64,000 nt of DNA, from assembly GCA_964036195.1 (NCBI GenBank), contig OZ038453.1, positions 27,718,997 to 27,782,996 of the forward strand. The letters run 5' to 3'. This DNA is from Sphaerolaimus hirsutus. Lineage: Eukaryota; Nematoda; Chromadorea; Monhysterida; Sphaerolaimidae. The number at the start of each line of letters is the position of its first letter. Within the stretch, counting starts at the first letter, position 1. The position numbers were made by a program, and so were the translations under genes. Positions 1 through 64,000 of this stretch are shown one piece after another. The notes below the pieces were generated by a model, which saw only the letters and a program-made list of their open reading frames with translations, was not told the DNA's origin and did not search any database.

Positions 1-218
1 CGTTCGAACGTTTTTGCACGCTGAACTACAAACGCTGAAATCAATATCTAAAGAACACAACAGTTTTGAAGCGTAAAAAAATTCTACTCGCATGTGAATT
101 GCGCGAAATATTACAAATTCCGAAATTTTTACGCTTCAAAAACGTTGCGTTCTTTAGATTTTGATTTCAGCGCTTGTAGTTCAGCGTGCAAAAACGTTCG
201 AACGCTGAACGCAAAATT
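1..218. mobile_element. Palindromic CTGAAATTTTGC element, left end cut by window
   Basis: Inverted arms CGTTCGAACGTTTTTGCACG ... TGCAAAAACGTTCGAACG and a right end GCAAAATTTCAGTGTG. Confidence 0.75.
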
Positions 219-524
219 TCAGTGTGCGGTGCGCCATTTGAACCCTAGCTGGACTCAGTGAGAAAAACTTGAGAAAAACATTTAAAAAAAACTCTGGCCA
301 CCCCTACATAAAATTGAGAAGATTGGAGTGCATAAACTTGACAATCCTTAGTAAACTAGACAATCTTGAGACAAGCTTATGATGATCCTTATGGCCCGAA
401 AGCAAAGATGGCCCGGCAGTAGTAAAGACTCCCGTTTTTTAAATGTTTTTTTTAAAGGCGTTATCCACCCCCCCCCCCCAAACAAGTATCTATCCCAAAG
501 CCGAGCACCCAACCCCCCACCGAC

Positions 525-679
525 CGGCAAGTCTTCAAGTGTCTGTTGGCAGCGTGCCCAGTGGCGGGCAGGTGCAGCGGGGGCAGGCAGTTGTTGTTGT
601 CGGGGAGCACCCCCTTGACCCCCCTGGGCGGCACCTGCGGCACGCACTCGCTCACTTGGTCCAGGCCACTCGTTCGTGG
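525..679 (-). CDS. ASAP: ASAP exon 21, proline-containing tail
   Basis: The phase 0 frame encodes DQVSECVPQVPPRGVKGVLP and NCLPPLHLPATGHAANRH. This frame has very GC-rich third positions, like exons 12 and 15, which is why I prefer it to the also-open phase 1 frame. The acceptor is a 14-base C-run plus AG; the donor is GCCG|GTCGGT. The SH3 exon must lie to the left of the window. Confidence 0.65.
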
Positions 680-3600
680 CTGGGGGGGGGGGGGGTGAAT
701 TGATGTTTCTTGTGGTTTATTAAGTTAAATTTTTACAAAACTAAATTTCGTCCTTTTTTGTTGTTGTTTTTGTTGTTGAATTTTTCATTGAAATTGAAAT
801 TTCGCATTAAATTCAATTTAAATTACGAAAATTGTTCCTCACAGCACATCGAACAAAACGCCTCTGGTGAAATTTTAGTCCTAGTATCTTACACTAAAAT
901 TATCCTAGTAATGGTTGGGTGAATTAGGGTGAATCCTAGTAACACTGGGAGATTTGCCACCCTGCTGATAGTCACTATTCTTTGAATATTTAAAGCCTAA
1001 ATACTCCACTTCCAACATTAAATACAAATTACCGTATTTCCTAGAATTAACCCCACTTAAATTTGACTACAGAGCAGATGAAAAAATAACCCCTCGAAAT
1101 ACCCCCGTAAATAACATCATGTATGCGATGTAAACACAGGATGTATAAATTGCTACCAATTTGTATCGCAGCTACACATGAACTAGTTTGTGTAGATGTA
1201 TAAATACGTGTATATGTCCAATTATAGCCGTATTTTGTCACATTTATTACCATGTAAAAGCCTATTCTTAACCTTCAGAAAACTTCTGGCAAAATAATAA
1301 ACCCCAATCAATTCAACCCCCTCAAAATTTGCCGAAGAAACAATAAACCCCCGGTGGGGGGGGGGGTATTCCGTCCGAGGAAATACGGTAACAAACACAC
1401 ACACATAACCAACATTAGCCTGATTACTCGACCTGGGCAAAGTAGCCCTTTTGTGGACCCCTGTACCAGCATGCAGCATCGAGTGGGTCCAGTCTTTGGC
1501 ACCACTCTTTTCATTGTTGTGCATGTGCAGGCCAATGTCGTCGGAGGTCAGTTCTGCGGGGGCACTCCCGGACACTGGGATGTGAGATGGAAAATGTCAA
1601 ATGTCAAGTGTCAGGGAAAGTGTCAAGTGTCATGCAAAGTGTCAAAAGTCATGCAAAGTGTCATAAGTCATGGAAAATGCTGTGCAAAATGGCAACTTGG
1701 TTATTTTGCACAGCATTTTCCACGACTTTTGACACTTTGCATGACTTTTGACACTTTGCTTCACATTTGACATTTTCAATGACTTTTGACACTTAACATG
1801 ACATTTTCCATTCCCATGTCACTTGACACTTTCCAGTTCACTCGCCAGTGTCCGGGGGTACCACCTGACGTAGACCGCTGGTAGAAGTGCGCCCCAGCCG
1901 CTGCCCCATTGCCAGTGCTCTGTCTCTTCTCGTGGGGTATGGTGTACTTATCCTCCACAGAGGGCCTTGCTGATTGGCCAGGTGCCAACTTTGCGTGTGC
2001 GCTCAGGTGGGGGAATCTGCGTGATGAAATGCTGTTTTCGTGGAATGCAGTATGCATATGGCAGGTATTTATCAAGCACATAGAAAAGGTACACAATTGT
2101 TGTTGCCCCGGCCGGGACTCGAACCTGGGACCTAACACTATGCGTGTGAATGCTCTAACCGACTGAGCTACCAGGATGCCACATTTTGCACCACTACAAA
2201 CTTCAGCAGAAAATTTTGGTAAAATTCAGAGTAAAGCACAGCACATAATAGCACAGCAATATAAAATCAAGAACTACAAAGACATTATTTTATCAAATAA
2301 TTTGTATCTCCGGTCCGGTCAATTAGGACACTGGCTGTTTGGTGGCACACTCACCAAAATTCCATATAAGTTTTGAACGAAAAAATGGAGGTCATCATCT
2401 GTATTGTAAAAAAACAGACGACATTTTGCACCATCCCCAAAACCTCAACTAGCAAACCAAAACCAAACAATCGAAACGCTCACCCCTTTACCAACTTCTT
2501 GGGCGGCAGCGGGGGCGGGGGAGGGCTGCTGCAACTACTGCCCCGTTCCAGCCGGCCACCCCCCTGCCTCTGCTCTGTGCTCTGAGACTCACTCGCACTG
2601 TGGCCTGTGGGGGGGGGGGGGGGGGTGAGTGCATGCACAAAGGAGCAGCCCATACAAGTGGGACGTAGGTTCCCTAGACATGTAAACCGCTGGTCATGTA
2701 AACCCGACGGGCGTGTAGCAGCGGCGTATATGTTACGACAAGAAAGTGGTTACTTGTCACTTTTCAACTTTTAGTGTCACTTTTTTCCTTATTTTTAAGT
2801 GATGATCAGTTGTAAGTAAAGTAAAAAAATGACAAGTCAAGCCCTTACTTGTCCCTTTTTGATTTTACTTATAACTGATCAACACTTTAAAAGTGAAAGT
2901 TACGAGAAAAGTCAAATTTGTGACAAGGGTATTTTGAGGGCGGGGGGTATCTATAAAATACGTACAAGAACACATATTTATGTAGATCAATTAGTGTTTT
3001 TATTTACGGCCATGTACCCTGCCCGCTTAACATTTGCGCCAACTACATGTCCACCGGGTCTACATGCCCAGCGGGTCCCATGTCCTCGGGCACAGGATCA
3101 CAAACAGACCCCCCCAGCACAGACCTTTCCCCCCCTGCCCCCTTCTCAGCTGCACGTGCCCATACAGGTGCAGGGCGGTAAGCGGCAGTCGAACCTGCAG
3201 CGCAGCCCTCTGACTGGGTTTACGCGTTTGCGTCGCGTGTAGTTGGCTGGGCGACCGCTCTGTGCTTCCTGGGGTAGAGTCGAGTTCGAATTGGGAGAGC
3301 TGTGGGGGGGGGGTTATGGTATGATATGAAACACAATGTGAACTTGTACAAGGCTATTTTGATGGGGGTTTGCCCAGCCCCCCCCCCCAAAAAAAAAAAA
3401 TGCTTGTACTGGAGATTACCCATCTGGGGATAAATTTGGGTGACTTCGCCCCGTTTTTCAGCCAAGATCGCTGATTTTTGCAACTTAACCTCCATTTTCA
3501 CTTTCAAAATAACCTATTTTGAATTTTAGCGTTTTAGAGAAAACTAAATGTTCGCCGTTATGCATTCAAGACGAAACTGGCATCTCGGCATAAGTATGGA

Positions 3601-6600
3601 CACTGTCTAGGGTTCAGACGATATTTCGTATCGAATTTCGGATATCGACTGTTTTTTTCATATCGAAAATTTTGAGAAAATAGCGAATATCGATATCGAA
3701 AATCGAGTTTCAGAAAAAAATCGAATATCGATATCGAAGTCGTATCGTCCAAACCCTAGCACTGTCTTTGGCGTGATCTTCCCTCACCCCTTCAAAAAGC
3801 TACACCACATCTACCTTACTACCATTTTCCCAACCCCACCCCCCCCAACCCACCACCCTCCTAGTACTCTCACACTTATTCTTCTCGGCCAACCCCCCAG
3901 CAGTCAATTTATGCGTAATGTTCAGCAGGGTCACATCCGTGGAGGGGTGCCTCAGTAACAGCTTGCAGTGCTCGGCGCGGTCGCACAGGGCGCACACGTG
4001 CAGGGGGGTGTCCCCGGTTGAGGTGGGTTTGTTCGGGTCCGAGCTGGGGGGGGGTGATGGAATGGGTGCAGGCGGTGGGGGGGGGGTAAATTAGGGTTGG
4101 GACGATATGACTTTTCGATATCGATATTCGATATTCGATATTTTTTTCTGAAAGTCGATATTCGATATCGATACGATATGGACCCTCGATATTCGATATC
4201 GATATTCGATATGAAAATATGCTCGATATTCGATATCGATATTTCGATATTTTCGATATTTCGATATTTTAGTACAGCGGGGCATATTGTATTTCCATTT
4301 GGACACAAACATGGTTGATAATCTTTTTAAATGAGGCTCACAACAGTTGAAATGAGGTAATGAAATGAAAACAGGATGAATCAAATTATATAAGGTGAAA
4401 AATTATTAAGCAAACACTTCAGGTCATACTTGTGACTAGGGGTGGCTGGTTTTTTACATTTTTAAAAGGTTGGTATTTTAAAATAAACAGCCAAATTTTT
4501 GAGCCATGCTGCCATGCAAAGGTTTGGTGAAATGGTTTCCTTGTGATGCAGTTTGCTGTGTTAATATCATATATTTTGTAAGGATGTGTATACATTACCC
4601 TTGATATCCTACCTTTGATAGCTCAATGTGAAAATAACATGGCATTTATATTAGGGTCCAAACGGGATCCCGATCCCGATCCCGGATCCCGTGAAATTCC
4701 GGGATTTACCAGTCCCGATCCCGATCCCGATCCCGAAACCCCAATCCCGATCCCGATCCCGATCCCGAAATCTAAAAATACCAATCCCGATCCCGATCCC
4801 GATCCCGAAAATTTTCAAATCCCGATCCCGATCCCGAGAAACTCCCAAGTCCGGGATCCCGATCCCGGAAAAATTAGTGGAAATAATAAAAAGTGAAATA
4901 ATGACGTTTTTGCATGCAAAAATGTGCAGGCAAACCCCCAGCGTCAATTTTATGCCACTTTTCTGGCATCCAACAGTGTTTTGAGACCTTTATGAACAAC
5001 TGTGAATGCCAGAAAAATGGCCAAAATCTCTATCCCTAGAACCCAATCCCGATCCCGGAAAAATGCCAATGCCAATCCCGATCCCGATCCCGTGACCCCA
5101 ATCCCGGCCAATCCCGATCCCGATCCCGATCCCGAAATCTCAAAAAACCAATCCCGATCCCGATCCCGAAACCCCAATCCCGATCCCGATCCCGAAATCT
5201 CAAAAAGTGAATCCCGATCCCGATCCCGATCCCGAAAAGTCAATCCCGTTTGAACCCTAATTTATATATGATATATTACTTTGTGCATTCATAAGCATAC
5301 GTGTTTGGCTGCAGCATCCACTTTTTGTTGGCTTCAGCCACTTTTTATGGGATCACAAATACCTGAAAAGAATACCAGAATATCGAAAAATATCGAAAAA
5401 ATGGTCGATATCGATATTCGATATTTTTTCAAAATTTTCGATATCGATATTCGATATGAAAAAATGGTCGATATCCGATATTCGATATTCGATACGATAT
5501 ATCGTCCCAACCCTCGGGTAAATACCTACCTTTACCGAGGTAGCCCCCCCCCCCGAGGGATTTAAGAGTGACAGGCTTCAAACTATGATGAAATATTGAA
5601 AATGAAGATGAAAATGGATGATAAAATATTTAGACGAGAATCGAAGAATTAAAATCAAAAACATTCCATCCAGAAGGATAGTACAACAAAGACAGTATTA
5701 TCCACTTCCGAAGCCAGTATTTTATAAACGTTATCTGCGCTGGGCATAAGTGTTGTGAATTTTGCAAATTTCCGGTTCCGGTTCTCGGAATTCGTTTCCA
5801 AAACAATTCTGTCCCTGTACCGGTTCTTCAAAATTTCCGGCTCCGGTAGTAAACCCGGTTCCGGTCATCAGTCCCAAAATAAACTCGATCCCTCAATTCA
5901 GTTCCGTTCACTTTGAATCAGTGCCAATTCCCAACCCCAGTCAAACATGCCAGCCTACCCCCCCCCCCCCCCCCCCAACCCCAACCCACCCCCCACACCC
6001 ACCCGTGTGCGAGCAGTAGTTCGAGGATGGGCAGGCCGCTGCACTGCGTGTCGGCGCGGATCAGGTGCACCAGCGCCGTGTCCCCGCTGCCCGAGCCCTC
6101 CTGGGGGGGGGGTATGGGGGGTTGTTTTTATCAATTATTTTTTATTATTGTGTGTTATTTTATTTGAATTTAGTGATTAATTGAGCAATCAATAGATTTT
6201 GTGTGACTATTTTTCCTCATAGGATGCAAAGAAAAACATGTCACACTAATGCAACCCCACTTTTCACATGAAATATAGAATATTTGAAACGTTGCTTTAT
6301 ACGTGACACAATGAAGATTTCGATTCAACAAATAACTCGAAAAATACTGGTGATTGAAAAAAGGGTTTAAACGACCACGTTCAAATGTTTAAAAATCTTT
6401 AAAAAAACGGTTTTATATTAATAGTTGAGTAAGAGAATACGGGTAAATCAGACAGTACTTTGTGGTTACATAAATATAGCCATACAATAGCTTTGGAGCC
6501 ATGGGATAGCATTAGTAGTGGTGATAACTGCCAAAAATATCGATTTTGTTGTCTATGTTGCGTATATCGTGTTTTGTCAAATGTTTGCCACTTAAACAAA

Positions 6601-9600
6601 TATGTCCATGAAAAAGACATCAGATGCTCTTGTAAAAAAAAACGTTAAAAGCCAACACTAAAAAACACAAAAAAATCCTCTAAAATCCGTACCAGTGACC
6701 AACCCTATGCGTCCACTGTTCACTGAAATCATATCCAGCGACTATAGCAGCCAAAATAACACCCACATCCCTTTTAGCAATGGCCGTGCGAACTGCAGAG
6801 TGGGGAAAATGGCAACTCGTATCCGCGAACTTGCGTTCCGCGTACTTGCGACCAATGAACGACATTCGTTCGTCGCTGCGACAAAAAAGGCGGAGTTTAC
6901 GGGAGAACTGCACACAGTTGTGAGGGGAATTTTTTTTGAAAAGTTTCATATTTTAAGGAATTTTTTTAAAAGTATTTGTGGGAATTTTTGCCTTGAAATA
7001 TAAAATATGACTATCAATTATCAAATCAATTTTTTTTGCAAATTATATGACTATCAAATCAAATCATTTGCCGTCACTAATTGTTGATGTAAATACTGCA
7101 ATTACAGATTTGTGTCGCTACGAAAATGCGGCAGAATATCACAAAACTGATAAATAATATTTATACCCATTTGAGTGTACCGAAATGAGCTGCGTTAAAA
7201 ATGCTTTCTGATAAATCATTCCAGCGGATTCAAATGATTACAAAGAAATTTATCGGTTATTAGGAATTCGGGCGTCAACCAGTGGGGTCAGGCCAGTTAC
7301 GCATGTAAACCCATCACGCATGTAGACCCTTTATAGATACATTATGCCAGCAGGGGTAAGAAAGGGGGTAGGTAACCCCACCCCAAACTGCCCAGCTATG
7401 TATCTTTCTATCCCAGAGGCAATTTTTTGGCGACTTTCCCCTAAACTGCCCCCAGCATGCCACATATAGTGAAATGCGTGCCGTGTCTACATGCGTGATG
7501 GGTTTACATGCGTAACGGCACAATGCCAACGAGTAATCAGTGAAATCCGTGGAAATGAAAGAATAACAAAAACTGAGCATTTCTAGAATAATCAATAATA
7601 ACCAAAATTACAGAAAACAAACCTGGAACAATCTGGGGTAATTTTCTCGGTGCATGCCAAATTTTTCTCCAGGACCCCGTTCAAAATCTTGTTGCCAACT
7701 GCTAACGGCACCTGAAATGAAGTGACAAGTTTTTCACACCGAAATGAGTTTCTTTTCTAAATCATAGCTCCTGTAAAGCAGCGTACAAAATGTGAAAAGT
7801 CCTGTATAAATGTAAAAATGTAAAATGTAAAAATGTAATAGTCCATGTAAAAACGTACGGTGACATTTAACATTCTTTCATAAACACTTCTTTATAATAT
7901 TTCCTAATTATTTCACAGATTTTACATTGTGACCGTTGCATAAATGTCTAATAAAAAATGGGTAAAATATGATTAAGTATGCAACCCTATTTATGTCGTA
8001 AGCAAGCAGTGCTGAATGGGGCTGGGACAATATGACTTTTCGACATCGATATTCAATATTTGAATCTGAAACTCGATATTCGACATCGATATGCGTCCTC
8101 AATATGGATATCGATTTGGACATAAATATTTTTTTCAATTTTTTTCGATATCGACACTATATATACACAACTTTCGGTATTCTTCACGAGTACGACACAC
8201 CATCCCTCCCCCACCTGCTAGCCCCCCCCCCCAACAACATACCCTCTACCCCTCATTGCCAGTAGGATTCAAACGGGATCCCGATCCCGATCCCGGATCC
8301 CGTGAAATTCCGGGATTTAGCATTCCCGATCCCGAAACCCCAATCCCGATCCCGAAAACTTTCAAATCCCGATCCCGATCCCGAGAATCTCCCAAGTCCG
8401 GGATCCCGATCCCGGAAAAAATAGTGGAAATAATAAAAAGTGAAAAAATGACATTTTTGCGTGCAAAAATGTGAACGCAAACTCCCAGCGTCCATTTCTG
8501 GCATCCAACAGTGTTTTGAGACCTTTATGAACAACTGAGAATGCCAGAACCGTGACGAAAATCTCTATCCCTAGACCCCAATCCCGATCCCGAAAAAATG
8601 CCGATCCCGATCCCGTGACCCCAATCCCGATCCCGATCCCGAAATCTCACAATACCAACCCCGATCCCGAAACCCCAATCCCGATCCCGAAATCTCAAAA
8701 AGTCAATCCCGTTTGAACCCTCATTGCCAGCTCCTCCAACAACCCCCACCCCCCTCACGAGCGTCTCCCTAGTGCCGAGGGTGTCCAACAGTAGCGACTG
8801 CACCCTGCTGAGCTGGACGCCGAGTCTGCGGTGACCCCCCGCGCACTGTATGCACAGCACGGCGCCCCAGTGCACGCACACCCAGTGCAGTTCTGCAACA
8901 TGGGGGGGGGGTAAAGGGAGGGGGGTTAAAAGTACTGAACTTTTTTTAAAGAAAATGTAAAGGTTTTTATTTTACTCACACATTGAGTACAGAAAACGTA
9001 AAACGTTTTCTTTCCTGACGAGTATTTATTAGGACAATGTCCTATGTTTGTCACTTTCTGTCTGGCAAAATGACGTTTTCTGTCCCCTTAAAATACGTTT
9101 TCTGTACTCGCGTAATTTGAAAAAGTACGCGAGTACCGGTATTTTTTCGGGAGTACCTTATTTACGCAGTACGCGAGTATACGTATTTATCGAGTAAACG
9201 TAATTAAGTTTTCTAGTGATGTAAAAGCGCCATGGCGCTAGCGCCAAAGCAAAAAGCGCCATGGCGCTTTTGGCGCTTGACGCCTTTTTGCTGTGGCGCC
9301 ATTGGCGCTTGGCGCTGTGCTACGGAAAAGCGCCATGGCGCTGTTGGCGCTTGGCGCTATGATGCCCTGGCGCCATTGGCGCTTGGCGCTGGCATTTTAA
9401 AAAGCGCCAAAAAAGCGCCAAGGAGTTCAAAAAATAGATCATTATTTTATGTTAAAAGACCTTGTGTGCAAAATTTTCACAAGTGAATGTGTTACTGCAC
9501 ACACAGCAAAAAATGGATCCGTGAAGCGTGTGGAAGCGGGCTGGATGCGCGTGAAGCGGCGCGCTTCCACACGCTTCCACCAACATCACGAGATTCTGGG

Positions 9601-12600
9601 TGAAGTGTCTTCCACACGCTTCACCTATCTTCACCACGCGCTTCACGCGCATCCAAACATGTGGAAGACACTTCACGGCGCTGGCGCTTCCACACGCTTC
9701 CCCCGCGTATTCATTTGCGTGGGAGCGCCATATTAAGAAGCGTGAAGTGCCTTCACGCATATTTTTGTGATGTGTGTGGAGGCGCTGGCAGCTTGGTGAA
9801 GCGTTCGGGAAGTGTTGGCGTGAAGACACTTCCCGACGCTTCACCGCGCATCCACACACCCATTTTTTGCTGTGACATGTATTCCAGGAAGAACAAACCC
9901 TCCACTTGCTTATTTTGCAAGGATATTCAAAAAAAATTCCCCAAATAATGGGCCTAATGGTTCCCATCACAATTCAAATCTTGCTCACGAGCCGACGAGT
10001 ATTGCATTGTGTTGAAAATAAAGTTTTGTTGTTGTTGAATAAAAAGGTAAATAGAATGGTAAAATGTCTGAATGCTTCAAACTGTAGAGGCCCAAAAGTA
10101 AATAGATGTCCAAAAGATGTCTGGAAGAATCACATGGTGCACTCCCAAGCACCTCCAGACAGAAAACCCTGTTTCGACCCTTCGAACAGACAGGGGATGA
10201 TTTTGGGGCGGGTGCCAGGGTCTCATCAGTGCTCAGCACCCTTAGCCTACATAACCTACTTAACCTACTACAAAGCCTAACCGACAGGACCTAACCAATA
10301 CCTGCATTAGCATGGCTGCCTTTTGGGCAGCAAAAATTTTTGGCGCTGGCGCTATTGGCGCTTGGCGCCAACATCCTCTGGCGCCATTGGCGCTTGGCGC
10401 CGTGTTCTAGTAAAGCGCCATGGCGCTTTTGGCGCTATTTTGCTGTGGCGCCATTGGCGCTTGGCGCTCGCATGCCAAAAGCGCCATGGCGCTATTGGCG
10501 CTTGGCGCCAAAAGTCTGGCGCTTTTTACATCACTAGTTTTAACAATTATTGGTTAAAGAAGCTCAAAGGTTGGCTTTGTGAAGGATGTCAAAATCGCTA
10601 GTTTTGGTAATCAAAATCGCTAATTACGGAGCACTGTGCACACTGAGGTATTTGTGTCATTTTTTTCAAACGGATGGTGGGTTATTTGAAAAAGTTATTT
10701 TAATAAAAACCGTTTTGAGTTTTAAAACGTTTTTGATTGCAGCAGATGCGTCTTTCAATCATTTGAGACTGGAACTATTGATGAGAATACAACACTTTTT
10801 GACACCAAAATCCATACGTACGCGAGCACAGGACCCCAATCAGTGTTTGTTTTATTGAATAATTGCTACGATAAACCTGGAGCAATGTTTTTTTTGCACT
10901 TGCAATTTCCAATTTCGCAAATCGAGAAGCACAAAAGCGTTTGATCAGTGAAAAGTATAGTGCGAAATGACAAGTAAAAAGTCAAAGGTGAAGAAAGGTG
11001 TTAACTTCGAAAATTAATTCGCGTTTAACGTTTAACTTCTCATTTCACTTCTTCAATGTTTCTTTTTACGTCTCAAATTGCGGAATTAACCCCTGACAAA
11101 CCTTCATTGCCGCCACAATCTGCACACTCTGAATTACCCTCCCTGTTCAAAATAGCCTCAATTATCATCTGTTTAGTGGCCACGCCCACATCCATAACAT
11201 CTTTTATCCCAGTATACATTATATTGTTTACGACGCGAGAACTTTGCGTGGCGAAATTTTGGCACATGTCCAAGTTTGTGGAATGTTGCAGATGACCGGC
11301 GGGTAAGTTTTCATTGTGAAACAGGTCTTTTTGAGCTGACATTTTTGCCTCGCTGATGCCGTTCACCCAGCTGCGCATAAATAATAATGAGCATTTCGAT
11401 TAAATGCCGATGGTAGAATATTTTTGTCACGATATATTAGGGCTCAAACGATATGACTTTTCGATATCGATATTTTTTTATAACGCGATATTCGATATCG
11501 ATACGAAAGCGACCCTTAATATCGATAGTTCATATATATAGTCGAAAATAGTTGATATTCGACACAATACATCCTTTGATCTCCTACAATAAATACCCCA
11601 AAAATAGGCCAAAACGCACCGTTAACAAGTGATTTTTAAGGCGAAAATGGGTAAAAATGCGCTTTGAGCAAAAAAATTGGAACAAAATTTCACAAAAATC
11701 GCTCCAGATAGCTGGGCGATCTGGGGAGACCCCAAACCCCAACCCCCCCCCCCATTTGGAGACCCCAGGTAGTATTGCAAAGACAAACACAATGCACAAA
11801 CCGGTCAGCCTCCAGTGCGTTCTCCGCATGTAAATTGTAAGTTCTGTCGTAGCACACCAAGTCGAAATATTTCTCACTGGGGTTCAAGCGTTTGATGTCG
11901 CACGTTATTAGATTTATCACTGTCGGTGCTTCTGATTCCTGCGAGGGGGAATGGTTACAAGATTGTGCAAAAAATTGGCTGTATTGTTTGTAATATGCTA
12001 TGTAAAATGATATGTTTTGATAGAAAAAATCATGATATAATTCGAAAAAAAATATTGAAGGTTTTTTACATCTGTATTTAAAAAAATAAAACGGTTTTTT
12101 TTCAAAAGCTACCAAATATGGTTTTAAGTACTAGGGATGGAAAAAGCGCTTTTTTCAACGGCCCCGCTTTTTTAAAAAGCGCTGGGACTAGGGTTGGGAC
12201 GATATGACTTTTCGATATCGATATTCGATATTCGATATTTTTTTCTGAAAGTCGATATTCGATATCGATACGATATGGACCCTCGATATTCGATATCGAT
12301 ATTTCGATATTTTCGATATTTCGATATTTTAGTACAGCGGGGCATATTGTATTTCCATTTGGACACAAACATGGTTGATAATCTTTTTGAATGAGGCTCA
12401 CAACAGTTGAAATGAGGTAATGAAATAAAAACAGGATGAATCAAATTATATAAGGTGAAAAATTATTAAGCAAACACTTCAGGTCATACTTGTGACTAGG
12501 GGTGGCTGGCTTTTTACATTTTTAAAAGGTTGGTATTTTAAAATAAACGCCCAATTTCTCGCCCAAAGCCATGCTGCCACGCAAAGGTTTGGTGAAATGG

Positions 12601-15600
12601 TTTCCTTGTGATGCAGTTTGCTGTGTTAATATCATATATTTTGTAAGGATGTGTATACATTACCCATGGATGTGTATGCATACATTATATTACCCTTGAT
12701 ATCCTACTTTTGATAGCTCAATGTGAAAATAACATGGCATTTATATATGATATATTACTTTGTGCATTCATAAGCATACGTGTTTGGCTGCAGCATCCAC
12801 TTTTTGTTGGCTTCAGCCATTTTTTATGGGATCACAAATACCTCAAAAAGAATACCAGAATATCGAAAAATATCGAAAAAATGGTCGATATTCGATATCG
12901 ATATTCGATATTTTTTCAAAATTTTCGATATCGATATTCGATATGAAAAAATTGTCGATATCCGATATTCGATATTCGATACGATATATCGTCCCAACCC
13001 TAGCTGGGACCATTGCGCTTTTTTTAAAAGCGGTTGAAAAAAGTCGCTAGCCATTCCTAATAACTACAAAACAATTTTACCCATCCAAGTCGCAAAATTC
13101 AACCGAAAATATCGCCAAAAAATGCAATTTCACAAGAGCCAATGCCACTCACATCAGAATGTGTCAATAAAAAGTGTCCACTCTCAACCCTGGCGCGTCT
13201 CTTGAGCCAAGGTCTATGCAATTTGCCGGCACTTTTTTTCCACACATCGCCTTCCACTTTGGCGCCGCACACACTCGTGTCCAATGGTTGCGCAGCGGTG
13301 CTCGCTGAAAAGAAAAGGCCAACTGTTTTCGATTAAGTTGCAATCGTGTTTGCGTTTTTAGATTCGATTCAGAAGAGTTTAGAATACCGTATTACCTCGA
13401 ATTATCCCCCCCCCCCATCGAATGATCCCATCCTCAAAATAGGCTGGGGAAATAATAACCCACCCCCCTCAAACGATGTACATCATGTGTGCAATAAAAA
13501 TTTGCCCGGGCCGGACATAAAAATTTGCCAGGAATGGCACTTTTCTAAAGCGATTTTCTAGGCACTTTCAAAATTTTTTGCGCGCAAGCGCGCAAATTCC
13601 CATCCCATCGTTTGATGTGTATTTTCAGGAGCTTAAAAAGCATCATAAAAGTGTCTAACATGGTCTTAGTCCTATATATAGGTCTAAATCGGTACCTAAA
13701 TAGAGTATACGTTGGCGCCAGCGCCAACGCCAATACTGCCATGGCGCTGGCGCCTACAAATGGCGCCAGCGCCAAGGCTCCATTCCTTTACAATAGGGCC
13801 AAATTTTAGGGGGGGGGGGGCGCCGCCCCCCCCGTTCGCCGGGCTCCGTAAACAATCCGCCCCCCCCCGCTCAAAAATCCCGCGTACGTCCCTGAACTAC
13901 ACATTAGGGTTCAAACGGGATCCCGATCCCGGATCCCGTGAAATTCCGGGATTTAGCAATCCCGATCCCGATCCCGAAAATTTTCAAATTCCGATCCCGA
14001 TCCCGAGAAACTCCAAACTCCGGGATCCCGATCCCGGAAAAATTAGTGGAAATTATCAAAAGTGAAAAAAAACGACGTTTTTGCATGCAAAAATGTGAAC
14101 GCAAACCCCCAGCGTCCATTTTATGCCACTTTTCTGGCATCCAACAGTGTTTTGAGACCTTTATGAACAACTGTGGATGCCAGAACATTGACCAAATACT
14201 CTATCCCAAGACCCCAATCCCGATCCCGAAAAAATGCCAATCCCGATCCCGATCCCGTGACCCCAATCCCGGCCAATCCCGATCCCGAAATCTCAAAAAA
14301 CCAATCCCGATCCCGATCCCGAAAAGTCAATCCCGTTTGAACCCTAGTGACATCTGACATTTTACAGAATCTGGGGGTGCCCACAGTTGACACCCCCCAA
14401 CCCCCCCCCCCACCAACCAATACGGTAGTATGGAGATTGACATATATTTTAAGTTGACACTTGCACAGGCAGTGATAACAATGAAAAAGATGATAAAAAC
14501 ATGAGCAATGATTAAAAAAAAACATGATTTGCAAAGTGGATTTGCCCAGCCGAAAACAATATCCCAAGTGGACAAGCGACCGCAAAAGTAGAGCGTGTCC
14601 GGTAAAGCTTTGAATGGTAAATTAGTAAACTATAGTAAGTACCATATTTCCTCGAAATACCCCCCGGGGGGTGATTGTTTCATAGTGGTCCCGAGAGGGG
14701 GGGGGTTAAACGAGGGGGGGGTATTTCGAGGGGGGGGTTATTATTTCACAAGAAGATTTTTGAAAACCAAGTATGAAATTGGCGTCTGAAACGTACGCAG
14801 ACGTCAAAAAATGCAACAAAAACCGCCATTTATAAGGTTCTGTAGACTAATATTAGTATGTAGATGGTATGTACACTGTTCTAACATGACACCGACATTG
14901 TTTTAACGTGTGTTCTGCACTACGCAGAACACAAACTGCAGTATTTGTCATGTACGTTCTCTTTACAGTCAATTTGGGGGGGGGTATTTCGAGGAGGGGG
15001 GGGGGGGTGATTGTTTCATAGCGGTCTCGAGAGGGGGGGGTCAAACGAGGGGGGGGGGTATTTCGAGGGGGGGGGGTATTTCGAGGAAATACGGTAAATT
15101 AGCAAAATAGTAAACTTCCAGGCACAAGCAAAATTCCCCTACAAAATTCCCCCACCCCCCAAAATTCCCCCGTCACATACCCCACCACTTAAACCACAAC
15201 TTAACAACCCCCCCCCCCAAAGTGCCCACCTATACCTGCATTGGCTGCGGGGAGGGCCGCGGGGGCGGAGCTTAGCCCCGATTTGGATCCCCTGCTGGTG
15301 CCGCGCGCTGATTGGCTGGGCGAGCGCACGAACGAACTGCCTGTGTGAAGTTAGACACTGTGGAGGTACATGGAAGCACATTACCCCAATATTATATACT
15401 ACAGCAACATATGACGGCTTATTAACCCATGGTAACATATATAAATGGATACTTTGTTACTAAAAATGCCACAAAACCAATGAAAACAACGACCAATGTC
15501 AATTTGTGTGTGAAATTGCGCGCTTGCGCGCAAAAATTTTGCAAAATACCTAGTGGTACTAAAAATTTCGGCCGATGTTTTTAAAAAAAAACATTTCGGA

Positions 15601-18600
15601 CGTCATGTTTTAAAAAAAACAACGTTTTTTAAATAAAAACGTTTAAAAAAACATCGGACAACCCTAGTTGTGCTTTCTTCTATTTAGGTTCTAGTCCTCT
15701 AGGATTTCAGATATACGGATAAAAACTTTTTCTGCACAACCCGGGTTTTTTAAACGTCGAGTTCAAAACGTAAAACATCTCAATAATCGGGAGAACCGGT
15801 ACATTTCAAATTTTGGAATTTGAACAGTGATACCTATACTCGTTATGCAGATTTTACGCGGTTTTTCAACGCGAAAATGAAATTTTGAAGCCTGAAGATG
15901 CCATCATATACATTTGACAACGAGAATCCATGTACAAAATAATCGATCAATATCTCTTTGCAATTTTAAGAGCTCAGAAAAAATGCAACGCACTTGGAAT
16001 AACCTTCACTGGGCTGCTGTCTATTTTCTCACTTTTTCCAATGTCATTTTTAACTTGGCACTGTTCCAAATTTGACACAAGTGCCTGTTCTAAAGTCCTC
16101 AAATGGCCCCTCTCTAGATCCCTTTCTTTGCGCATAGAGTTCACTTTGGAAATTAAATTCTCCAAGTAGTGATGGGAATAGTCGTTGAGCACTTGCAGAC
16201 TGTCCGAGTAAATGCTGAGAAAAGTAAATGCTGTAAAAGGTATTTAAAAATTGCACAATTAAAATTTCTTATAATTGAAGGCAAAACCTGGAAGACTTTC
16301 TACAGACAATAAAAAACTCGGGGAATAAATTCGTGGGGGGTTAATCCAAGGGGGGGGGTAATTCGAGGTAATACGGTAAGTCAGAGGTCTCCTAGGGGGG
16401 GGGGGCTGCCCCCCCCCAAATCGGCCAGCTATCTATTTATCCCGGAGGCCGCTCAGCTATCTATCTATCCAGAGGCAAAATTTTTGGCTACTACCCCCAA
16501 AGACCCCCCCCCCCCAAATCGCTCAGCTATCTATCTATCTGGAGGTGTTTTTGAGAAATTTTGCCCCAATTTTCGCTCAAAAACACTCATTTTCGCACCT
16601 TTTTATAGTTTTTCACCTTCAAAATCATGCTTACCGGCTATATACATGGTTATATACCGATTTTTAGCCACTTTATACCTACTTTTGGCTACTTTTAACT
16701 GATTATTAGTGATGTTTTCCCCTTTCTGCCTTCTTAACCTTGAAAAAGCCTATATATTCTGCCCCCCCCCCAGAAAATTTCCAGCTATCTATCCCTCTGG
16801 AGGAGCGATTTGCTATCTATCCCCCCCCCCCCAGAGGAGCGATTTGCTATCTATCCAACCCCCGCGAGGGCCAAAATCCTGGAGACCCCTGCGGTAAGTC
16901 ACCTCTGATGCACGGCGAAGAAGTCCACAAACTGCTGGACCAAGTCGACGCCGAGCCGGTCGGACAGCTTGCTGCAGGACACCAGGTACTGCGAATGGGG
17001 GTTTCTTGGTCACCTTGCAAGTGCAAACGTCCGGTGCCAGTGCCAGACATTGTAAATGACCCTGTAAAATGTCAAATGCCATGTTAAAGATCCTGTAAAA
17101 TGTCAAGTTCGTGCAAAGTGTCAATTGTCATGTAAAATGCACTGCGAAACGGTTAACACGTTTGCCGTTTCGTATGGCATTTTACACGACATTAGACATT
17201 TTGCAGGGCATTTTCAACAACTTTAGACATGTTGCAGGGCATTTTCAACAACTTTAGACATTTTGCAGGGCATTTTCAACAACTTTAGACATTTCGCAGG
17301 GCATTTTCAACAACTTTAGACATTTTGCAGGGCGTTCTCCCTGACTTTAGCCACTTTGCATGACATTTGCCATTCAACAAGGTCCGGGACTGGCGCCAGT
17401 AACACTGTCCAAGGCGAAAGAATGCAGCCCCACAGAAAGCTGTCGAAGTGCACCCACCCTGCAAATGTCCAACTGGAGGGAAGTCCTTTCCGGGAGCAAG
17501 TGTTCTGCCACCTCAGCCGGACTCACTGTGCTGCGGGTCCAGCCTGATTCCTGCGGAGGTTTTTAAAAAAGTGTTGTTTTTAAAAAAGACATTTTCTTAA
17601 AACTGGATAGTAGAGACGATTTTTTGGAATGTAGATATAACTGAAAAATACTTTACTTTACTGAATCTAAAATAGTGGATACATAAATGTAGATAAATGT
17701 TTTCGGTATTCAAAAGTATGGGAAACGCTTTGTGGCTATAAAATGACACACTGCATCGCAAAAAACGCGTGTTGAAAAGTCAAAATTAATGCAGAAAATT
17801 ATCTTTGGACCGACACTCTGCATTCTTACACACGAAATGAGAGCGCAATTGTACTGTTTTTTTAAAGTTTTAACTTTGTTTGTTCTTTCGGAACGTGTGA
17901 CGCCCAAAATTAAACATCTTTTAAAAAAGCATAAAAGCATAAAAAAAAGAAATTTAACCTTTGAAGATTGTTTCAAATGTCTCTCAGCTTTGGCCAACTT
18001 ATTATCATATTCTTTTGCACACTTTTCCACGGCTTTCCTCAACTCTGCCTTCTCTTTTATATCATTTTTTGCTAAATTTTCTAGAGGAAATTGTAGCAGA
18101 TTCTGGATATTCTGCGCTAAATTTCCAGTTTGTGTAGATAAATCGTTGAACATTATTGAGAACTTCATCAGAGCAGTTCCTGGAAATGAGAATGAATGTT
18201 ATATTAAGAATAAATTGTGTTAATTCAACATTCGTATTGTTTTTATGGGCCCCCACACACTGGATGTCAACTGAATTCGTGTCAACTAAATGTCAACTGA
18301 ATTTAAGTGATACTGTGATTTCAACTTATCTATCTGATAGAGCATAGTTAATTTTACATCATGACACTTCATTTTCATTGTTCCTGTTAAGTGTGATGCT
18401 TTTTACAAACTTCTTGTTTTATTCAATTGACACTGAGTTGACGCGAATTTGCGATGTCAACAATGTGTGGGCACTATAACGCAAAATAGAAGGTCAAAAG
18501 TATTCATATTTTAGTATTCTTACTCGGGGTGGATTTTGCCACTGAAATAAACAATACATAAATAAAAACAACACAAGTTGCAAAAAAACCGCTCCCGAAA

Positions 18601-20107
18601 CTTATTACAGTGAGGCCAATTAAAACTTTTCAGTGGAAAAAAAATAATTTATTTCTTAATAAATTCAAATTTACTTAATCGAAGTACCTAAACAGGTGTA
18701 AAAATCTAAAGTGTAAAAATGGAAAGTGTAAAAAAAAGTGAAAAACATCAACTAAGGTACTCGTTCAAGTGAAAAACACAAATTACGCATAAACAGACCA
18801 ATAAACATATCATCTTCCAGTTCCAGGGAGTCAGTTCTCGACTGAGCCATCGCATCCAGAGATCTGGCCATCGCCTGTAAAAAAAATTTTTTACACAAAT
18901 ATCGGTTATACCATATTTTAGAACAGGGGGTTGTCAGGGGTCTCGCAATGAAAATTGATAAACTGCAGGGAAATGATGTACCTACCGTATTTCCTCGAAA
19001 TACCCCCCGGGGGTGATTGTTTCATAGTGCTCCCGAGAGGGGGGGTTAAACGAGGGGGGGGGGGTAATAGGTACCTATTTTTGCAATAATGTCGCACGCG
19101 CATTTAAAGATCGTTCTGCGACACGTGAATCTGAAATCCGAGTTGACACAGACCATTTGACACTCTCAGACCCTGTAAATGTCAAATGTCATGCAAAGTG
19201 TCAAAAGTTATAAATGCCCTGCAAAATGGCAACCAGGTTGCCATTTTGCCGGGCATTTTCCATTACTTTTGACGCGTGACATCTGACATTTTACAGAATC
19301 TGGGGGTGCCCACAGTTGACACTTGACAAACCCCCCCCCCCCCCCAACCAAATGCGCCTGGTGCATCAAATCGGCGGCGGTCCTCAACTCGTGCACGCTT
19401 TTCCTCACCGCATCCCAATGGACCCCGCAGGCGTCGCTGCCCCCCGCCCCTGACAGTGAACCGTGACCGCTCGAGGGGGGCTGAGGGGGGGGGGTTGAGG
19501 TAGTTGACGGATGTCAACTGAAATGTCAACTGTGGGTGAATGAAAATGTGCTGGGTCGAGCGACACGTAAATTGAAAAACCAACTTGTTGTCACTTAGTC
19601 AGTAACATAGTTTACTTTCACTTGTCTACCGCTCATAACGTTTTTAGCACTTCAAATATCAGCGAAATCGGCACCAAAGCCAAAACATAAAAATAGTCAA
19701 AACATGGGTGGTGAGAACATCCTAGATGTTCATAATTAAGAGAAGAGAAAAGTCGACAAGTCCAAAATATGTAAATGTTTCATTTAAAACACTTTTTTCA
19801 TATGAATGTGAGAAAAAATTTGACGAATAAAATAGAACGGCGCTCTTCTATTAGAAGAAATACGGTATACGTTTTGGCACTGAGCCAACGTCACGCACTT
19901 ACAACCCCGAAAACAAATCGCACGTTAATAAAAAGTAACCACAAAAACACGCTCAAAAATGAAACAATAAAAAAGTCCCACCTCAGCGGCCAATTGTTCC
20001 ACAGCTTTCCTATAAAAAGCGACCCGGTTTCCAAAAGTAGAAGTGGTCGGACTGGAAATATCCTGTTCGCAGTCGCGCACGAACGAATGCACTATGGACG
20101 ATTCCAT
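525..20107 (-). CDS. ASAP: ASAP-family Arf GTPase-activating protein (BAR-PH-ArfGAP-ANK), 21 exons, 3' end beyond window
   Basis: Gene span; the exons are listed separately. Joining the exons gives about 998 codons in the domain order BAR, PH, ArfGAP zinc finger, ankyrin repeats, proline-rich tail. That order is diagnostic of ASAP1/2/3 (Arf-GAP with SH3, ankyrin and PH domains). By family knowledge these proteins hydrolyse Arf-bound GTP at membranes and adhesions, with the BAR-PH part binding phosphoinositide membranes. All 20 junctions are in phase with GT-AG introns. The C-terminal SH3 exon is missing because the gene runs off the left edge. Introns range from about 120 bp to over 2.5 kb and are packed with MITEs. 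The usual vertebrate length is about 1,000-1,130 residues, so little besides SH3 is missing. Exon recognition is by residue-level resemblance recalled from the family, not by a search. Confidence 0.9.
1033..1390. mobile_element. TIR element of the TACCGTATTT family
   Basis: TACCGTATTTCCTAGAATTA to GGAAATACGGTAA. Lies in ASAP intron 20 beside exon 20. Confidence 0.72.
1459..1553 (-). CDS. ASAP: ASAP exon 20, tail
   Basis: Encodes ELTSDDIGLHMHNNEKSGAK then DWTHSMLHAGTG. The acceptor CCCCCGCAG is the other end of the palindromic element. The 3' end is uncertain: ACAGGG|GTCCAC gives the phase needed by exon 21, while CATGCTG|GTACAG and CCCAG|GTCGAG are alternatives. Confidence 0.6.
1554..1864 (-). 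mobile_element. Palindromic introner-like element equal to ASAP intron 19
   Basis: A 311-bp near-perfect palindrome whose ends (CCCCCGGACACTGG and its complement) lie directly against exon 19 and exon 20. The arms carry the family words AAAGTGTCAAAAGTCATG. The first bases are the GT donor and the last bases CCCCCGCAG are the acceptor. Only about 10 bases at each end are outside the palindrome. Confidence 0.85.
1865..2016 (-). CDS. ASAP: ASAP exon 19, tail
   Basis: Encodes SARPSVEDKYTIPHEKRQST then GNGAAAGAHFYQRSTS. It resembles the STPRDKQRLSYGAFTNQIFV region of ASAP1 (weaker match). Acceptor CATCACGCAG. The donor ACGTCAG|GTGGTA is the first base of the palindromic element that fills the next intron. 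Confidence 0.78.
2105..2177 (-). tRNA. tRNA-like sequence (degenerate tRNA or SINE head)
   Basis: Contains A-box-like TAGCTCAGTCGGTTAGAGC and B-box GGTTCGAGTCC at tRNA spacing. The acceptor stem pairs with two G-U pairs and one end mismatch, and the T stem has one mismatch. The anticodon loop would read GCA, but position 33 is C instead of U and the anticodon stem pairs in only three positions. It lies in an ASAP intron, antiparallel to nothing else. A pseudogene or tRNA-derived SINE is more likely than a working tRNA. Confidence 0.5.
2484..2604 (-). CDS. ASAP: ASAP exon 18, proline-rich SH3 ligand
   Basis: Encodes a Ser/Gln/Gly-rich stretch ending CSSPPPPPLPPKKLVKG. The PPPPLPPK core is a classical SH3-binding motif of the kind found in ASAP tails. 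The acceptor follows an 18-base C-run plus ACAG. The donor GGGG|GTGAGC is a strong consensus site. Confidence 0.78.
3125..3299 (-). CDS. ASAP: ASAP exon 17, post-ankyrin linker
   Basis: Encodes LSQFELDSTPGSTERSPSQL onward, a Ser/Pro-rich linker after the ankyrin repeats. It starts in phase 0 behind a C-run plus ACAG. An earlier donor (CTGCAG|GTTCGA at 3194) is also possible. I prefer GAAAG|GTCTGT at 3124 because only it joins exon 18 in its proline-rich frame. Confidence 0.7.
3608..3758. mobile_element. Short hAT-type MITE with TCGATAT repeats
   Basis: TIRs TAGGGTTCAGACGATAT and TATCGTCCAAACCCTA. Flanks ACACTGTC and GCACTGTC (7 of 8). Lies in ASAP intron 16. Confidence 0.85.
3857..4043 (-). 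CDS. ASAP: ASAP exon 16, ankyrin repeats
   Basis: Encodes SDPNKPTSTGDTPLHVCALC and EHCKLLLRHPSTDVTLLNIT, then the degenerate last repeat (KLTAGGLAEKNKC). The parallel in ASAP1 is GNTVLHYCSMYSKPECLKLL. Acceptor ACCCCCCCCCAG; donor GGAGG|GTGGTG before more G-runs. Confidence 0.9.
4092..5515. mobile_element. hAT-type MITE with TCGATAT subterminal repeats, 8-bp target duplication
   Basis: TIRs TAGGGTTGGGACGATAT and ATATCGTCCCAACCCTC. Flanked by GGGTAAAT at 4084-4091 and 5516-5523. Lies in ASAP intron 15 and contains a second element (4652-5259). The arms are runs of TCGATATCGATATTCGATAT; the core is unrelated single-copy-like sequence shared with the 12.2-kb copy. Confidence 0.88.
4652..5259. 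mobile_element. Nested hAT-type MITE with GATCCC subterminal repeats
   Basis: TIRs TAGGGTCCAAACGGGATCCC and CCCGTTTGAACCCTA. Target duplication ATTTATAT at 4644-4651 and 5260-5267. The empty site is visible in the sister copy at about 12738 (GGCATTTATATATGATA), proving the insertion boundaries. Confidence 0.92.
6003..6100 (-). CDS. ASAP: ASAP exon 15, ankyrin repeat
   Basis: Encodes GSGSGDTALVHLIRAD and LPILELLLAHG, an ankyrin repeat with the GxTALxxL signature. The acceptor is ACCCCCCCCCAG, an all-C pyrimidine tract. The donor CACGG|GTGGGT is followed by a G-rich intron start including an 18-base G-run. Confidence 0.9.
6704..6875 (-). CDS. ASAP: ASAP exon 14, ArfGAP end and start of ankyrin region
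   Basis: Encodes DERMSFIGRKYAERKFADTS, matching RKEYITAKYVDHRFSRKTC of ASAP1 (the C-terminal helix of the ArfGAP fold). Next comes SAVRTAIAKRDVGVILAAIV, the first ankyrin helix pair. Acceptor TGTCGCAG; donor ATAGG|GTTGGT; phase 0. Confidence 0.92.
7623..7711 (-). CDS. ASAP: ASAP exon 13, ArfGAP domain
   Basis: Encodes VPLAVGNKILNGVLEKNL, equivalent to LLAKNVGNNSFNDIMEANL in ASAP1, the conserved VGN helix of ArfGAP domains. Acceptor ATTTCAG; donor TCCAG|GTTTGT; phase 2. Confidence 0.88.
8263..8722. mobile_element. hAT-type MITE with GATCCC repeats
   Basis: TIRs TAGGATTCAAACGGGATCCC and AATCCCGTTTGAACCCTC. Target duplication ATTGCCAG at 8255-8262 and 8723-8730. Lies in ASAP intron 12, its right flank about 28 bp from the exon 12 donor. 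Confidence 0.9.
8759..8892 (-). CDS. ASAP: ASAP exon 12, ArfGAP zinc finger and arginine finger
   Basis: Encodes LHWVCVHWGAVLCIQCAGGH then RRLGVQLSRVQSLLLDTLGT. The second Cys pair (CIQC) and the His-Arg of the catalytic arginine finger are present, as in CIECSGIHREMGVHISRIQS of ASAP1. The acceptor is ATGTTGCAG after a C-run. The donor CTC|GTGAGGGGGG leads into G-runs. Confidence 0.95.
8930..9212. repeat. Partial copy of the GTAAACGTA MITE family
   Basis: AGTACTGAAC... GAGTACAGAAAACG ... CGAGTATACGTATTTATCGAGTAAACG words as in the 57-kb copy; the termini are lost. Lies in ASAP intron 11, next to a GCGCC element. Confidence 0.7.
9214..10536. mobile_element. GCGCC fold-back element in ASAP intron 11
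   Basis: Left arm 9214-9425 and right arm 10335-10536 have the same TAGTGATGTAAAAGCGCC ends as the 55.4-kb element. The flanks AAGTTTTC and GTTTTAAC do not form a clean duplication. The interior includes another inverted-repeat element at 9497-9870. Confidence 0.75.
9497..9870. mobile_element. TIR element with CTTCCACACGCTTCAC repeats
   Basis: Ends CACAGCAAAAAATGG and CCCATTTTTTGCTGTG. The inside is an alternation of GTGAAGCGTGTGGAAG words on both strands. A diverged sister is at 32951-33142 beside gene 2 exon 3. Confidence 0.7.
11102..11370 (-). CDS. ASAP: ASAP exon 11, PH end to start of ArfGAP zinc finger
   Basis: Opens WVNGISEAKMSAQKDLF (end of the PH domain, with its conserved Trp) and ends TKQMIIEAILNREGNSECAD, the start of the ArfGAP zinc finger with its first Cys pair. 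The stretch between is roughly 40 residues longer than in vertebrate ASAP1. The frame is open throughout, so I read one exon, but a roughly 95-bp intron (GTCATC to AAAAG) inside it is also in frame. Acceptor GCGCAG; donor GAAG|GTTTGT. Confidence 0.85.
11440..11590. repeat. Degraded TCGATAT-type MITE
   Basis: Starts TTAGGGCTCAAACGATATGA with TCGATATCGATA runs; the right end is eroded. Lies in ASAP intron 10. Comparable remnants lie at 8018-8165 and 26810-27035. Confidence 0.6.
11802..11938 (-). CDS. ASAP: ASAP exon 10, PH domain second half
   Basis: Encodes APTVINLITCDIKRLN and KYFDLVCYDRTYNLHAENA, nearly collinear with AKLNLLTCQVKP and SFDLISHNRTYHFQAED of ASAP1. Acceptor CCTCGCAG; donor ACCG|GTTTGT; phase 2. 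Confidence 0.92.
12132..13059. mobile_element. Host hAT-type element TAGGGATGGAAAAAGCGC
   Basis: Outer TIRs TAGGGATGGAAAAAGCGCTT and GTCGCTAGCCATTCCTA, with inner GCGCTTTTTTCAAC / GTTGAAAAAAG. The flanks TTAAGTAC and ATAACTAC match in 6 of 8 bases. Excluding the inner element it is only about 110 bp, a minimal MITE. Confidence 0.7.
12189..13002. mobile_element. hAT-type MITE with TCGATAT repeats, uninterrupted copy
   Basis: Same family as 4092-5515 without the GATCCC insert. Target duplication GCTGGGAC at 12181-12188 and 13003-13010. It is itself inserted in another element (12132-13059). Confidence 0.92.
13153..13304 (-). CDS. ASAP: ASAP exon 9, PH domain first half
   Basis: Encodes 50 residues with VEGDVWKKSAGKLHRPWLKR. 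This is a PH opening in which the ASAP1 equivalent reads KKGYLLKKSDGIRKVWQRR. The basic strand that binds phosphoinositide is retained. Acceptor TTTTCAG; donor TCTGAT|GTGAGT. Confidence 0.9.
13911..14345. mobile_element. hAT-type MITE with GATCCC repeats, no clean target duplication
   Basis: TIRs TAGGGTTCAAACGGGATCCC and CCCGTTTGAACCCTA. The core (GCATGCAAAAATGTGAACGC) is shared with the 4.7-kb and 8.3-kb copies. The flanks CTACACAT and GTGACATC do not match, so one side is rearranged. Confidence 0.82.
14640..15096. mobile_element. TIR element TACCGTATTTCCTCGAAATA
   Basis: Copy in ASAP intron 8 in the opposite orientation to the 49.6-kb one. The right end carries a second G-run/TATTTCGAG unit. 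Confidence 0.85.
15236..15340 (-). CDS. ASAP: ASAP exon 8, Ser-rich linker between BAR and PH
   Basis: Encodes a 34-residue low-complexity Ser/Ala/Gly linker (SPSQSARGTSRGSKSG). It was found because exon 7 and exon 9 phases require an exon here. Acceptor CACACAG; donor TGCAG|GTATAG. The match to the family is positional only. Confidence 0.65.
15994..16214 (-). CDS. ASAP: ASAP exon 7, last BAR helix
   Basis: Encodes about 73 residues of charged helix (YSDSLQVLNDYSHHYLENLI onward), matching the final BAR helix of ASAP. The donor is read as CCAA|GTGCGT (phase 1) because only that phase joins exons 8 and 9. A nearby AAG|GTTATT would break the frame. Confidence 0.82.
16388..16890. mobile_element. 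GATAGATAGC-type element, same family as 31226-31693
   Basis: TIR-like GGTCTCCTAGGGGG and CTGGAGACCCC enclose repeated CAGCTATCTATCTATC words and C-runs. Lies in ASAP intron 6 beside the exon 6 donor (16903). The boundaries are approximate. Confidence 0.7.
16903..16988 (-). CDS. ASAP: ASAP exon 6, BAR domain
   Basis: Encodes YLVSCSKLSDRLGVDLVQQF then VDFFAVHQ. It aligns with CEYLIKVNEIKTKKGVDLLQ of ASAP1, with the GVDLVQ core conserved. Acceptor ATTCGCAG; donor CAGAG|GTGACT; phase 2. Confidence 0.88.
17043..17396. mobile_element. Palindromic TGTAAAATGTCAAATG family copy
   Basis: Fills most of ASAP intron 5. The right arm holds four tandem units of about 36 bp built on GGGCATTTTCAACAACTTTAG. 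The ends are GTGCCAGACATTG and GGTCCGGGACTGGCGCC. Confidence 0.8.
17458..17550 (-). CDS. ASAP: ASAP exon 5, BAR domain
   Basis: Encodes 31 residues, ESGWTRSTVSPAEVAEHLLP then ERTSLQLDICR. It parallels the GMIRTEITGAEIAEEMEKER segment of ASAP1. Acceptor CTCCGCAG; donor GCAGG|GTGGGT; phase 0 at both ends. Confidence 0.85.
17959..18179 (-). CDS. ASAP: ASAP exon 4, BAR domain core
   Basis: Encodes 73 residues. It opens GTALMKFSIMFNDLSTQT, aligned with GTAFVKFSTLTKELS of ASAP1, and closes on a charged helix (KCAKEYDNKLAKAERHLK). This is the strongest BAR match in the gene. Acceptor TTTCCAG; donor TCAAAG|GTTAAA. Confidence 0.92.
18247..18472. mobile_element. GGGCCCCCACACACTGGATG TIR element, ASAP intron 3
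   Basis: About 226 bp, near-identical by eye to 24846-25076. The termini are GGGCCCCCACACACTGGATG and AACAATGTGTGGGC, with arms of TGTCAACTGAATT. Confidence 0.82.
18799..18874 (-). CDS. ASAP: ASAP exon 3, BAR domain
   Basis: Encodes AMARSLDAMAQSRTDSLELE followed by DDMFI, corresponding to the YAQVLDKFGSNFLSRDNPDLG stretch of ASAP1. The acceptor is TTTTTTACAG. The donor TATTG|GTCTGT is phase 1 and joins exon 4 to make Gly. Confidence 0.85.
19158..19318. mobile_element. Palindromic TGTAAAATGTCAAATG family copy
   Basis: Lies in ASAP intron 2. The ends are CTCAGACCCTGTAAATG and TTACAGAATCTGGGGGTGCC; the centre is GGCAACCAGGTTGCC. Confidence 0.8.
19349..19480 (-). CDS. ASAP: ASAP exon 2, BAR domain
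   Basis: Encodes 44 residues. The first 20 are a Gly/Ser/Pro-rich insert and the rest (WDAVRKSVHELRTAADLMH) match the first long BAR helix of ASAP. The acceptor is a run of C followed by TCAG, and the donor TTTG|GTTGGGG runs into a 15-base G-run. Phase 0 at both ends. The Gly-rich insert is not in the vertebrate proteins I know. Confidence 0.8.
19982..20107 (-). CDS. ASAP: ASAP exon 1, start codon and BAR N-terminus
   Basis: Encodes 42 residues beginning MESSIVHSFVRDCEQD and including SSPTTSTFGNR, which matches the SPTTSSF region at the start of vertebrate ASAP BAR domains. The ATG at 20107 is the first in frame and sits exactly where family proteins start. The donor is CTGAG|GTGGGA, phase 0. 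A shorter family start is possible, since vertebrate ASAP1 has about 25 extra leading residues. Confidence 0.85.
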
Positions 20108-20164
20108 AGTTTTGTACTTAGGTAATTATGTTTCCTGTCAACTTTGGAGGGTTGAGAATTATTT

Positions 20165-20395
20165 ATGGTAGGTAAATGTCACGTAAAATGTCAAATGGCA
20201 GTGTGTCAAATGGCAGTAAAATGTCAAAACTCCAAAATATAAAATGTGATGAAATGTCAAGCCATGTAAAATGTCCTTGAAAATGGAAACAAAGTTACGT
20301 GGAATAGGTAGACTTACTCACTCTTCAAGACACATTTTACAAAACTTAACATGGTATTTCACATTTCAAAAGGTTCTCCGGGTCCGGGTGCAGAG
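20165..20395. mobile_element. Diverged palindromic family copy upstream of ASAP
   Basis: Repeated AAATGTCAAATGGCAGT words and a right end GGTTCTCCGGGTCCGGGTGC. It is more eroded than the intronic copies and lies 60-290 bp upstream of the ASAP start codon. Confidence 0.55.
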
Positions 20396-21282
20396 AAATA
20401 AAATGCGGTAAAAAAGTCTATCGATAAAACCGGAATTATATCATACTTTACAACCGAATTGAAACTAGCGACAAAATAAACAATCGCAAATGACTCACGT
20501 ATTATGCGCCGCAGATCCAGTTATTTATTTTTTTTGTAAAATCTCGATCGTTAGACATCGTGTGCTTAAACATCACAAAGAAAAATACAAAGTAATGATG
20601 AAAAGAGTTTTATTACCTTTTTAATTTGACCAGGCGGAGTGGACATGGATGCATGTGGAGAAGTGAAAAACCACTTGAAAAATAAAAAGCGAAGTCACAA
20701 AATTTTTAAAATAAGAAGTGAAATGGCAAGTAAAATGATAAGAGAAATAAGAAAAAACTAAGTCAAGTGATTTTAGAACTGAAAGGTTAAAAGAAAAGTT
20801 GTTTTGCTATTTACTAACTTACTACCTTTTACTTGCTTTCCCCTTCTCATTTTACTTCATTTTTAACATTTTGCTTGTGATTTCCCCTCTCATTTTACTT
20901 CACTTTAACTTTTTACTTGCCCCTACACTCTCATTTACCGTTCTCACTTCTCAAAAGTTGTTTTTTACTTCTGCACTTGCAGAATTGGCATCATAATGGA
21001 ATATTTGATGGATTTGTCATTAACATATGATTAGCTTAATGTGATTAGCATATCACAAAATTTCCCACAATGCAACTTGAATTCATCACACATGGTAATT
21101 CCTGCAGAAAATATAAATAAGATAGAAGATTTTGTTGATATTTAAAAAATTACAGTATCCAAAAAAATCTACAAACTTTTCAATGCTATGCAGCATATAC
21201 TTCACACAAACACACACACAAACACACTGTTCAGTACTTTTTAGAGGATTATTCCTAATCCCAAAAATTGTGACACTAATTG

Positions 21283-21527
21283 GTGCACTGCACACTGAAA
21301 TTTTGCATTCAGCATTTGAACATGTTTGCATGCTGAACTACAAATGCTGAAATCAAAATCTCAAAGGACAGGATGCTTTTGAACTGTAAAAATTTGCAAT
21401 ATATCATGCAATTTGCAAGCAAGCTGATTTTACATTTCAGAAACATTGTGTTATTTGATTTTGATTTAAGCATTTGTGGTTCAGCATGCAAAAACGTTCA
21501 AATGCTGAATGCAAAATTTCACCAATG
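21283..21527. mobile_element. Palindromic CTGAAATTTTGCATTCAGC element
   Basis: Ends CACACTGAAATTTTGCATTC and GAATGCAAAATTTCACC, with TTCAGCATGCAAAAACGTTC arms. Sister of the element cut by the left edge of the window (1-218). Confidence 0.78.
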
Positions 21528-22380
21528 TGGCCAATTTTATTAAATTTCTAAAATCTAGATTCTGATGTCTAGTGACGCGTCAAAAAGACACCTGCCCCTA
21601 ATGTTTGTCACTGTTTTGTGCAAACATTTGTGCCTGCACAAATGCAGATTTCTGATGCTTCTGATTCACTGAAATTGTCCCAGAATCAATATTTATGCGA
21701 GATCTATTGCATACTTTGAGGAGTGAAACCACTCACTCATTTGGTGACATATATAAGTAATGAGTTTTAAGAAGACAATGGCAAACATTGGCAGACAATG
21801 TTAAAGCGAGAGTTAAACAATGGCAAACACTGGTTAAATTTGTTGAAATTTTTATTGTTTTCTAAAATGACATGTCGGGTTTTTTTCAAAAAAGTATTTA
21901 AAAAATGTTTTTGGACTTAAATTTTTGAAATTACGGTATACTTTCGGATTTTACAATTTTCTATTTTAATTTTGTCATCATGTTCAATTAAGCCCACGGG
22001 CAATAATGGGTGTGCAAACATCAGCGCTGAAATCCTGATTTGATGCAAAAATTGCACTTGCACAATGTACTAGTGCAAAAATGTTTTGTAATCAGTCACA
22101 ATTAGTGAAGCGAAAGTGTAAATAATTGGCTGAGACCTTTTTATTCCCATGTTCAAATACGGTGACAAGCTAAGCACAAACCCTTTGTAGTTACGTGAGT
22201 AAAGAAATTGAATCGAGCTCAAGCAAGTGCCAGTGATTCACGGAAGTGGCACATTATGTATGCCTTGCATGCAAACGTACTTATGTCTTAGTCGAAAGGA
22301 TACTTATGCACGCACTTTCTCGATACTTATGCACGCACGCAAAAAATAATAAAAAGTCGCATAGAAGTGATCAATTAATG

Positions 22381-22773
22381 TACCGTATTTCCTCGAAATA
22401 CCCCCCCCCCCTCTCGAGACCACTATGAAACAATCGCACCCCCCTCGAAATACCCCCCCCAGATTGAGTGTAAAGTGAACGTGCATGCCAAATACTGCAG
22501 TTTGTGTTCTGCGTAGTGCAGAACACACGTTAAAACAATGTCGGAATCACGTTAGAACAGTGTTTATACGTATAAATATTAGTCTACATAACCTTATAAA
22601 TGGCGGTTTTTGTTGTATTTTTCGACGTCTGCGTACGTTTCAGACGACAATTTCGTACTGGGATTTAAAAAATTTCTTGTGAAATAATAACGCCCCCCCT
22701 CGAAATACCCCCCCCCCCTCTCGAGACCACTATGAAACAATCACCCCCGGGGGGTATTTCGAGGAAATACGGC
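22381..22773. mobile_element. TIR element TACCGTATTTCCTCGAAATA
   Basis: Left TACCGTATTTCCTCGAAATA plus C-run, right G-run plus TATTTCGAGGAAATACGG. The core has CGACGTCTGCGTACGTTTCA, shared by all long members. A TA dinucleotide is at the ends, consistent with TA target duplication. Confidence 0.85.
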
Positions 22774-23017
22774 ATGTACTTTTTCACTGAACAATCTTTT
22801 AAAACAAATTTTATTTCATTAACGATGACGTCACGAAGGAGTATTTCCCTGATAAAAATAAGCATGCGGTCAGCGGAGTAAACGTACTGCTTTGACCAAT
22901 ATTTTAAATATTCACGATAAATACACTTTTATTTACAAGCGGTCTACACACCATTGCCGCTCCACACACAGCAATGTTAAAAATAAATTCAAACGTTTTT
23001 GACAAACTTTGAATACC

Positions 23018-23134
23018 GTATTTCTTCTAATAGAAGAGCACCCTTCAATTTTTTTTGTCAGCTTGTTTACCTGCCGTTCTATTGGAGATTGACAACAAAA
23101 AATAGAACGGCACCCTTCTATTAGAAGAAAAACG
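23018..23134. mobile_element. Short TIR element with CTTCTATTAGAAG module
   Basis: ACCGTATTTCTTCTAATAGA to TTCTATTAGAAGAAAAACGG, about 95 bp downstream of the gene 2 stop codon. Confidence 0.78.
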
Positions 23135-23226
23135 GAATTCAAACTTTGCCACAAAAACGTTCGAACTTATTTTAAAAATAGCTGTGTGTGGAGCGGCAAT
23201 TTTGTGCAAATGTAACAATATCACAA

Positions 23227-23440
23227 TCACTCATAATGCGAAAAAGTGCTACTCCCCTCTACCAAATTGTTCCCACCATCAACTACAACATTTTCATGGG
23301 AATTTTGAGATAAACTTTCAAATCGATCTAATAATCGCTCGGCCCTGTCTAAAATGGCTGAAAATCTCTGCTGATTTTCGTATTCTTTTGCTACGATTTG
23401 ACGCCTCATTTGGATGACGTCATCGTTTTCAGGGACGGTT
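23227..23440 (-). CDS. Gene 2 exon 16 (terminal, stop at 23227)
   Basis: Encodes VPENDDVIQMRRQIVAKEYE and QRFSAILDRAERLLDRFESL, a heptad-like amphipathic helix, and ends SSTFSHYE before TGA. The acceptor TTTTTTTCAG joins exon 15 to make Gly. I see no canonical AATAAA close downstream. Confidence 0.82.
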
Positions 23441-26400
23441 CTGAAAAAAATGGGATTGAATGAAAAATAATAAAGAGACAGGCAGTAATAAATACTTGTT
23501 GAACTTGATACATTTTGTCTCATTTTGGAAGCGTGCCAACGATTATTCAATCATGTGATTTTTTAAAAATGAAAAAGTTCTTTGTTGTGCATAAGTTTAC
23601 GCATAACTTTCCAAATCACAGCACTGAACGTTTTCCAATTTTCACGAAAATTGCATGCATTAAATATCATTGGCACGCTTCCTAAGCCTAAGACCCCTTT
23701 TACACTGCACTTGTGTGACGACAATAGATCTTACTCGTCACAGACTGTTTTGTGATGACAAATCTATTTTTAGCAAGTTTCATGAGTGTGACCACTGGTG
23801 ACCATCGGCAACAAGTAGCGACCCTTTTTCAACCATGCTCATTGTGACGACTAGATCAAATATTTTACTTGTCGTCACACTCTCGCAATGTGACGACCAC
23901 TTTTTTCTTTTTTATCGGTGCACCTGTCGGTCCCCGACAGAGGCAATTTGTTTTATAAACATGTATAACTCTTGAGCAACACACACGATTCATCTGAAAT
24001 TTGACATGCGTACACACCTAGGTGGTATGTATTTATACTCTACCACATTCACTCATGAATATGGAACTTTTCACTTGACTTATGGAACTTTTTCAAGAGT
24101 TGTCGGAGTCGTCACAAAAATGCAGTGTAAACGCTGTCTAAGTCACTGGAGTATAGTGATTGAAAAAATGACGTCATTTCATTACTAGGCTAAGGACCAG
24201 TACTCATCTTTACCCGGTGCTCATCTACTGCTCATTTACGGCAATTGCCCGGTAACCGGTGCCCGGTGGGGGGCACGATGGGCACTGCGAGGGGTCTCCA
24301 AGGGGGCGCATGCCTATTCCGCACATCGGCCTATTCCGCATTTTGGCTCATCCCGCACATTTACCTGCCCATTCCACATTTTGGCCTATCCCGCATCTTG
24401 CGGGTGTAATGTGCGAGATAGGCAGTGTGCGTGATGGGTTTGTGTGCGGGATAGGCCAAAATGCGGAATGGGCAGGTAAATGTGCGGGATGAGCCAAAAT
24501 GCGGAATAGGCCGATGTGCGGAATAGTGCACCGTCCTCCAAGGGGGGCAGTAAGCCCCCCTCCCCCTCCAAACCGCCCAGTTATCAATCTATCCCGGATG
24601 CTATCTACTTTTAGCAATTTTCTCCCCTTTCTTTGACCTACACCTGGAAAAAGTTTATATATTGAACCCCACAACCCCCCCCCCCATTTTTTCCAGCTAT
24701 CTATCCCTCCAGAGGAGCGATTTGCTATCTATCCAACCCCCCACAGGGTCAAAGTCTAGGATACCCCTGGTACAGGGTAAATATGAGTACCGGGTAGCGC
24801 AAGATGAGTACCGGGTAAAGATGACCACCTGTACAGTGCCCATCTGGGCCCCCACACACTGGATGTCAACTGAATTCGTGTCAACTAAATGTCAACTGAA
24901 TTTAAGTGATATTGTGATTTCAACTTATCTATCTGATAGAGCATAGTTAATTTTACATCATGACACTTCATTTTCATTGTTCTTGTTAAGTGTGATGCTT
25001 TTTACAAACTTCTTGTTTTATTCAATTGACACTGAGTTGACACGAATTTGCGATGTCAACTAGTGTGTGTGGGCCCTCAGTATCACTAACCCAAAGTTAT
25101 TGGCGTTCAATTGTGTTCCCTGTTTTCTTATTTTCTTTGGTGGCGCGCCTGAACATCCAGCGACACCTGGAAAAAATTATAATCATATTTTCAGACAAAA
25201 AAAAAATCCTGAAAAAGTGAAATTGAACTAAAAAATGAAAACACCTTCGAGATCAAGAGTGTGTGGCGATGCGTCGGCACTCAGCTGAGGCATTTCTTCA
25301 AATGCAGACGCTATTGAAGGGGTTTTTATCGTCACAGCGTTTATGACGTCACCAGTTTTCGGTCGACCCTGAAATTCACGTTTTATTGATAATTTCCTCC
25401 AAAAATTTCACAAAGTCATACAAATAAAATGTATGACTTGACAACAACACATAATTCGTATAAAATTTTTTTAAACAGGCATTAATTTGCATTACAATGC
25501 ACTACAGGCACTACAGAGCACTAATTTGCAATGTGAAGTTTAAAGTAAAGTGTCAAATGTCATTTAAAATGGCATACAACTTTGTCACATAAGGAAATTG
25601 TCAAAAATTCAGTAATAAAGTCCTTCCTTTTTTATTATTTTGACATTTTACATGACATTTGACACTTTACTCCACACTTTTCAGGGTGCGGACCTGGTGG
25701 CAGTCCCAAGCCCTGTAAAGTGTAATGTAAAGTGTCAAATGTAAAGTAAAGTGTCAAATGTAAAGTCAAATGCAAAGTAAACTGTCAATTGTCATGCAAA
25801 GTTCACTAATAAAAGTTTTCTTTTTTGTTTTGATTGACACTTTACTTTGCATTCGACTTTACATTTGACACTTTACTGTACACTTTACAGGGTTTGGGAC
25901 TGCCGCCTGCCCCCTGGCTCACCTTCCTGAACGCAACTCCACTTTCACTCGGATTGAACTCATTAATGCCATACGCATTTTTCCAATAGTAAGTTATCAC
26001 CGCGAAATCGCCGCACATTTCATTTATTTTGGCGTTTCTCGCCCGCGCAATGTGTATTTTCTTGACGAATTTGTAATTCGAGTCCGGGTGTTCGTAGCGT
26101 TTTTGCAGCACTTGAATGTCGTAGTCCGCCGGCGGCTGCGGGTCGATTTGAATCGATTTTGTCACAGATTGTATACTCGGCAGACACGATACTCTACAAA
26201 CAGATAGGAGTTATGTCTTCGGCTGGCAGACGGCCAGCCGAGAACTTATGGAAGACGTGATGACGACGAAGTGACGACGTCATGAAGACGATGTGATGGC
26301 GACGAAAGTGATCACGTCATGATGGAGTGTTTCTTCCAGAAAAATGTACGGCGTAATGTCATCCGAGTATAATGGTGTTGGGACGAGCCTGTGCCATTAT

Positions 26401-29400
26401 GCATCTAAAGCCATTATGCATCTAGAATCAGCACACATTTTACTATATCGGGCATGCTGAAAATATGCAAAAAAACACATGACATAGTGATTTTAAAGAT
26501 GAAAATCTATATAAAGTATGAAAATTAGTGACTTTGGGTGAAAATAAGGCTAAAATTGCTCAAAAGTGCTCCAGATAGCTACGTAGCTAGGCAATTTGTA
26601 GGGGGGGGGCTGTTCAGAGGAAAGTAACACCAAAAATTTGCCTGTGGTAAAGATAGATAGGTAGGCGGTTTGGGGTGGGTTACCCGCCCCCTTTCTCACC
26701 CATGCAGCTATAATGTGTCTATAATGGGTCTAGATGCATAATGGGTTTAGATGCATAATGAGTTTAGATGCATAATAGGCCTGACCCGTTGGGACGTAAA
26801 ATGTCGCAGTCGAATATCGACGACTTTTTCATATCGACAATTTTAAAAAATACCGAAAGTAGAGTATTTTTGCATATCGAATAGTGGATATAGACTATTT
26901 TTGCATATCGAATAGCGGATATCGATAATTTTTTCCTATTGAATATCGAAAACGAGGGTCCATATCGATATCAATATCGAGTTGAATGGGAAAAAAGTCG
27001 ATTATCGATATCAAAAACTCATATTGTCCCACACAACCCTATGTGAAGCAAAAAATTGCCCATTAAAGTTGGCAGTGAGACCCGAACCCGACAAGCAAAT
27101 TTTTTTGACCCTTAACACCACAAATACAGTGGGATATTTTTACCCGACTCGAGTTATGTTATAGACACGATAACCGCTACCCGTCCCAAAATGTTTTGAC
27201 CCGAAACCCGACAGTTCAAGTGTAAAATCTATCAAAACCCGAGCCCAAGGCACCGACCCGATTGAGTACATCGACCCGCACTGCCTGTCCGTTGCTCTCG
27301 TCCAGCTTGTAGTATCTGAGAGAAACGAATTCAGGCGTTCATTTCTAGAGGTCGATAACTCCAAAATGTCGATAATTGAGTAAGCAATAAGTTGCATCTA
27401 CAATTGGTCCCACACATGTTTCAGAATTTCCCATTCTTTTTCAATATCTATTGCCCTTTTTTAAAGCGTTACATTTGGACACTTTTGGAACAATCGAGAT
27501 TTTCAAAAAAATAATCAGCAAGAAGTCGATTATTCCATGCTGTATCGAGCAAAATGTCATCGATATAATTTTAAATATAATGTACAGTAATAGTGTCAAA
27601 TGTCATGTAAATTGTCGATAAAATTGAAAAGACTACCGTATTTACTCGAATAATTCCCTCGGGAAATTAATTTTTCCTCAGACATTTTTGAGGGGGGAAC
27701 TACTCAAGGGGGGGAATTATTCGAGTAAATACGGTAGATTACTAAAATTTTAGCATTTTACACTACATTTGACAATTGACAGGAGGTCAACCAACAATCA
27801 ACCACAAAAACCAATCTAACCTCGCATGTCCAGCGGGACGAGCCCAGGCTCCATTTGAGTCGAATCTGAGTGGCGCCTGGTGCCAATCTCAGACCCTGTA
27901 AAAAGCCCTGTAAAATGTCAAATGTCATGCAAAATGGCAACTCAGTTGCCATTTTGCAGAGCATTTTCCTTGACTTTTGACACTTTGCATGACATTTTAC
28001 ATTTTACAGGGCTTGTTACAGGGTCTGGGACTGGCGCCTGGCTGCGTAGACTGCAAACGCTCAGCACAAATGTCACCCCCGCGTTTGCGCGCCACTTTTG
28101 CGGAACCGAGGTGCACAGTCTGTAGGGAATGTTTTGACGGGTTGTTTTGTTGTTTTTTTAGGCTGGGTGGTTGAATATTCAGTTTTTCACAGCATTAAAA
28201 AACCTTAATCGTTTTCGATTCAATCCGAGTTGAGTTGGCGGTTTGGAGTTATGTTCAGTAGCCTTGAAATTCAGAGTGGGCTTCTGTGGGAGATTTTGCG
28301 ATAGCCTCGGTCAACTGCAGTTGACCGAGGTTAAAAATAACACTGGTAAACTCAGATGCGCTCAGAAGCTGAAAAATGAGTTTACCAAATTCTTAGTTGA
28401 CCGTTAGTCTATGTCAGAAGCCCACTCTGAATATCAAGGCTACTGAACATACCGTATTTCCTCGAAATACCCCCCCCCTCAAAATGGACACTATGAACTT
28501 ATAACCCCCCCCCCAATTTACTGTATAGAGAACGTAAATGACAAAGGCTGCGGTTTGTCATCCCGGCAATGCAGAACACACGTTAAAAACGATGACTCTG
28601 TTATGTGAGAACAGTGTTTGTACGTCTACACACTTATAAATGTCTTTAGAGTCTTATAAATGGCGATTTTTGTTGCATTTTTCGACGTCTGCGTACGTTT
28701 CAGACGACATTTTAGTACTGGGATTTCAAAAAATTTCTGGCGAAATAATAACCCACCCCCCTCGAAATACCCCCCATCGTTTAACCCCCCCCCCTCAAAA
28801 TCCTCACTCTGAAAAAAACCCCGGGGGTATTTCGAGGAAATACGATAACTCAGTCGAATCGACTTTACGCGTTGCGCTGGAAGCGTGCCAACGATATTTT
28901 CATTTTCATCAACATAATAAAAATAGCAATTAAAACATTTTTCTTACACGTAATCACAGCAATAAATATTTCATCTTTTCACAAAAATGGCATGCTTAAA
29001 TTATCATTGGCACACTTCCAACGTGAGAGACATAATTACCACGGGTGTAAAGTGTAAAAAATGATGTAGTACAGTTTATTAAAAAAAGTGCCAGCGGAAA
29101 ACGCACTTGTTTCTGGGCACTCGCACTGCGCCCAAGATGATTTTGCACGCGGAATGCATATCTATAGCTTCGTTCTTATATATCGGCCATCTGCCCATGT
29201 GCGTCGGCGAGTTTTCTTGCTGAAAAAATATTAAAAATTGTATTAATTAAACACAAAAAACTACCGTATTTGCTTGAATAGTTCCCCCCACTCGGATAAT
29301 CCCCCCTGTAAGATGAGTGAGGAAATACGAATTCCCCCCCAAATAACCCCCCCCTTAAAGATATTTCATGAATAAGTTGTCCCAAATTTTAACAAAAAGG

Positions 29401-32400
29401 CACGTTTTTGTGTTAAAAAGGCACATTTTGTGAAATGACTTGATAGAAAGATGCTCGAACATTTTGACAAAATAATAATTTCCCCCTCAAATAGTTCCCC
29501 CCTCAAAAAAGTCGAATAATGCGAAAAAAAGGCGAAATAATAATCCCCCAGGGGAATTATTGAAGCAAATATGGTAAAAACTTTTAAAAATAAAACACCT
29601 CAAGTGGAAGTCCGTGAGGCCATTCGTAAGTGAGCACCACCAAATTGATGGGTTCACGTTCATCTTTCACAATCGCAGTGTATAACTGGAAATTTTTAAA
29701 AAGCCATGTAATATTTGAATTCTTAAAAAAAATTAAATGGCCCTACACACACTAGTTTTCACAGTGACATTCGTGAAAACTGAAATGGTGAGATGGCGAC
29801 ATCCAGCCTACTCTTATTGTATGCTACACGTGTTTTAGTTTTCAAATTATCAAAATTTTTACTTTTATTAATTTAAATTCAAATTTAAATTAAATTTAAT
29901 CATTCATCCGTGACGGTGAAAACTAGTGTGTGTAGGATAATGATGTAAAAGCGCCATGGCGCTGGCGCCTGGCGCTAGCGCCAAAGCAAAAAGCGCCATT
30001 AAAGCAAAGTGTAGGCACAGTAACGCAAAAACTTTGGCAAACATTTACCTTCTTAATGACACTAAGACCAGACTCGAGGGTCAATTCGTATTGTGTGCAT
30101 AAAACTTTCACATCATACTCTAGCACTTCTTCCGGCATCTCACAGGTGGCATTCTGTTTTAAAAACAATGTTTTAAAAAACACTTGATTTTTTTTTAAAC
30201 TAAAAAAAGCCAACCTGCACGGGCACCCTGGCTGGCTGCGAATACGTGTCCAGTTTGTACAACCTTCCGATGGCACTCACTTTTGCCCATTTGTTCGCTT
30301 TGGCCCAGCCGTCCCCGCCCAAGAGAAGACTCAGTCTGCATAATATGCTATGTGTATGTATTTGAAAGGGCTACTTCTATAGGTCGATAACTCCAGAAGG
30401 TTGATAACTCCAGAATGTCGATAGCTCCATAAACGATTTCGAGAAAATGGCATTTTAAGTTTCATTAAAAATTGTCTGTCGGCGATGCGTGTCCAATGCG
30501 TTAACTTCACGTTTCCCCCCATGGACTTCTTCCCCCCGTGGTGTGATGCATTAGCGTTATGTCCGTGCGGACATAACGCTAATAGAACACGACAAAACGG
30601 TAATGCAACACGACAAAACGCTAATGCAACACGGACAAAACGCTAATACAACACACTTCGGGGGCAAGTTGTCCACGGGGGGAAAAATACCTGTAATCTG
30701 TCCAATGGGCCCACTAAACTTGCTGACTACGATAAAGTTCCAAATAATGATTAGAAAGCGCCATATTTTCCGCCACAGCTCTACAATGGGCAATTCATAC
30801 ACATATCAACTTTTATAAGTCGACATTCAACATGGCCTTAACACATTTCTTCCTGTTTTTTCCGACAAAAAAGTGGAGTTATCTACTTTTAGCAGTGTAA
30901 GCCTCATTTGAAAAAGTGCAAATTACCAGCTGTCTAAAATAGACGAAAAAGGTAAAAATTGCGTAATACATTCTCCAAAACACAACTTTCAAATCATGCA
31001 CTTTTCCAAAATTGACTCGCCTCAACGCGTTCCTGTCACAAATATCACTGGCCGGACACTCAGTCAACAGAGAAAAACTGCTAGTGTTCACAACGAAGGT
31101 GCACTTTGCGTGTTTGGCAGCGCGCCAAGGCATCTCCGGCGATATAAACAGCTCGTTGATCTGCGAGTGGATATGGACAGGTGATGCTAAAAATATACAC
31201 TAAATCGTAAATCCATACGTTTGCACAGGGGTATCTTGAATTACGACCCTTCGAGTGGTCGGATAGATAGCAAATCGCTCCTCCGGAGGGATAGATAGCT
31301 GAAAATTTTCTCGGGGGGGGGGGGGGTTGGATGGTTCGCGGGGGTTCAATATCTAGGCAAAGAAGGACGAAAAGGGAGAAAAATCGCTAAAAGTAGGTGA
31401 AAAATGGATAAAAATGTGCATATAAGCGCATATATAGCCAAAATAGGCAATAATATACACGAACTAGCGATTTTGGAGGTGACAATCTACAAAAAGGCAT
31501 GAAAAGTAGCGATTTTGAGCAACAATTTGGGTACAATTTCTCGAAAATTGCTCTGGATAGGTAGATAGCTGGCGATTTGTGGGCGGGGAGGGGGGGTTAT
31601 GGGGTAGTAGCCCAAAATTTTGCCTCCGGGATAGATAGATAGCTGAGCGGCCTCCGGGGGGGGGGGGGGGGTAACCCCCATTCGAGACCCCTGCGTTTGC
31701 ATCTAAATTCAGCAATATTGACTGGGCGATCGAAGATGCGGAATTGCACAAATATGTGGAAATTACTGAGTTTTGAAATTGATAGGGAACTTTTCGAGAT
31801 GGAAACTTCGGAAAAGGTACCTAAGCCCTGATTAACTACCGTAGTTCCTTGAAATACTTCCAGGGGGTTATTATTTCCTACTGTTCTAATAAAACTCAGT
31901 CATTTTTCACATGAGTTCTGCTATACCTACACATGGACATGGAGCCGCAGTTTTTCGTTTTTATTCGCTTTTTACTCGCTTCGGGAGGGATATTTCAAGG
32001 GGGGGGGGGCGGGTATTTTTCCGCAGCTGGTTCAGATGTGGGGACAATCCCAGCCCATGTAAAATGCCCTGCAAAATGTCAAATATCATGCAAAGTGTCA
32101 AAAGTCATGTAAAATGCCCTGCAAAATGACAAGCGTACGTTTGTCATTTTACAGGACATTTTACATGACTTTCAACACTCCATGGAAGTTGACATTTTAC
32201 AATGTCTGGGAGTGGCACCTGGGGGTATTTCGACAGCGGAATCAACCAAATAGATTAATCACACTGAATAGCATTCTAAAAACCAAGATCAACTTGAAAG
32301 TATATTTTGGTATTTTTCAAAATTTCGTCAACTGGTTTGTGAACTGGAAAAGTTTCACAACCCCCCGCCCCGTTTCACAAGTTTCACAACCCAAAAACGT

Positions 32401-35400
32401 CAACAAAATAAAAAAATGCATTTTTTAAAAAACCGGTTTAATTCCGATGAGCATGTCGGCGGCATGGTCCATGTTAATGGCTTCGGCTGCGTAGACCGGG
32501 CTGCCCCCACAATTTTCCAGGGCGCCGCGCTGAAATTAAATTGCACTTTATTATACGTGTTTTTTTTGTTTTAAACGCACGTTGTTTATTTTTTAAACCC
32601 GGGTTTTTAAAAAAAAATCTCATAAATATGGTTGAATATAGTGAAAAGGGGTTTAGATGTTTGGGTTTTTCAAACCGTATTCGCACTGTTGCGGACTGGT
32701 CACAGCCGTGGATATCTACGTTAGAGCAAGCTTACTAAAATGCACGCTGTGATGCACAGCCCATGTGCTCTCCCAGACCCTGTAAAATGTAAAATGTCAT
32801 GCAAAGTGTCTAAAGTCATGGAAAATGCCCTGCAAAATGGCAACCGAGTTTGACTTTTCCTTTTCCATGCTTTTTGACACTTTGCATGACATTTGACATT
32901 TTACAGGGCTTGTTACAGGGTCTGTGAGTGCCCCAGATTTGCTTGGGTAAATCGATACATGGAGTTCACAACAAAAAATGGGCTCGTAAACCGCGCTTTA
33001 CGAAATTTCTGATCACCCAGCATAACGAAATTTTTGATCAAGTGTCTTCCACACGCTTCACGCACTTCCAAAATTGTGAAAGACACTTCACGACGCTTCA
33101 CCGCGCATCACACACCCACGTTTTGCTGTGTGATCCTGATCACAAAGCGACTCACACTAGCGTCCCAACGTTCATAGAACTTTATACGTTTGCGGGTGAA
33201 TTCACTGGAACGGCTCTGGTCTTCATCCGTGTCCCATTCCACATCTGTTTGCCCGATTTCGTTTGTTGAGTTGTCAACGTTTGCACCTACGTTGGTTAAC
33301 GTTGGGGTACGTTTTTAAGGCGCCCATTATTTTTCACGTGGCTGTGCGGGCCTGATAATTGTTGCAACGGGCACCGGAGACCCTGTAAAATGTCTAATGT
33401 CATGCAAAGTGTCAAAAGTCATGTAAAATTCCCTGTAAACGTGTTTGCCATTTTGCAGGGCATTTTACATGACGTTTGACACTTTGCATGACATTTGACA
33501 TTTCACAGGGGGTTTTTACATGGTCTGGGTATGGTTTTTCTAACATTTCAAAATTTTTTGAAATACTTTTTTGGAGTAATTTTCAAATTATCGAATATTT
33601 TTCAGATTTTTCACTTGCTTTTTCTGATTGTAAACATAATAACAATTCTAAAAGACAAAAAATTCGCAAACGTTTCGGAATTTTCGATCTTTTTCAAACG
33701 TTAATTCGTAAATGTCTGTTTTCACCGGTGAAAAAACATGCACTGGAGCAAGCAAAAATTTCATAGTGCTACTAGATATAAGACTTGAAAAACCCGCATT
33801 TTAACTGTGCATAATGTACAAATGGGCCAATGCACAGATATGAAAACAGTTAAAACGGGCTTAACGACATACTTTAGCTGGCAATGAAAATTGTGGCCAA
33901 CCTTCGATAACACGGAAGCCAAGTGAAAATTCCAAAAATGACAGGTAATATATGTCAAGTAGCGAGAAAAAGTGAAGCAAGCACTGCACATTCTTACAGC
34001 AATACAACCTATTTTATTGACATTTTACTTGACATTTGACACTTAACTAGGTGTGGGACTGCCCCCAGTGTATGTACAACGGCATGTCAAAAATATGGCA
34101 AAAATATGCCTAAAATCACCTTTCTCCACATCTTCAGGATACAATTCCTTTTTATGAAATGTTGTCAAAATTGAACTGGCCCCTGCAGATTTTCTCTTTT
34201 TCCCGCTTTTCTGGGAATATTGCGGACTTTCTGCTCGATCTGATAAATTGATTTCCGAGTCTGAACTTTTGTCCGGCGAATCATCGATTCCAGGGGCAGT
34301 CCCGGACCCTGTAAAAAGCCATGTAAAATGTCAAGTGTCATGCAAAGTGTCAAAAGTCATGGAAAATGCCCTGCAAAATTTCGACCGAGTTGCCATCTTG
34401 CAGGGCATTTTCCATGACTTTTGACACTTTGCATGACATTTTAATGGGCTTTTTACAGGGTCTGGGAGTGGCACCAGGTGTACGGCGATTGGCTGAAAAG
34501 TTTCCTTTGATAAAAAATGTTTCTATCGTATTTGCTCGAATAATTCCCCTGGGAAATTATTTTGTCTGGCCTATTGAGGGGGAGGGGGGGGGGCTATTTA
34601 AGGGGGGGGGGGGTATCCTCTCGCTAAAATTTTCTAGCATGTTTCTATCAAATCATATCACTAAAATGCTTTATTTAAATAATAACACAACATATTTGTT
34701 CAAATTGGACACTTGGATAAATTAGAAATTGGAGGGGTTTATTCAAGGGGAGGGGGTATTCGAACAAGTACAGCATTGAAATAATTTTTGTCACGCGAAG
34801 CATAATATGTAGAAATGTAAATATTAGTAGATTTACCTACTTTTATTCATATTGTTTGCTACCCTAAAATCATTTTCAATGATTTTTTTGCATTCTACAC
34901 CTTGAAAAGCCCATTATTAAAGGGTCAAGCCTATTACGCATGTAAACCCATCACGCATGTAGACCCATGATAGACACATTATACCTGCAGGGGTAAGAGA
35001 GGGGCTATCTAGCAATCTGGAGCACTTTTGAGCAATTTTACCCTAATTTTCACCCAAAATGACTAATTTTCATACTTCTTATAGATTTTTACCTTCAAAA
35101 TCATAAAGACATGTGTTTTATTGCCTATTTTCAGCATGCCGAGTATGATAAAATGTGTTTCGGGTCAACATGCGAGACGGGTTTACATGCGGAATGGTGC
35201 AGTGAAATTATTAAATCAGCACCAGTACATCGTTTCGCAATCCAAACAAAATAATAAATATGTAAATATAAAAGCACGTAATCATAAAATAGGAAACGTT
35301 TCACTGTAAAATCTAACCACTTTTTGCGGGTGATGCTTCAACTCGACCAGGTCCCTGAAATGGAAGTTTTAAATATTTGACAGATTTTGAACAATTTCAC

Positions 35401-36148
35401 ATTTATAAAAAAGAAATCGGTATTTTATCTGTTACCTAGATTCCGTGTATCAGACATTTTTCAAAATGCTATTCCATATTACAAAGGATTTATTACTAGT
35501 GGATGTAGGGATGGGAAATGCGTTATTTTAAATAAAACGTTGTTTTTTTTTAAAAAGCTCTCAAACATGTGAACATAGGTAGCTGAGATTGGTCTACATT
35601 AGTTGGATTGCTTGAAATTTGTAAAATATTTGGTGAACCAGTACAAACGATTTTGTCTGCAGTTTTTTAACAGCTGGCTCTATGCTTTTCTTACAAAACC
35701 GTTTTTAAACGTTAAAAAACCATCGTTAAAAACGTTATCTGCATGCAAAACGATAACCGGATATGTTTTTATCCTAAATCGTCGTTATATATTGTCATTT
35801 CAGTCCATTTTCTCAGCCTAGTGCCACTCCCAGACCGTGTAAAAAGCAACTGTAAAATGTCAAATGTCATGCAAAGTGACAAAAGTCACGGAAAATGCTC
35901 TGGAAAATGGCAAACGTACTTTTGCCATTTTCAAGAGCATTTTTCGTGACTTTTGACACTTTGCATAACATTTTACACGGCTTTTTACACGGTCTGGGAG
36001 TTCCCCCTAATACGAAAACCGTGTCAACGCACACTTAAATCTCAAAATGGCCACTTAAAATAGCAAAACTTGCCCTTTTCGCGGCCCTGTCGTAAAGTTG
36101 TTTCGTTCCGGGAGATTTTACCGCACCCCTCGTAGCCACTTTTGACAT
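23227..36148 (-). CDS. Unrecognised gene with internal tandem domain duplication, 16 exons, 634 residues
   Basis: Gene span. Sixteen exons join in frame from ATG at 36148 to TGA at 23227, and their lengths sum to 1905 nt. I do not recognise the family. N-terminus: Ser/Asp/Lys-rich with KSGKKRKSAG (nuclear-signal-like) and an acidic EWDTDEDQ patch. Middle: two copies of a roughly 170-residue region. Copy A is exons 4-8 and copy B is exons 9-13. The copies share [VI]Y-x4-AI[ND]M, P-x-WRA-x4-TFV, GxW-x-[KR] ... YKLD, YD[IV]xVL and [VI]KK. C-terminus: Lys/Arg patch PPKKIRKQ, then a coiled-coil-like helix (QRFSAILDRAERLLDRFESL). This suggests a nuclear, possibly chromatin or DNA-associated protein, but that is inference. 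The 3' end lies about 3.1 kb upstream of the ASAP start, on the same strand. Confidence 0.75.
24288..24775. mobile_element. GATAGATAGC-type element with inner CATTTTGGCCTATCCCGCA hairpin
   Basis: Opens GGGGTCTCCAAGGGGG and closes GTCTAGGATACCCCTGG. The inner section 24300-24535 is a large inverted repeat of CGGAATAGGCCGATGTGCGG-type words. Confidence 0.65.
24846..25076. mobile_element. GGGCCCCCACACACTGGATG TIR element, gene 2 intron 15
   Basis: Second copy, differing from 18247-18472 at only a handful of positions. The right end CTAGTGTGTGTGGGCCC is intact here. Confidence 0.82.
25091..25166 (-). CDS. Gene 2 exon 15
   Basis: Encodes VAGCSGAPPKKIRKQGTQLN then ANNF, with a basic PPKKIRK patch. 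Acceptor TTTTTTCCAG; donor TTTGG|GTTAGT; phase 2. A dispersed TIR repeat (24846-25076) begins 15 bp downstream of the donor. Confidence 0.78.
25245..25368 (-). CDS. Gene 2 exon 14
   Basis: Encodes GRPKTGDVINAVTIKTPSIA then SAFEEMPQLSADASPHTLDL, a Ser/Thr/Pro-rich linker. Acceptor AATTTCAG; donor CTCGAAG|GTGTTT; phase 1. Confidence 0.8.
25555..25912. mobile_element. Two adjacent palindromic family copies in gene 2 intron 13
   Basis: Copy 1 (to about 25705) and copy 2 (about 25706-25912) meet at GGTGGCAGTCCCAAGCCCTG. Copy 2 ends GGGTTTGGGACTGCC only about 10 bp from the exon 13 donor. The internal words use TGTAAAGTGTCAAATG instead of TGTAAAATG. Confidence 0.75.
25923..26191 (-). CDS. Gene 2 exon 13
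   Basis: Encodes 89 residues, including PPADYDIQVLQKRYEHPDSN, YKFVKKIHIARARNAK and MCGDFAVITYYWKNAYGI. It is the longest and clearest exon of the gene. The acceptor is TTTGTAGAG (an acceptor two bases earlier is out of phase). The donor is AGGAAG|GTGAGC. Confidence 0.88.
27254..27315 (-). CDS. Gene 2 exon 12
   Basis: Encodes YYKLDESNGQAVRVDVLNRV, parallel to LYKLDTYSQPARVPVQ in exon 6. Acceptor TTCTCTCAG; donor GGTCG|GTGCCT; phase 1. Confidence 0.75.
27634..27736. mobile_element. Minimal TIR element TACCGTATTTACTCGAATAA
   Basis: Only about 103 bp: TACCGTATTTACTCGAATAA ... TTATTCGAGTAAATACGGTA. The shortest complete member; lies in gene 2 intron 11. Confidence 0.85.
27821..27876 (-). CDS. 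Gene 2 exon 11
   Basis: Encodes APLRFDSNGAWARPAGHA. The acceptor GGCACCAG is the terminus of the palindromic element plus its flanking repeat. Donor GCGAG|GTTAGA; phase 2. The frame was chosen by homology to exon 6 (GGDGWAK) and by the phase of exon 12. Confidence 0.78.
27877..28037 (-). mobile_element. Palindromic introner-like element equal to gene 2 intron 10, with 10-bp direct repeats
   Basis: A palindrome of about 150 bp with ends CAGACCCTGTAA / CAGGGTCTGGGAC, flanked on both sides by TGGCGCCTGG (27871-27880 and 28031-28040). It separates exons 10 and 11. The direct repeat looks like a target duplication and supplies the acceptor AG. Confidence 0.82.
28038..28119 (-). CDS. Gene 2 exon 10
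   Basis: Encodes LCTSVPQKWRANAGVTFVLS then VCSLRSQ. The acceptor is CCCTACAG. The 3' boundary is either AGCCAG|GCGCCA (a GC donor) or GGCGCCA|GTCCCA six bases later, both in frame. The flanking 10-bp direct repeat makes the two indistinguishable. Confidence 0.78.
28450..28847. mobile_element. TIR element TACCGTATTTCCTCGAAATA
   Basis: Both termini present. It lies in gene 2 intron 9 inside a larger palindrome: TATGTTCAGTAGCCTTGA (about 28250) recurs inverted at 28433. Confidence 0.82.
29107..29219 (-). CDS. Gene 2 exon 9, start of copy B
   Basis: Encodes QENSPTHMGRWPIYKNEAID then MHSACKIILGAVRVPRN. The donor AACAA|GTGCGT is phase 2. Reading on past that donor reaches a TAA inside AATAAA at about 29079. 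I treat that as intronic because splicing continues in frame into exon 10. Confidence 0.83.
29264..29577. mobile_element. TIR element TACCGTATTTGCTTGAATAG
   Basis: TACCGTATTTGCTTGAATAG to ATTGAAGCAAATATGGTA. Lies in gene 2 intron 8 between exons 8 and 9. Confidence 0.75.
29599..29685 (-). CDS. Gene 2 exon 8, end of copy A
   Basis: Encodes LYTAIVKDEREPINLVVLTY then EWPHGLPLE. The LVVLTYEW strand parallels FAVITYYW in exon 13. Acceptor AATTTCCAG; donor CTTGAG|GTGTTT. Confidence 0.83.
29739..29935. mobile_element. GCCCTACACACACTAGTTTTCAC TIR element
   Basis: Ends GGCCCTACACACACTAGTTT and AAAACTAGTGTGTGTAGGA. It shares the ACACACTAG terminus with the GGGCCC elements but has different arms. Lies in gene 2 intron 7. 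Confidence 0.7.
30049..30153 (-). CDS. Gene 2 exon 7
   Basis: Encodes NATCEMPEEVLEYDVKVLCT then QYELTLESGLSVIKK. It is homologous to the YDIQVLQKRYE...FVKK part of exon 13. Acceptor TTTTAAAACAG; donor AAGAAG|GTAAAT; phase 0 at both ends. Confidence 0.87.
30215..30335 (-). CDS. Gene 2 exon 6
   Basis: Encodes LSLLLGGDGWAKANKWAKVS then AIGRLYKLDTYSQPARVPVQ. It matches exons 11 plus 12 of copy B (DSNGAWARPAGHARYYKLD), which are split there by an intron absent here. Acceptor ATTATGCAG; donor GTGCAG|GTTGGC. Confidence 0.85.
31060..31160 (-). CDS. Gene 2 exon 5
   Basis: Encodes INELFISPEMPWRAAKHAKC then TFVVNTSSFSLLT. It corresponds to exon 10 (TSVPQKWRANAGVTFVLSV). Acceptor ACTCGCAG. The donor ACTGA|GTGTCC gives phase 2, the only phase that enters exon 6. 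Confidence 0.8.
31226..31693. mobile_element. hAT-type MITE CAGGGGTATC with GATAGATAGC arms
   Basis: TIRs CAGGGGTATCTTGAATTACG and CATTCGAGACCCCTG. Target duplication CGTTTGCA at 31218-31225 and 31694-31701. The arms have GGATAGATAGCTGAAAATTT plus a G-run. Lies in gene 2 intron 4. Confidence 0.9.
32045..32226. mobile_element. Palindromic family copy in gene 2 intron 4
   Basis: Ends AATCCCAGCCCATGTAAAAT and TACAATGTCTGGGAGTGGCA; centre GACAAGCGTACGTTTGTC. Confidence 0.78.
32434..32529 (-). CDS. Gene 2 exon 4, start of repeat copy A
   Basis: Encodes RGALENCGGSPVYAAEAINM then DHAADMLIGIKP. It is homologous to exon 9 (PIYKNEAIDMHSACKIILG), which starts copy B. Acceptor CAG|CGCGG; donor AAACCG|GTTTTT; phase 0. 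Confidence 0.82.
32766..32935. mobile_element. Palindromic family copy in gene 2 intron 3
   Basis: Ends CTCCCAGACCCTGTAAAATG and TTACAGGGTCTGTGAGTGCC, with typical arms CAAAGTGTC...GACACTTTGC. Confidence 0.78.
32951..33142. mobile_element. Sister of the CTTCCACACGCTTCAC element
   Basis: Ends CACAACAAAAAATGGGC and CCACGTTTTGCTGTG with GTGTCTTCCACACGCTTCAC inside. It ends about 15 bp from the exon 3 donor of gene 2. Confidence 0.65.
33156..33286 (-). CDS. Gene 2 exon 3, acidic region
   Basis: Encodes NEIGQTDVEWDTDEDQSRSS then EFTRKRIKFYERWDAS. Acceptor AACGTAG; donor GCTAGT|GTGAGT, a strong site. It joins exon 4 in phase 0. Confidence 0.82.
33375..33532. mobile_element. Palindromic family copy in gene 2 intron 2
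   Basis: Ends GGAGACCCTGTAAAATG and TTACATGGTCTGGGTATGG, with arms TGTCATGCAAAGTGTCAAAA and the inverse. Confidence 0.78.
34120..34308 (-). CDS. Gene 2 exon 2
   Basis: Encodes GIDDSPDKSSDSEINLSDRA then KSGKKRKSAGASSILTTFHK. The acceptor TTTTTACAG|GG is the inner edge of a palindromic repeat, so the first seven residues (GSGTAPG) derive largely from the repeat terminus. Donor GAAAG|GTGATT; phase 1. Confidence 0.72.
34296..34483. mobile_element. Palindromic family copy abutting gene 2 exon 2
   Basis: Left end GGCAGTCCCGGACCCTGTAA overlaps the start of exon 2. The exon 2 acceptor TTTTTACAG is inside this terminus when read on the minus strand. Right end GGGTCTGGGAGTGGCACC. Confidence 0.8.
35820..36006. 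mobile_element. Palindromic family copy in gene 2 intron 1
   Basis: Ends GTGCCACTCCCAGACCGTG and CACGGTCTGGGAGTTCCCC; centre GGCAAACGTACTTTTGCC. It lies about 65 bp inside the intron from exon 1. Confidence 0.8.
36070..36148 (-). CDS. Gene 2 exon 1 (start)
   Basis: ATG followed by SKVATRGAVKSPGTKQLYDR, a basic short first exon. The donor is taken as GGCAA|GTTTTG (phase 1). TTTTAA|GTGGCC slightly further on is also phase 1 and would add a few residues. There is no upstream in-frame ATG nearby. Confidence 0.55.
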
Positions 36149-36721
36149 TTTAGCTATGGTAGAAAGTTCGGAAAGTAATTTAGCCCATTGACGCACAATG
36201 AATCGACGCGAGAAAAGTGTGCACGGGCAAATTTTGGCTGTCACGCCGTATGATGTCTTGGCAACTTGCCAACAGATTTGGATACAGCCCAATTACACCC
36301 GAAATCTGAGTTGACACAGACCAGTTAACACACGTGTGTCAACTAGTGTGCGGGATATTTCCATTCCGAACTATTAGCGGCCATTTCTGATCGCTAAATT
36401 GCATTCTGGGGCGATCGTCGGTGTCGCGTGCGGAAATCCTGCATATTTTATAATACGCAGCCCAGAAACTTGGCAGCAAGCCAAGTCATCGTACGTGGCC
36501 CGATCCGAATTTTTCGATTGGCACAGTGCCAAATATTGGGTTGCGTTGTTTACTTTGTTTGGTATTAGAAGCGAACAGTTTCTGTAAATTCGCCGCTTTA
36601 CGTCTTCGGCTCGAATTTACCCGATTTTTTCGTCGTTCACATTTTTGAATTGAATTGCAGAAGTGTGTTCTTTAGGCAAATACTAACTTTTTTAACTGAA
36701 AATACATGTGAGATCATGGGG

Positions 36722-36913
36722 CACCACCAGACCCTGTAAAATGCTTTGAAAATGTAAATATTATGTCTTGCAAACATCAAGTGTAAAGTGTAAAGTGGCA
36801 ATGTAAAATTGGATACAATTGGTTAACATAAATTACCAATTAATATTTTACATGATTTTTGACTCTCTGCATGACATTTCACATTTTGCAGGGTCTGGGA
36901 GTGGCACTGAGTG
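36722..36913. mobile_element. Palindromic family copy upstream of gene 2
   Basis: Ends CACCACCAGACCCTGTAAAA and TTTGCAGGGTCTGGGAGTGG. It is the first family member outside the recognised genes. Confidence 0.72.
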
Positions 36914-37161
36914 TAAAGCTCTCACAGTGCTGCGGAAAAATACTGCGTTACGGCTGCGTACCTACAGCCCTTCCAATGCATGCGCAGTCATTTTTGGGAA
37001 TCGTTTTTGCTTGGCACTGTGCCAATACTACGCCCGTACATTTGTGTCACCAAACTCAAAAAGTTAAGGCGGTCACAAAATCTTGGAGCCAAACGGCAAG
37101 CCAATGTGCCATTGCATAACTGACGTTATTAAAGTTATTAAATCTGGCCCCTATGGGGGGA

Positions 37162-37250
37162 CTTCCACACAGACCCTGTAAAAAGCCCTGTAAAAAGTCA
37201 AATGTCATGCAAAGTGTCAAAAGTCATGGAAATGCCCTGCAAAATGGTTT
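37162..37250. mobile_element. Half copy of the palindromic family
   Basis: Left arm only (CACACAGACCCTGTAAAAAG to CCCTGCAAAATGG). The right arm is missing, suggesting deletion through the centre of the hairpin. Confidence 0.65.
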
Positions 37251-37865
37251 TTAACACTGTTCATATGTGACATGTACCATGCTTGTGAACAATCTGGAAG
37301 AAAATCGTTAAAAAAATTAAAGTGTTTTTTTCTGAAATAACTTTTTGATTTTTCTTCAGTACTAAAAAAATTACACTGGATTTTTCATAATTTCAAATGT
37401 TTCTGGCCAATTATGGATACCTACATTTTGCACATTTTTGCTATGCCGGAAAAAAATACCTACTAGATCAAATCAGATTCACGCTTTGAATTGTGTTTCT
37501 GCAATTTATTCATGCATTTTCTATCAAAACTACAAAAACATCGAAAAACTTTTTTCAAATTTTTGTCAGCAAAAAAATTTATTTTTTTTTCTTTCATTTT
37601 TCTGTTTTTTTCTGGTGGTGTAAAAAAATTTTTTCAATTTTTTTTTAAATATTCGAATTTCCGTTTTCCACCGTTAGTGACATGTGACGTGCATGCACCC
37701 ATTTAATGATGTCAGCCAGCTTCATGTGAATGTGATAAGTTGAAATGTGTCACACGTTTCATTATTCATCAGCCCAAGCCAATATCCTCATGTGCTCTGT
37801 TTGCATTTAGGCATTAATTCCGTAAAATGCGTTTATTCGTTTTATCACGTCTATCATTTCTTTCA

Positions 37866-38155
37866 GGAGCCAATCCCAGACCCTGTAAGATGTCAAATTT
37901 CATGCAGAGTGTCAAAAGTAAAAATGTCAAAATGTATAATGTAAAAGTCCAAATGTTAAGTGCCCTGGAAGATGGCAAATGTATGTTTGCTATTGTTCAG
38001 GTCATTTTACATGACATTTGACATTTTCAGCACATTTCACAGGCATTCTACATGGCTTTTGACACCTTGCATCACATTTGCATTTTACAGGCCATTTTAC
38101 ATAACTTTTGACACCTTGCATGACAGTTGACACTTTACAGGGTCTGGGACTGTCC
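37866..38155. mobile_element. Palindromic family copy, extended right arm
   Basis: Ends CCAATCCCAGACCCTGTAAG and TTACAGGGTCTGGGACTGTC. The right arm has extra CATTTTACATGACATTTGAC units. Confidence 0.72.
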
Positions 38156-38401
38156 CTTGATTCATTTCAATTTTACAATCTTTATCATTTTGTTGCATTA
38201 TTTTGTTTGATTTTGCTCAAGCTTTTTCAGCTCATGCCGTGTCAAGCATATTGAAAATTGATGCAGTTTCGAGAAAAAATATTATTGCAAAAATGGAAAA
38301 TTTGGTTCAAAACTCTGAAAATCTATGTAAAATGTGAAATGTGAAGTTTTAGTATTTAAAACTATATCAGTGATTTTTTATATTACAGGACATTTCACTG
38401 G

Positions 38402-39255
38402 CCCAGGTGCCAATCCCACACCCTGTAAAGTGTGAAGTAAAGTGTCAAATGTCATGTAAAGTGTCAATTGTAAAGTAAACTGTAAAGTAAAGTAAACTGT
38501 AAATGTAAACTGTAAATAAATGTAAAGTAAACTGTCCATTGTCATGCAAAGTTCAGTAATAAAATCATTTTATTTTATTTTATTCCAAAATAATTATAAA
38601 ATAATAAAATGGACCATTTTACAAAAAATTTACAGAAATTTTACAAAAAATCAGAATCTTGCATGCAAGGTCAGAAAAATGTGATAATTAGACCTAAACA
38701 TTGTGACATTGCGCAAAACTTGTGACAAATTGTTCCGTTACTTTGCAAAAGTTGCATGCAGTAGGTATTGTTAGCTAGTTGCAAGTGTCAAGTTACAATT
38801 ATCGATAAGAATGGTTTGCATTTTCAGTAGAAAGATTACTGGAGTGTGCTGGGCGCATTTGTAAAACATCATGCAAAGTGTCAATTGTCATGACAAATGT
38901 AGTAAAGAGTCGATTGGCATCTCAAATGTCAAGCAAAGTATAATTGTCATGACAAATGTCGTGCAGAGTGTAAATTGTGTATCTTAATCTTATGTTTTGG
39001 TATCCAAACCTTATTTTTTGGTATCCAAATCTTACGTTTTTGTATCCAAATGTTCACATAAGATTTGGTTACAAAAACAACGAGATTTGGATACGAAAGA
39101 TAAGATTTGGATACAATTTGCTTTACAGTTTCCACTTTAATTTATATTTGTCATGACAATTGACACTTTACTCAACATTTTCATGAAAATTGACACTTTC
39201 CATTCCAATCCATATGACATTTTGACACTTTACATGGCTTGGGACTGCCCCAGCT
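38402..39255. mobile_element. Long palindromic family member with inner ATCCAAATCTTA module
   Basis: Ends CCAATCCCACACCCTGTAAA and ACATGGCTTGGGACTGCCCC. The inner part (38980-39115) is a separate inverted pair of GTATCCAAACCTTA-type words, also present in the 63.1-kb copy. Confidence 0.6.
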
Positions 39256-39702
39256 CTGCGAATGAACAGGTTGGACTATAAACAACAGAAAAATTTTTTA
39301 CAAAAAATATGGATTTTTATACAATTTTTACAAAAATATAAATTTGTATACAATTTTACAAAAATTCAAATTTTTATACAATTTTGATTTTTATTTTCAA
39401 ATTGTCCATTTTATTTTATTTTATTTTATTCTTCAATTTTCCATTTTATTTTTATTTTGTTTTTATTCTTTTCTGAGATTTTGCCAACCCTGGTCACTTC
39501 ACTCTACACTTTACAGTGTCTGTGATTGCTCCAGGGTGCTTTCCATTCCATCGCTGTACATAGATATTCTTTATTGCAATTTATCATATTCACTGTTATC
39601 TGCCTGGTCTGATCTTGTTTACATGCTAATGACATCATAATAAATACATGAAATGATATTTAGACGTGTTCGTTCACATTGCATGCTTTGCTTAAAATAA
39701 CC

Positions 39703-40135
39703 ACCGTATTTCCTCGAAATACCCCCAGGGGGTTTATTTTTTCAAAGTGAGAATTTTGAGGGGGGGTTAACTAGGGGGTATTCCGAGGGGTTTATGCTGC
39801 CAGAATTTATTTGAACTATTAGTACTGCCTAATTTGTTGTTTGTAACGTGCACAAACATAGAAAAATGCAACAAAAAGCACCATGTCAAAGTGTCTATAG
39901 ACTCCAATAAGTATTTATGTAGATGGTATAAACCCTGTTCTCATGTAACACAGTCATTGTATCACGTGTGTTCGGCGTTTTTCGGACCACAAACCACAGT
40001 TTTTGTCATTTACACTCAATTTTGGGAGGTATTTAAAGGGTGGTTTTAGGTACCTATATTCACAGTGGCATTTTGAGAGGGGATATTTCGAGGGGGGTAT
40101 TTCGGAGGGGGGGGGGGTTTCGGGGAAATACGGTA
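39703..40135. mobile_element. TIR element TACCGTATTTCCTCGAAATA
   Basis: ACCGTATTTCCTCGAAATAC to GGGGAAATACGGTA with the common core inverted. Confidence 0.8.
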
Positions 40136-40724
40136 CGTAAATACTTTTGCTATGTACCTAGGTACTATTTAGGTTTTTCTCTATCTATATGGAAAGATTT
40201 TTGAACCAACATATTTAGGTATGTTTCATTTCTAGAAATTATCAATTACTCAAGTGAAAATACATTATTATTTGATCTTATAATCTGCTCCAAAATAATC
40301 TCATTTGAACACAAACTAAAAACAACACAATATTTTCTATCTTTTTTCCCTTTTAGCACTTGAGGAACTATTTTAATTTCCTGTAAAAAATACTTTTGAT
40401 GACTTTCTGCCAGTTGTCTTTTTGTGGTGTGTCTCGTAAAGTGAAAATTGTCTGCGACTTCTGACACTAATTGTATTTATTGCTTTGACCCAAAAATATA
40501 TTACCTGCGTGTATTTTTTTGAATATTTCAGTGTACCTACATAGTTACCCTTTACTTATTTTTAAGTTTTACCACATCCTAATGACAAAGTACCTATAAT
40601 CTAGATATTTTTATGTGACGTTTTTTAAGAAACAGATAAAAGTGAAATGAACGAATGAAAGGAAAAGTCCACAGTTTTTGTACTATTTTAGGATATTTTA
40701 TGTCACTTTCAATAATACGTGTGT

Positions 40725-41115
40725 ATAGGTTGTTTGCATGATAATTAGGTTAATTATCACCAAATTTGGATGCACAAAATTTCTGCAAGACGGTTACACA
40801 CGCTGATGCATATTCTTTGGGGGGAGGGGAAGTGTATAATTTTTTTGATTTGTCTCAATTTTGGTATGCTTGTACTCCTTCATTCAGTGAGTAAGCATGC
40901 CAAATTTCAGCTCAGAGTGGTTAGTGGTTCTTTTTTATGCTTTTTTTTCTTCTCAATCACTGTATTTTTGTAATCGGAGTACACACATGCCAAAATTGTG
41001 ACAAATTGAGAAAAATGTATACACTCCCCCAAAGAATATGCATCAGCGTGTGTAACTGTCTTGCAGAAATTTTGTGCATGCAAATTTGGTGATAATTAAC
41101 CTAATTAACATGCAA
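40725..41115. repeat. Large palindrome, AATTTTGTGCATGCAAATTT type
   Basis: GCACAAAATTTCTGCAAGAC recurs inverted (GTCTTGCAGAAATTTTGTGC) around a centre near 40920. Half of the same unit recurs at about 61545-61740. Confidence 0.72.
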
Positions 41116-41198
41116 AAAAACCATAAACACCAATTATTGACTTTTGGAAAAAAATTTTTATTTTTTTGCCAGGGACCAGTCACTGGCCAGGGCCACTG

Positions 41199-41615
41199 TA
41201 AATAGCCCCTCGAAATACCCCCCCAAACTGGTGACGAAAAAATAACCCCCCCTCGGAATACCCCCGTCAAAATGGGCACTATGAATTAATAACACCCCCT
41301 CGAAATACCCCCCCCCCCAAATTTAGTCTATACAGAATGTAAATGACAAATACTGCGGTTTGTTATCTGGGCAATGCAGAACACACGTTAAAAACAATGG
41401 TAGTGTTATGTGAGAACAGTGTTTATACCGTCTACATACTTATACAAGTCTATAGTCGCGTTTGTCGATGTCTGCCTACGTTTCAAATGACAATTAGGAA
41501 TTTAACGACTATTAGGGACAATTAGTACTGGGATTTCAAAAAAAATCTGGTGAAATGATAACTCCCCCTCGAAATACCCCCCCCCTCTTCGTTAAACCCC
41601 CCTCAATATGGTAGT
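41199..41615. mobile_element. TIR element of the TACCGTATTT family, eroded ends
   Basis: Common core GCAGAACACACGTTAAAAAC with CCCCCTCGAAATACCCCC arms. The terminal ACCGTATTT is lost on both sides. Confidence 0.72.
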
Positions 41616-41748
41616 CTAAAAACACACTTGGGTCAGACAAGTGGCATAAAATTGACATTGAAGATTTTCGTTCGCATTTCTTAGATAAAAAAGCAAATTT
41701 GACAAATTTTTCCAGGATCGGGATTTTTGGGTTTGGGACGCTCGGGAC

Positions 41749-42458
41749 TAGGGTGTCAAATTTCCGTTTCCGTTTCCGCCTTTCCGCAGGAAAATTTTTT
41801 ACCTTTCCGTTTTCCGTTTTTCGGCAGCTGAAATTTTTTTACCTTTCCGTTTTTTGTTTTCCATTTTCCGGCAGACAAAAAAATTTTTCCTTTCCGTTTT
41901 CCATTTTCCGGCAGCTGAAAATTTTTTACCTTTCTGTTTCCGTTTTTCCGGCCCATTTTTCCGTTTTCCGGCTGAAAAATTTTTACCTTTCTGTTTCCAT
42001 TTGTCCAGGCCATTTTTCCATTTTCTGGCTCGATTTTCAGTTTCGCTAAATTCTTATTGTTGTTGTAGTGTATTTTTGCTACCTTTTGATGATTTTTTGT
42101 TGGTTCAGATAAGCTTGAACTACAAGTGAAGTCACTGGCATGATCCATAGTTGCAGAATGTACAGCTACCACAATCAAAGCCAAACAGGCAAACCTGCAT
42201 GCAGGTTTTCCTTCTGCAAATTTGTCCATTTCCGTGCAAATTTCACTTTATTTTTTCCGTTTCCGTGAAAATTCCGCTTTCCGTCTTCCGTTTTCCGGCA
42301 TTTCATTTTTCTGTTTTCCGTTTTCCGGCCCATTTTTTTTTCCTTTCCGTTTACCGTTTTCCGGCAGAAAATTTTTTTTACCTTTCCGTTTTCCGTTTTC
42401 CGTAAAGTGAAAATTTTTACCTTTCCGTTTTCCGTTTTCCGAATTTTTTGACACCCTA
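41749..42458. mobile_element. hAT-type MITE with TTTTCCG subterminal repeats
   Basis: TIRs TAGGGTGTCAAATTTCCG and AATTTTTTGACACCCTA. Target duplication CTCGGGAC at 41741-41748 and 42459-42466. The arms are runs of TTTCCGTTTTCCG. The core (about 42040-42230) is unrelated and holds a short open frame on the minus strand. Confidence 0.9.
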
Positions 42459-42631
42459 CTCGGGACCACAATCGGTTTTTTAATATTTCTGGGATCAGGA
42501 TTCGGAATTCGGAATTCGGGATCGTTATCCATCCAGGTTTAACCCTAAAGAACACTGCTTTCCACATTTTCTCTTGGTAGATAAGTTTCAGAGAAATCGC
42601 AGGAAGCCAATTTTAGATTTAGCTTTAAATC

Positions 42632-43031
42632 TACCGTATTACCTCGAAATACCCCCAGGGGGTTTATTATTTCGCCAGCAAAATTTGAGGGGGGGATTAT
42701 TCGAGGGGGGGGTCTATTCTTTCGCCAGAAATTTTCGGAAATTGCCCATACGCAGACGTAGAAAAATTAAACAATGACATAGATGTACATATATGTGTTT
42801 ATAGGCATATATTATTGTATATATACACAAAAACCCTTCCCTAACGTCACTCAATCATCAGTTTTAACGTGTGTTCTGCATTGTACAGATCACAAACTGC
42901 GGTATCTGTCATGTAGGTTCACGTTACACTCAATTTTAGGGGGGGTATTTCGAGGGGGGGGGTTATTATTTCCTCAGCCGAAATTTAGGGGGGGTTTATT
43001 CAAGGGGGGGTTAATTCGAGGAAATACGGTA
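42632..43031. mobile_element. TIR element TACCGTATTACCTCGAAATA
   Basis: TACCGTATTACCTCGAAATA to TTCGAGGAAATACGGTA, with the core partly retained (TAACGTGTGTTCTGCATT). Confidence 0.82.
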
Positions 43032-43656
43032 ATATTTATTTGGTATACTCGGCTGACCCTACGCTCTGCATGTTTCTGAGGAAAACACTCCGCCATGACC
43101 ATCGTTAATAAAAAATACCAATATAAAATATAATATTTAAAATTGAAAAATTTAAAAAAGAAAACATTCATCGCTTTTGAAATATATTTCACTCAGTGAA
43201 AGTGCGTATCCTGCTCGCGCGTTATCAACTGAGACATAAGTATTTTTGTACGCATACTTTGCGGTTCGCCGAGTACATGTAATAATTATTCTATGCCCGA
43301 ACCATTTACCCTTTTGAAGCATTAAACACATTTCTTTGTGCCCCGTTTTGTTGGCATGCCACTTCTCTGTATTTTGGTCATAAACACATTTTTCTAGTAA
43401 AGTCGGCAGACGTATCGCCCTACAAACATTTGCGTCAGTCTCTCCAGTGGAGAGTGCATGTCGTCATTATTGTGACGCAATATTTTAATGATTGGAATGG
43501 ATCGGGTCACGTATGAAAACTTGGCTCTTATCCCAATTTCCAGTTGCGTATTATATAAATGCGAGTGACAAGTCAAAGTTAGCCAAAAATCGTTAAAAGT
43601 TGCTCCACTTTGCCAATTTCCACCTTTATAATCGCTATTTTTGTTTATATACATGG

Positions 43657-43893
43657 TTATATAGTTAGTGTTAGCCTTTTTTTTTCACATTTATAGCGGA
43701 TTTCGCAATTTTGGCTGGCTGCCAAGTTCTCATATGTGGACTCTTCCATTGGAACGGAGCCAACAAATGAAAAATTAACAAAAACGGTAAAAGGGTCATT
43801 TAAACAGTCAAATTTTTTTGCTTCCAACGGACACCGTTGAAACGAAACGTTGAAACGGTCGGCGTGCACGCACGAACACGGCGAAGAGTCCAT
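43657..43893 (-). CDS. Possible small protein or first exon, unrecognised
   Basis: Open frame of 78 codons starting MDSSPCSCVHADRFNVSF in a non-repeat stretch, with a reasonable start context (GAGAAATGG). It ends at TAA within a TATATAA stretch. A 54-bp intron (GTGAAA ... CTAAC ... AATAG) could splice out that end, giving a similarly short product. No family resemblance and no conserved motif. It may be chance. Confidence 0.25.
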   Translation of the reverse strand: MDSSPCSCVHADRFNVSFQRCPLEAKKFDCLNDPFTVFVNFSFVGSVPMEESTYENLAASQNCEIRYKCEKKRLTLTI

Positions 43894-44174
43894 TTCTCTT
43901 TTAATATTTTTTTCTTTTTCAATTCCGAGCGTCCGGGTGGGACCCAAGTTTTGTGTTCGCTCTATTCGCGAGCGAATTCTAACTCTCCGATTTTGTAGGG
44001 TGAAATGTCCGCCGACTTTATAAAATATCTATCCATCCCAGGTAAAATTTCGTACAAGCATATTTTGTCTAGAATGTTATCTACCTGAAACAACAAACAC
44101 ACAAATTTATATCTTTGCATAACTACCTATTTAATTGCTTGCAAAGTGCATATCTAATGGGCATTGGCTCTATA

Positions 44175-44726
44175 GGGTGGCCCACGTCAGGCGCACGGTT
44201 TTAATTGGCTCCCAACACGTCAATTTAGAATGAAAACTGCTCAAATTTGGTATGCGGGTAGATAAATGTACCCCATTTGTTGTGTTAAGTGCAATTTTCC
44301 ACATTCCAAAAATTCATGTCAGAACGTGAAGCAAAGTTTAATACGTGTTTGAGCGTGGCGCATGTCAGGCAATCGTCTACCAAAGCACCAATTATTCATA
44401 AAAATAGTCCAAATTTGGCATGACAGTAGATAAATATACCCTATTTAGTATGTTAAGCACACACATAAATATCACTAAATTTTCACATTTATCACATTGT
44501 ATGCAAAACAACGTCACTCCACAGCACCATCTACAATGGGACACATTCAAAAACGTAAATATGAAACTCTTTCGCGTTCTGACACGAAATCTTGCGATGT
44601 GAAACCGTGCACTTTACACAACAAATGTGGTACATTTATTCACCCCCATACCAAATTCTAGCGGTTTTCATTCAAAATTGATGTGTTGGGGGCCAATCAA
44701 AACCGTGCGCCTGACGTGGGCCACCC
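44175..44726. mobile_element. TIR element GGGTGGCCCACGTCAGGCGC
   Basis: TIRs GGGTGGCCCACGTCAGGCGC and GCGCCTGACGTGGGCCACCC, arms extending over 100 bp, and an inner direct repeat of the TAGATAAATATACCC type. No clear target duplication. Confidence 0.82.
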
Positions 44727-44939
44727 GGTACTTTAGTCTTTTCCCAAGACAACAACTAGGAAACAAGTATAATGCCACCCATTTTTCACACACATTTTCA
44801 AATGGTAAACATGTCTTGAAATATTATTTATACTTTGATTGATAAGTAAAGATTTACATATTGTTTTAGGTATATTGTTCATGGAGGATTAATTACAGCA
44901 GTTTCATTTGGGGCACCCAAAGGGATTGTTCAAGGGTGC

Positions 44940-44942
<3 letters not shown>

Positions 44943-44993
<51 letters not shown>
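44943..44993. repeat. (TA)n microsatellite
   Basis: About 25 uninterrupted TA dinucleotides. Confidence 0.95.
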
Positions 44994-44997
<4 letters not shown>

Positions 44998-45071
44998 TGT
45001 GAAGATATGCAAAATGACTTGAATTTTTCAAGAGACTATCTATCTAGAATATTTGTAGCATCACTTCTCAA

Positions 45072-45198
45072 CAGGGTTCGAACTATATGACTTTTCGATA
45101 TCGATATTCGATAATTTTTCAAAATTTTCGATATCGATATTCGATATTAAAAAAATGTCGATATTCGATATTCGATATGATATATCGTTTGAAACCTA
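45072..45198. mobile_element. Short hAT-type MITE with TCGATAT repeats
   Basis: TIRs CAGGGTTCGAACTATAT and ATATCGTTTGAAACCTA. Flanks CTTCTCAA and TTTCTCAA (7 of 8). Confidence 0.8.
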
Positions 45199-45386
45199 TT
45201 TCTCAATGAACAATTGGACAATTTTTGAAGGCCTGCATTTTCCACTTGCTTGACATTTCAAATTAAAAGACAACTTTTTTATGTTAAATTACCAGGGTAA
45301 TGTTCAAAAAAGTTTATAATCCAGCCCACCCATGTCACAAACAAAATTGTTCTCTATTTGTCTGTAGTGTAGGGTAAACATGGGGC

Positions 45387-45883
45387 CAAGTTGTTAATAC
45401 GTATTTACTTTTACACGATAAATACGTATACTCGAGTACAGAGTAAATATGTTCACGTTTCCTCTGAAAAAAGTTCCTTTACTCCCTTTTACGTATAATT
45501 TCTCCAAGTACTCGAGTACAGAAAACGTATTTCAGATAGTCTGTTATGGCGATTTTCTAAACGTATATAAGGAAAAAATGAAGAGAATGTGCTAAAAATA
45601 GGGGAAAATAGCCGAAAATAGTGATATAAGCACAGATATAACCAAAGATTGCTTAAAATAAGCAAAAAAGTTACAACAATACTGGTTTTGAGAGAAAATT
45701 GGGTTGACATTTTTCAAAAATACTCACATTTACGTTTTCCAGGTGAAAACAAATGTTTACTCATGTTTACGCAAGAGTAAAAGTAAAAAAATTCTTTACG
45801 TTTTCTGTACTCGGGGTGAGTAAAAATAAATACTTGACGTTTATGTATACTTTGAAAAATGTTTGGTACTTTTAACAACTCTG
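45387..45883. mobile_element. hAT-type MITE, same family as 57258-57766
   Basis: TIRs CAAGTTGTTAATACGTATT and GGTACTTTTAACAACTCTG. Flanks CATGGGGC and CATGCGGC (7 of 8). Confidence 0.87.
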
Positions 45884-46959
45884 CATGCGGCAGGTAAACA
45901 AGTTGACATTGTGCTTAACTAGACACGAACAATGGTCATGAACATGAACAATTTGTAGGCACGCTATTTAAGCTTGTCAAATTTTCATTCTGCCATTGTA
46001 TGTTAGATTTACCGTAAATCCTTCAATATGTCTCTATTGGACTTTTGAGTGGAAGCATATTTGATAGTGCATAAAGACCTATTTTACAGTCACTGTTTAA
46101 AAATGAATGAAGCTGTGTAATACAGCAAAAACCCTGCGGACATTTCAATAGACTTGACGTATTTTTAAGCATTTCAAATCTAAACAAATTTGAAATTAAA
46201 TTTGTGAAGTGTCGGTGAAGTGCATGTCATTGTTTATCAGGCTCTGAAGTGTGATCACATCAGGGGCACCTCAGACCACTTCACGAGCACTTCACGAGCA
46301 CTTTATTTTCTGTGATACGCGTTAACTCTACTTGTACCAGTACCCGTCGGTATGCATACCTTTTTGCATACCTTCATGAGTACTTTTTGGATACTTCAGA
46401 GTATTTCAAAAAATTCAAGGATGCACACAAGAACACAGCGTACATAATATACGTTAGATGTATAGGTTTATGTCCAAATAGAACCTATTTGGTCACATTT
46501 ATTAAACTCGGGTTACTTTATGCCAGTCAATTCTGCTGACCGTACCCATGCATGATGTCATTATGCTGGAATTCAGCCAAGAATAAAGGATGTAAAATAT
46601 ATTAAGCGATAAAATGCGCAATCTAAATTGCGCAATCGTCGCACGTTCTAAAGTCAGCGAACATTTCGCTATACAATTTTGTTTTGTGTAGGTACCACTG
46701 ATTATGCATTGATTTTGACTTTGGACGGATATATTCCATTCAGTTATTGGTGGAATTTATTCCGTCCAACCTGTTAATGCGAGATTGGTGGATATTTTAA
46801 CCTTTGGAACAGTGCCAAAAATGTGTGTGGCGTGTGTTTGTGACGGTTCCCGTATTGCGTCGGGCTGTTTCATTGCAAAAAATTGTACAGTGAAATGTAA
46901 ATAGGCAGGCTTAATAATTTCTGACCATTAAAAATACATATATCTACAAAAATAACTTA

Positions 46960-47352
46960 TTTTGAAGGTGAAAAAGGGAAAATAATATGATTTATTTACA
47001 AATATTGATAATTTTGGGAGAAAATTGATGCAAAATCGCAAAAAAAAATTGTTTTAGATAGATAGTTGGCCGATTTGGCCACAAATTCTGTATTTCTGTA
47101 GCTACAAAATTTGCTTTATCAATAGAAGGAGGGAGGGTGGGGGGGGGGGGGGTTCGCTGCAGCAAAGAGTGAAACAAGAAATGCAGGGAAATGGAACTCC
47201 GCGATAAACTTCAAACGTTTCCGTGATAAAGGAAACTCCACCACAACCCCCCCCAACCCACCCCAGAAAATTTTTTCAGCTATCTATCCCTCCGGAGGAG
47301 CGATTTGCTATCTATCCAACCACTCGGAGGGTCAAAATTCAAGATACCCCTG
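46960..47352. mobile_element. GATAGATAGC-type element
   Basis: Contains TTTTAGATAGATAGTTGG, CAGCTATCTATCCCTCCGGA and a right end AATTCAAGATACCCCTGG as in the 31.2-kb copy. The left end is eroded. Confidence 0.6.
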
Positions 47353-48639
47353 GCGGTCCCTCTACTGAACCCACTCGGCTGTTCTGGCAGATAAGACATT
47401 TATTTCTGAGTACACTCGTTCAGCAGTTCATGAATTTTCGTTTGTTGCAGTGTCCACACTCAAATCATGCTTCCAGATCTGATGCAAATGAATTGAATTC
47501 GAACTGAATTCGTCAATGTTTCAGGATATTGGCACGATGCCAAAATATGAATGGATACGATGGTTGAGCATAGTGGGTCAGCGATTCCCGATATGCTAAC
47601 AACCATGAGAACCATGCATTTTTTTATGTAAACTCAAAAATCACTCAAAAATTCATTCTAAACATGTAAACTCAGTAAAATCAAATCAACCAAGCAAATC
47701 ATAACCCAAATTTGTACTCACCATCATTTTTGTTGTTGCATTCCGACGGAAGGTGCAAATTCGAGAGAAATAATTTCGTTTTTCGCTATAATGGCTATTT
47801 TTACTCCCAAAAAAGCAAAAATGGGACAGTGAACATGCTTAGATGTCGCATTTGAGCATTTTCAGGATTTAAAACCAATTTTAACCCAATAAAAATGAGG
47901 GTTATGATTATATGTTAGAAATTGTCAGTAAATTATTAATTTGCAATAATGTTAAGTCAATTTTATATTCTCCACTAAGTGAAATGAATGTTGTGGCTTG
48001 CGGCAATGAGCTACCCCGGATAGACCGGCAGAATTTTTTCTATTTTTATTTCTATTTTTATTTTAATCGGCAGTCGGAACTTATGTTCCGCCTCAGTCGA
48101 CGCTCAGCGAAGGGAAACATAAGTCAAACAACACTGATTCGTTTCATGTAAGTCGAGTTTACCAGTTTTGGTTATTTATTTTACATGCACATTCTTTATT
48201 ACGACCCTTTACGAAAATTCCCGGCGAAATAATAACCCCCCCCCCCGAATAAGCCCCCCTTGAATAAACCCCTCCCTCAAAGTTTCCCTGCGAAATAAAA
48301 AATTCCCTGGGGCTGGGGGTATTTCGAGGAAATAATTCAAATTCTTAATTCAAACCAATTTAAATATCATAATACTTTACATTTTTCTCTCATTCTCACG
48401 TAAACAATAAAACAATAACATAAGAAATACGTAGAAGATCTGCGCTTGCGGGGTTTTGATATTTTATCATTAAAAAAAAAGTTGTGCATTGTTTGTCTAG
48501 ACATTTTATTGCATTTATACATTTGATAGTATCAGAATATTTAATTGTGCAAAGTATTCACATCAAAGCAGTGTCAAATTTTGTTTATCACTGCCATGTT
48601 AATTGGGAAAACACGACACTCTTAGGAATCCTCCTAACT

Positions 48640-48775
48640 AGTGATGGAAAAAGCGCCAGGACTTTGGCGCCAGCGCCAAAAGCGCCATGGCGCTTTTCCG
48701 ACCCTCTGCGCCAAGCGCCAGAAGCGCCATGGCGTTTTTTATCTTGGCGCTAGCGCCATTTCGCTTTTCCATCGC
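48640..48775. mobile_element. Short GCGCC fold-back MITE
   Basis: TAGTGATGGAAAAAGCGCC to GCGCTTTTCC-like end CGCTTTTCCATCGCTA. The flanks do not match. Similar short copies are at 13712-13782, 29940-30000, 52005-52228 and a 63.9-kb fragment. Confidence 0.7.
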
Positions 48776-49074
48776 TATTCATCACATTCAACTTGCAAGA
48801 CATTCCTAATATCACACTGATATCTTTAAATCCTTATACTTCTGTAAATATTTTTAGCTCAGACTTCGTTACATTTACAAATGTATTTACTTCCCTGTTG
48901 AAAAAAATATTTGAGATAAATATGACTTTTATATAAAGATTTCTATCAAATGTAATTTACTTTTTTTCAGTGACTGTTTTACTGTACTGAAAAGTTTCAT
49001 TTGCTGGAATCAAATTTGTCTGCCCGCTGAAAAAAAGTAAATCAGGCAGCCGTATTTTCTTGAAATACTCCCAG

Positions 49075-49155
49075 GGGGCAGTCCCAGACCCTGTAAAAAT
49101 GCCCTGTAAAATGTAAAAAGTCACGTAAAATGCCCTGCAAAATGGCAACTGAGCG
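49075..49155. mobile_element. Half copy of the palindromic family
   Basis: GGCAGTCCCAGACCCTGTAA through CCCTGCAAAATGGCAACTGA, then stops at the palindrome centre, inside a degraded TIR element. Confidence 0.65.
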
Positions 49156-49624
49156 GCTTAACTCAAGGAAGCTTATTCGAGGAAGGTTTTTTATGTTTTC
49201 AAATTCCACATTAATACTCAGACATAACAAAATTGAACAATAATAGTAATTTTAAGCATCTATAGACATATATAAGTACATGGAAACTAAAATTCTTATT
49301 CTAATACAACTTATTCATAGTTTTTTTACATGTGTTATACTTTAGATGGATCATCAAACAGTTTTGTCATTTATATTTTCTATAAATTCAATTCGGGTGG
49401 GGGTATTTCAAGGGGGGTTATTATTACCCCAGCTCCATCTAGCCCTGGTATATTTCGAGGGGGGGAGGGGGGGGGGGGGTAATACAATGAAATATGGTAA
49501 AAAGTCGTTTCAGATGAAACGAATGAAGCTTTGGAATAATTAAATTTGGCACATAAAGTCTGGAGAAATGGTGAGATTGACCACATGCTATCTTAATAAA
49601 TACATACCTAAGCATGATCTAGCA

Positions 49625-50077
49625 TACCGTATTTCCTCGAAATACCCCCCCCCTTGAAATACCCCCCCCTCGTTTGACCCCCCCCCTCTCGAGACCACTA
49701 TGAAACAATGAGACCCCCTCGAAATACCCCCCCCCCAAATTGAGTGTAAAGGGAACGTACATGACAATAACTGTAGTTTGTGTTCAGTGTACTGCAGAAC
49801 ACACGTTAAAACAATGTCGGTGTCACGTTAGAACAGTGTACATACCATCTACATACTAATATCAGTCCACAGAACCTTATAAATGGCGGTTTTTGTTGCA
49901 TTTTTCGACGTCTGCGTACGTTTCAGACGACAATTTCGTACTTGGTTTTCAAAAATTTTCTTGTGAAATAATAACCCCCCCCCCCCTCGAATTACCCCCC
50001 CTCGTTTAACCCCCCCCCCCTCTCGGGACCATTATGAAACAATCACCCCCCGGGGGGTATTTCGAGGAAATACGGTA
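49625..50077. mobile_element. TIR element TACCGTATTTCCTCGAAATA
   Basis: Full-length copy with both termini TACCGTATTTCCTCG / CGAGGAAATACGGTA and the common core (GAACACACGTTAAAACAATG). Confidence 0.87.
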
Positions 50078-52004
50078 TTCGCTTGACTAACTTGATGTAT
50101 ACCCTGGAGTATTTTTCGTCTGACTCTTCCTGAGGGGGAACTATTTGAGGGGGAATGTTTCAAAGGGTTAAATTGTTTAAAAAAAAATTCTCTAAAAATT
50201 TGTCTCAAATCTCAACTTTCAAAGGTTTTTCAAGACAGGGATTTTTTGACAGGTTTTCTGAGAGTACTCGTTTTCTGGGGTTTATAAAATACTCAGAACC
50301 ACCAACTTTTCAATGCAAAGTCACAAGTTGCAAATGCAACAAGCTTGCACAATGCACATGTAAATTGATTTAGTACAGACACATCTTAGGCTAAGATTAC
50401 ACTGTAACAGCAAAAGAGATGCATTCATAGAAAAATTTAAGCAAGCTTATTTTGATGGTGCATCATGTAAGTGGTTGGATTAAAAATAACTATGTGCCAC
50501 TCATTGTGATGCTCATTTTTGAGCATACCTATATTGAGTCATGGAAAAAAATCTAACAAAACTCATCATTACTTTACTTATTATTATACTTTTTTTATTT
50601 TTTACTTATCTTTTAAAAATTTTCTTCTTTTCTTTTCTTTTCTTTAAAAAAATTTCTTGTAAAAAAGACACCAGCGGGCACAAAATCAAAATAGATGAGT
50701 GATTTTCAAATGATTTTCAAAATCAGATCACTTCTTATTCATAAATACACAAAATGTTTGCAGAGTTTTGATGAATGGAGGCACATTGATGAGAAATGCA
50801 CCAATAAATGTGATATGATGATAAAAATCTAATCCAGTGTGCATAAAATTGTGTGAAAATGTCAGGTTCACTATTCAATGCATGGAACTCACCAAATGAG
50901 TGGCAAATGAGTGACAACCACAGATGTTTAGTGGTGCTCTACTGACTTTTTGCTCAGTGCCCCGAATATGTAACAGTGTGAGGCAGATTGATCGACATAT
51001 TTGCGTTGCATGCAAAAACGTATCACGTATCAACGTTTGCAAATTAACTTGCACCAAACGTCTACATGTAGGTGTATTCTTTGTGAACTCCTCATTGTAT
51101 GAAGTAGTTCACACACTACTTTTTCATATTTATACGTTGAATTTTTCATATTTTTTAGCTTTCTGTGTGCTTTAACCCCAAGAAAGCAAGTGCATTTCCA
51201 AAAAAAAAAATCTGCCCCACACCGTACCACAGTCAGAGTAATGTTGGCCCATGGTTGTGAGTGTGACTGCATCAAAGATCACTGGGGCCAGATCCAATTT
51301 GAACGTAAGGCGCTAGTAGGGCGCACCACACGCGAGTAAACGCTCAAGCTTTGCGCTTTGTGCACACAATTTGAGTAAATTTAAAATACCGCATTTGCTT
51401 AAATAAAACCCCCTTGTATACCCCCCTTGAATAGTCCACCATGTGGAACGTTACGTTTACTTTTGGTGCTTCTAGAATAGGTATTTTTCATTTTACCTTG
51501 AACTTAAATTTGGCCCTTGAAACCAAAGTGGGATTGAATAATCTTTATGAGCTCACATTTCACGGTTCAATTCAATATGCTTCATTTTCAGTGCTGTTTA
51601 TTTGATAAAGTCATGACTTCTCCAATGCACTTTTGCTCCCAAAGATGAAACCAGTGAGTACAAAAAAAGTTAAACTTGGTATGTTTCCTTTCATATTTTT
51701 TATGTCAAAGTGAATGGATCGATTTTGGTTTTGCTTCAAGGTCTGTATTGAATAAGTTTGAATATTTGACCGACACTTTTGAAACATAAAAAAGTGAAAT
51801 AATTAACGATTGTGGCAAACTTTTGAGGTTTTGAAATTCTAAACATATCGGCTTAAATCTGGCCTGTCTCTCCATAAATTTACTCCCATATTGTACTCGA
51901 TTCGATAAAGCACACGAAACTAAAAGAAAGAAAACACGCACGCATTGTCGCACCGTACACTGAACATTTTTATTCCGCGTCCGAATGTTTATTCCGCGTC
52001 CGAG

Positions 52005-52228
52005 TGATGAAAAAAAGCGCCAAGGCGCTTTTCCGAACCGCAGCGTAAAGCGCCACAGCAAAATGGCGCCATACGCCATAAGGCGCTTTTTGCTTTGGCG
52101 CTGGCGCCAAGCGCCAAAGCCAGGCTTTTTGTTCCTGGCACAAGGCATAAAATAGCACCAAGCGCCAAAAGCGCCGTGGTGCTTTTTCATTTGCGCTAGC
52201 GCCAACGCGCTTTTCACATCACTATTCC
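52005..52228. mobile_element. GCGCC fold-back MITE
   Basis: GAGTGATGAAAAAAAGCGCC to GCGCTTTTCACATCACTA. Near TTCCGCG on both sides, suggesting but not proving a duplication. Confidence 0.65.
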
Positions 52229-52240
52229 GCGCACACAGAA

Positions 52241-52683
52241 TAACCGTATTTTTTCTAATAGAAGGGCACCCTTCTATTCTTTTCGTCAACTTTTTTGCCC
52301 GCCATTCTATTGGAGATGCCCTTCTATTGGAGACTGCCCTTCTATCTTTTTTGCTATTTTTTCAGCGGATTTTTTTCACATTCTGCAAAGGTTTTTCAAA
52401 GTGTTATGTCATAGACAGTTCATAGAATGATGATATACAGAGTTCATTCAACATTTGATGTTAAAATACCACCCAATCAATGGACAAAAGCCACTAAAGT
52501 ACAGTGTCCGCTGATATTTTGAATTTTTTCATGCATTTGGCACAATTCCAGCACTTTGTGTATGTTCTATTGGAGACCACCTTTCTATTTATTTGTTGGT
52601 CCATCTTAAGTCAAAAAGTGTACCTTCTATTGGAGATGCCCTTCTATTGGAGACCCCCCTTCTATTAGAAGAAATATGGTATA
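52241..52683. mobile_element. TIR element variant with CTTCTATTAGAAG module
   Basis: AACCGTATTTTTTCTAATAG to CTATTAGAAGAAATATGGTA. Several TTCTATTGGAGA units are inside. A 117-bp relative lies at 23018-23134. Confidence 0.78.
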
Positions 52684-52809
52684 CTCTGCTGACCGCACGC
52701 TATGCATTTTTCTGAAGAAAACACTCCATCGAGACATCATCGTTAATAAAATCAAAACGTTTGCGGAAGAAAATATTCATCGCTTGTAGGCATACTTGCA
52801 TACATGCCA

Positions 52810-53443
52810 TCGTATTTCTCCGATCAAAGCACCCCCCGTTCAAAGCTCCCGGGGTGCTGTGCAGAATGTTCCGTATAAAGCACCTCGGTGCTTTACTTCT
52901 CATCCAAAAAATTTTTTGTGATCATCTGTTAGCGTAAAAATTATTGCGGAGAGGAAAAATTGAAAGGCCATCTGTTGCATAAAAAATTGCATGGCTCACA
53001 GCGATCTTTTGGCACACATGCCTATTAAATTGCATGCTGCAGCTTAATCTGGTGTAATTCACCAGTGCAACTTTAAGTGGCGCTTGTGTTCAGATATTTG
53101 TGCATCATGGAATGGAGTTCTGCAGCGACATTTTGAAAAGTGAACAAAACATAGTATAGCACCCTGTGATTTTCATTGCACCAGGGTGCTATAAACGGCA
53201 CTTGAAAAGAAGTTTGAAAAGTTCCCCAGTTTTGTAAAGCACCAGGTGCCGGTTCCGCAAGTGGAAAAGTTAAGAGTTAAAACTTAAGAGTTGAGTAAAA
53301 TCATTTGTCTTTTTTCTCAACTCTTAACTCTTAAATTTACTCATAACTTGTCATTTGTCATTTTACTCAACTCTTAAATTTTAACTCTTAACTTTTCCAC
53401 TTGCGGAACTGGCACCAGGGGTGCTTTGATTGGAGAAATACGA
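52810..53443. mobile_element. TIR element with GATCAAAGCACCCC module and inner palindrome
   Basis: CGTATTTCTCCGATCAAAGC to GCTTTGATTGGAGAAATACG. Inside at about 53243-53420 is a palindrome with ends CCAGGTGCCGGTTCCGCAAG / CTTGCGGAACTGGCACCAGG, whose outer CCAGGTGCC resembles the introner-like termini. Confidence 0.78.
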
Positions 53444-54641
53444 TATACATTTTTACTCTTCAAGGCTTCAAGGATATTGTGTTGGATAAATTTCCCACGT
53501 GTGGACAAAATCTTTTCGGACGCGGAACGAATTTTCCAAGTGTGCCATGTGCCATAAATTCAGATGCGTAAAGCGGCGCAGACAGCACGACAGACAATAC
53601 ATGTTTTGTGTGCTCAATTATTTTGTGTGGACTGGCCACGCTGCGTGCAGACAGTTTCTCAAGTTGTCAAGTGATTTGATGAGAAAAAATGTGACAAGGT
53701 GAATAAGTAAAGTTCAATGTAAACACTAAAGTATTTAGTAGTTTATAAAAGAGTGATGAATGACAAGTTTCTGACAAGTAAACAACCCATTTTCATTTTC
53801 ATTCATTTGTTTCATTTCAACCCATCACAGAATGGGGGGAGGGGCTATTCAAGTGGGGGGAGCTATTCAAGGTTAGTTATTTTTCAGCACCCTTCATACA
53901 GTGGGGGAGGTTTTTCAAGTGGTTGTTATTTAAGGGGGGTTTGTTGCAGGTGTACAGCACTGCGTACTCACATTATTTCACAACATCTGTTCACTTGCCC
54001 ATTTGAAATTTGGCACTGTTTTTGCATGCACTGGTGACTGCGTCTCACCAGTGCAACCTCACTTTTTCACTCTTCCCACCCTGGGGTATTTAATTAGGCC
54101 CTTTGTTCAGTGTTTTCACTCGCACCTGTTTCTGTGCTGGGTCAAATGTATTAACTACCTGCTGTGCTCTATTTACTACTGTAGATGCTCTATTAAGGTG
54201 ACTGTCGGTTTATTGTTTTCAGCACATTTTTGGGGGTCGCTTTATTGGAGGGGGTTGCATTGTATTTTTCAACAACTCAACTCTTCATGTAACTCTATTA
54301 TTTTATGAGCATGGCATTGTAAAGCAATAATCACCACAAAGCCACAAAATTTGCTAAATTTGTGGCAAAATGCCAAATACGCGGCATACAAAGATTGCGG
54401 CATCATTTTCTTACATCTGTTTTTGTTTTTTATTTTTATTTGGGAGAGGGTCGCATTATATTTACTTACACAACGTGCCCAAGGGGGTCGCACTATTGGA
54501 GGTGTCACTTTATTTGAGGGGGGTCGTACTAATAGAGCATTTACGGTAAATTTATTCGATTTGTCAAAAGTGGTTTTGACATTTCATCTATAAAAACTAA
54601 TAAAGTGCAAAAGTCACTTTACCACAGGTCTTATTCAAGGA

Positions 54642-55053
54642 TACCGTATATCCTTGAATAAGACCCCAGGGGCGTTATTATTTCGTCAGAGGTTTTGGAG
54701 GGGGGAGTTATTCAAGGGGGGGTACTATTCAAGGGGGGAGTTATTTTTTCCTCAGAACTTCCAGGAAAACTTTCACTTTATTCATTGTTTGTATGCATTC
54801 CGTCAACACATCTTATGCAGAAAATGACCAGTTCAACAAGAACAAAACAACGTATCCATCCTAAAATTTGTGTTCATCGGCGTCTGAATCATTCAAATAC
54901 ACATTGTCGTTTTACCCAGAGGGGGGACTTATTCAAGAGGGGGGAGTTATTCAAGGGGGGGGCGTTATATTTTCCTCACCTGGCCAACAGGGGGGTGTTA
55001 TTCAAGGGGGGTATTATTCAAGGGGGGGGGGTCTTATTCAAGGATATACGGTA
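54642..55053. mobile_element. TIR element variant TACCGTATATCCTTGAATAA
   Basis: TACCGTATATCCTTGAATAA to TTATTCAAGGATATACGGTA. Same outer TACCGTAT with a different inner module. A head-to-head fragment (GTCTTATTCAAGGATA) immediately precedes it. Confidence 0.82.
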
Positions 55054-55422
55054 TTCAAATGACAAGTTATCTAGAACACAAATCAGTTTGACATGTTTGA
55101 GCCACGAGCAAACGCTTTGCAAAGCCACTCGAGCGTGTCCCAATGTGGCATGTTCTTATGAATAGAAAGTGGAAATTAGCACACTTACCAGGATCATTTT
55201 TTTTCTATGTTGCAGGCATAGCGAACCTTTATGCTGTTCTCGCGAATTGGATAGCGGAAGTGTTGGGAAAGAAAAAGTTGGAAAAGTGCCATGTTTATAC
55301 TCGGCTGACCGCAGAGTATGCACACATAATTACTTATGTCTTAGTCGATAATGCGTGAGCTGGAAACTTATACACGCCTTTCACAAAAAATGCCCTAAAA
55401 AAGGCGGAGTCGCGTACAAGAC

Positions 55423-56656
55423 TAGTGATGTGAAAGCGCCATGGCGCTGGCGCCTGGCGCTAGCGCCAAAGCAAAAAGCGCCATGGCGCTTTTGGCGCTT
55501 GGCGCTAAAATGCTGTGGCGCCATTGGCGCTTGGCGCCGTGTTTCCGAAAAGCGCCATGGCGCTTTTGGCGCTTGGCGCTACTTTCCAGTGGCGCCATTG
55601 GCGCTTGGCGCTACCATTTTTTAAAGCGCCAAAAAAGCGCCAGGGAGTGATAATTGCGCCGTGGTGTTCATGTGCCTTATTGCCTATTTTCAGCAATTTT
55701 TGGCCATGTATTTAATTATTTTACATAGGTATTTTACTCAGATATGTAATTTAGCTATTTTTACCCTGTTATCTCACAGTTTGCACTTTAAATCTTGAAA
55801 TATCCAATAGATCGAAACTCTGCAACCCCCAACCACCAGACAATCTTTCAGCTTCCACCACTTCAGAGGGGCAATTTGCTATCTATTTGGACCAGTCTTA
55901 CTGTATTACCTCGAAATACCCCCATGGGGGTTTATTATTTCACCAGCAAAATTTTAGGTGGGGGGGGGGGTTAATTCGAGGGGTGGCGTTATTATTTTGT
56001 CAGAAATTTTCCTGAAATTCATAGTAAAGAATACGGTTATTCATACACAAAAACGTAATAAATGTGAGAAAATAGGTTTTATTGGGGTTAAAGATGTATA
56101 ACTGTACACAAATGAGTGTATCAGTGTAGCTGCAATGCAAATTAGTAGTCGTAAATACATCATGTACATTGCATACATGATGTACATCATTCCGGAGGGG
56201 GGGGGGGTATTTCGAGGGGGGTTATTATTTCCCCAGCCCATATTGAGGGGGGGGGGGTTAATTCGATGGGGGGGGGGTCAATTCAAGGGGGGATAATTCG
56301 ATGTAATACGGTAGTTACAATTGGATGTTGAGCAAGAAAACTTATGGATTTCCATTATTTGACCATTTTTGTGTTTTTGGAGGCAATACAAGTTATTGAA
56401 AGTGAAGAAAATAGTACTTTGTCTCACCTGTATCATTAAAGGCAATATCATTTTGGCGCTGGCGCCATTGGCGCTTGGCGCCATGGCCCCCTGGCGCCTT
56501 TGGCGCTTGGCGCTAAGGTCCAGAAAAGCGCCATGGCGCTTTTGGCGCTTGGCGCCATTTTGCTGTGGCGCCATTGGCGCTTGGCGCTAGTTCCGGAAAA
56601 GCGCCATGGCGCTTTTGGCGCTTGGCGCCAAAAGTCTGGCGCTTTTTACATCACTA
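55423..56656. mobile_element. hAT-type element TAGTGATG with GCGCCATGGCGC fold-back arms
   Basis: TIRs TAGTGATGTGAAAGCGCC and GGCGCTTTTTACATCACTA. Target duplication TACAAGAC at 55415-55422 and 56657-56664. Each arm is about 200 bp of GGCGCTTGGCGC/GCGCCATGGCGC repeats; a TACCGTATT-type element (55900-56312) sits inside. Confidence 0.9.
55900..56312. mobile_element. TIR element of the TACCGTATTT family nested in the GCGCC element
   Basis: ACTGTATTACCTCGAAATAC to TTCGATGTAATACGGTA, wholly inside 55423-56656. Confidence 0.78.
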
Positions 56657-57257
56657 TACAAGACTTTAAATACGGTGCATACATTTTGGTAATTAATTTT
56701 TGGTGTTCAATATTCAATGTAAAGTAAATTATAGTCCATATTTCATAATAAACAACCTCCCATTATATTATTGTGCAAAATTCTGAAGTGTTCAGTTTCT
56801 AGAAAAGTTTGAAGCATTTAATAAATAAAATATTTATAGGCAGCACTGATTGGAGCATGGCAGAGACTGGCTCAGAATTCATTAGATACATTTAGTCCGG
56901 TTTATTATCTATTTTATTTTTGTAACACTAAACCTCGTTGAAACGAAGTGTGTTTTCGCTTGAGTCATTTCTAATATTCAATATAATATAATTACTTAGG
57001 CACTATTCTTTCCGGGCGTTTCGCAACACTTGACTAAAGTCTTTTACTAACGATATTTAAAAAAATTTATTTTCGCTTTCCTTTTCCTGGCAGCTCGAAA
57101 TTTTTTACTTTTTCGTTTTCCATTTTCCGCCAAGTGCAATTTTCTACCTTTTCGTTCAATCCTCCGTAAATCTTCACTTTCACATATATTTACTAAAAAG
57201 CGACACAATTATTCGACTAAGATATAACATAAGTAATTTTTGACGCATTCTTTGCTG

Positions 57258-57766
57258 CAGAGTTGTTAAAAGTACTGTACGATTCTCGAAGTAAACGTAA
57301 ACGTAAAGTATTTTTATTTTACTCACAGCTGAGTTCAGAAAACGTAAAGTATTTTTAAATACTTTTACACTGCGTAAAACGTGAGTAAAATACTTTTTCC
57401 AGAGAAAACGTAAAAATCTGTATTTTTAAAACCATGGAATACGTAAAAATGGGTATTTTTCCCACAGAAAACGTCAAAGAGAGTAATTTTCACGCGAAAA
57501 AAACGTAAAAATGAGTATTTTTGCAATTTTGATGCTGAATTACAGCAATGATGTGTTTTTTCTTCTGATCAGTATTTCTTAGAAAAATCGTCTGGCAAAA
57601 TGACATTTTCTGCCCCCTTAAAGTACGGTTTCTGTACTCGCGTACTTTCAAAAAGTACGCGAGTAAGTGAGTACCGGTAGATTTTTCAGGAGGAAACGTA
57701 AACGTATTTATGCAGTACGCGTTTACGCGTATTTTTCGAGTAAACGTAAATACGTTTTAACAACTG
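57258..57766. mobile_element. hAT-type MITE CAGAGTTGTTAAAA with GTAAACGTA arms
   Basis: TIRs CAGAGTTGTTAAAAGTAC and CGTTTTAACAACTG. Target duplication CTTTGCTG at 57250-57257 and 57767-57774. The arms are rich in GAGTAAACGTA/TACGTTTTCTGTACTC. Confidence 0.9.
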
Positions 57767-58113
57767 CTTTGCTGTCCCCCGAATATACAAAAATCCATGT
57801 CTTTGAAAGAATGCTTTTCTCACAATAATACATATATTCAAAGTGGGAAATGATACAATTAGGTAGTCCCCTTTCAGGTTCGCATCAGTAACTACTCAAT
57901 TCTACAGTGAGCCAGTGAACTTTCAATTGAACGTCTATGTTCCTATTCTAATGGAATTAATGCTCGTGAATGAGACTAAAATTTGCCCGTAAAAGGCACA
58001 TTTCATTATCTTTCTACTTTATCTATCAGTATCTCTAAAAATGGCAAACTTCACACTTCAAATCTAACTGAAACATCGTTTAATTATTCAAATAAATCAG
58101 AAAATAACAAACA

Positions 58114-58217
58114 ATGGGTCTGCCTGCTTTCTGCGCGGCGGAAAAACTGATCATATTTACAAATGCGTCACTAAATAACTGGACCGAAGACAATATTGGA
58201 GAAACTGAGGATATCTG
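58114..58217 (+). CDS. GPCR exon 1, extracellular N-terminus
   Basis: ATG then GLPAFCAAEKLIIFTNASLN followed by NWTEDNIGETEDI. NAS and NWT are N-glycosylation sequons, typical of a receptor N-terminus. The donor TCTG|GTGCCATT coincides with the outer edge of a palindromic element. CCCT|GTAAAA 18 bases later would also keep the frame. Confidence 0.7.
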
Positions 58218-59573
58218 GTGCCATTACCATACCCTGTAAAAATGCCATGTAAAATGTCAAATGTCATGCAAAATCATGCATAAAATGGTTTGTAAAATGG
58301 CAAACCAGCATGCATGGTATTTTACTTGACTTTCAACTGTTTGTATGATATTTGACATTTTAATGGGGCATTTTACATGACCTTTGACAACTTGCATTAC
58401 ATGAGCCATTTTCCAGTGCATTTTACATGACTTTTGACTCTATGCATGACATTTTACATTCAACCAGACATTTTACATGACTTTTCACACTTTGCATGAC
58501 ATTTCACATTTTACAGGTTATTTTACAGGGTCTGGGAGTGGCCCTGGCAAGCGGAAAGTGTTGCCCGGGTGCAGTGGATATTTTATGGGGTGTTAACTTG
58601 GCCATGTCTAGTTGTTGGCATTGTGGGAAATGTGCTCAATCTTGCTACTCTGAGCAATAAATCGCTGAATACTGTCCCATTTATTTACATCAGGGCAATG
58701 GGTATGTTTTGCCATTACATGATGGTTGACTTACGTAAATATTTACCCTGTTTTAACCTGATAATAATATAATTTTGCATTTGAATGAAAAAACCTCAAA
58801 AATTTGTGAGAGAACTGTCAGTTGAGGTGTCTAAAAAATGTTTTCTGATGTGAAAACATCTACAGTGATATAACTCACTTAACTAACATGGGGAATTTTT
58901 CAAGGGGGTTATTCATGCGGGAATTTTTCAGGGAGAATATTCAAGAGGGGGGATAATTCAAGGGGGGATTAATCAAGTGGAGATTATCCAGGGAGAATTA
59001 TTCAAGGGAGAATTGTGCAGAGAAATTGATTCAAGCAGACACGGTACCTCACTCTGCAAAGCCAATCGTACACTGTCGCAGCCCTGTTCGACCTGGTGGC
59101 GCTGTGCGCCATCGTGCTGATGAGCTGCCGCGTGTCCGGCACCCTCGGCCCCGCCAGGTGGCAATTCCACGAGTGCATCGGTGACAAGTCAAGTGCTGGG
59201 TGGTGGTGGTGGAGTTTGTGTTGAGTTTTAAGTAACTGACAAGTTGACTTTTAAGTAATGACGGCAACCTTCTGAAAAAAGTGTTCAGTTTTTAAGTGTT
59301 TTTTTTCTAAAATGACTTTAAAAAAAATAGTTTTCCAAATTTTTGATTTTTTTATACTTTGGTTTTTTTTCCACTTTATCACTACTTATCACTTCAAACG
59401 TGACTCACACTTGACTAGTGATGGAAAAGTGCCAAATTCCTGTATTTTATTCCACCACTACACCTGTCCCAGCCCAAAGGACCAGCACTGTACCCTGTCC
59501 TATGCCCTGGTGGAATTGCATCTGCAGATGGTTCGAGTTAGCCTTTTACCAGGCGCATGTGGAGCCAGCGCTG
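58114..59573 (+). CDS. Class A (rhodopsin-like) GPCR, first four exons only
   Basis: Gene span. Four exons join in frame to 159 residues: an N-terminal tail with two N-glycosylation sequons, then TM1 with the IVGN motif, TM2 with an acidic FDLVAL core, and ECL1 with TM3 onset. The GNVLNLATLSNKSLNT and FIYIRAMALFDL pattern resembles invertebrate peptide (FMRFamide-type) receptors, but the ligand is not predictable. By family knowledge it would be a seven-helix surface receptor coupled to G proteins. No exon for TM3 onward is convincing to 64000, so the gene runs off the window or is broken. Introns 1 and 4 begin on palindromic repeats. Confidence 0.75.
58218..58528 (+). mobile_element. Palindromic introner-like element equal to GPCR intron 1
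   Basis: Begins GGTGCCATTACCATACCCT and ends CAGGGTCTGGGAGTGGCCC, with internal TGTAAAATGTCAAATGTCAT and inverted copies. The whole 311-bp intron is element. The GT donor is in the left terminus and TTTTACAG in the right. Confidence 0.85.
58529..58701 (+). CDS. GPCR exon 2, TM1
   Basis: Encodes VQWIFYGVLTWPCLVVGIVG then NVLNLATLSNKSLNTVPFIY, a hydrophobic helix with the GN motif of TM1 and the first intracellular loop. The acceptor TTTTACAG|GG lies inside the repeat, so the first residues (VWEWPWQ) are encoded by the element terminus. Donor AATGG|GTATGT; phase 1. Confidence 0.82.
59082..59180 (+). CDS. GPCR exon 3, TM2
   Basis: Encodes LFDLVALCAIVLMSCRVSGT then LGPARWQFHECI. With the split Ala it gives AxFDLVAL, the TM2 signature with its conserved Asp. 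Acceptor CTGTCGCAG; donor ATCG|GTGACA; phase 1. Confidence 0.82.
59473..59573 (+). CDS. GPCR exon 4, ECL1 and TM3 onset
   Basis: Encodes WWNCICRWFELAFYQAHVEP then AL. The Cys before TM3 fits the conserved disulphide position, and YQAHVEPAL fits the start of TM3. Acceptor CTGTCCCAG. The donor GCGCTG|GTGCCAGTCC is again a palindromic-repeat terminus. Confidence 0.7.
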
Positions 59574-59759
59574 GTGCCAGTCCCAGACCCGGTGAAATGA
59601 ACTGGGAAATGTTAAGACTCGCCTCACCTAAGGACCAAACCTCCCTTGTTACAAAAATTTTTTTTGCGTTTTTTTTCATGGATTTGGAATCTCCATTACT
59701 AGAAACTTAAAATTTCCTTCCATGCATATATCCGGAAATGTCATCTTCCTACTGAAAAA

Positions 59760-61470
59760 ATTGATCAAAGTCAAAAGTCACCATTTTTCAGGCTGTATTT
59801 TGGAAATTCATAACTTTTGTTTGACTTTATCTATCAATATAATATTTTGTATTTTTATTTAGAAAGTTGTGGAGATTAATTGACCCATACAAACTAGTTT
59901 CATCAAATGTTTTTTTCTCAACGAAAATGATGGCTGAAATTTTGAAAATGGCATCAAATTTTCAGTTTGTAATTGAGAGCTTAGCTTTTTTTTGCAAAAA
60001 CTGTGCCCAATTGCATAGTTTATTTTACAAAAATAAAATAGAAAAAGTAGGTCTGCCAATTTTTGCCACAACAGTTTGAAACAGCCCGACACCCGTCTCA
60101 CCACCGCAGACAAGCCCACTCTGAAGACTCAGATGAAGTTGTATCAAAAAAGTTTCCATCATAAACTTAGGTTATTTTTCCATGTTCTTTCATTTGTATA
60201 TCTCCATTTTTTATTAAACATACTTTGGATAGGTGCTGTCATACAAAAATGCACTTTTCACATAAAAAATTGTGACCCCCATTTTTATGGTGGATTTGGA
60301 ATCTTCACACATAGAAACTAAAAATGTCGTTCCATACATATATCTGGAAATGCCATCTTCCACTAAAAAAATGATAAAAGTCAAAAATCATATTTTTTTC
60401 TGGATGTTTCTTAGGAAATTCAAAACTTTTGCTTGACATCATCTATCAATGTGATATTTTGGATTTTTACTAAGATAGTTTTGGAGATTAATTGGCCCAT
60501 ACAAACAAACTTCATCAGACTTTGTTTTCTCACTGAAAATTGTGGCTGAAAATTTGAAAATGGCGCCAAATTTTTTGTTCTGAACTAGGGTTGGGACATG
60601 ATATTCACATGTGATCATGCTTGTTATATTTATTTTTTATGCAAGTGCAATTTAGCAGAAACATAAAATAACCAAATGGCCAGCTAAAAGCTACTGTCAG
60701 AACAGTTAGCTACCAGTGCAAATGAATAATTTTTGGATTTTACATGACCACACTTGATATGTGCTAAAAAGTACACTTTTTTATGACAGCACCCTTTCAA
60801 AGTGTGTTTAATAAAAAATGGAGACATACAAATGAAAGAGCATGATAAAATAACCTAAGAATATAATGGAAACTTTTTTCAAAAAACTTCATCTGTGTCT
60901 TCAGAGTGGGATTGTCTGTGATCGTGACATCTGCGTTGTTGATCATTTCAAACTGCTGTGGTAAAAAAGTGCAGACCTACTTTTTGGATTTTATTTTTTT
61001 ATCATAAACTATGCAATTGAGCACAGTTTTTGTGAAAAAAGCTAAGCTCTCAGTTTGGAACAAAAAACTTGGTGCCATTTTCAAAATTTCAGCCACAATT
61101 TTCAGTGAGAAAAAAAATCTGATGAAGTTTGTTTGTATGGGCCAATTAATCTCCAAAACTATATTAATAAAAATCCAAAATATCAAATTGATAGATGATG
61201 TCAAGCAAAAGTTTTGAATTTCCAAAGAAACGTCTGGAAAAAAGATGATTTTTGACTTCAATCAATTTTTTTTGTAGGAAGATTGCATTTCCAGATATAT
61301 GTATGGAAAGAAATTTTGAGTTTCTATGTACAAAGATTACAAATGCACCATAAAAATGGGGCTCAGAATTTTTTATGTGAAAAGTGAATTTTTGTATGGA
61401 AGCACCCTTCCAAATTATGTTTAATAAAAAATGGAGAAATACAAATGAAAGAACATGTAAAAATGGCTAT
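59760..61470. repeat. Compound direct and inverted repeats
   Basis: TGGAGATTAATTGACCCATA (59870) recurs directly near 60480 and inverted near 61140. TTTATTAAACATACTTTGGA recurs inverted near 60800 and 61420. GACTCAGATGAAG at 60130 is inverted near 60880. A nested fold-back structure; no coding frame supported. Confidence 0.7.
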
Positions 61471-61479
61471 TTACACAGG

Positions 61480-62160
61480 CCCCGGCCGGGGACCGGACCC
61501 CGGCAAAAAATAAATTTTGTCAAAAAACAATAATTGGTGTGCATGGGTTCTTTGTGTGTTAATTAGGTTAATTAACACCAAATTTGCATGCACAAAATTT
61601 CTGCACGACCGTTACACACGCCGACGCAAATTTTGTTGGGGGGGTGTAAAATGTTTTTTGATTTTTCTCAAATTTAGCATGCGTGTACTCCTTTGTTTAG
61701 TGAGTACGCATGCAAAAATTTAGCTCATAGCGGTTACTAAGAATATTTTTATTGACCCTTAAATTTTCGTTAAATACTGTATTTTTTATAGTGCATGAAA
61801 TCCTGCCGGGGACCGGTCCCCGGCAATATTGAAATGGCCCCGACCGGGGCCATACGTCCCCGGTGAGGAAATTTTTTTTTCAGTATACAACAAAATTTGG
61901 TCCCCGACCGGGGTCGTTTGGCCCCGGTACCACACTAAAATTTATGGTACTTTTTGGGACTTTGTGGTAATTGTCCCCGGTCGGGGCCAAACGACCCCGG
62001 CGAGAAAAAATTTTTTTTAGTATACAACAAATTTTCGTCCCCGACCGGGGTCGTTTGGCCCCGTGCCCATACCACACAAAAATTTATGCTACTTTTTGGG
62101 ACTTTGTGGTAACTGTCCCCGGGCTAAACGACCCCGGCGACAAATTTTATTTTTGTAAAC
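61480..62160. repeat. CCCCGACCGGGG palindrome cluster with tandem units
   Basis: Two units of about 130 bp contain GTATACAACAAA, CCCCGACCGGGGTCGTTTGG and ACTTTTTGGGACTTTGTGGT. Flanking copies of CCCCGGCCGGGGACCGG. Most are self-complementary. Confidence 0.75.
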
Positions 62161-63099
62161 AGAATTTTTGACCTTACAAAAGGTCCATTCGGCCCTTGTG
62201 CTTCACAAAGATTATTGCATTAGGGTGTCGACTGAGTTAGTTTTATTTTTTGTGATTTCACTCAAATAGGTATGCATGGTCGGGCTGAAAAGTCCCTGGA
62301 CAGTGCTCGCCATTTGCGCTAGGGGCGAGCTACTGTCACAAAATTTTAACACGTAAACATATCAGGTGTTTTGAGTTTTTACCCAAAATTTCACCCCTCA
62401 AGCTCCACCCACTGCGGAACTGTGGGTGTTACAATTTCGGTCATTTTGTACTGATGTACACATGGTGCTCTAGCTCAACGCTGCTTTAAGTTGTGATCGC
62501 GAAACTTTGGCTGGTGTAAGCCAGTGTGTTGGCAATGTGCTGATAGTATTCAACACTTTCATCAACAACACTGCTATTAAGGTAAAATTAATATGCAAAT
62601 CAGGGTGATGTGCAAGAAACGTGGGAACTGATGGATGTTTTTGGTGATCATCTGAGATCATGTTGTATTGCAGTGATTTTAATGTTGTTTTGAAATGTGC
62701 AGTAAATAATTATGTACATTAAATTTCATTTGTGTTGTGACCAAACATTTTTGTTTGCTCAAATAATCCCCCAGTCCTGAGATTAGGGCGTCTATACAAA
62801 GGCGTTCATTTTGTATGCCTTATCTGGACATTGATTTTGAAGCTTAATAAGTTGGTCATTTATGGGCTGTTTATGAGCGGTCAACAATTAAAATGATCAG
62901 GACAGCGTGCAGATTAAATTTGTGTGGTCGGATTAGTGATGTGTAAATTTCATATGCTGATTTGATCCAGTTGAATGAAAATGCATGCAATTTCAGAACT
63001 CAATATCTCAGCTATTTCTCAACCAATTTTCACCAATAAACAATTAAAATGATCAGAATCACCTGGAGCTTCCATATTTATGTTCTGATTATCAGCTGC

Positions 63100-63441
63100 C
63101 ACGCTTAGACCCTGTAAAAGACCCTGAAAAGTGGTCAAAGACCCTGTAAAATGTGATGTGTCATGTAAAATAGCATGTAAAGTGTCACGTGTATCCAAAT
63201 CTTATTTTATCATAACCAAATCTTATGTTTTTGTATCCAAATCTTACTTTTTACATAAGATTTGGATACAAAGACATAAGATTTGGAAACACATGACACT
63301 TGCCAGGGTCTTTTACATGACATTTGACATTGACAGGGTCTTTTACATGACACACAACATTTTACAGGGTCTTTTACATGACACATAACATTTTACAGGG
63401 TCTTTGCCACTTTACAGGGTCTTTTATAGGGTCTGGGAGTG
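63100..63441. mobile_element. Palindromic family copy with repeated CAGGGTCTTTTACATGACA units
   Basis: Ends GCCACGCTTAGACCCTGTAA and TATAGGGTCTGGGAGTGCCC, with at least four tandem terminal-type units on the right and the ATCCAAATCTTA inverted pair in the centre. Confidence 0.72.
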
Positions 63442-64000
63442 CCCCCAGCATGTGGTCTATGCCCTTTCTAGTTTACACACTATTATTATTTTGCATATGG
63501 CCTGCAGCAACATCTTTTGATCTCCAAATGATTGAGATTGTGATTTATAATGATCTATGGTGCACAGCAATAATTACTTTGAATGGCTCTGTCAGTGACA
63601 GATTATTGTTAGAATTGTTTTTTTACAATGTGGTATTTATTGTGGCATAAACTGTATTTTGCAAAGGGACACATTTGTAAATTGAAAAAGTTCACATTGA
63701 TGCAATTGAATAGTCAATGTTCAATTAATCAAGTGGAGCATTTGATGTTTGCATGTGTTTTACTCTGCTCCAACATGATAGGCACATGGTTTCTGCATGG
63801 TACTTTTACAAAGTGCAGAAAACTTGTAACCTACATGTTTTGTTGTCAAAATTGAAACAGCTACTCAATTGAGATCTCAATAAATTCCACTTTGAATACC
63901 CCCATGGTGCTTTTGGCATGCGAGCACCAAACACAAATAGCGCCAGCGCCAAAAGCAAGATTATGCCTAATCGAGTCAAAAAAATAAAGATAAAGTTGGC

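What the first reader, a model, noticed from the sequence alone, without database searches (positions are those of the whole stretch)
1554..1864. An entire ASAP intron is one palindromic element (introner-like)
Seen: exon 19 ends CGTCAG and exon 20 begins AACTGACC, in matching phase. The 311 bp between them are one palindrome of the CAAAGTGTCAAAAGTCATG family found across the window. The element's left end gives GT, and its right end CCCCCGCAG gives the acceptor. Established: introners are transposons that create introns by carrying or completing splice sites. Inference: this intron arose by insertion.
Basis: partly seen in the sequence, partly recalled or inferred. Interest (0 to 1): 0.92.

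Follow-up and report, generated by a model that had tools for sequence, protein, structure and literature searches.

The report
Foldback transposon forming a whole intron
One copy of a common palindromic transposon sits exactly between two coding pieces of an ASAP gene, with intron-type GT and AG ends, so it most likely landed in an exon and is now removed as an intron, a known but rarely documented way for animals to gain introns.

Summary
Bases 1554-1864 are one long palindrome (fold z -19.9) on the sense (minus) strand of an ASAP gene, starting GT after ..ACGTCAG and ending CCCCCGCAG before AACTGACC. Both flanks score as coding in the frame the junction demands, strongly for exon 20, weakly for the end of exon 19. 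With that acceptor no GT in exon 19 upstream of the element keeps frame. The family has at least 14 other two-ended copies in the window, with ends like G[G/T]GCCA.TCCCAGACCCTGTAAAA and a probable short direct duplication at a CWG target, resembling the published NuwaI group (PMC4482050). This suggests a mechanism: insertion into an exonic CAG gives CAG|GT...CAG|, and splicing restores the old mRNA. At this locus the acceptor side carries two extra bases. I saw no other copy forming a whole intron, but did not map each against gene models. So: an ordinary transposon apparently spliced here, not a shown introner family. Splicing, an empty orthologous site and a genome-wide count could not be tested: no genome, RNA or eukaryotic relatives.

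The parts
1554..1864 (-). inferred intron of ASAP = one palindromic (foldback) transposon copy plus one CAG of the proposed target
   Evidence: sequence; folds z -19.88 and -19.95; frame enumeration
1865..1867 (-). CAG at the end of exon 19, first copy of the proposed target
   Evidence: read from sequence; CAG is also plain splice consensus, so not independent evidence
1554..1556 (-). CAG at the intron end, second copy of the proposed target; supplies the 3' splice AG
   Evidence: read from sequence; it lies 2 nt further out than the family register predicts
1845..1864 (-). donor-side terminal inverted repeat GTGGTACCCCCGGACACTGG; its first two bases are the 5' splice GT
   Evidence: CAG|GTG matches the family profile CWG|GKG; some inner conserved columns differ
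1557..1578 (-). acceptor-side terminal repeat CCAGTGTCCGGGAGTGCCCCCG, 2 nt longer than the family consensus; gives a C-rich tract before CAG
   Evidence: open frame fitting the phase of exon 18; coding score best of six frames, 4.8% of 1057 matched open stretches as high; its last 20 codons alone are weak (18.5% of 3000)
1432..1553 (-). start of exon 20 (its 3' end was not determined)
   Evidence: coding score best of six frames, 0 of 1413 matched open stretches as high; first 20 codons 0 of 3000
2484..2604 (-). exon 18 (proline-rich, ..PPPPPLPPKKLVKG), donor GTGAGC
   Evidence: open frame and splice motifs only; its codon score is not distinctive
3902..18874 (-). upstream ASAP exons: 11 segments placed (BAR, PH-like, ArfGAP, ankyrin); model incomplete
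   Evidence: Pfam BAR_3 3.3e-13, ArfGap 2.8e-19, Ank 1.7e-09; no PH family reached E 0.1
17034..17396 (.). family copy e17, inside a larger ASAP intron (about 17457 to 16989) between two BAR exons
19157..19312 (.). family copy e19
25697..25906 (.). family copy e25, about 15 nt from a putative GTGAGC donor on the minus strand
27880..28037 (.). family copy e27 (CCTGG on both sides)
32041..32218 (.). family copy e320
32764..32934 (.). family copy e327
33367..33537 (.). family copy e333 (ends degenerate)
34293..34474 (.). family copy e34 (CCAGG on both sides)
35821..36006 (.). family copy e35
36718..36907 (.). family copy e36
37867..38156 (.). family copy e378
38407..39251 (.). family copy e384 (pairing of its ends less sure); the only other copy with both MAG|GT and YAG ends
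58218..58544 (.). family copy e58
63096..63445 (.). family copy e63

Best explanation
A short non-autonomous foldback DNA transposon that duplicates a short CWG-containing target inserted into a CAG inside an exon of ASAP, oriented so that CAG lies on the sense strand. Insertion produced ..CAG-[GTG...element...]-CAG... The first CAG is the exon end, the element's first two bases are the GT donor, and the duplicated CAG is the 3' splice AG, preceded by the C-rich end of the element. Splicing out 311 nt restores the original reading frame. Shown: the palindrome, the family and its ends, and the coincidence with phase-matched junctions. Supported statistically: coding character of the flanks (strong for exon 20, weak for the end of exon 19) and direct duplication at the family's ends. 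Inferred: splicing itself, and that the site was empty before.
For: The donor is the element's first base; on the acceptor side only 2 extra bases and the CAG lie outside the family-type end, so there is hardly room for an older intron. A codon model trained on 12 other ASAP segments (566 codons) scores both flanks best of six frames in the needed frame; as a control, 11 of the 12 training segments do so when left out in turn, the exception being exon 18. With acceptor 1553, in-frame GT donors exist only at 1864 and 1861 (element edge) or inside the element (1822, 1792, 1783). Unspliced reading from exon 19 meets a stop at 1778, about 29 codons into the element. CAG|GTG fits the family profile CWG|GKG. 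Direct 3-bp repeats flank 7 of 14 copies against 3.1 with shuffled partners (p 0.007) or 8 of 14 against 3.4 (p 0.003), depending on allowed slack; 4-bp 6 of 14 against 1.5 (p 0.0003). 1 of 28 other copy-orientations has both splice-type ends, while this copy has them in the gene's sense orientation. The element is roughly 75-86% identical to relatives over its best 110-130-base matches and its own arms are 82.6% alike, so the insertion looks old while exon 20 stays coding-like.
Against: No RNA evidence. The joined exon 18-20 protein has no Pfam match and exon 19-20 no PDB match up to E 1, so coding rests on frame and codon statistics; the last 20 codons of exon 19 are not distinctive, and windows inside the element itself reach 0.16 in one frame. 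The donor CAG|GTGGTA is weak at +4 to +6 (consensus recalled). At this locus the best 5-bp match is 2 of 5 (3 of 5 with more slack), and in the family register the acceptor side has no CWG: the CAG lies 2 nt further out. CAG on both sides is expected of any intron. Both ends depart from the family consensus at several conserved columns. The duplication p-values come from 20 length/offset settings, uncorrected, several of them negative; in strict register the central base gives only p 0.06. Acceptor 1574 inside the element end is also in frame with donor 1864, and other in-frame pairs exist.
Confidence: 0.66

Rival explanations
1. The transposon inserted into a pre-existing intron, whose remaining sequence was later lost so that only the element is left.
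For: Copy e17 does sit inside a larger ASAP intron: about 469 nt, of which about 106 nt are not element.
Against: Here only two extra bases and the CAG lie outside the family-type ends, and the donor GT coincides with the element's first bases; two near-exact deletions would be needed.
Confidence: 0.1
2. The element is inserted in an exon and is not efficiently spliced: a disrupted gene copy or allele.
For: No RNA data; the donor is weak; the gene beyond the window was not seen.
Against: The element is diverged from its relatives, so the insertion is not fresh, yet exon 20 scores higher (0.19) than any of the 12 training segments in the leave-one-out control, and the frame fits precisely.
Confidence: 0.1
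3. Exon 19 and/or 20 is a mis-called open frame, and the palindrome simply lies in a longer intron or in the 3' non-coding part of ASAP.
For: No homology for these segments; the end of exon 19 is unremarkable; exon 18, which fixes the frame of exon 19, has no distinctive codon score; the ASAP SH3 end was not located, nor searched for by profile, in the window.
Against: The phase of exon 18 to 19 fits, and both segments score best in the single frame allowed, exon 20 beyond all 1413 nulls.
Confidence: 0.14

Closest known systems
Introners / introner-like elements (Gozashti et al. 2022, PMC9860276, results section read; Huff et al. 2016, seen in a reference list only, not held)
   Same: A TIR transposon copy whose ends coincide with both splice junctions, with one splice site from the element and the other from the target flank and an mRNA unchanged after splicing. 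The 2022 paper describes such sharing of splice sites between element and target duplication.
   Different: Introner families are found as groups of similar whole introns. Here one whole-intron copy was seen in 64 kb among at least 14 other two-ended copies, which were not seen to form whole introns.
NuwaI group of the PHIS transposons (PMC4482050, passages read)
   Same: CWG target; TIR starting G-[G/T]-G (published: usually GGG); reported from animals.
   Different: No transposase known for this family; short foldback copies only; the duplication signal here is statistical and its exact length (3 or more bp) is not settled.
Hairpin introner elements of Amoebophrya (PMC7789003, passages read)
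   Same: Inverted repeats at the intron ends and 3-5 nt direct repeats over the junctions; a hairpin joins the junctions.
   Different: Those were defined among non-canonical introns with varied splice motifs; this one is GT-AG and belongs to a dispersed transposon family.
MITE / foldback elements in general
   Same: Short, palindromic, multi-copy.
   Different: Ordinary MITEs are not defined by coinciding with introns (recalled).

Membership tests
[quoted passage not shown]
   family-type ends at 1864 and about 1557-1559 against inferred junctions 1864 and 1554
Introner | several introns of the genome consist of the same family | tested here: inconclusive
   one such intron seen in 64 kb; other copies were not each mapped against gene models; no genome held
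Introner | the sequence is spliced out | not testable with these tools
   no RNA data; only frame and codon statistics
Introner | site empty in relatives or other isolates | not testable with these tools
   no eukaryotic relatives in the collections on hand
Introner | TIR and/or target duplication (in many, not all, introner families) | tested here: met
   TIRs; CAG on both sides, which is also splice consensus
NuwaI (PHIS) | 3-bp CWG target duplication | tested here: inconclusive
   family: 7 of 14 (p 0.007) or 8 of 14 (p 0.003) exact 3-bp repeats by slack, 4-bp 6 of 14 (p 0.0003), 20 settings uncorrected; strict register central base p 0.06; exact length not settled
NuwaI (PHIS) | TIR usually starts GGG | tested here: inconclusive
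   30 ends: first G in 24; second G 12, T 11, C 4, A 3; third G in 27
NuwaI (PHIS) | DDE transposase plus Myb/SANT protein in most autonomous copies | not tested
   no autonomous copy was sought; the copies listed are 156-845 bp
MITE/foldback | short, inverted-repeat, multi-copy | tested here: met
   14 other two-ended copies, 13 of 156-363 bp and one of 845 bp

The most novel reading that the evidence does not exclude
A CWG-targeting (NuwaI-like) transposon is an intron maker by construction: because its target duplication can be CAG and its repeat can start with GT, an insertion into a sense-strand CAG of an exon yields a complete CAG|GT...CAG| intron whose removal restores the mRNA. It may have seeded many introns in this (probably animal) genome.
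Probability: 0.35. Interest if true: 0.75.

Novelty: new variant of a known kind. Interest (0 to 1): 0.55.

Why it matters
Where new introns come from is a long-standing question. The large survey (PMC9860276) reports introners from only two animal groups. This case offers a simple rule, testable genome by genome: a transposon group that duplicates CAG and begins with GT makes splice sites automatically. Introns flanked by CAG/CAG and filled by such elements can be counted in any genome that carries NuwaI-type elements.

Tried and rejected
Five-bp CCWGG target duplication: my first idea. It had support (8 of 14 copies with at least 4 of 5 bases alike, p 0.0019 on 20000 shuffles) and exact matches in e27 and e34, but position -11 is barely conserved and the finding's own site does not match (2 of 5, or 3 of 5 with more slack). 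A shorter duplication around CWG fits the end profile better.

CWG as part of the repeat rather than a duplication: in strict register the central base agrees directly in 6 of 7 A/T pairs and inverted in 1, p 0.06; duplication is favoured, not proven.

Relatives in viral contigs: 4 stretches hit by a 17-base motif, not read and taken as chance; none for a 23-base motif. Whole-genome count: impossible. Papers holding Harbinger, intron gain, splice and TSD: 0 in the library. Homology for exons 19/20: none in PDB up to E 1 or Pfam up to E 0.1.

Rows dropped: of 33 terminal-motif matches six were left out of the end profile (14360, 39509, 59581 and three internal repeats at 63135, 63360, 63391), and three ends were added by hand (both ends of e17, right end of e384), giving 30 ends. 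Two of the 30 (37167, 49082) have no paired end and are not in the 14 pairs.

Full report
What is there. The window (64 kb, 39% GC) comes from an organism with no genome held; its spliced gene shows a eukaryote, and ASAP and the transposon type suggest an animal (inference). A gene on the minus strand encodes ASAP: stop-free pieces match BAR_3 (3.3e-13), ArfGap (2.8e-19) and ankyrin repeats (1.7e-09) in Pfam. ASAP3 (9jih) is the best PDB match of the BAR piece (6.8e-07), and 2b0o (UPLC1) and 3lvq (ASAP3) of the ArfGAP piece. The ankyrin piece matched 368 PDB sequences; the 60 shown are designed or other ankyrins. No PH family passed E 0.1; the PH-like exons were placed by eye. Several neighbouring exons connect in phase with GT-AG borders, judged by eye.

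The finding. On the minus strand exon 18 ends ..AAAGGG|GTGAGC at 2484, and exon 19 runs 2016-1865 (phase 2 to 1). Then come 311 nt, and exon 20 begins at 1553. The 311 nt are one hairpin (DNA z -19.88; RNA with short flanks z -19.95) with the two splice sites at its foot. The sense sequence is CAG|GTGGTACCCCCGGACACTGG ... CCGGGAGTGCCCCCG CAG|AAC.

Are the flanks coding? A codon model was trained on 12 other ASAP segments (566 codons, counted). Left out in turn, 11 of the 12 scored best of six frames in their own frame; the proline-rich exon 18 did not. Exon 20 scores 0.19 in the needed frame (0 of 1413 matched open stretches as high) and exon 19 scores 0.01 (4.8% of 1057 as high); for both, the needed frame is the best of six. 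The first 20 codons of exon 20 are strong (0 of 3000 nulls as high), the last 20 of exon 19 weak (18.5%); windows inside the element reach 0.16 in one frame. With acceptor 1553, the in-frame GT donors are 1864 and 1861 at the element edge and 1822, 1792 and 1783 inside it; none lies upstream in exon 19. Acceptor 1574, inside the element's end, is also in frame with 1864, and other pairs exist with other acceptors. Read unspliced, exon 19 meets a stop at 1778. Neither exon has a match in Pfam or PDB.

The family. The end motif TCCCAGACCCTGTAAAA occurs 33 times with up to 3 mismatches (0.20 expected). From 30 ends the profile is C-W-G then G-[G/T]-G-[C/G]-C-A-N-TCCCAGACCCTGTAAAA; conservation falls to near background outside the C. 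For 14 copies with both ends, 3-bp direct repeats are exact in 7 (3.1 expected on shuffling, p 0.007) or 8 (3.4, p 0.003) by slack, and 4-bp repeats in 6 (1.5 expected, p 0.0003). These are the favourable ones of 20 length/offset settings, uncorrected; several others are negative, for instance 3-bp at offsets 5-6: 0 of 14. A 5-bp test gave at least 4 of 5 alike in 8 of 14 (p 0.0019). In strict register the central base gives 6 direct to 1 inverted, p 0.06. So the family probably duplicates a short CWG-containing target, exact length unsettled. The PHIS group NuwaI is described with CWG duplications and TIRs usually starting GGG, in 16 animal genomes (PMC4482050, 12 of 16 matching passages seen). 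Membership is a lead only: no transposase was sought or seen.

How it probably works. If the target is CAG on the sense strand and the element end is GT.., insertion gives CAG|GT..element..CAG|. The donor GT is the element's, the acceptor AG is the duplicated target's, and splicing yields the uninterrupted old sequence (here ACGTCAGAACTGACC). Against the neat version, the acceptor side has two extra bases before its CAG, and both ends differ from the family consensus at several conserved columns. The C-rich end resembles other acceptors of this gene, several of which have C-runs before CAG (by eye). Of 28 copy-orientations of the 14 other copies, 2 have MAG|GT, 11 have YAG and 1 (e384, plus) has both. 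So most insertions would not make introns; the finding's copy has the favourable orientation, as expected if non-spliced exon insertions are lost.

What it is not shown to be. I saw no other copy that forms a whole intron, but I did not map each copy against gene models. One (e17) lies inside a larger ASAP intron, and e25 lies about 15 nt from a putative donor. A dedicated introner family would need many whole-intron copies, which only the genome can show. Splicing and intron gain remain inferences.

Literature. Gozashti et al. 2022 (PMC9860276; results section read; passages) describe introners that share splice sites with target duplications in various ways and report, among animals and land plants, only two groups, both animals. 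Amoebophrya introner elements (PMC7789003, passages) share the hairpin and junction repeats. A 2026 tunicate paper (PMC13326754, passages) mentions introner transposons with weak splice sites. Listings of introner papers and a search joining Harbinger with intron gain (0 papers) showed no NuwaI- or CWG-linked introner; this covers open-licence papers only, judged from titles and abstract openings except for the papers named.

Change after checking: the NuwaI duplication row is now 'inconclusive', and confidence went from 0.68 to 0.66 because the weak exon 18 control and the element-internal windows are now weighed.

Noticed in passing
2104-2177 (-): tRNA-Met-like sequence (CAT anticodon; Rfam tRNA 34.2 bits) inside the intron before exon 19, same strand as ASAP; a real tRNA gene or a tRNA-derived repeat.
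   Followed up: no
53236-53427: A palindrome with a different core whose ends also contain CCAGGTGCC..GGCACCAGG, perhaps a related foldback family.
   Followed up: partly
25845-26210 (-), 29923-30276 (-), 43657-44028 (-), 23230-23550 (-), 51708-52361 (-): Open frames with protein-like stretches; the segments sent had no Pfam match up to E 0.1.
   Followed up: partly
14640-15096, 22383-22772, 49624-50078: Inverted pairs of about ACCGTATTTCCTCGAAATACCCCC bordering stretches of about 0.4 kb, another repeat family.
   Followed up: no
4650-5260, 8256-8700, 13900-14330: Simple repeats whose translations read RDRDRD or GIGIGI on the minus strand and PIPIPI on the plus strand.
   Followed up: no
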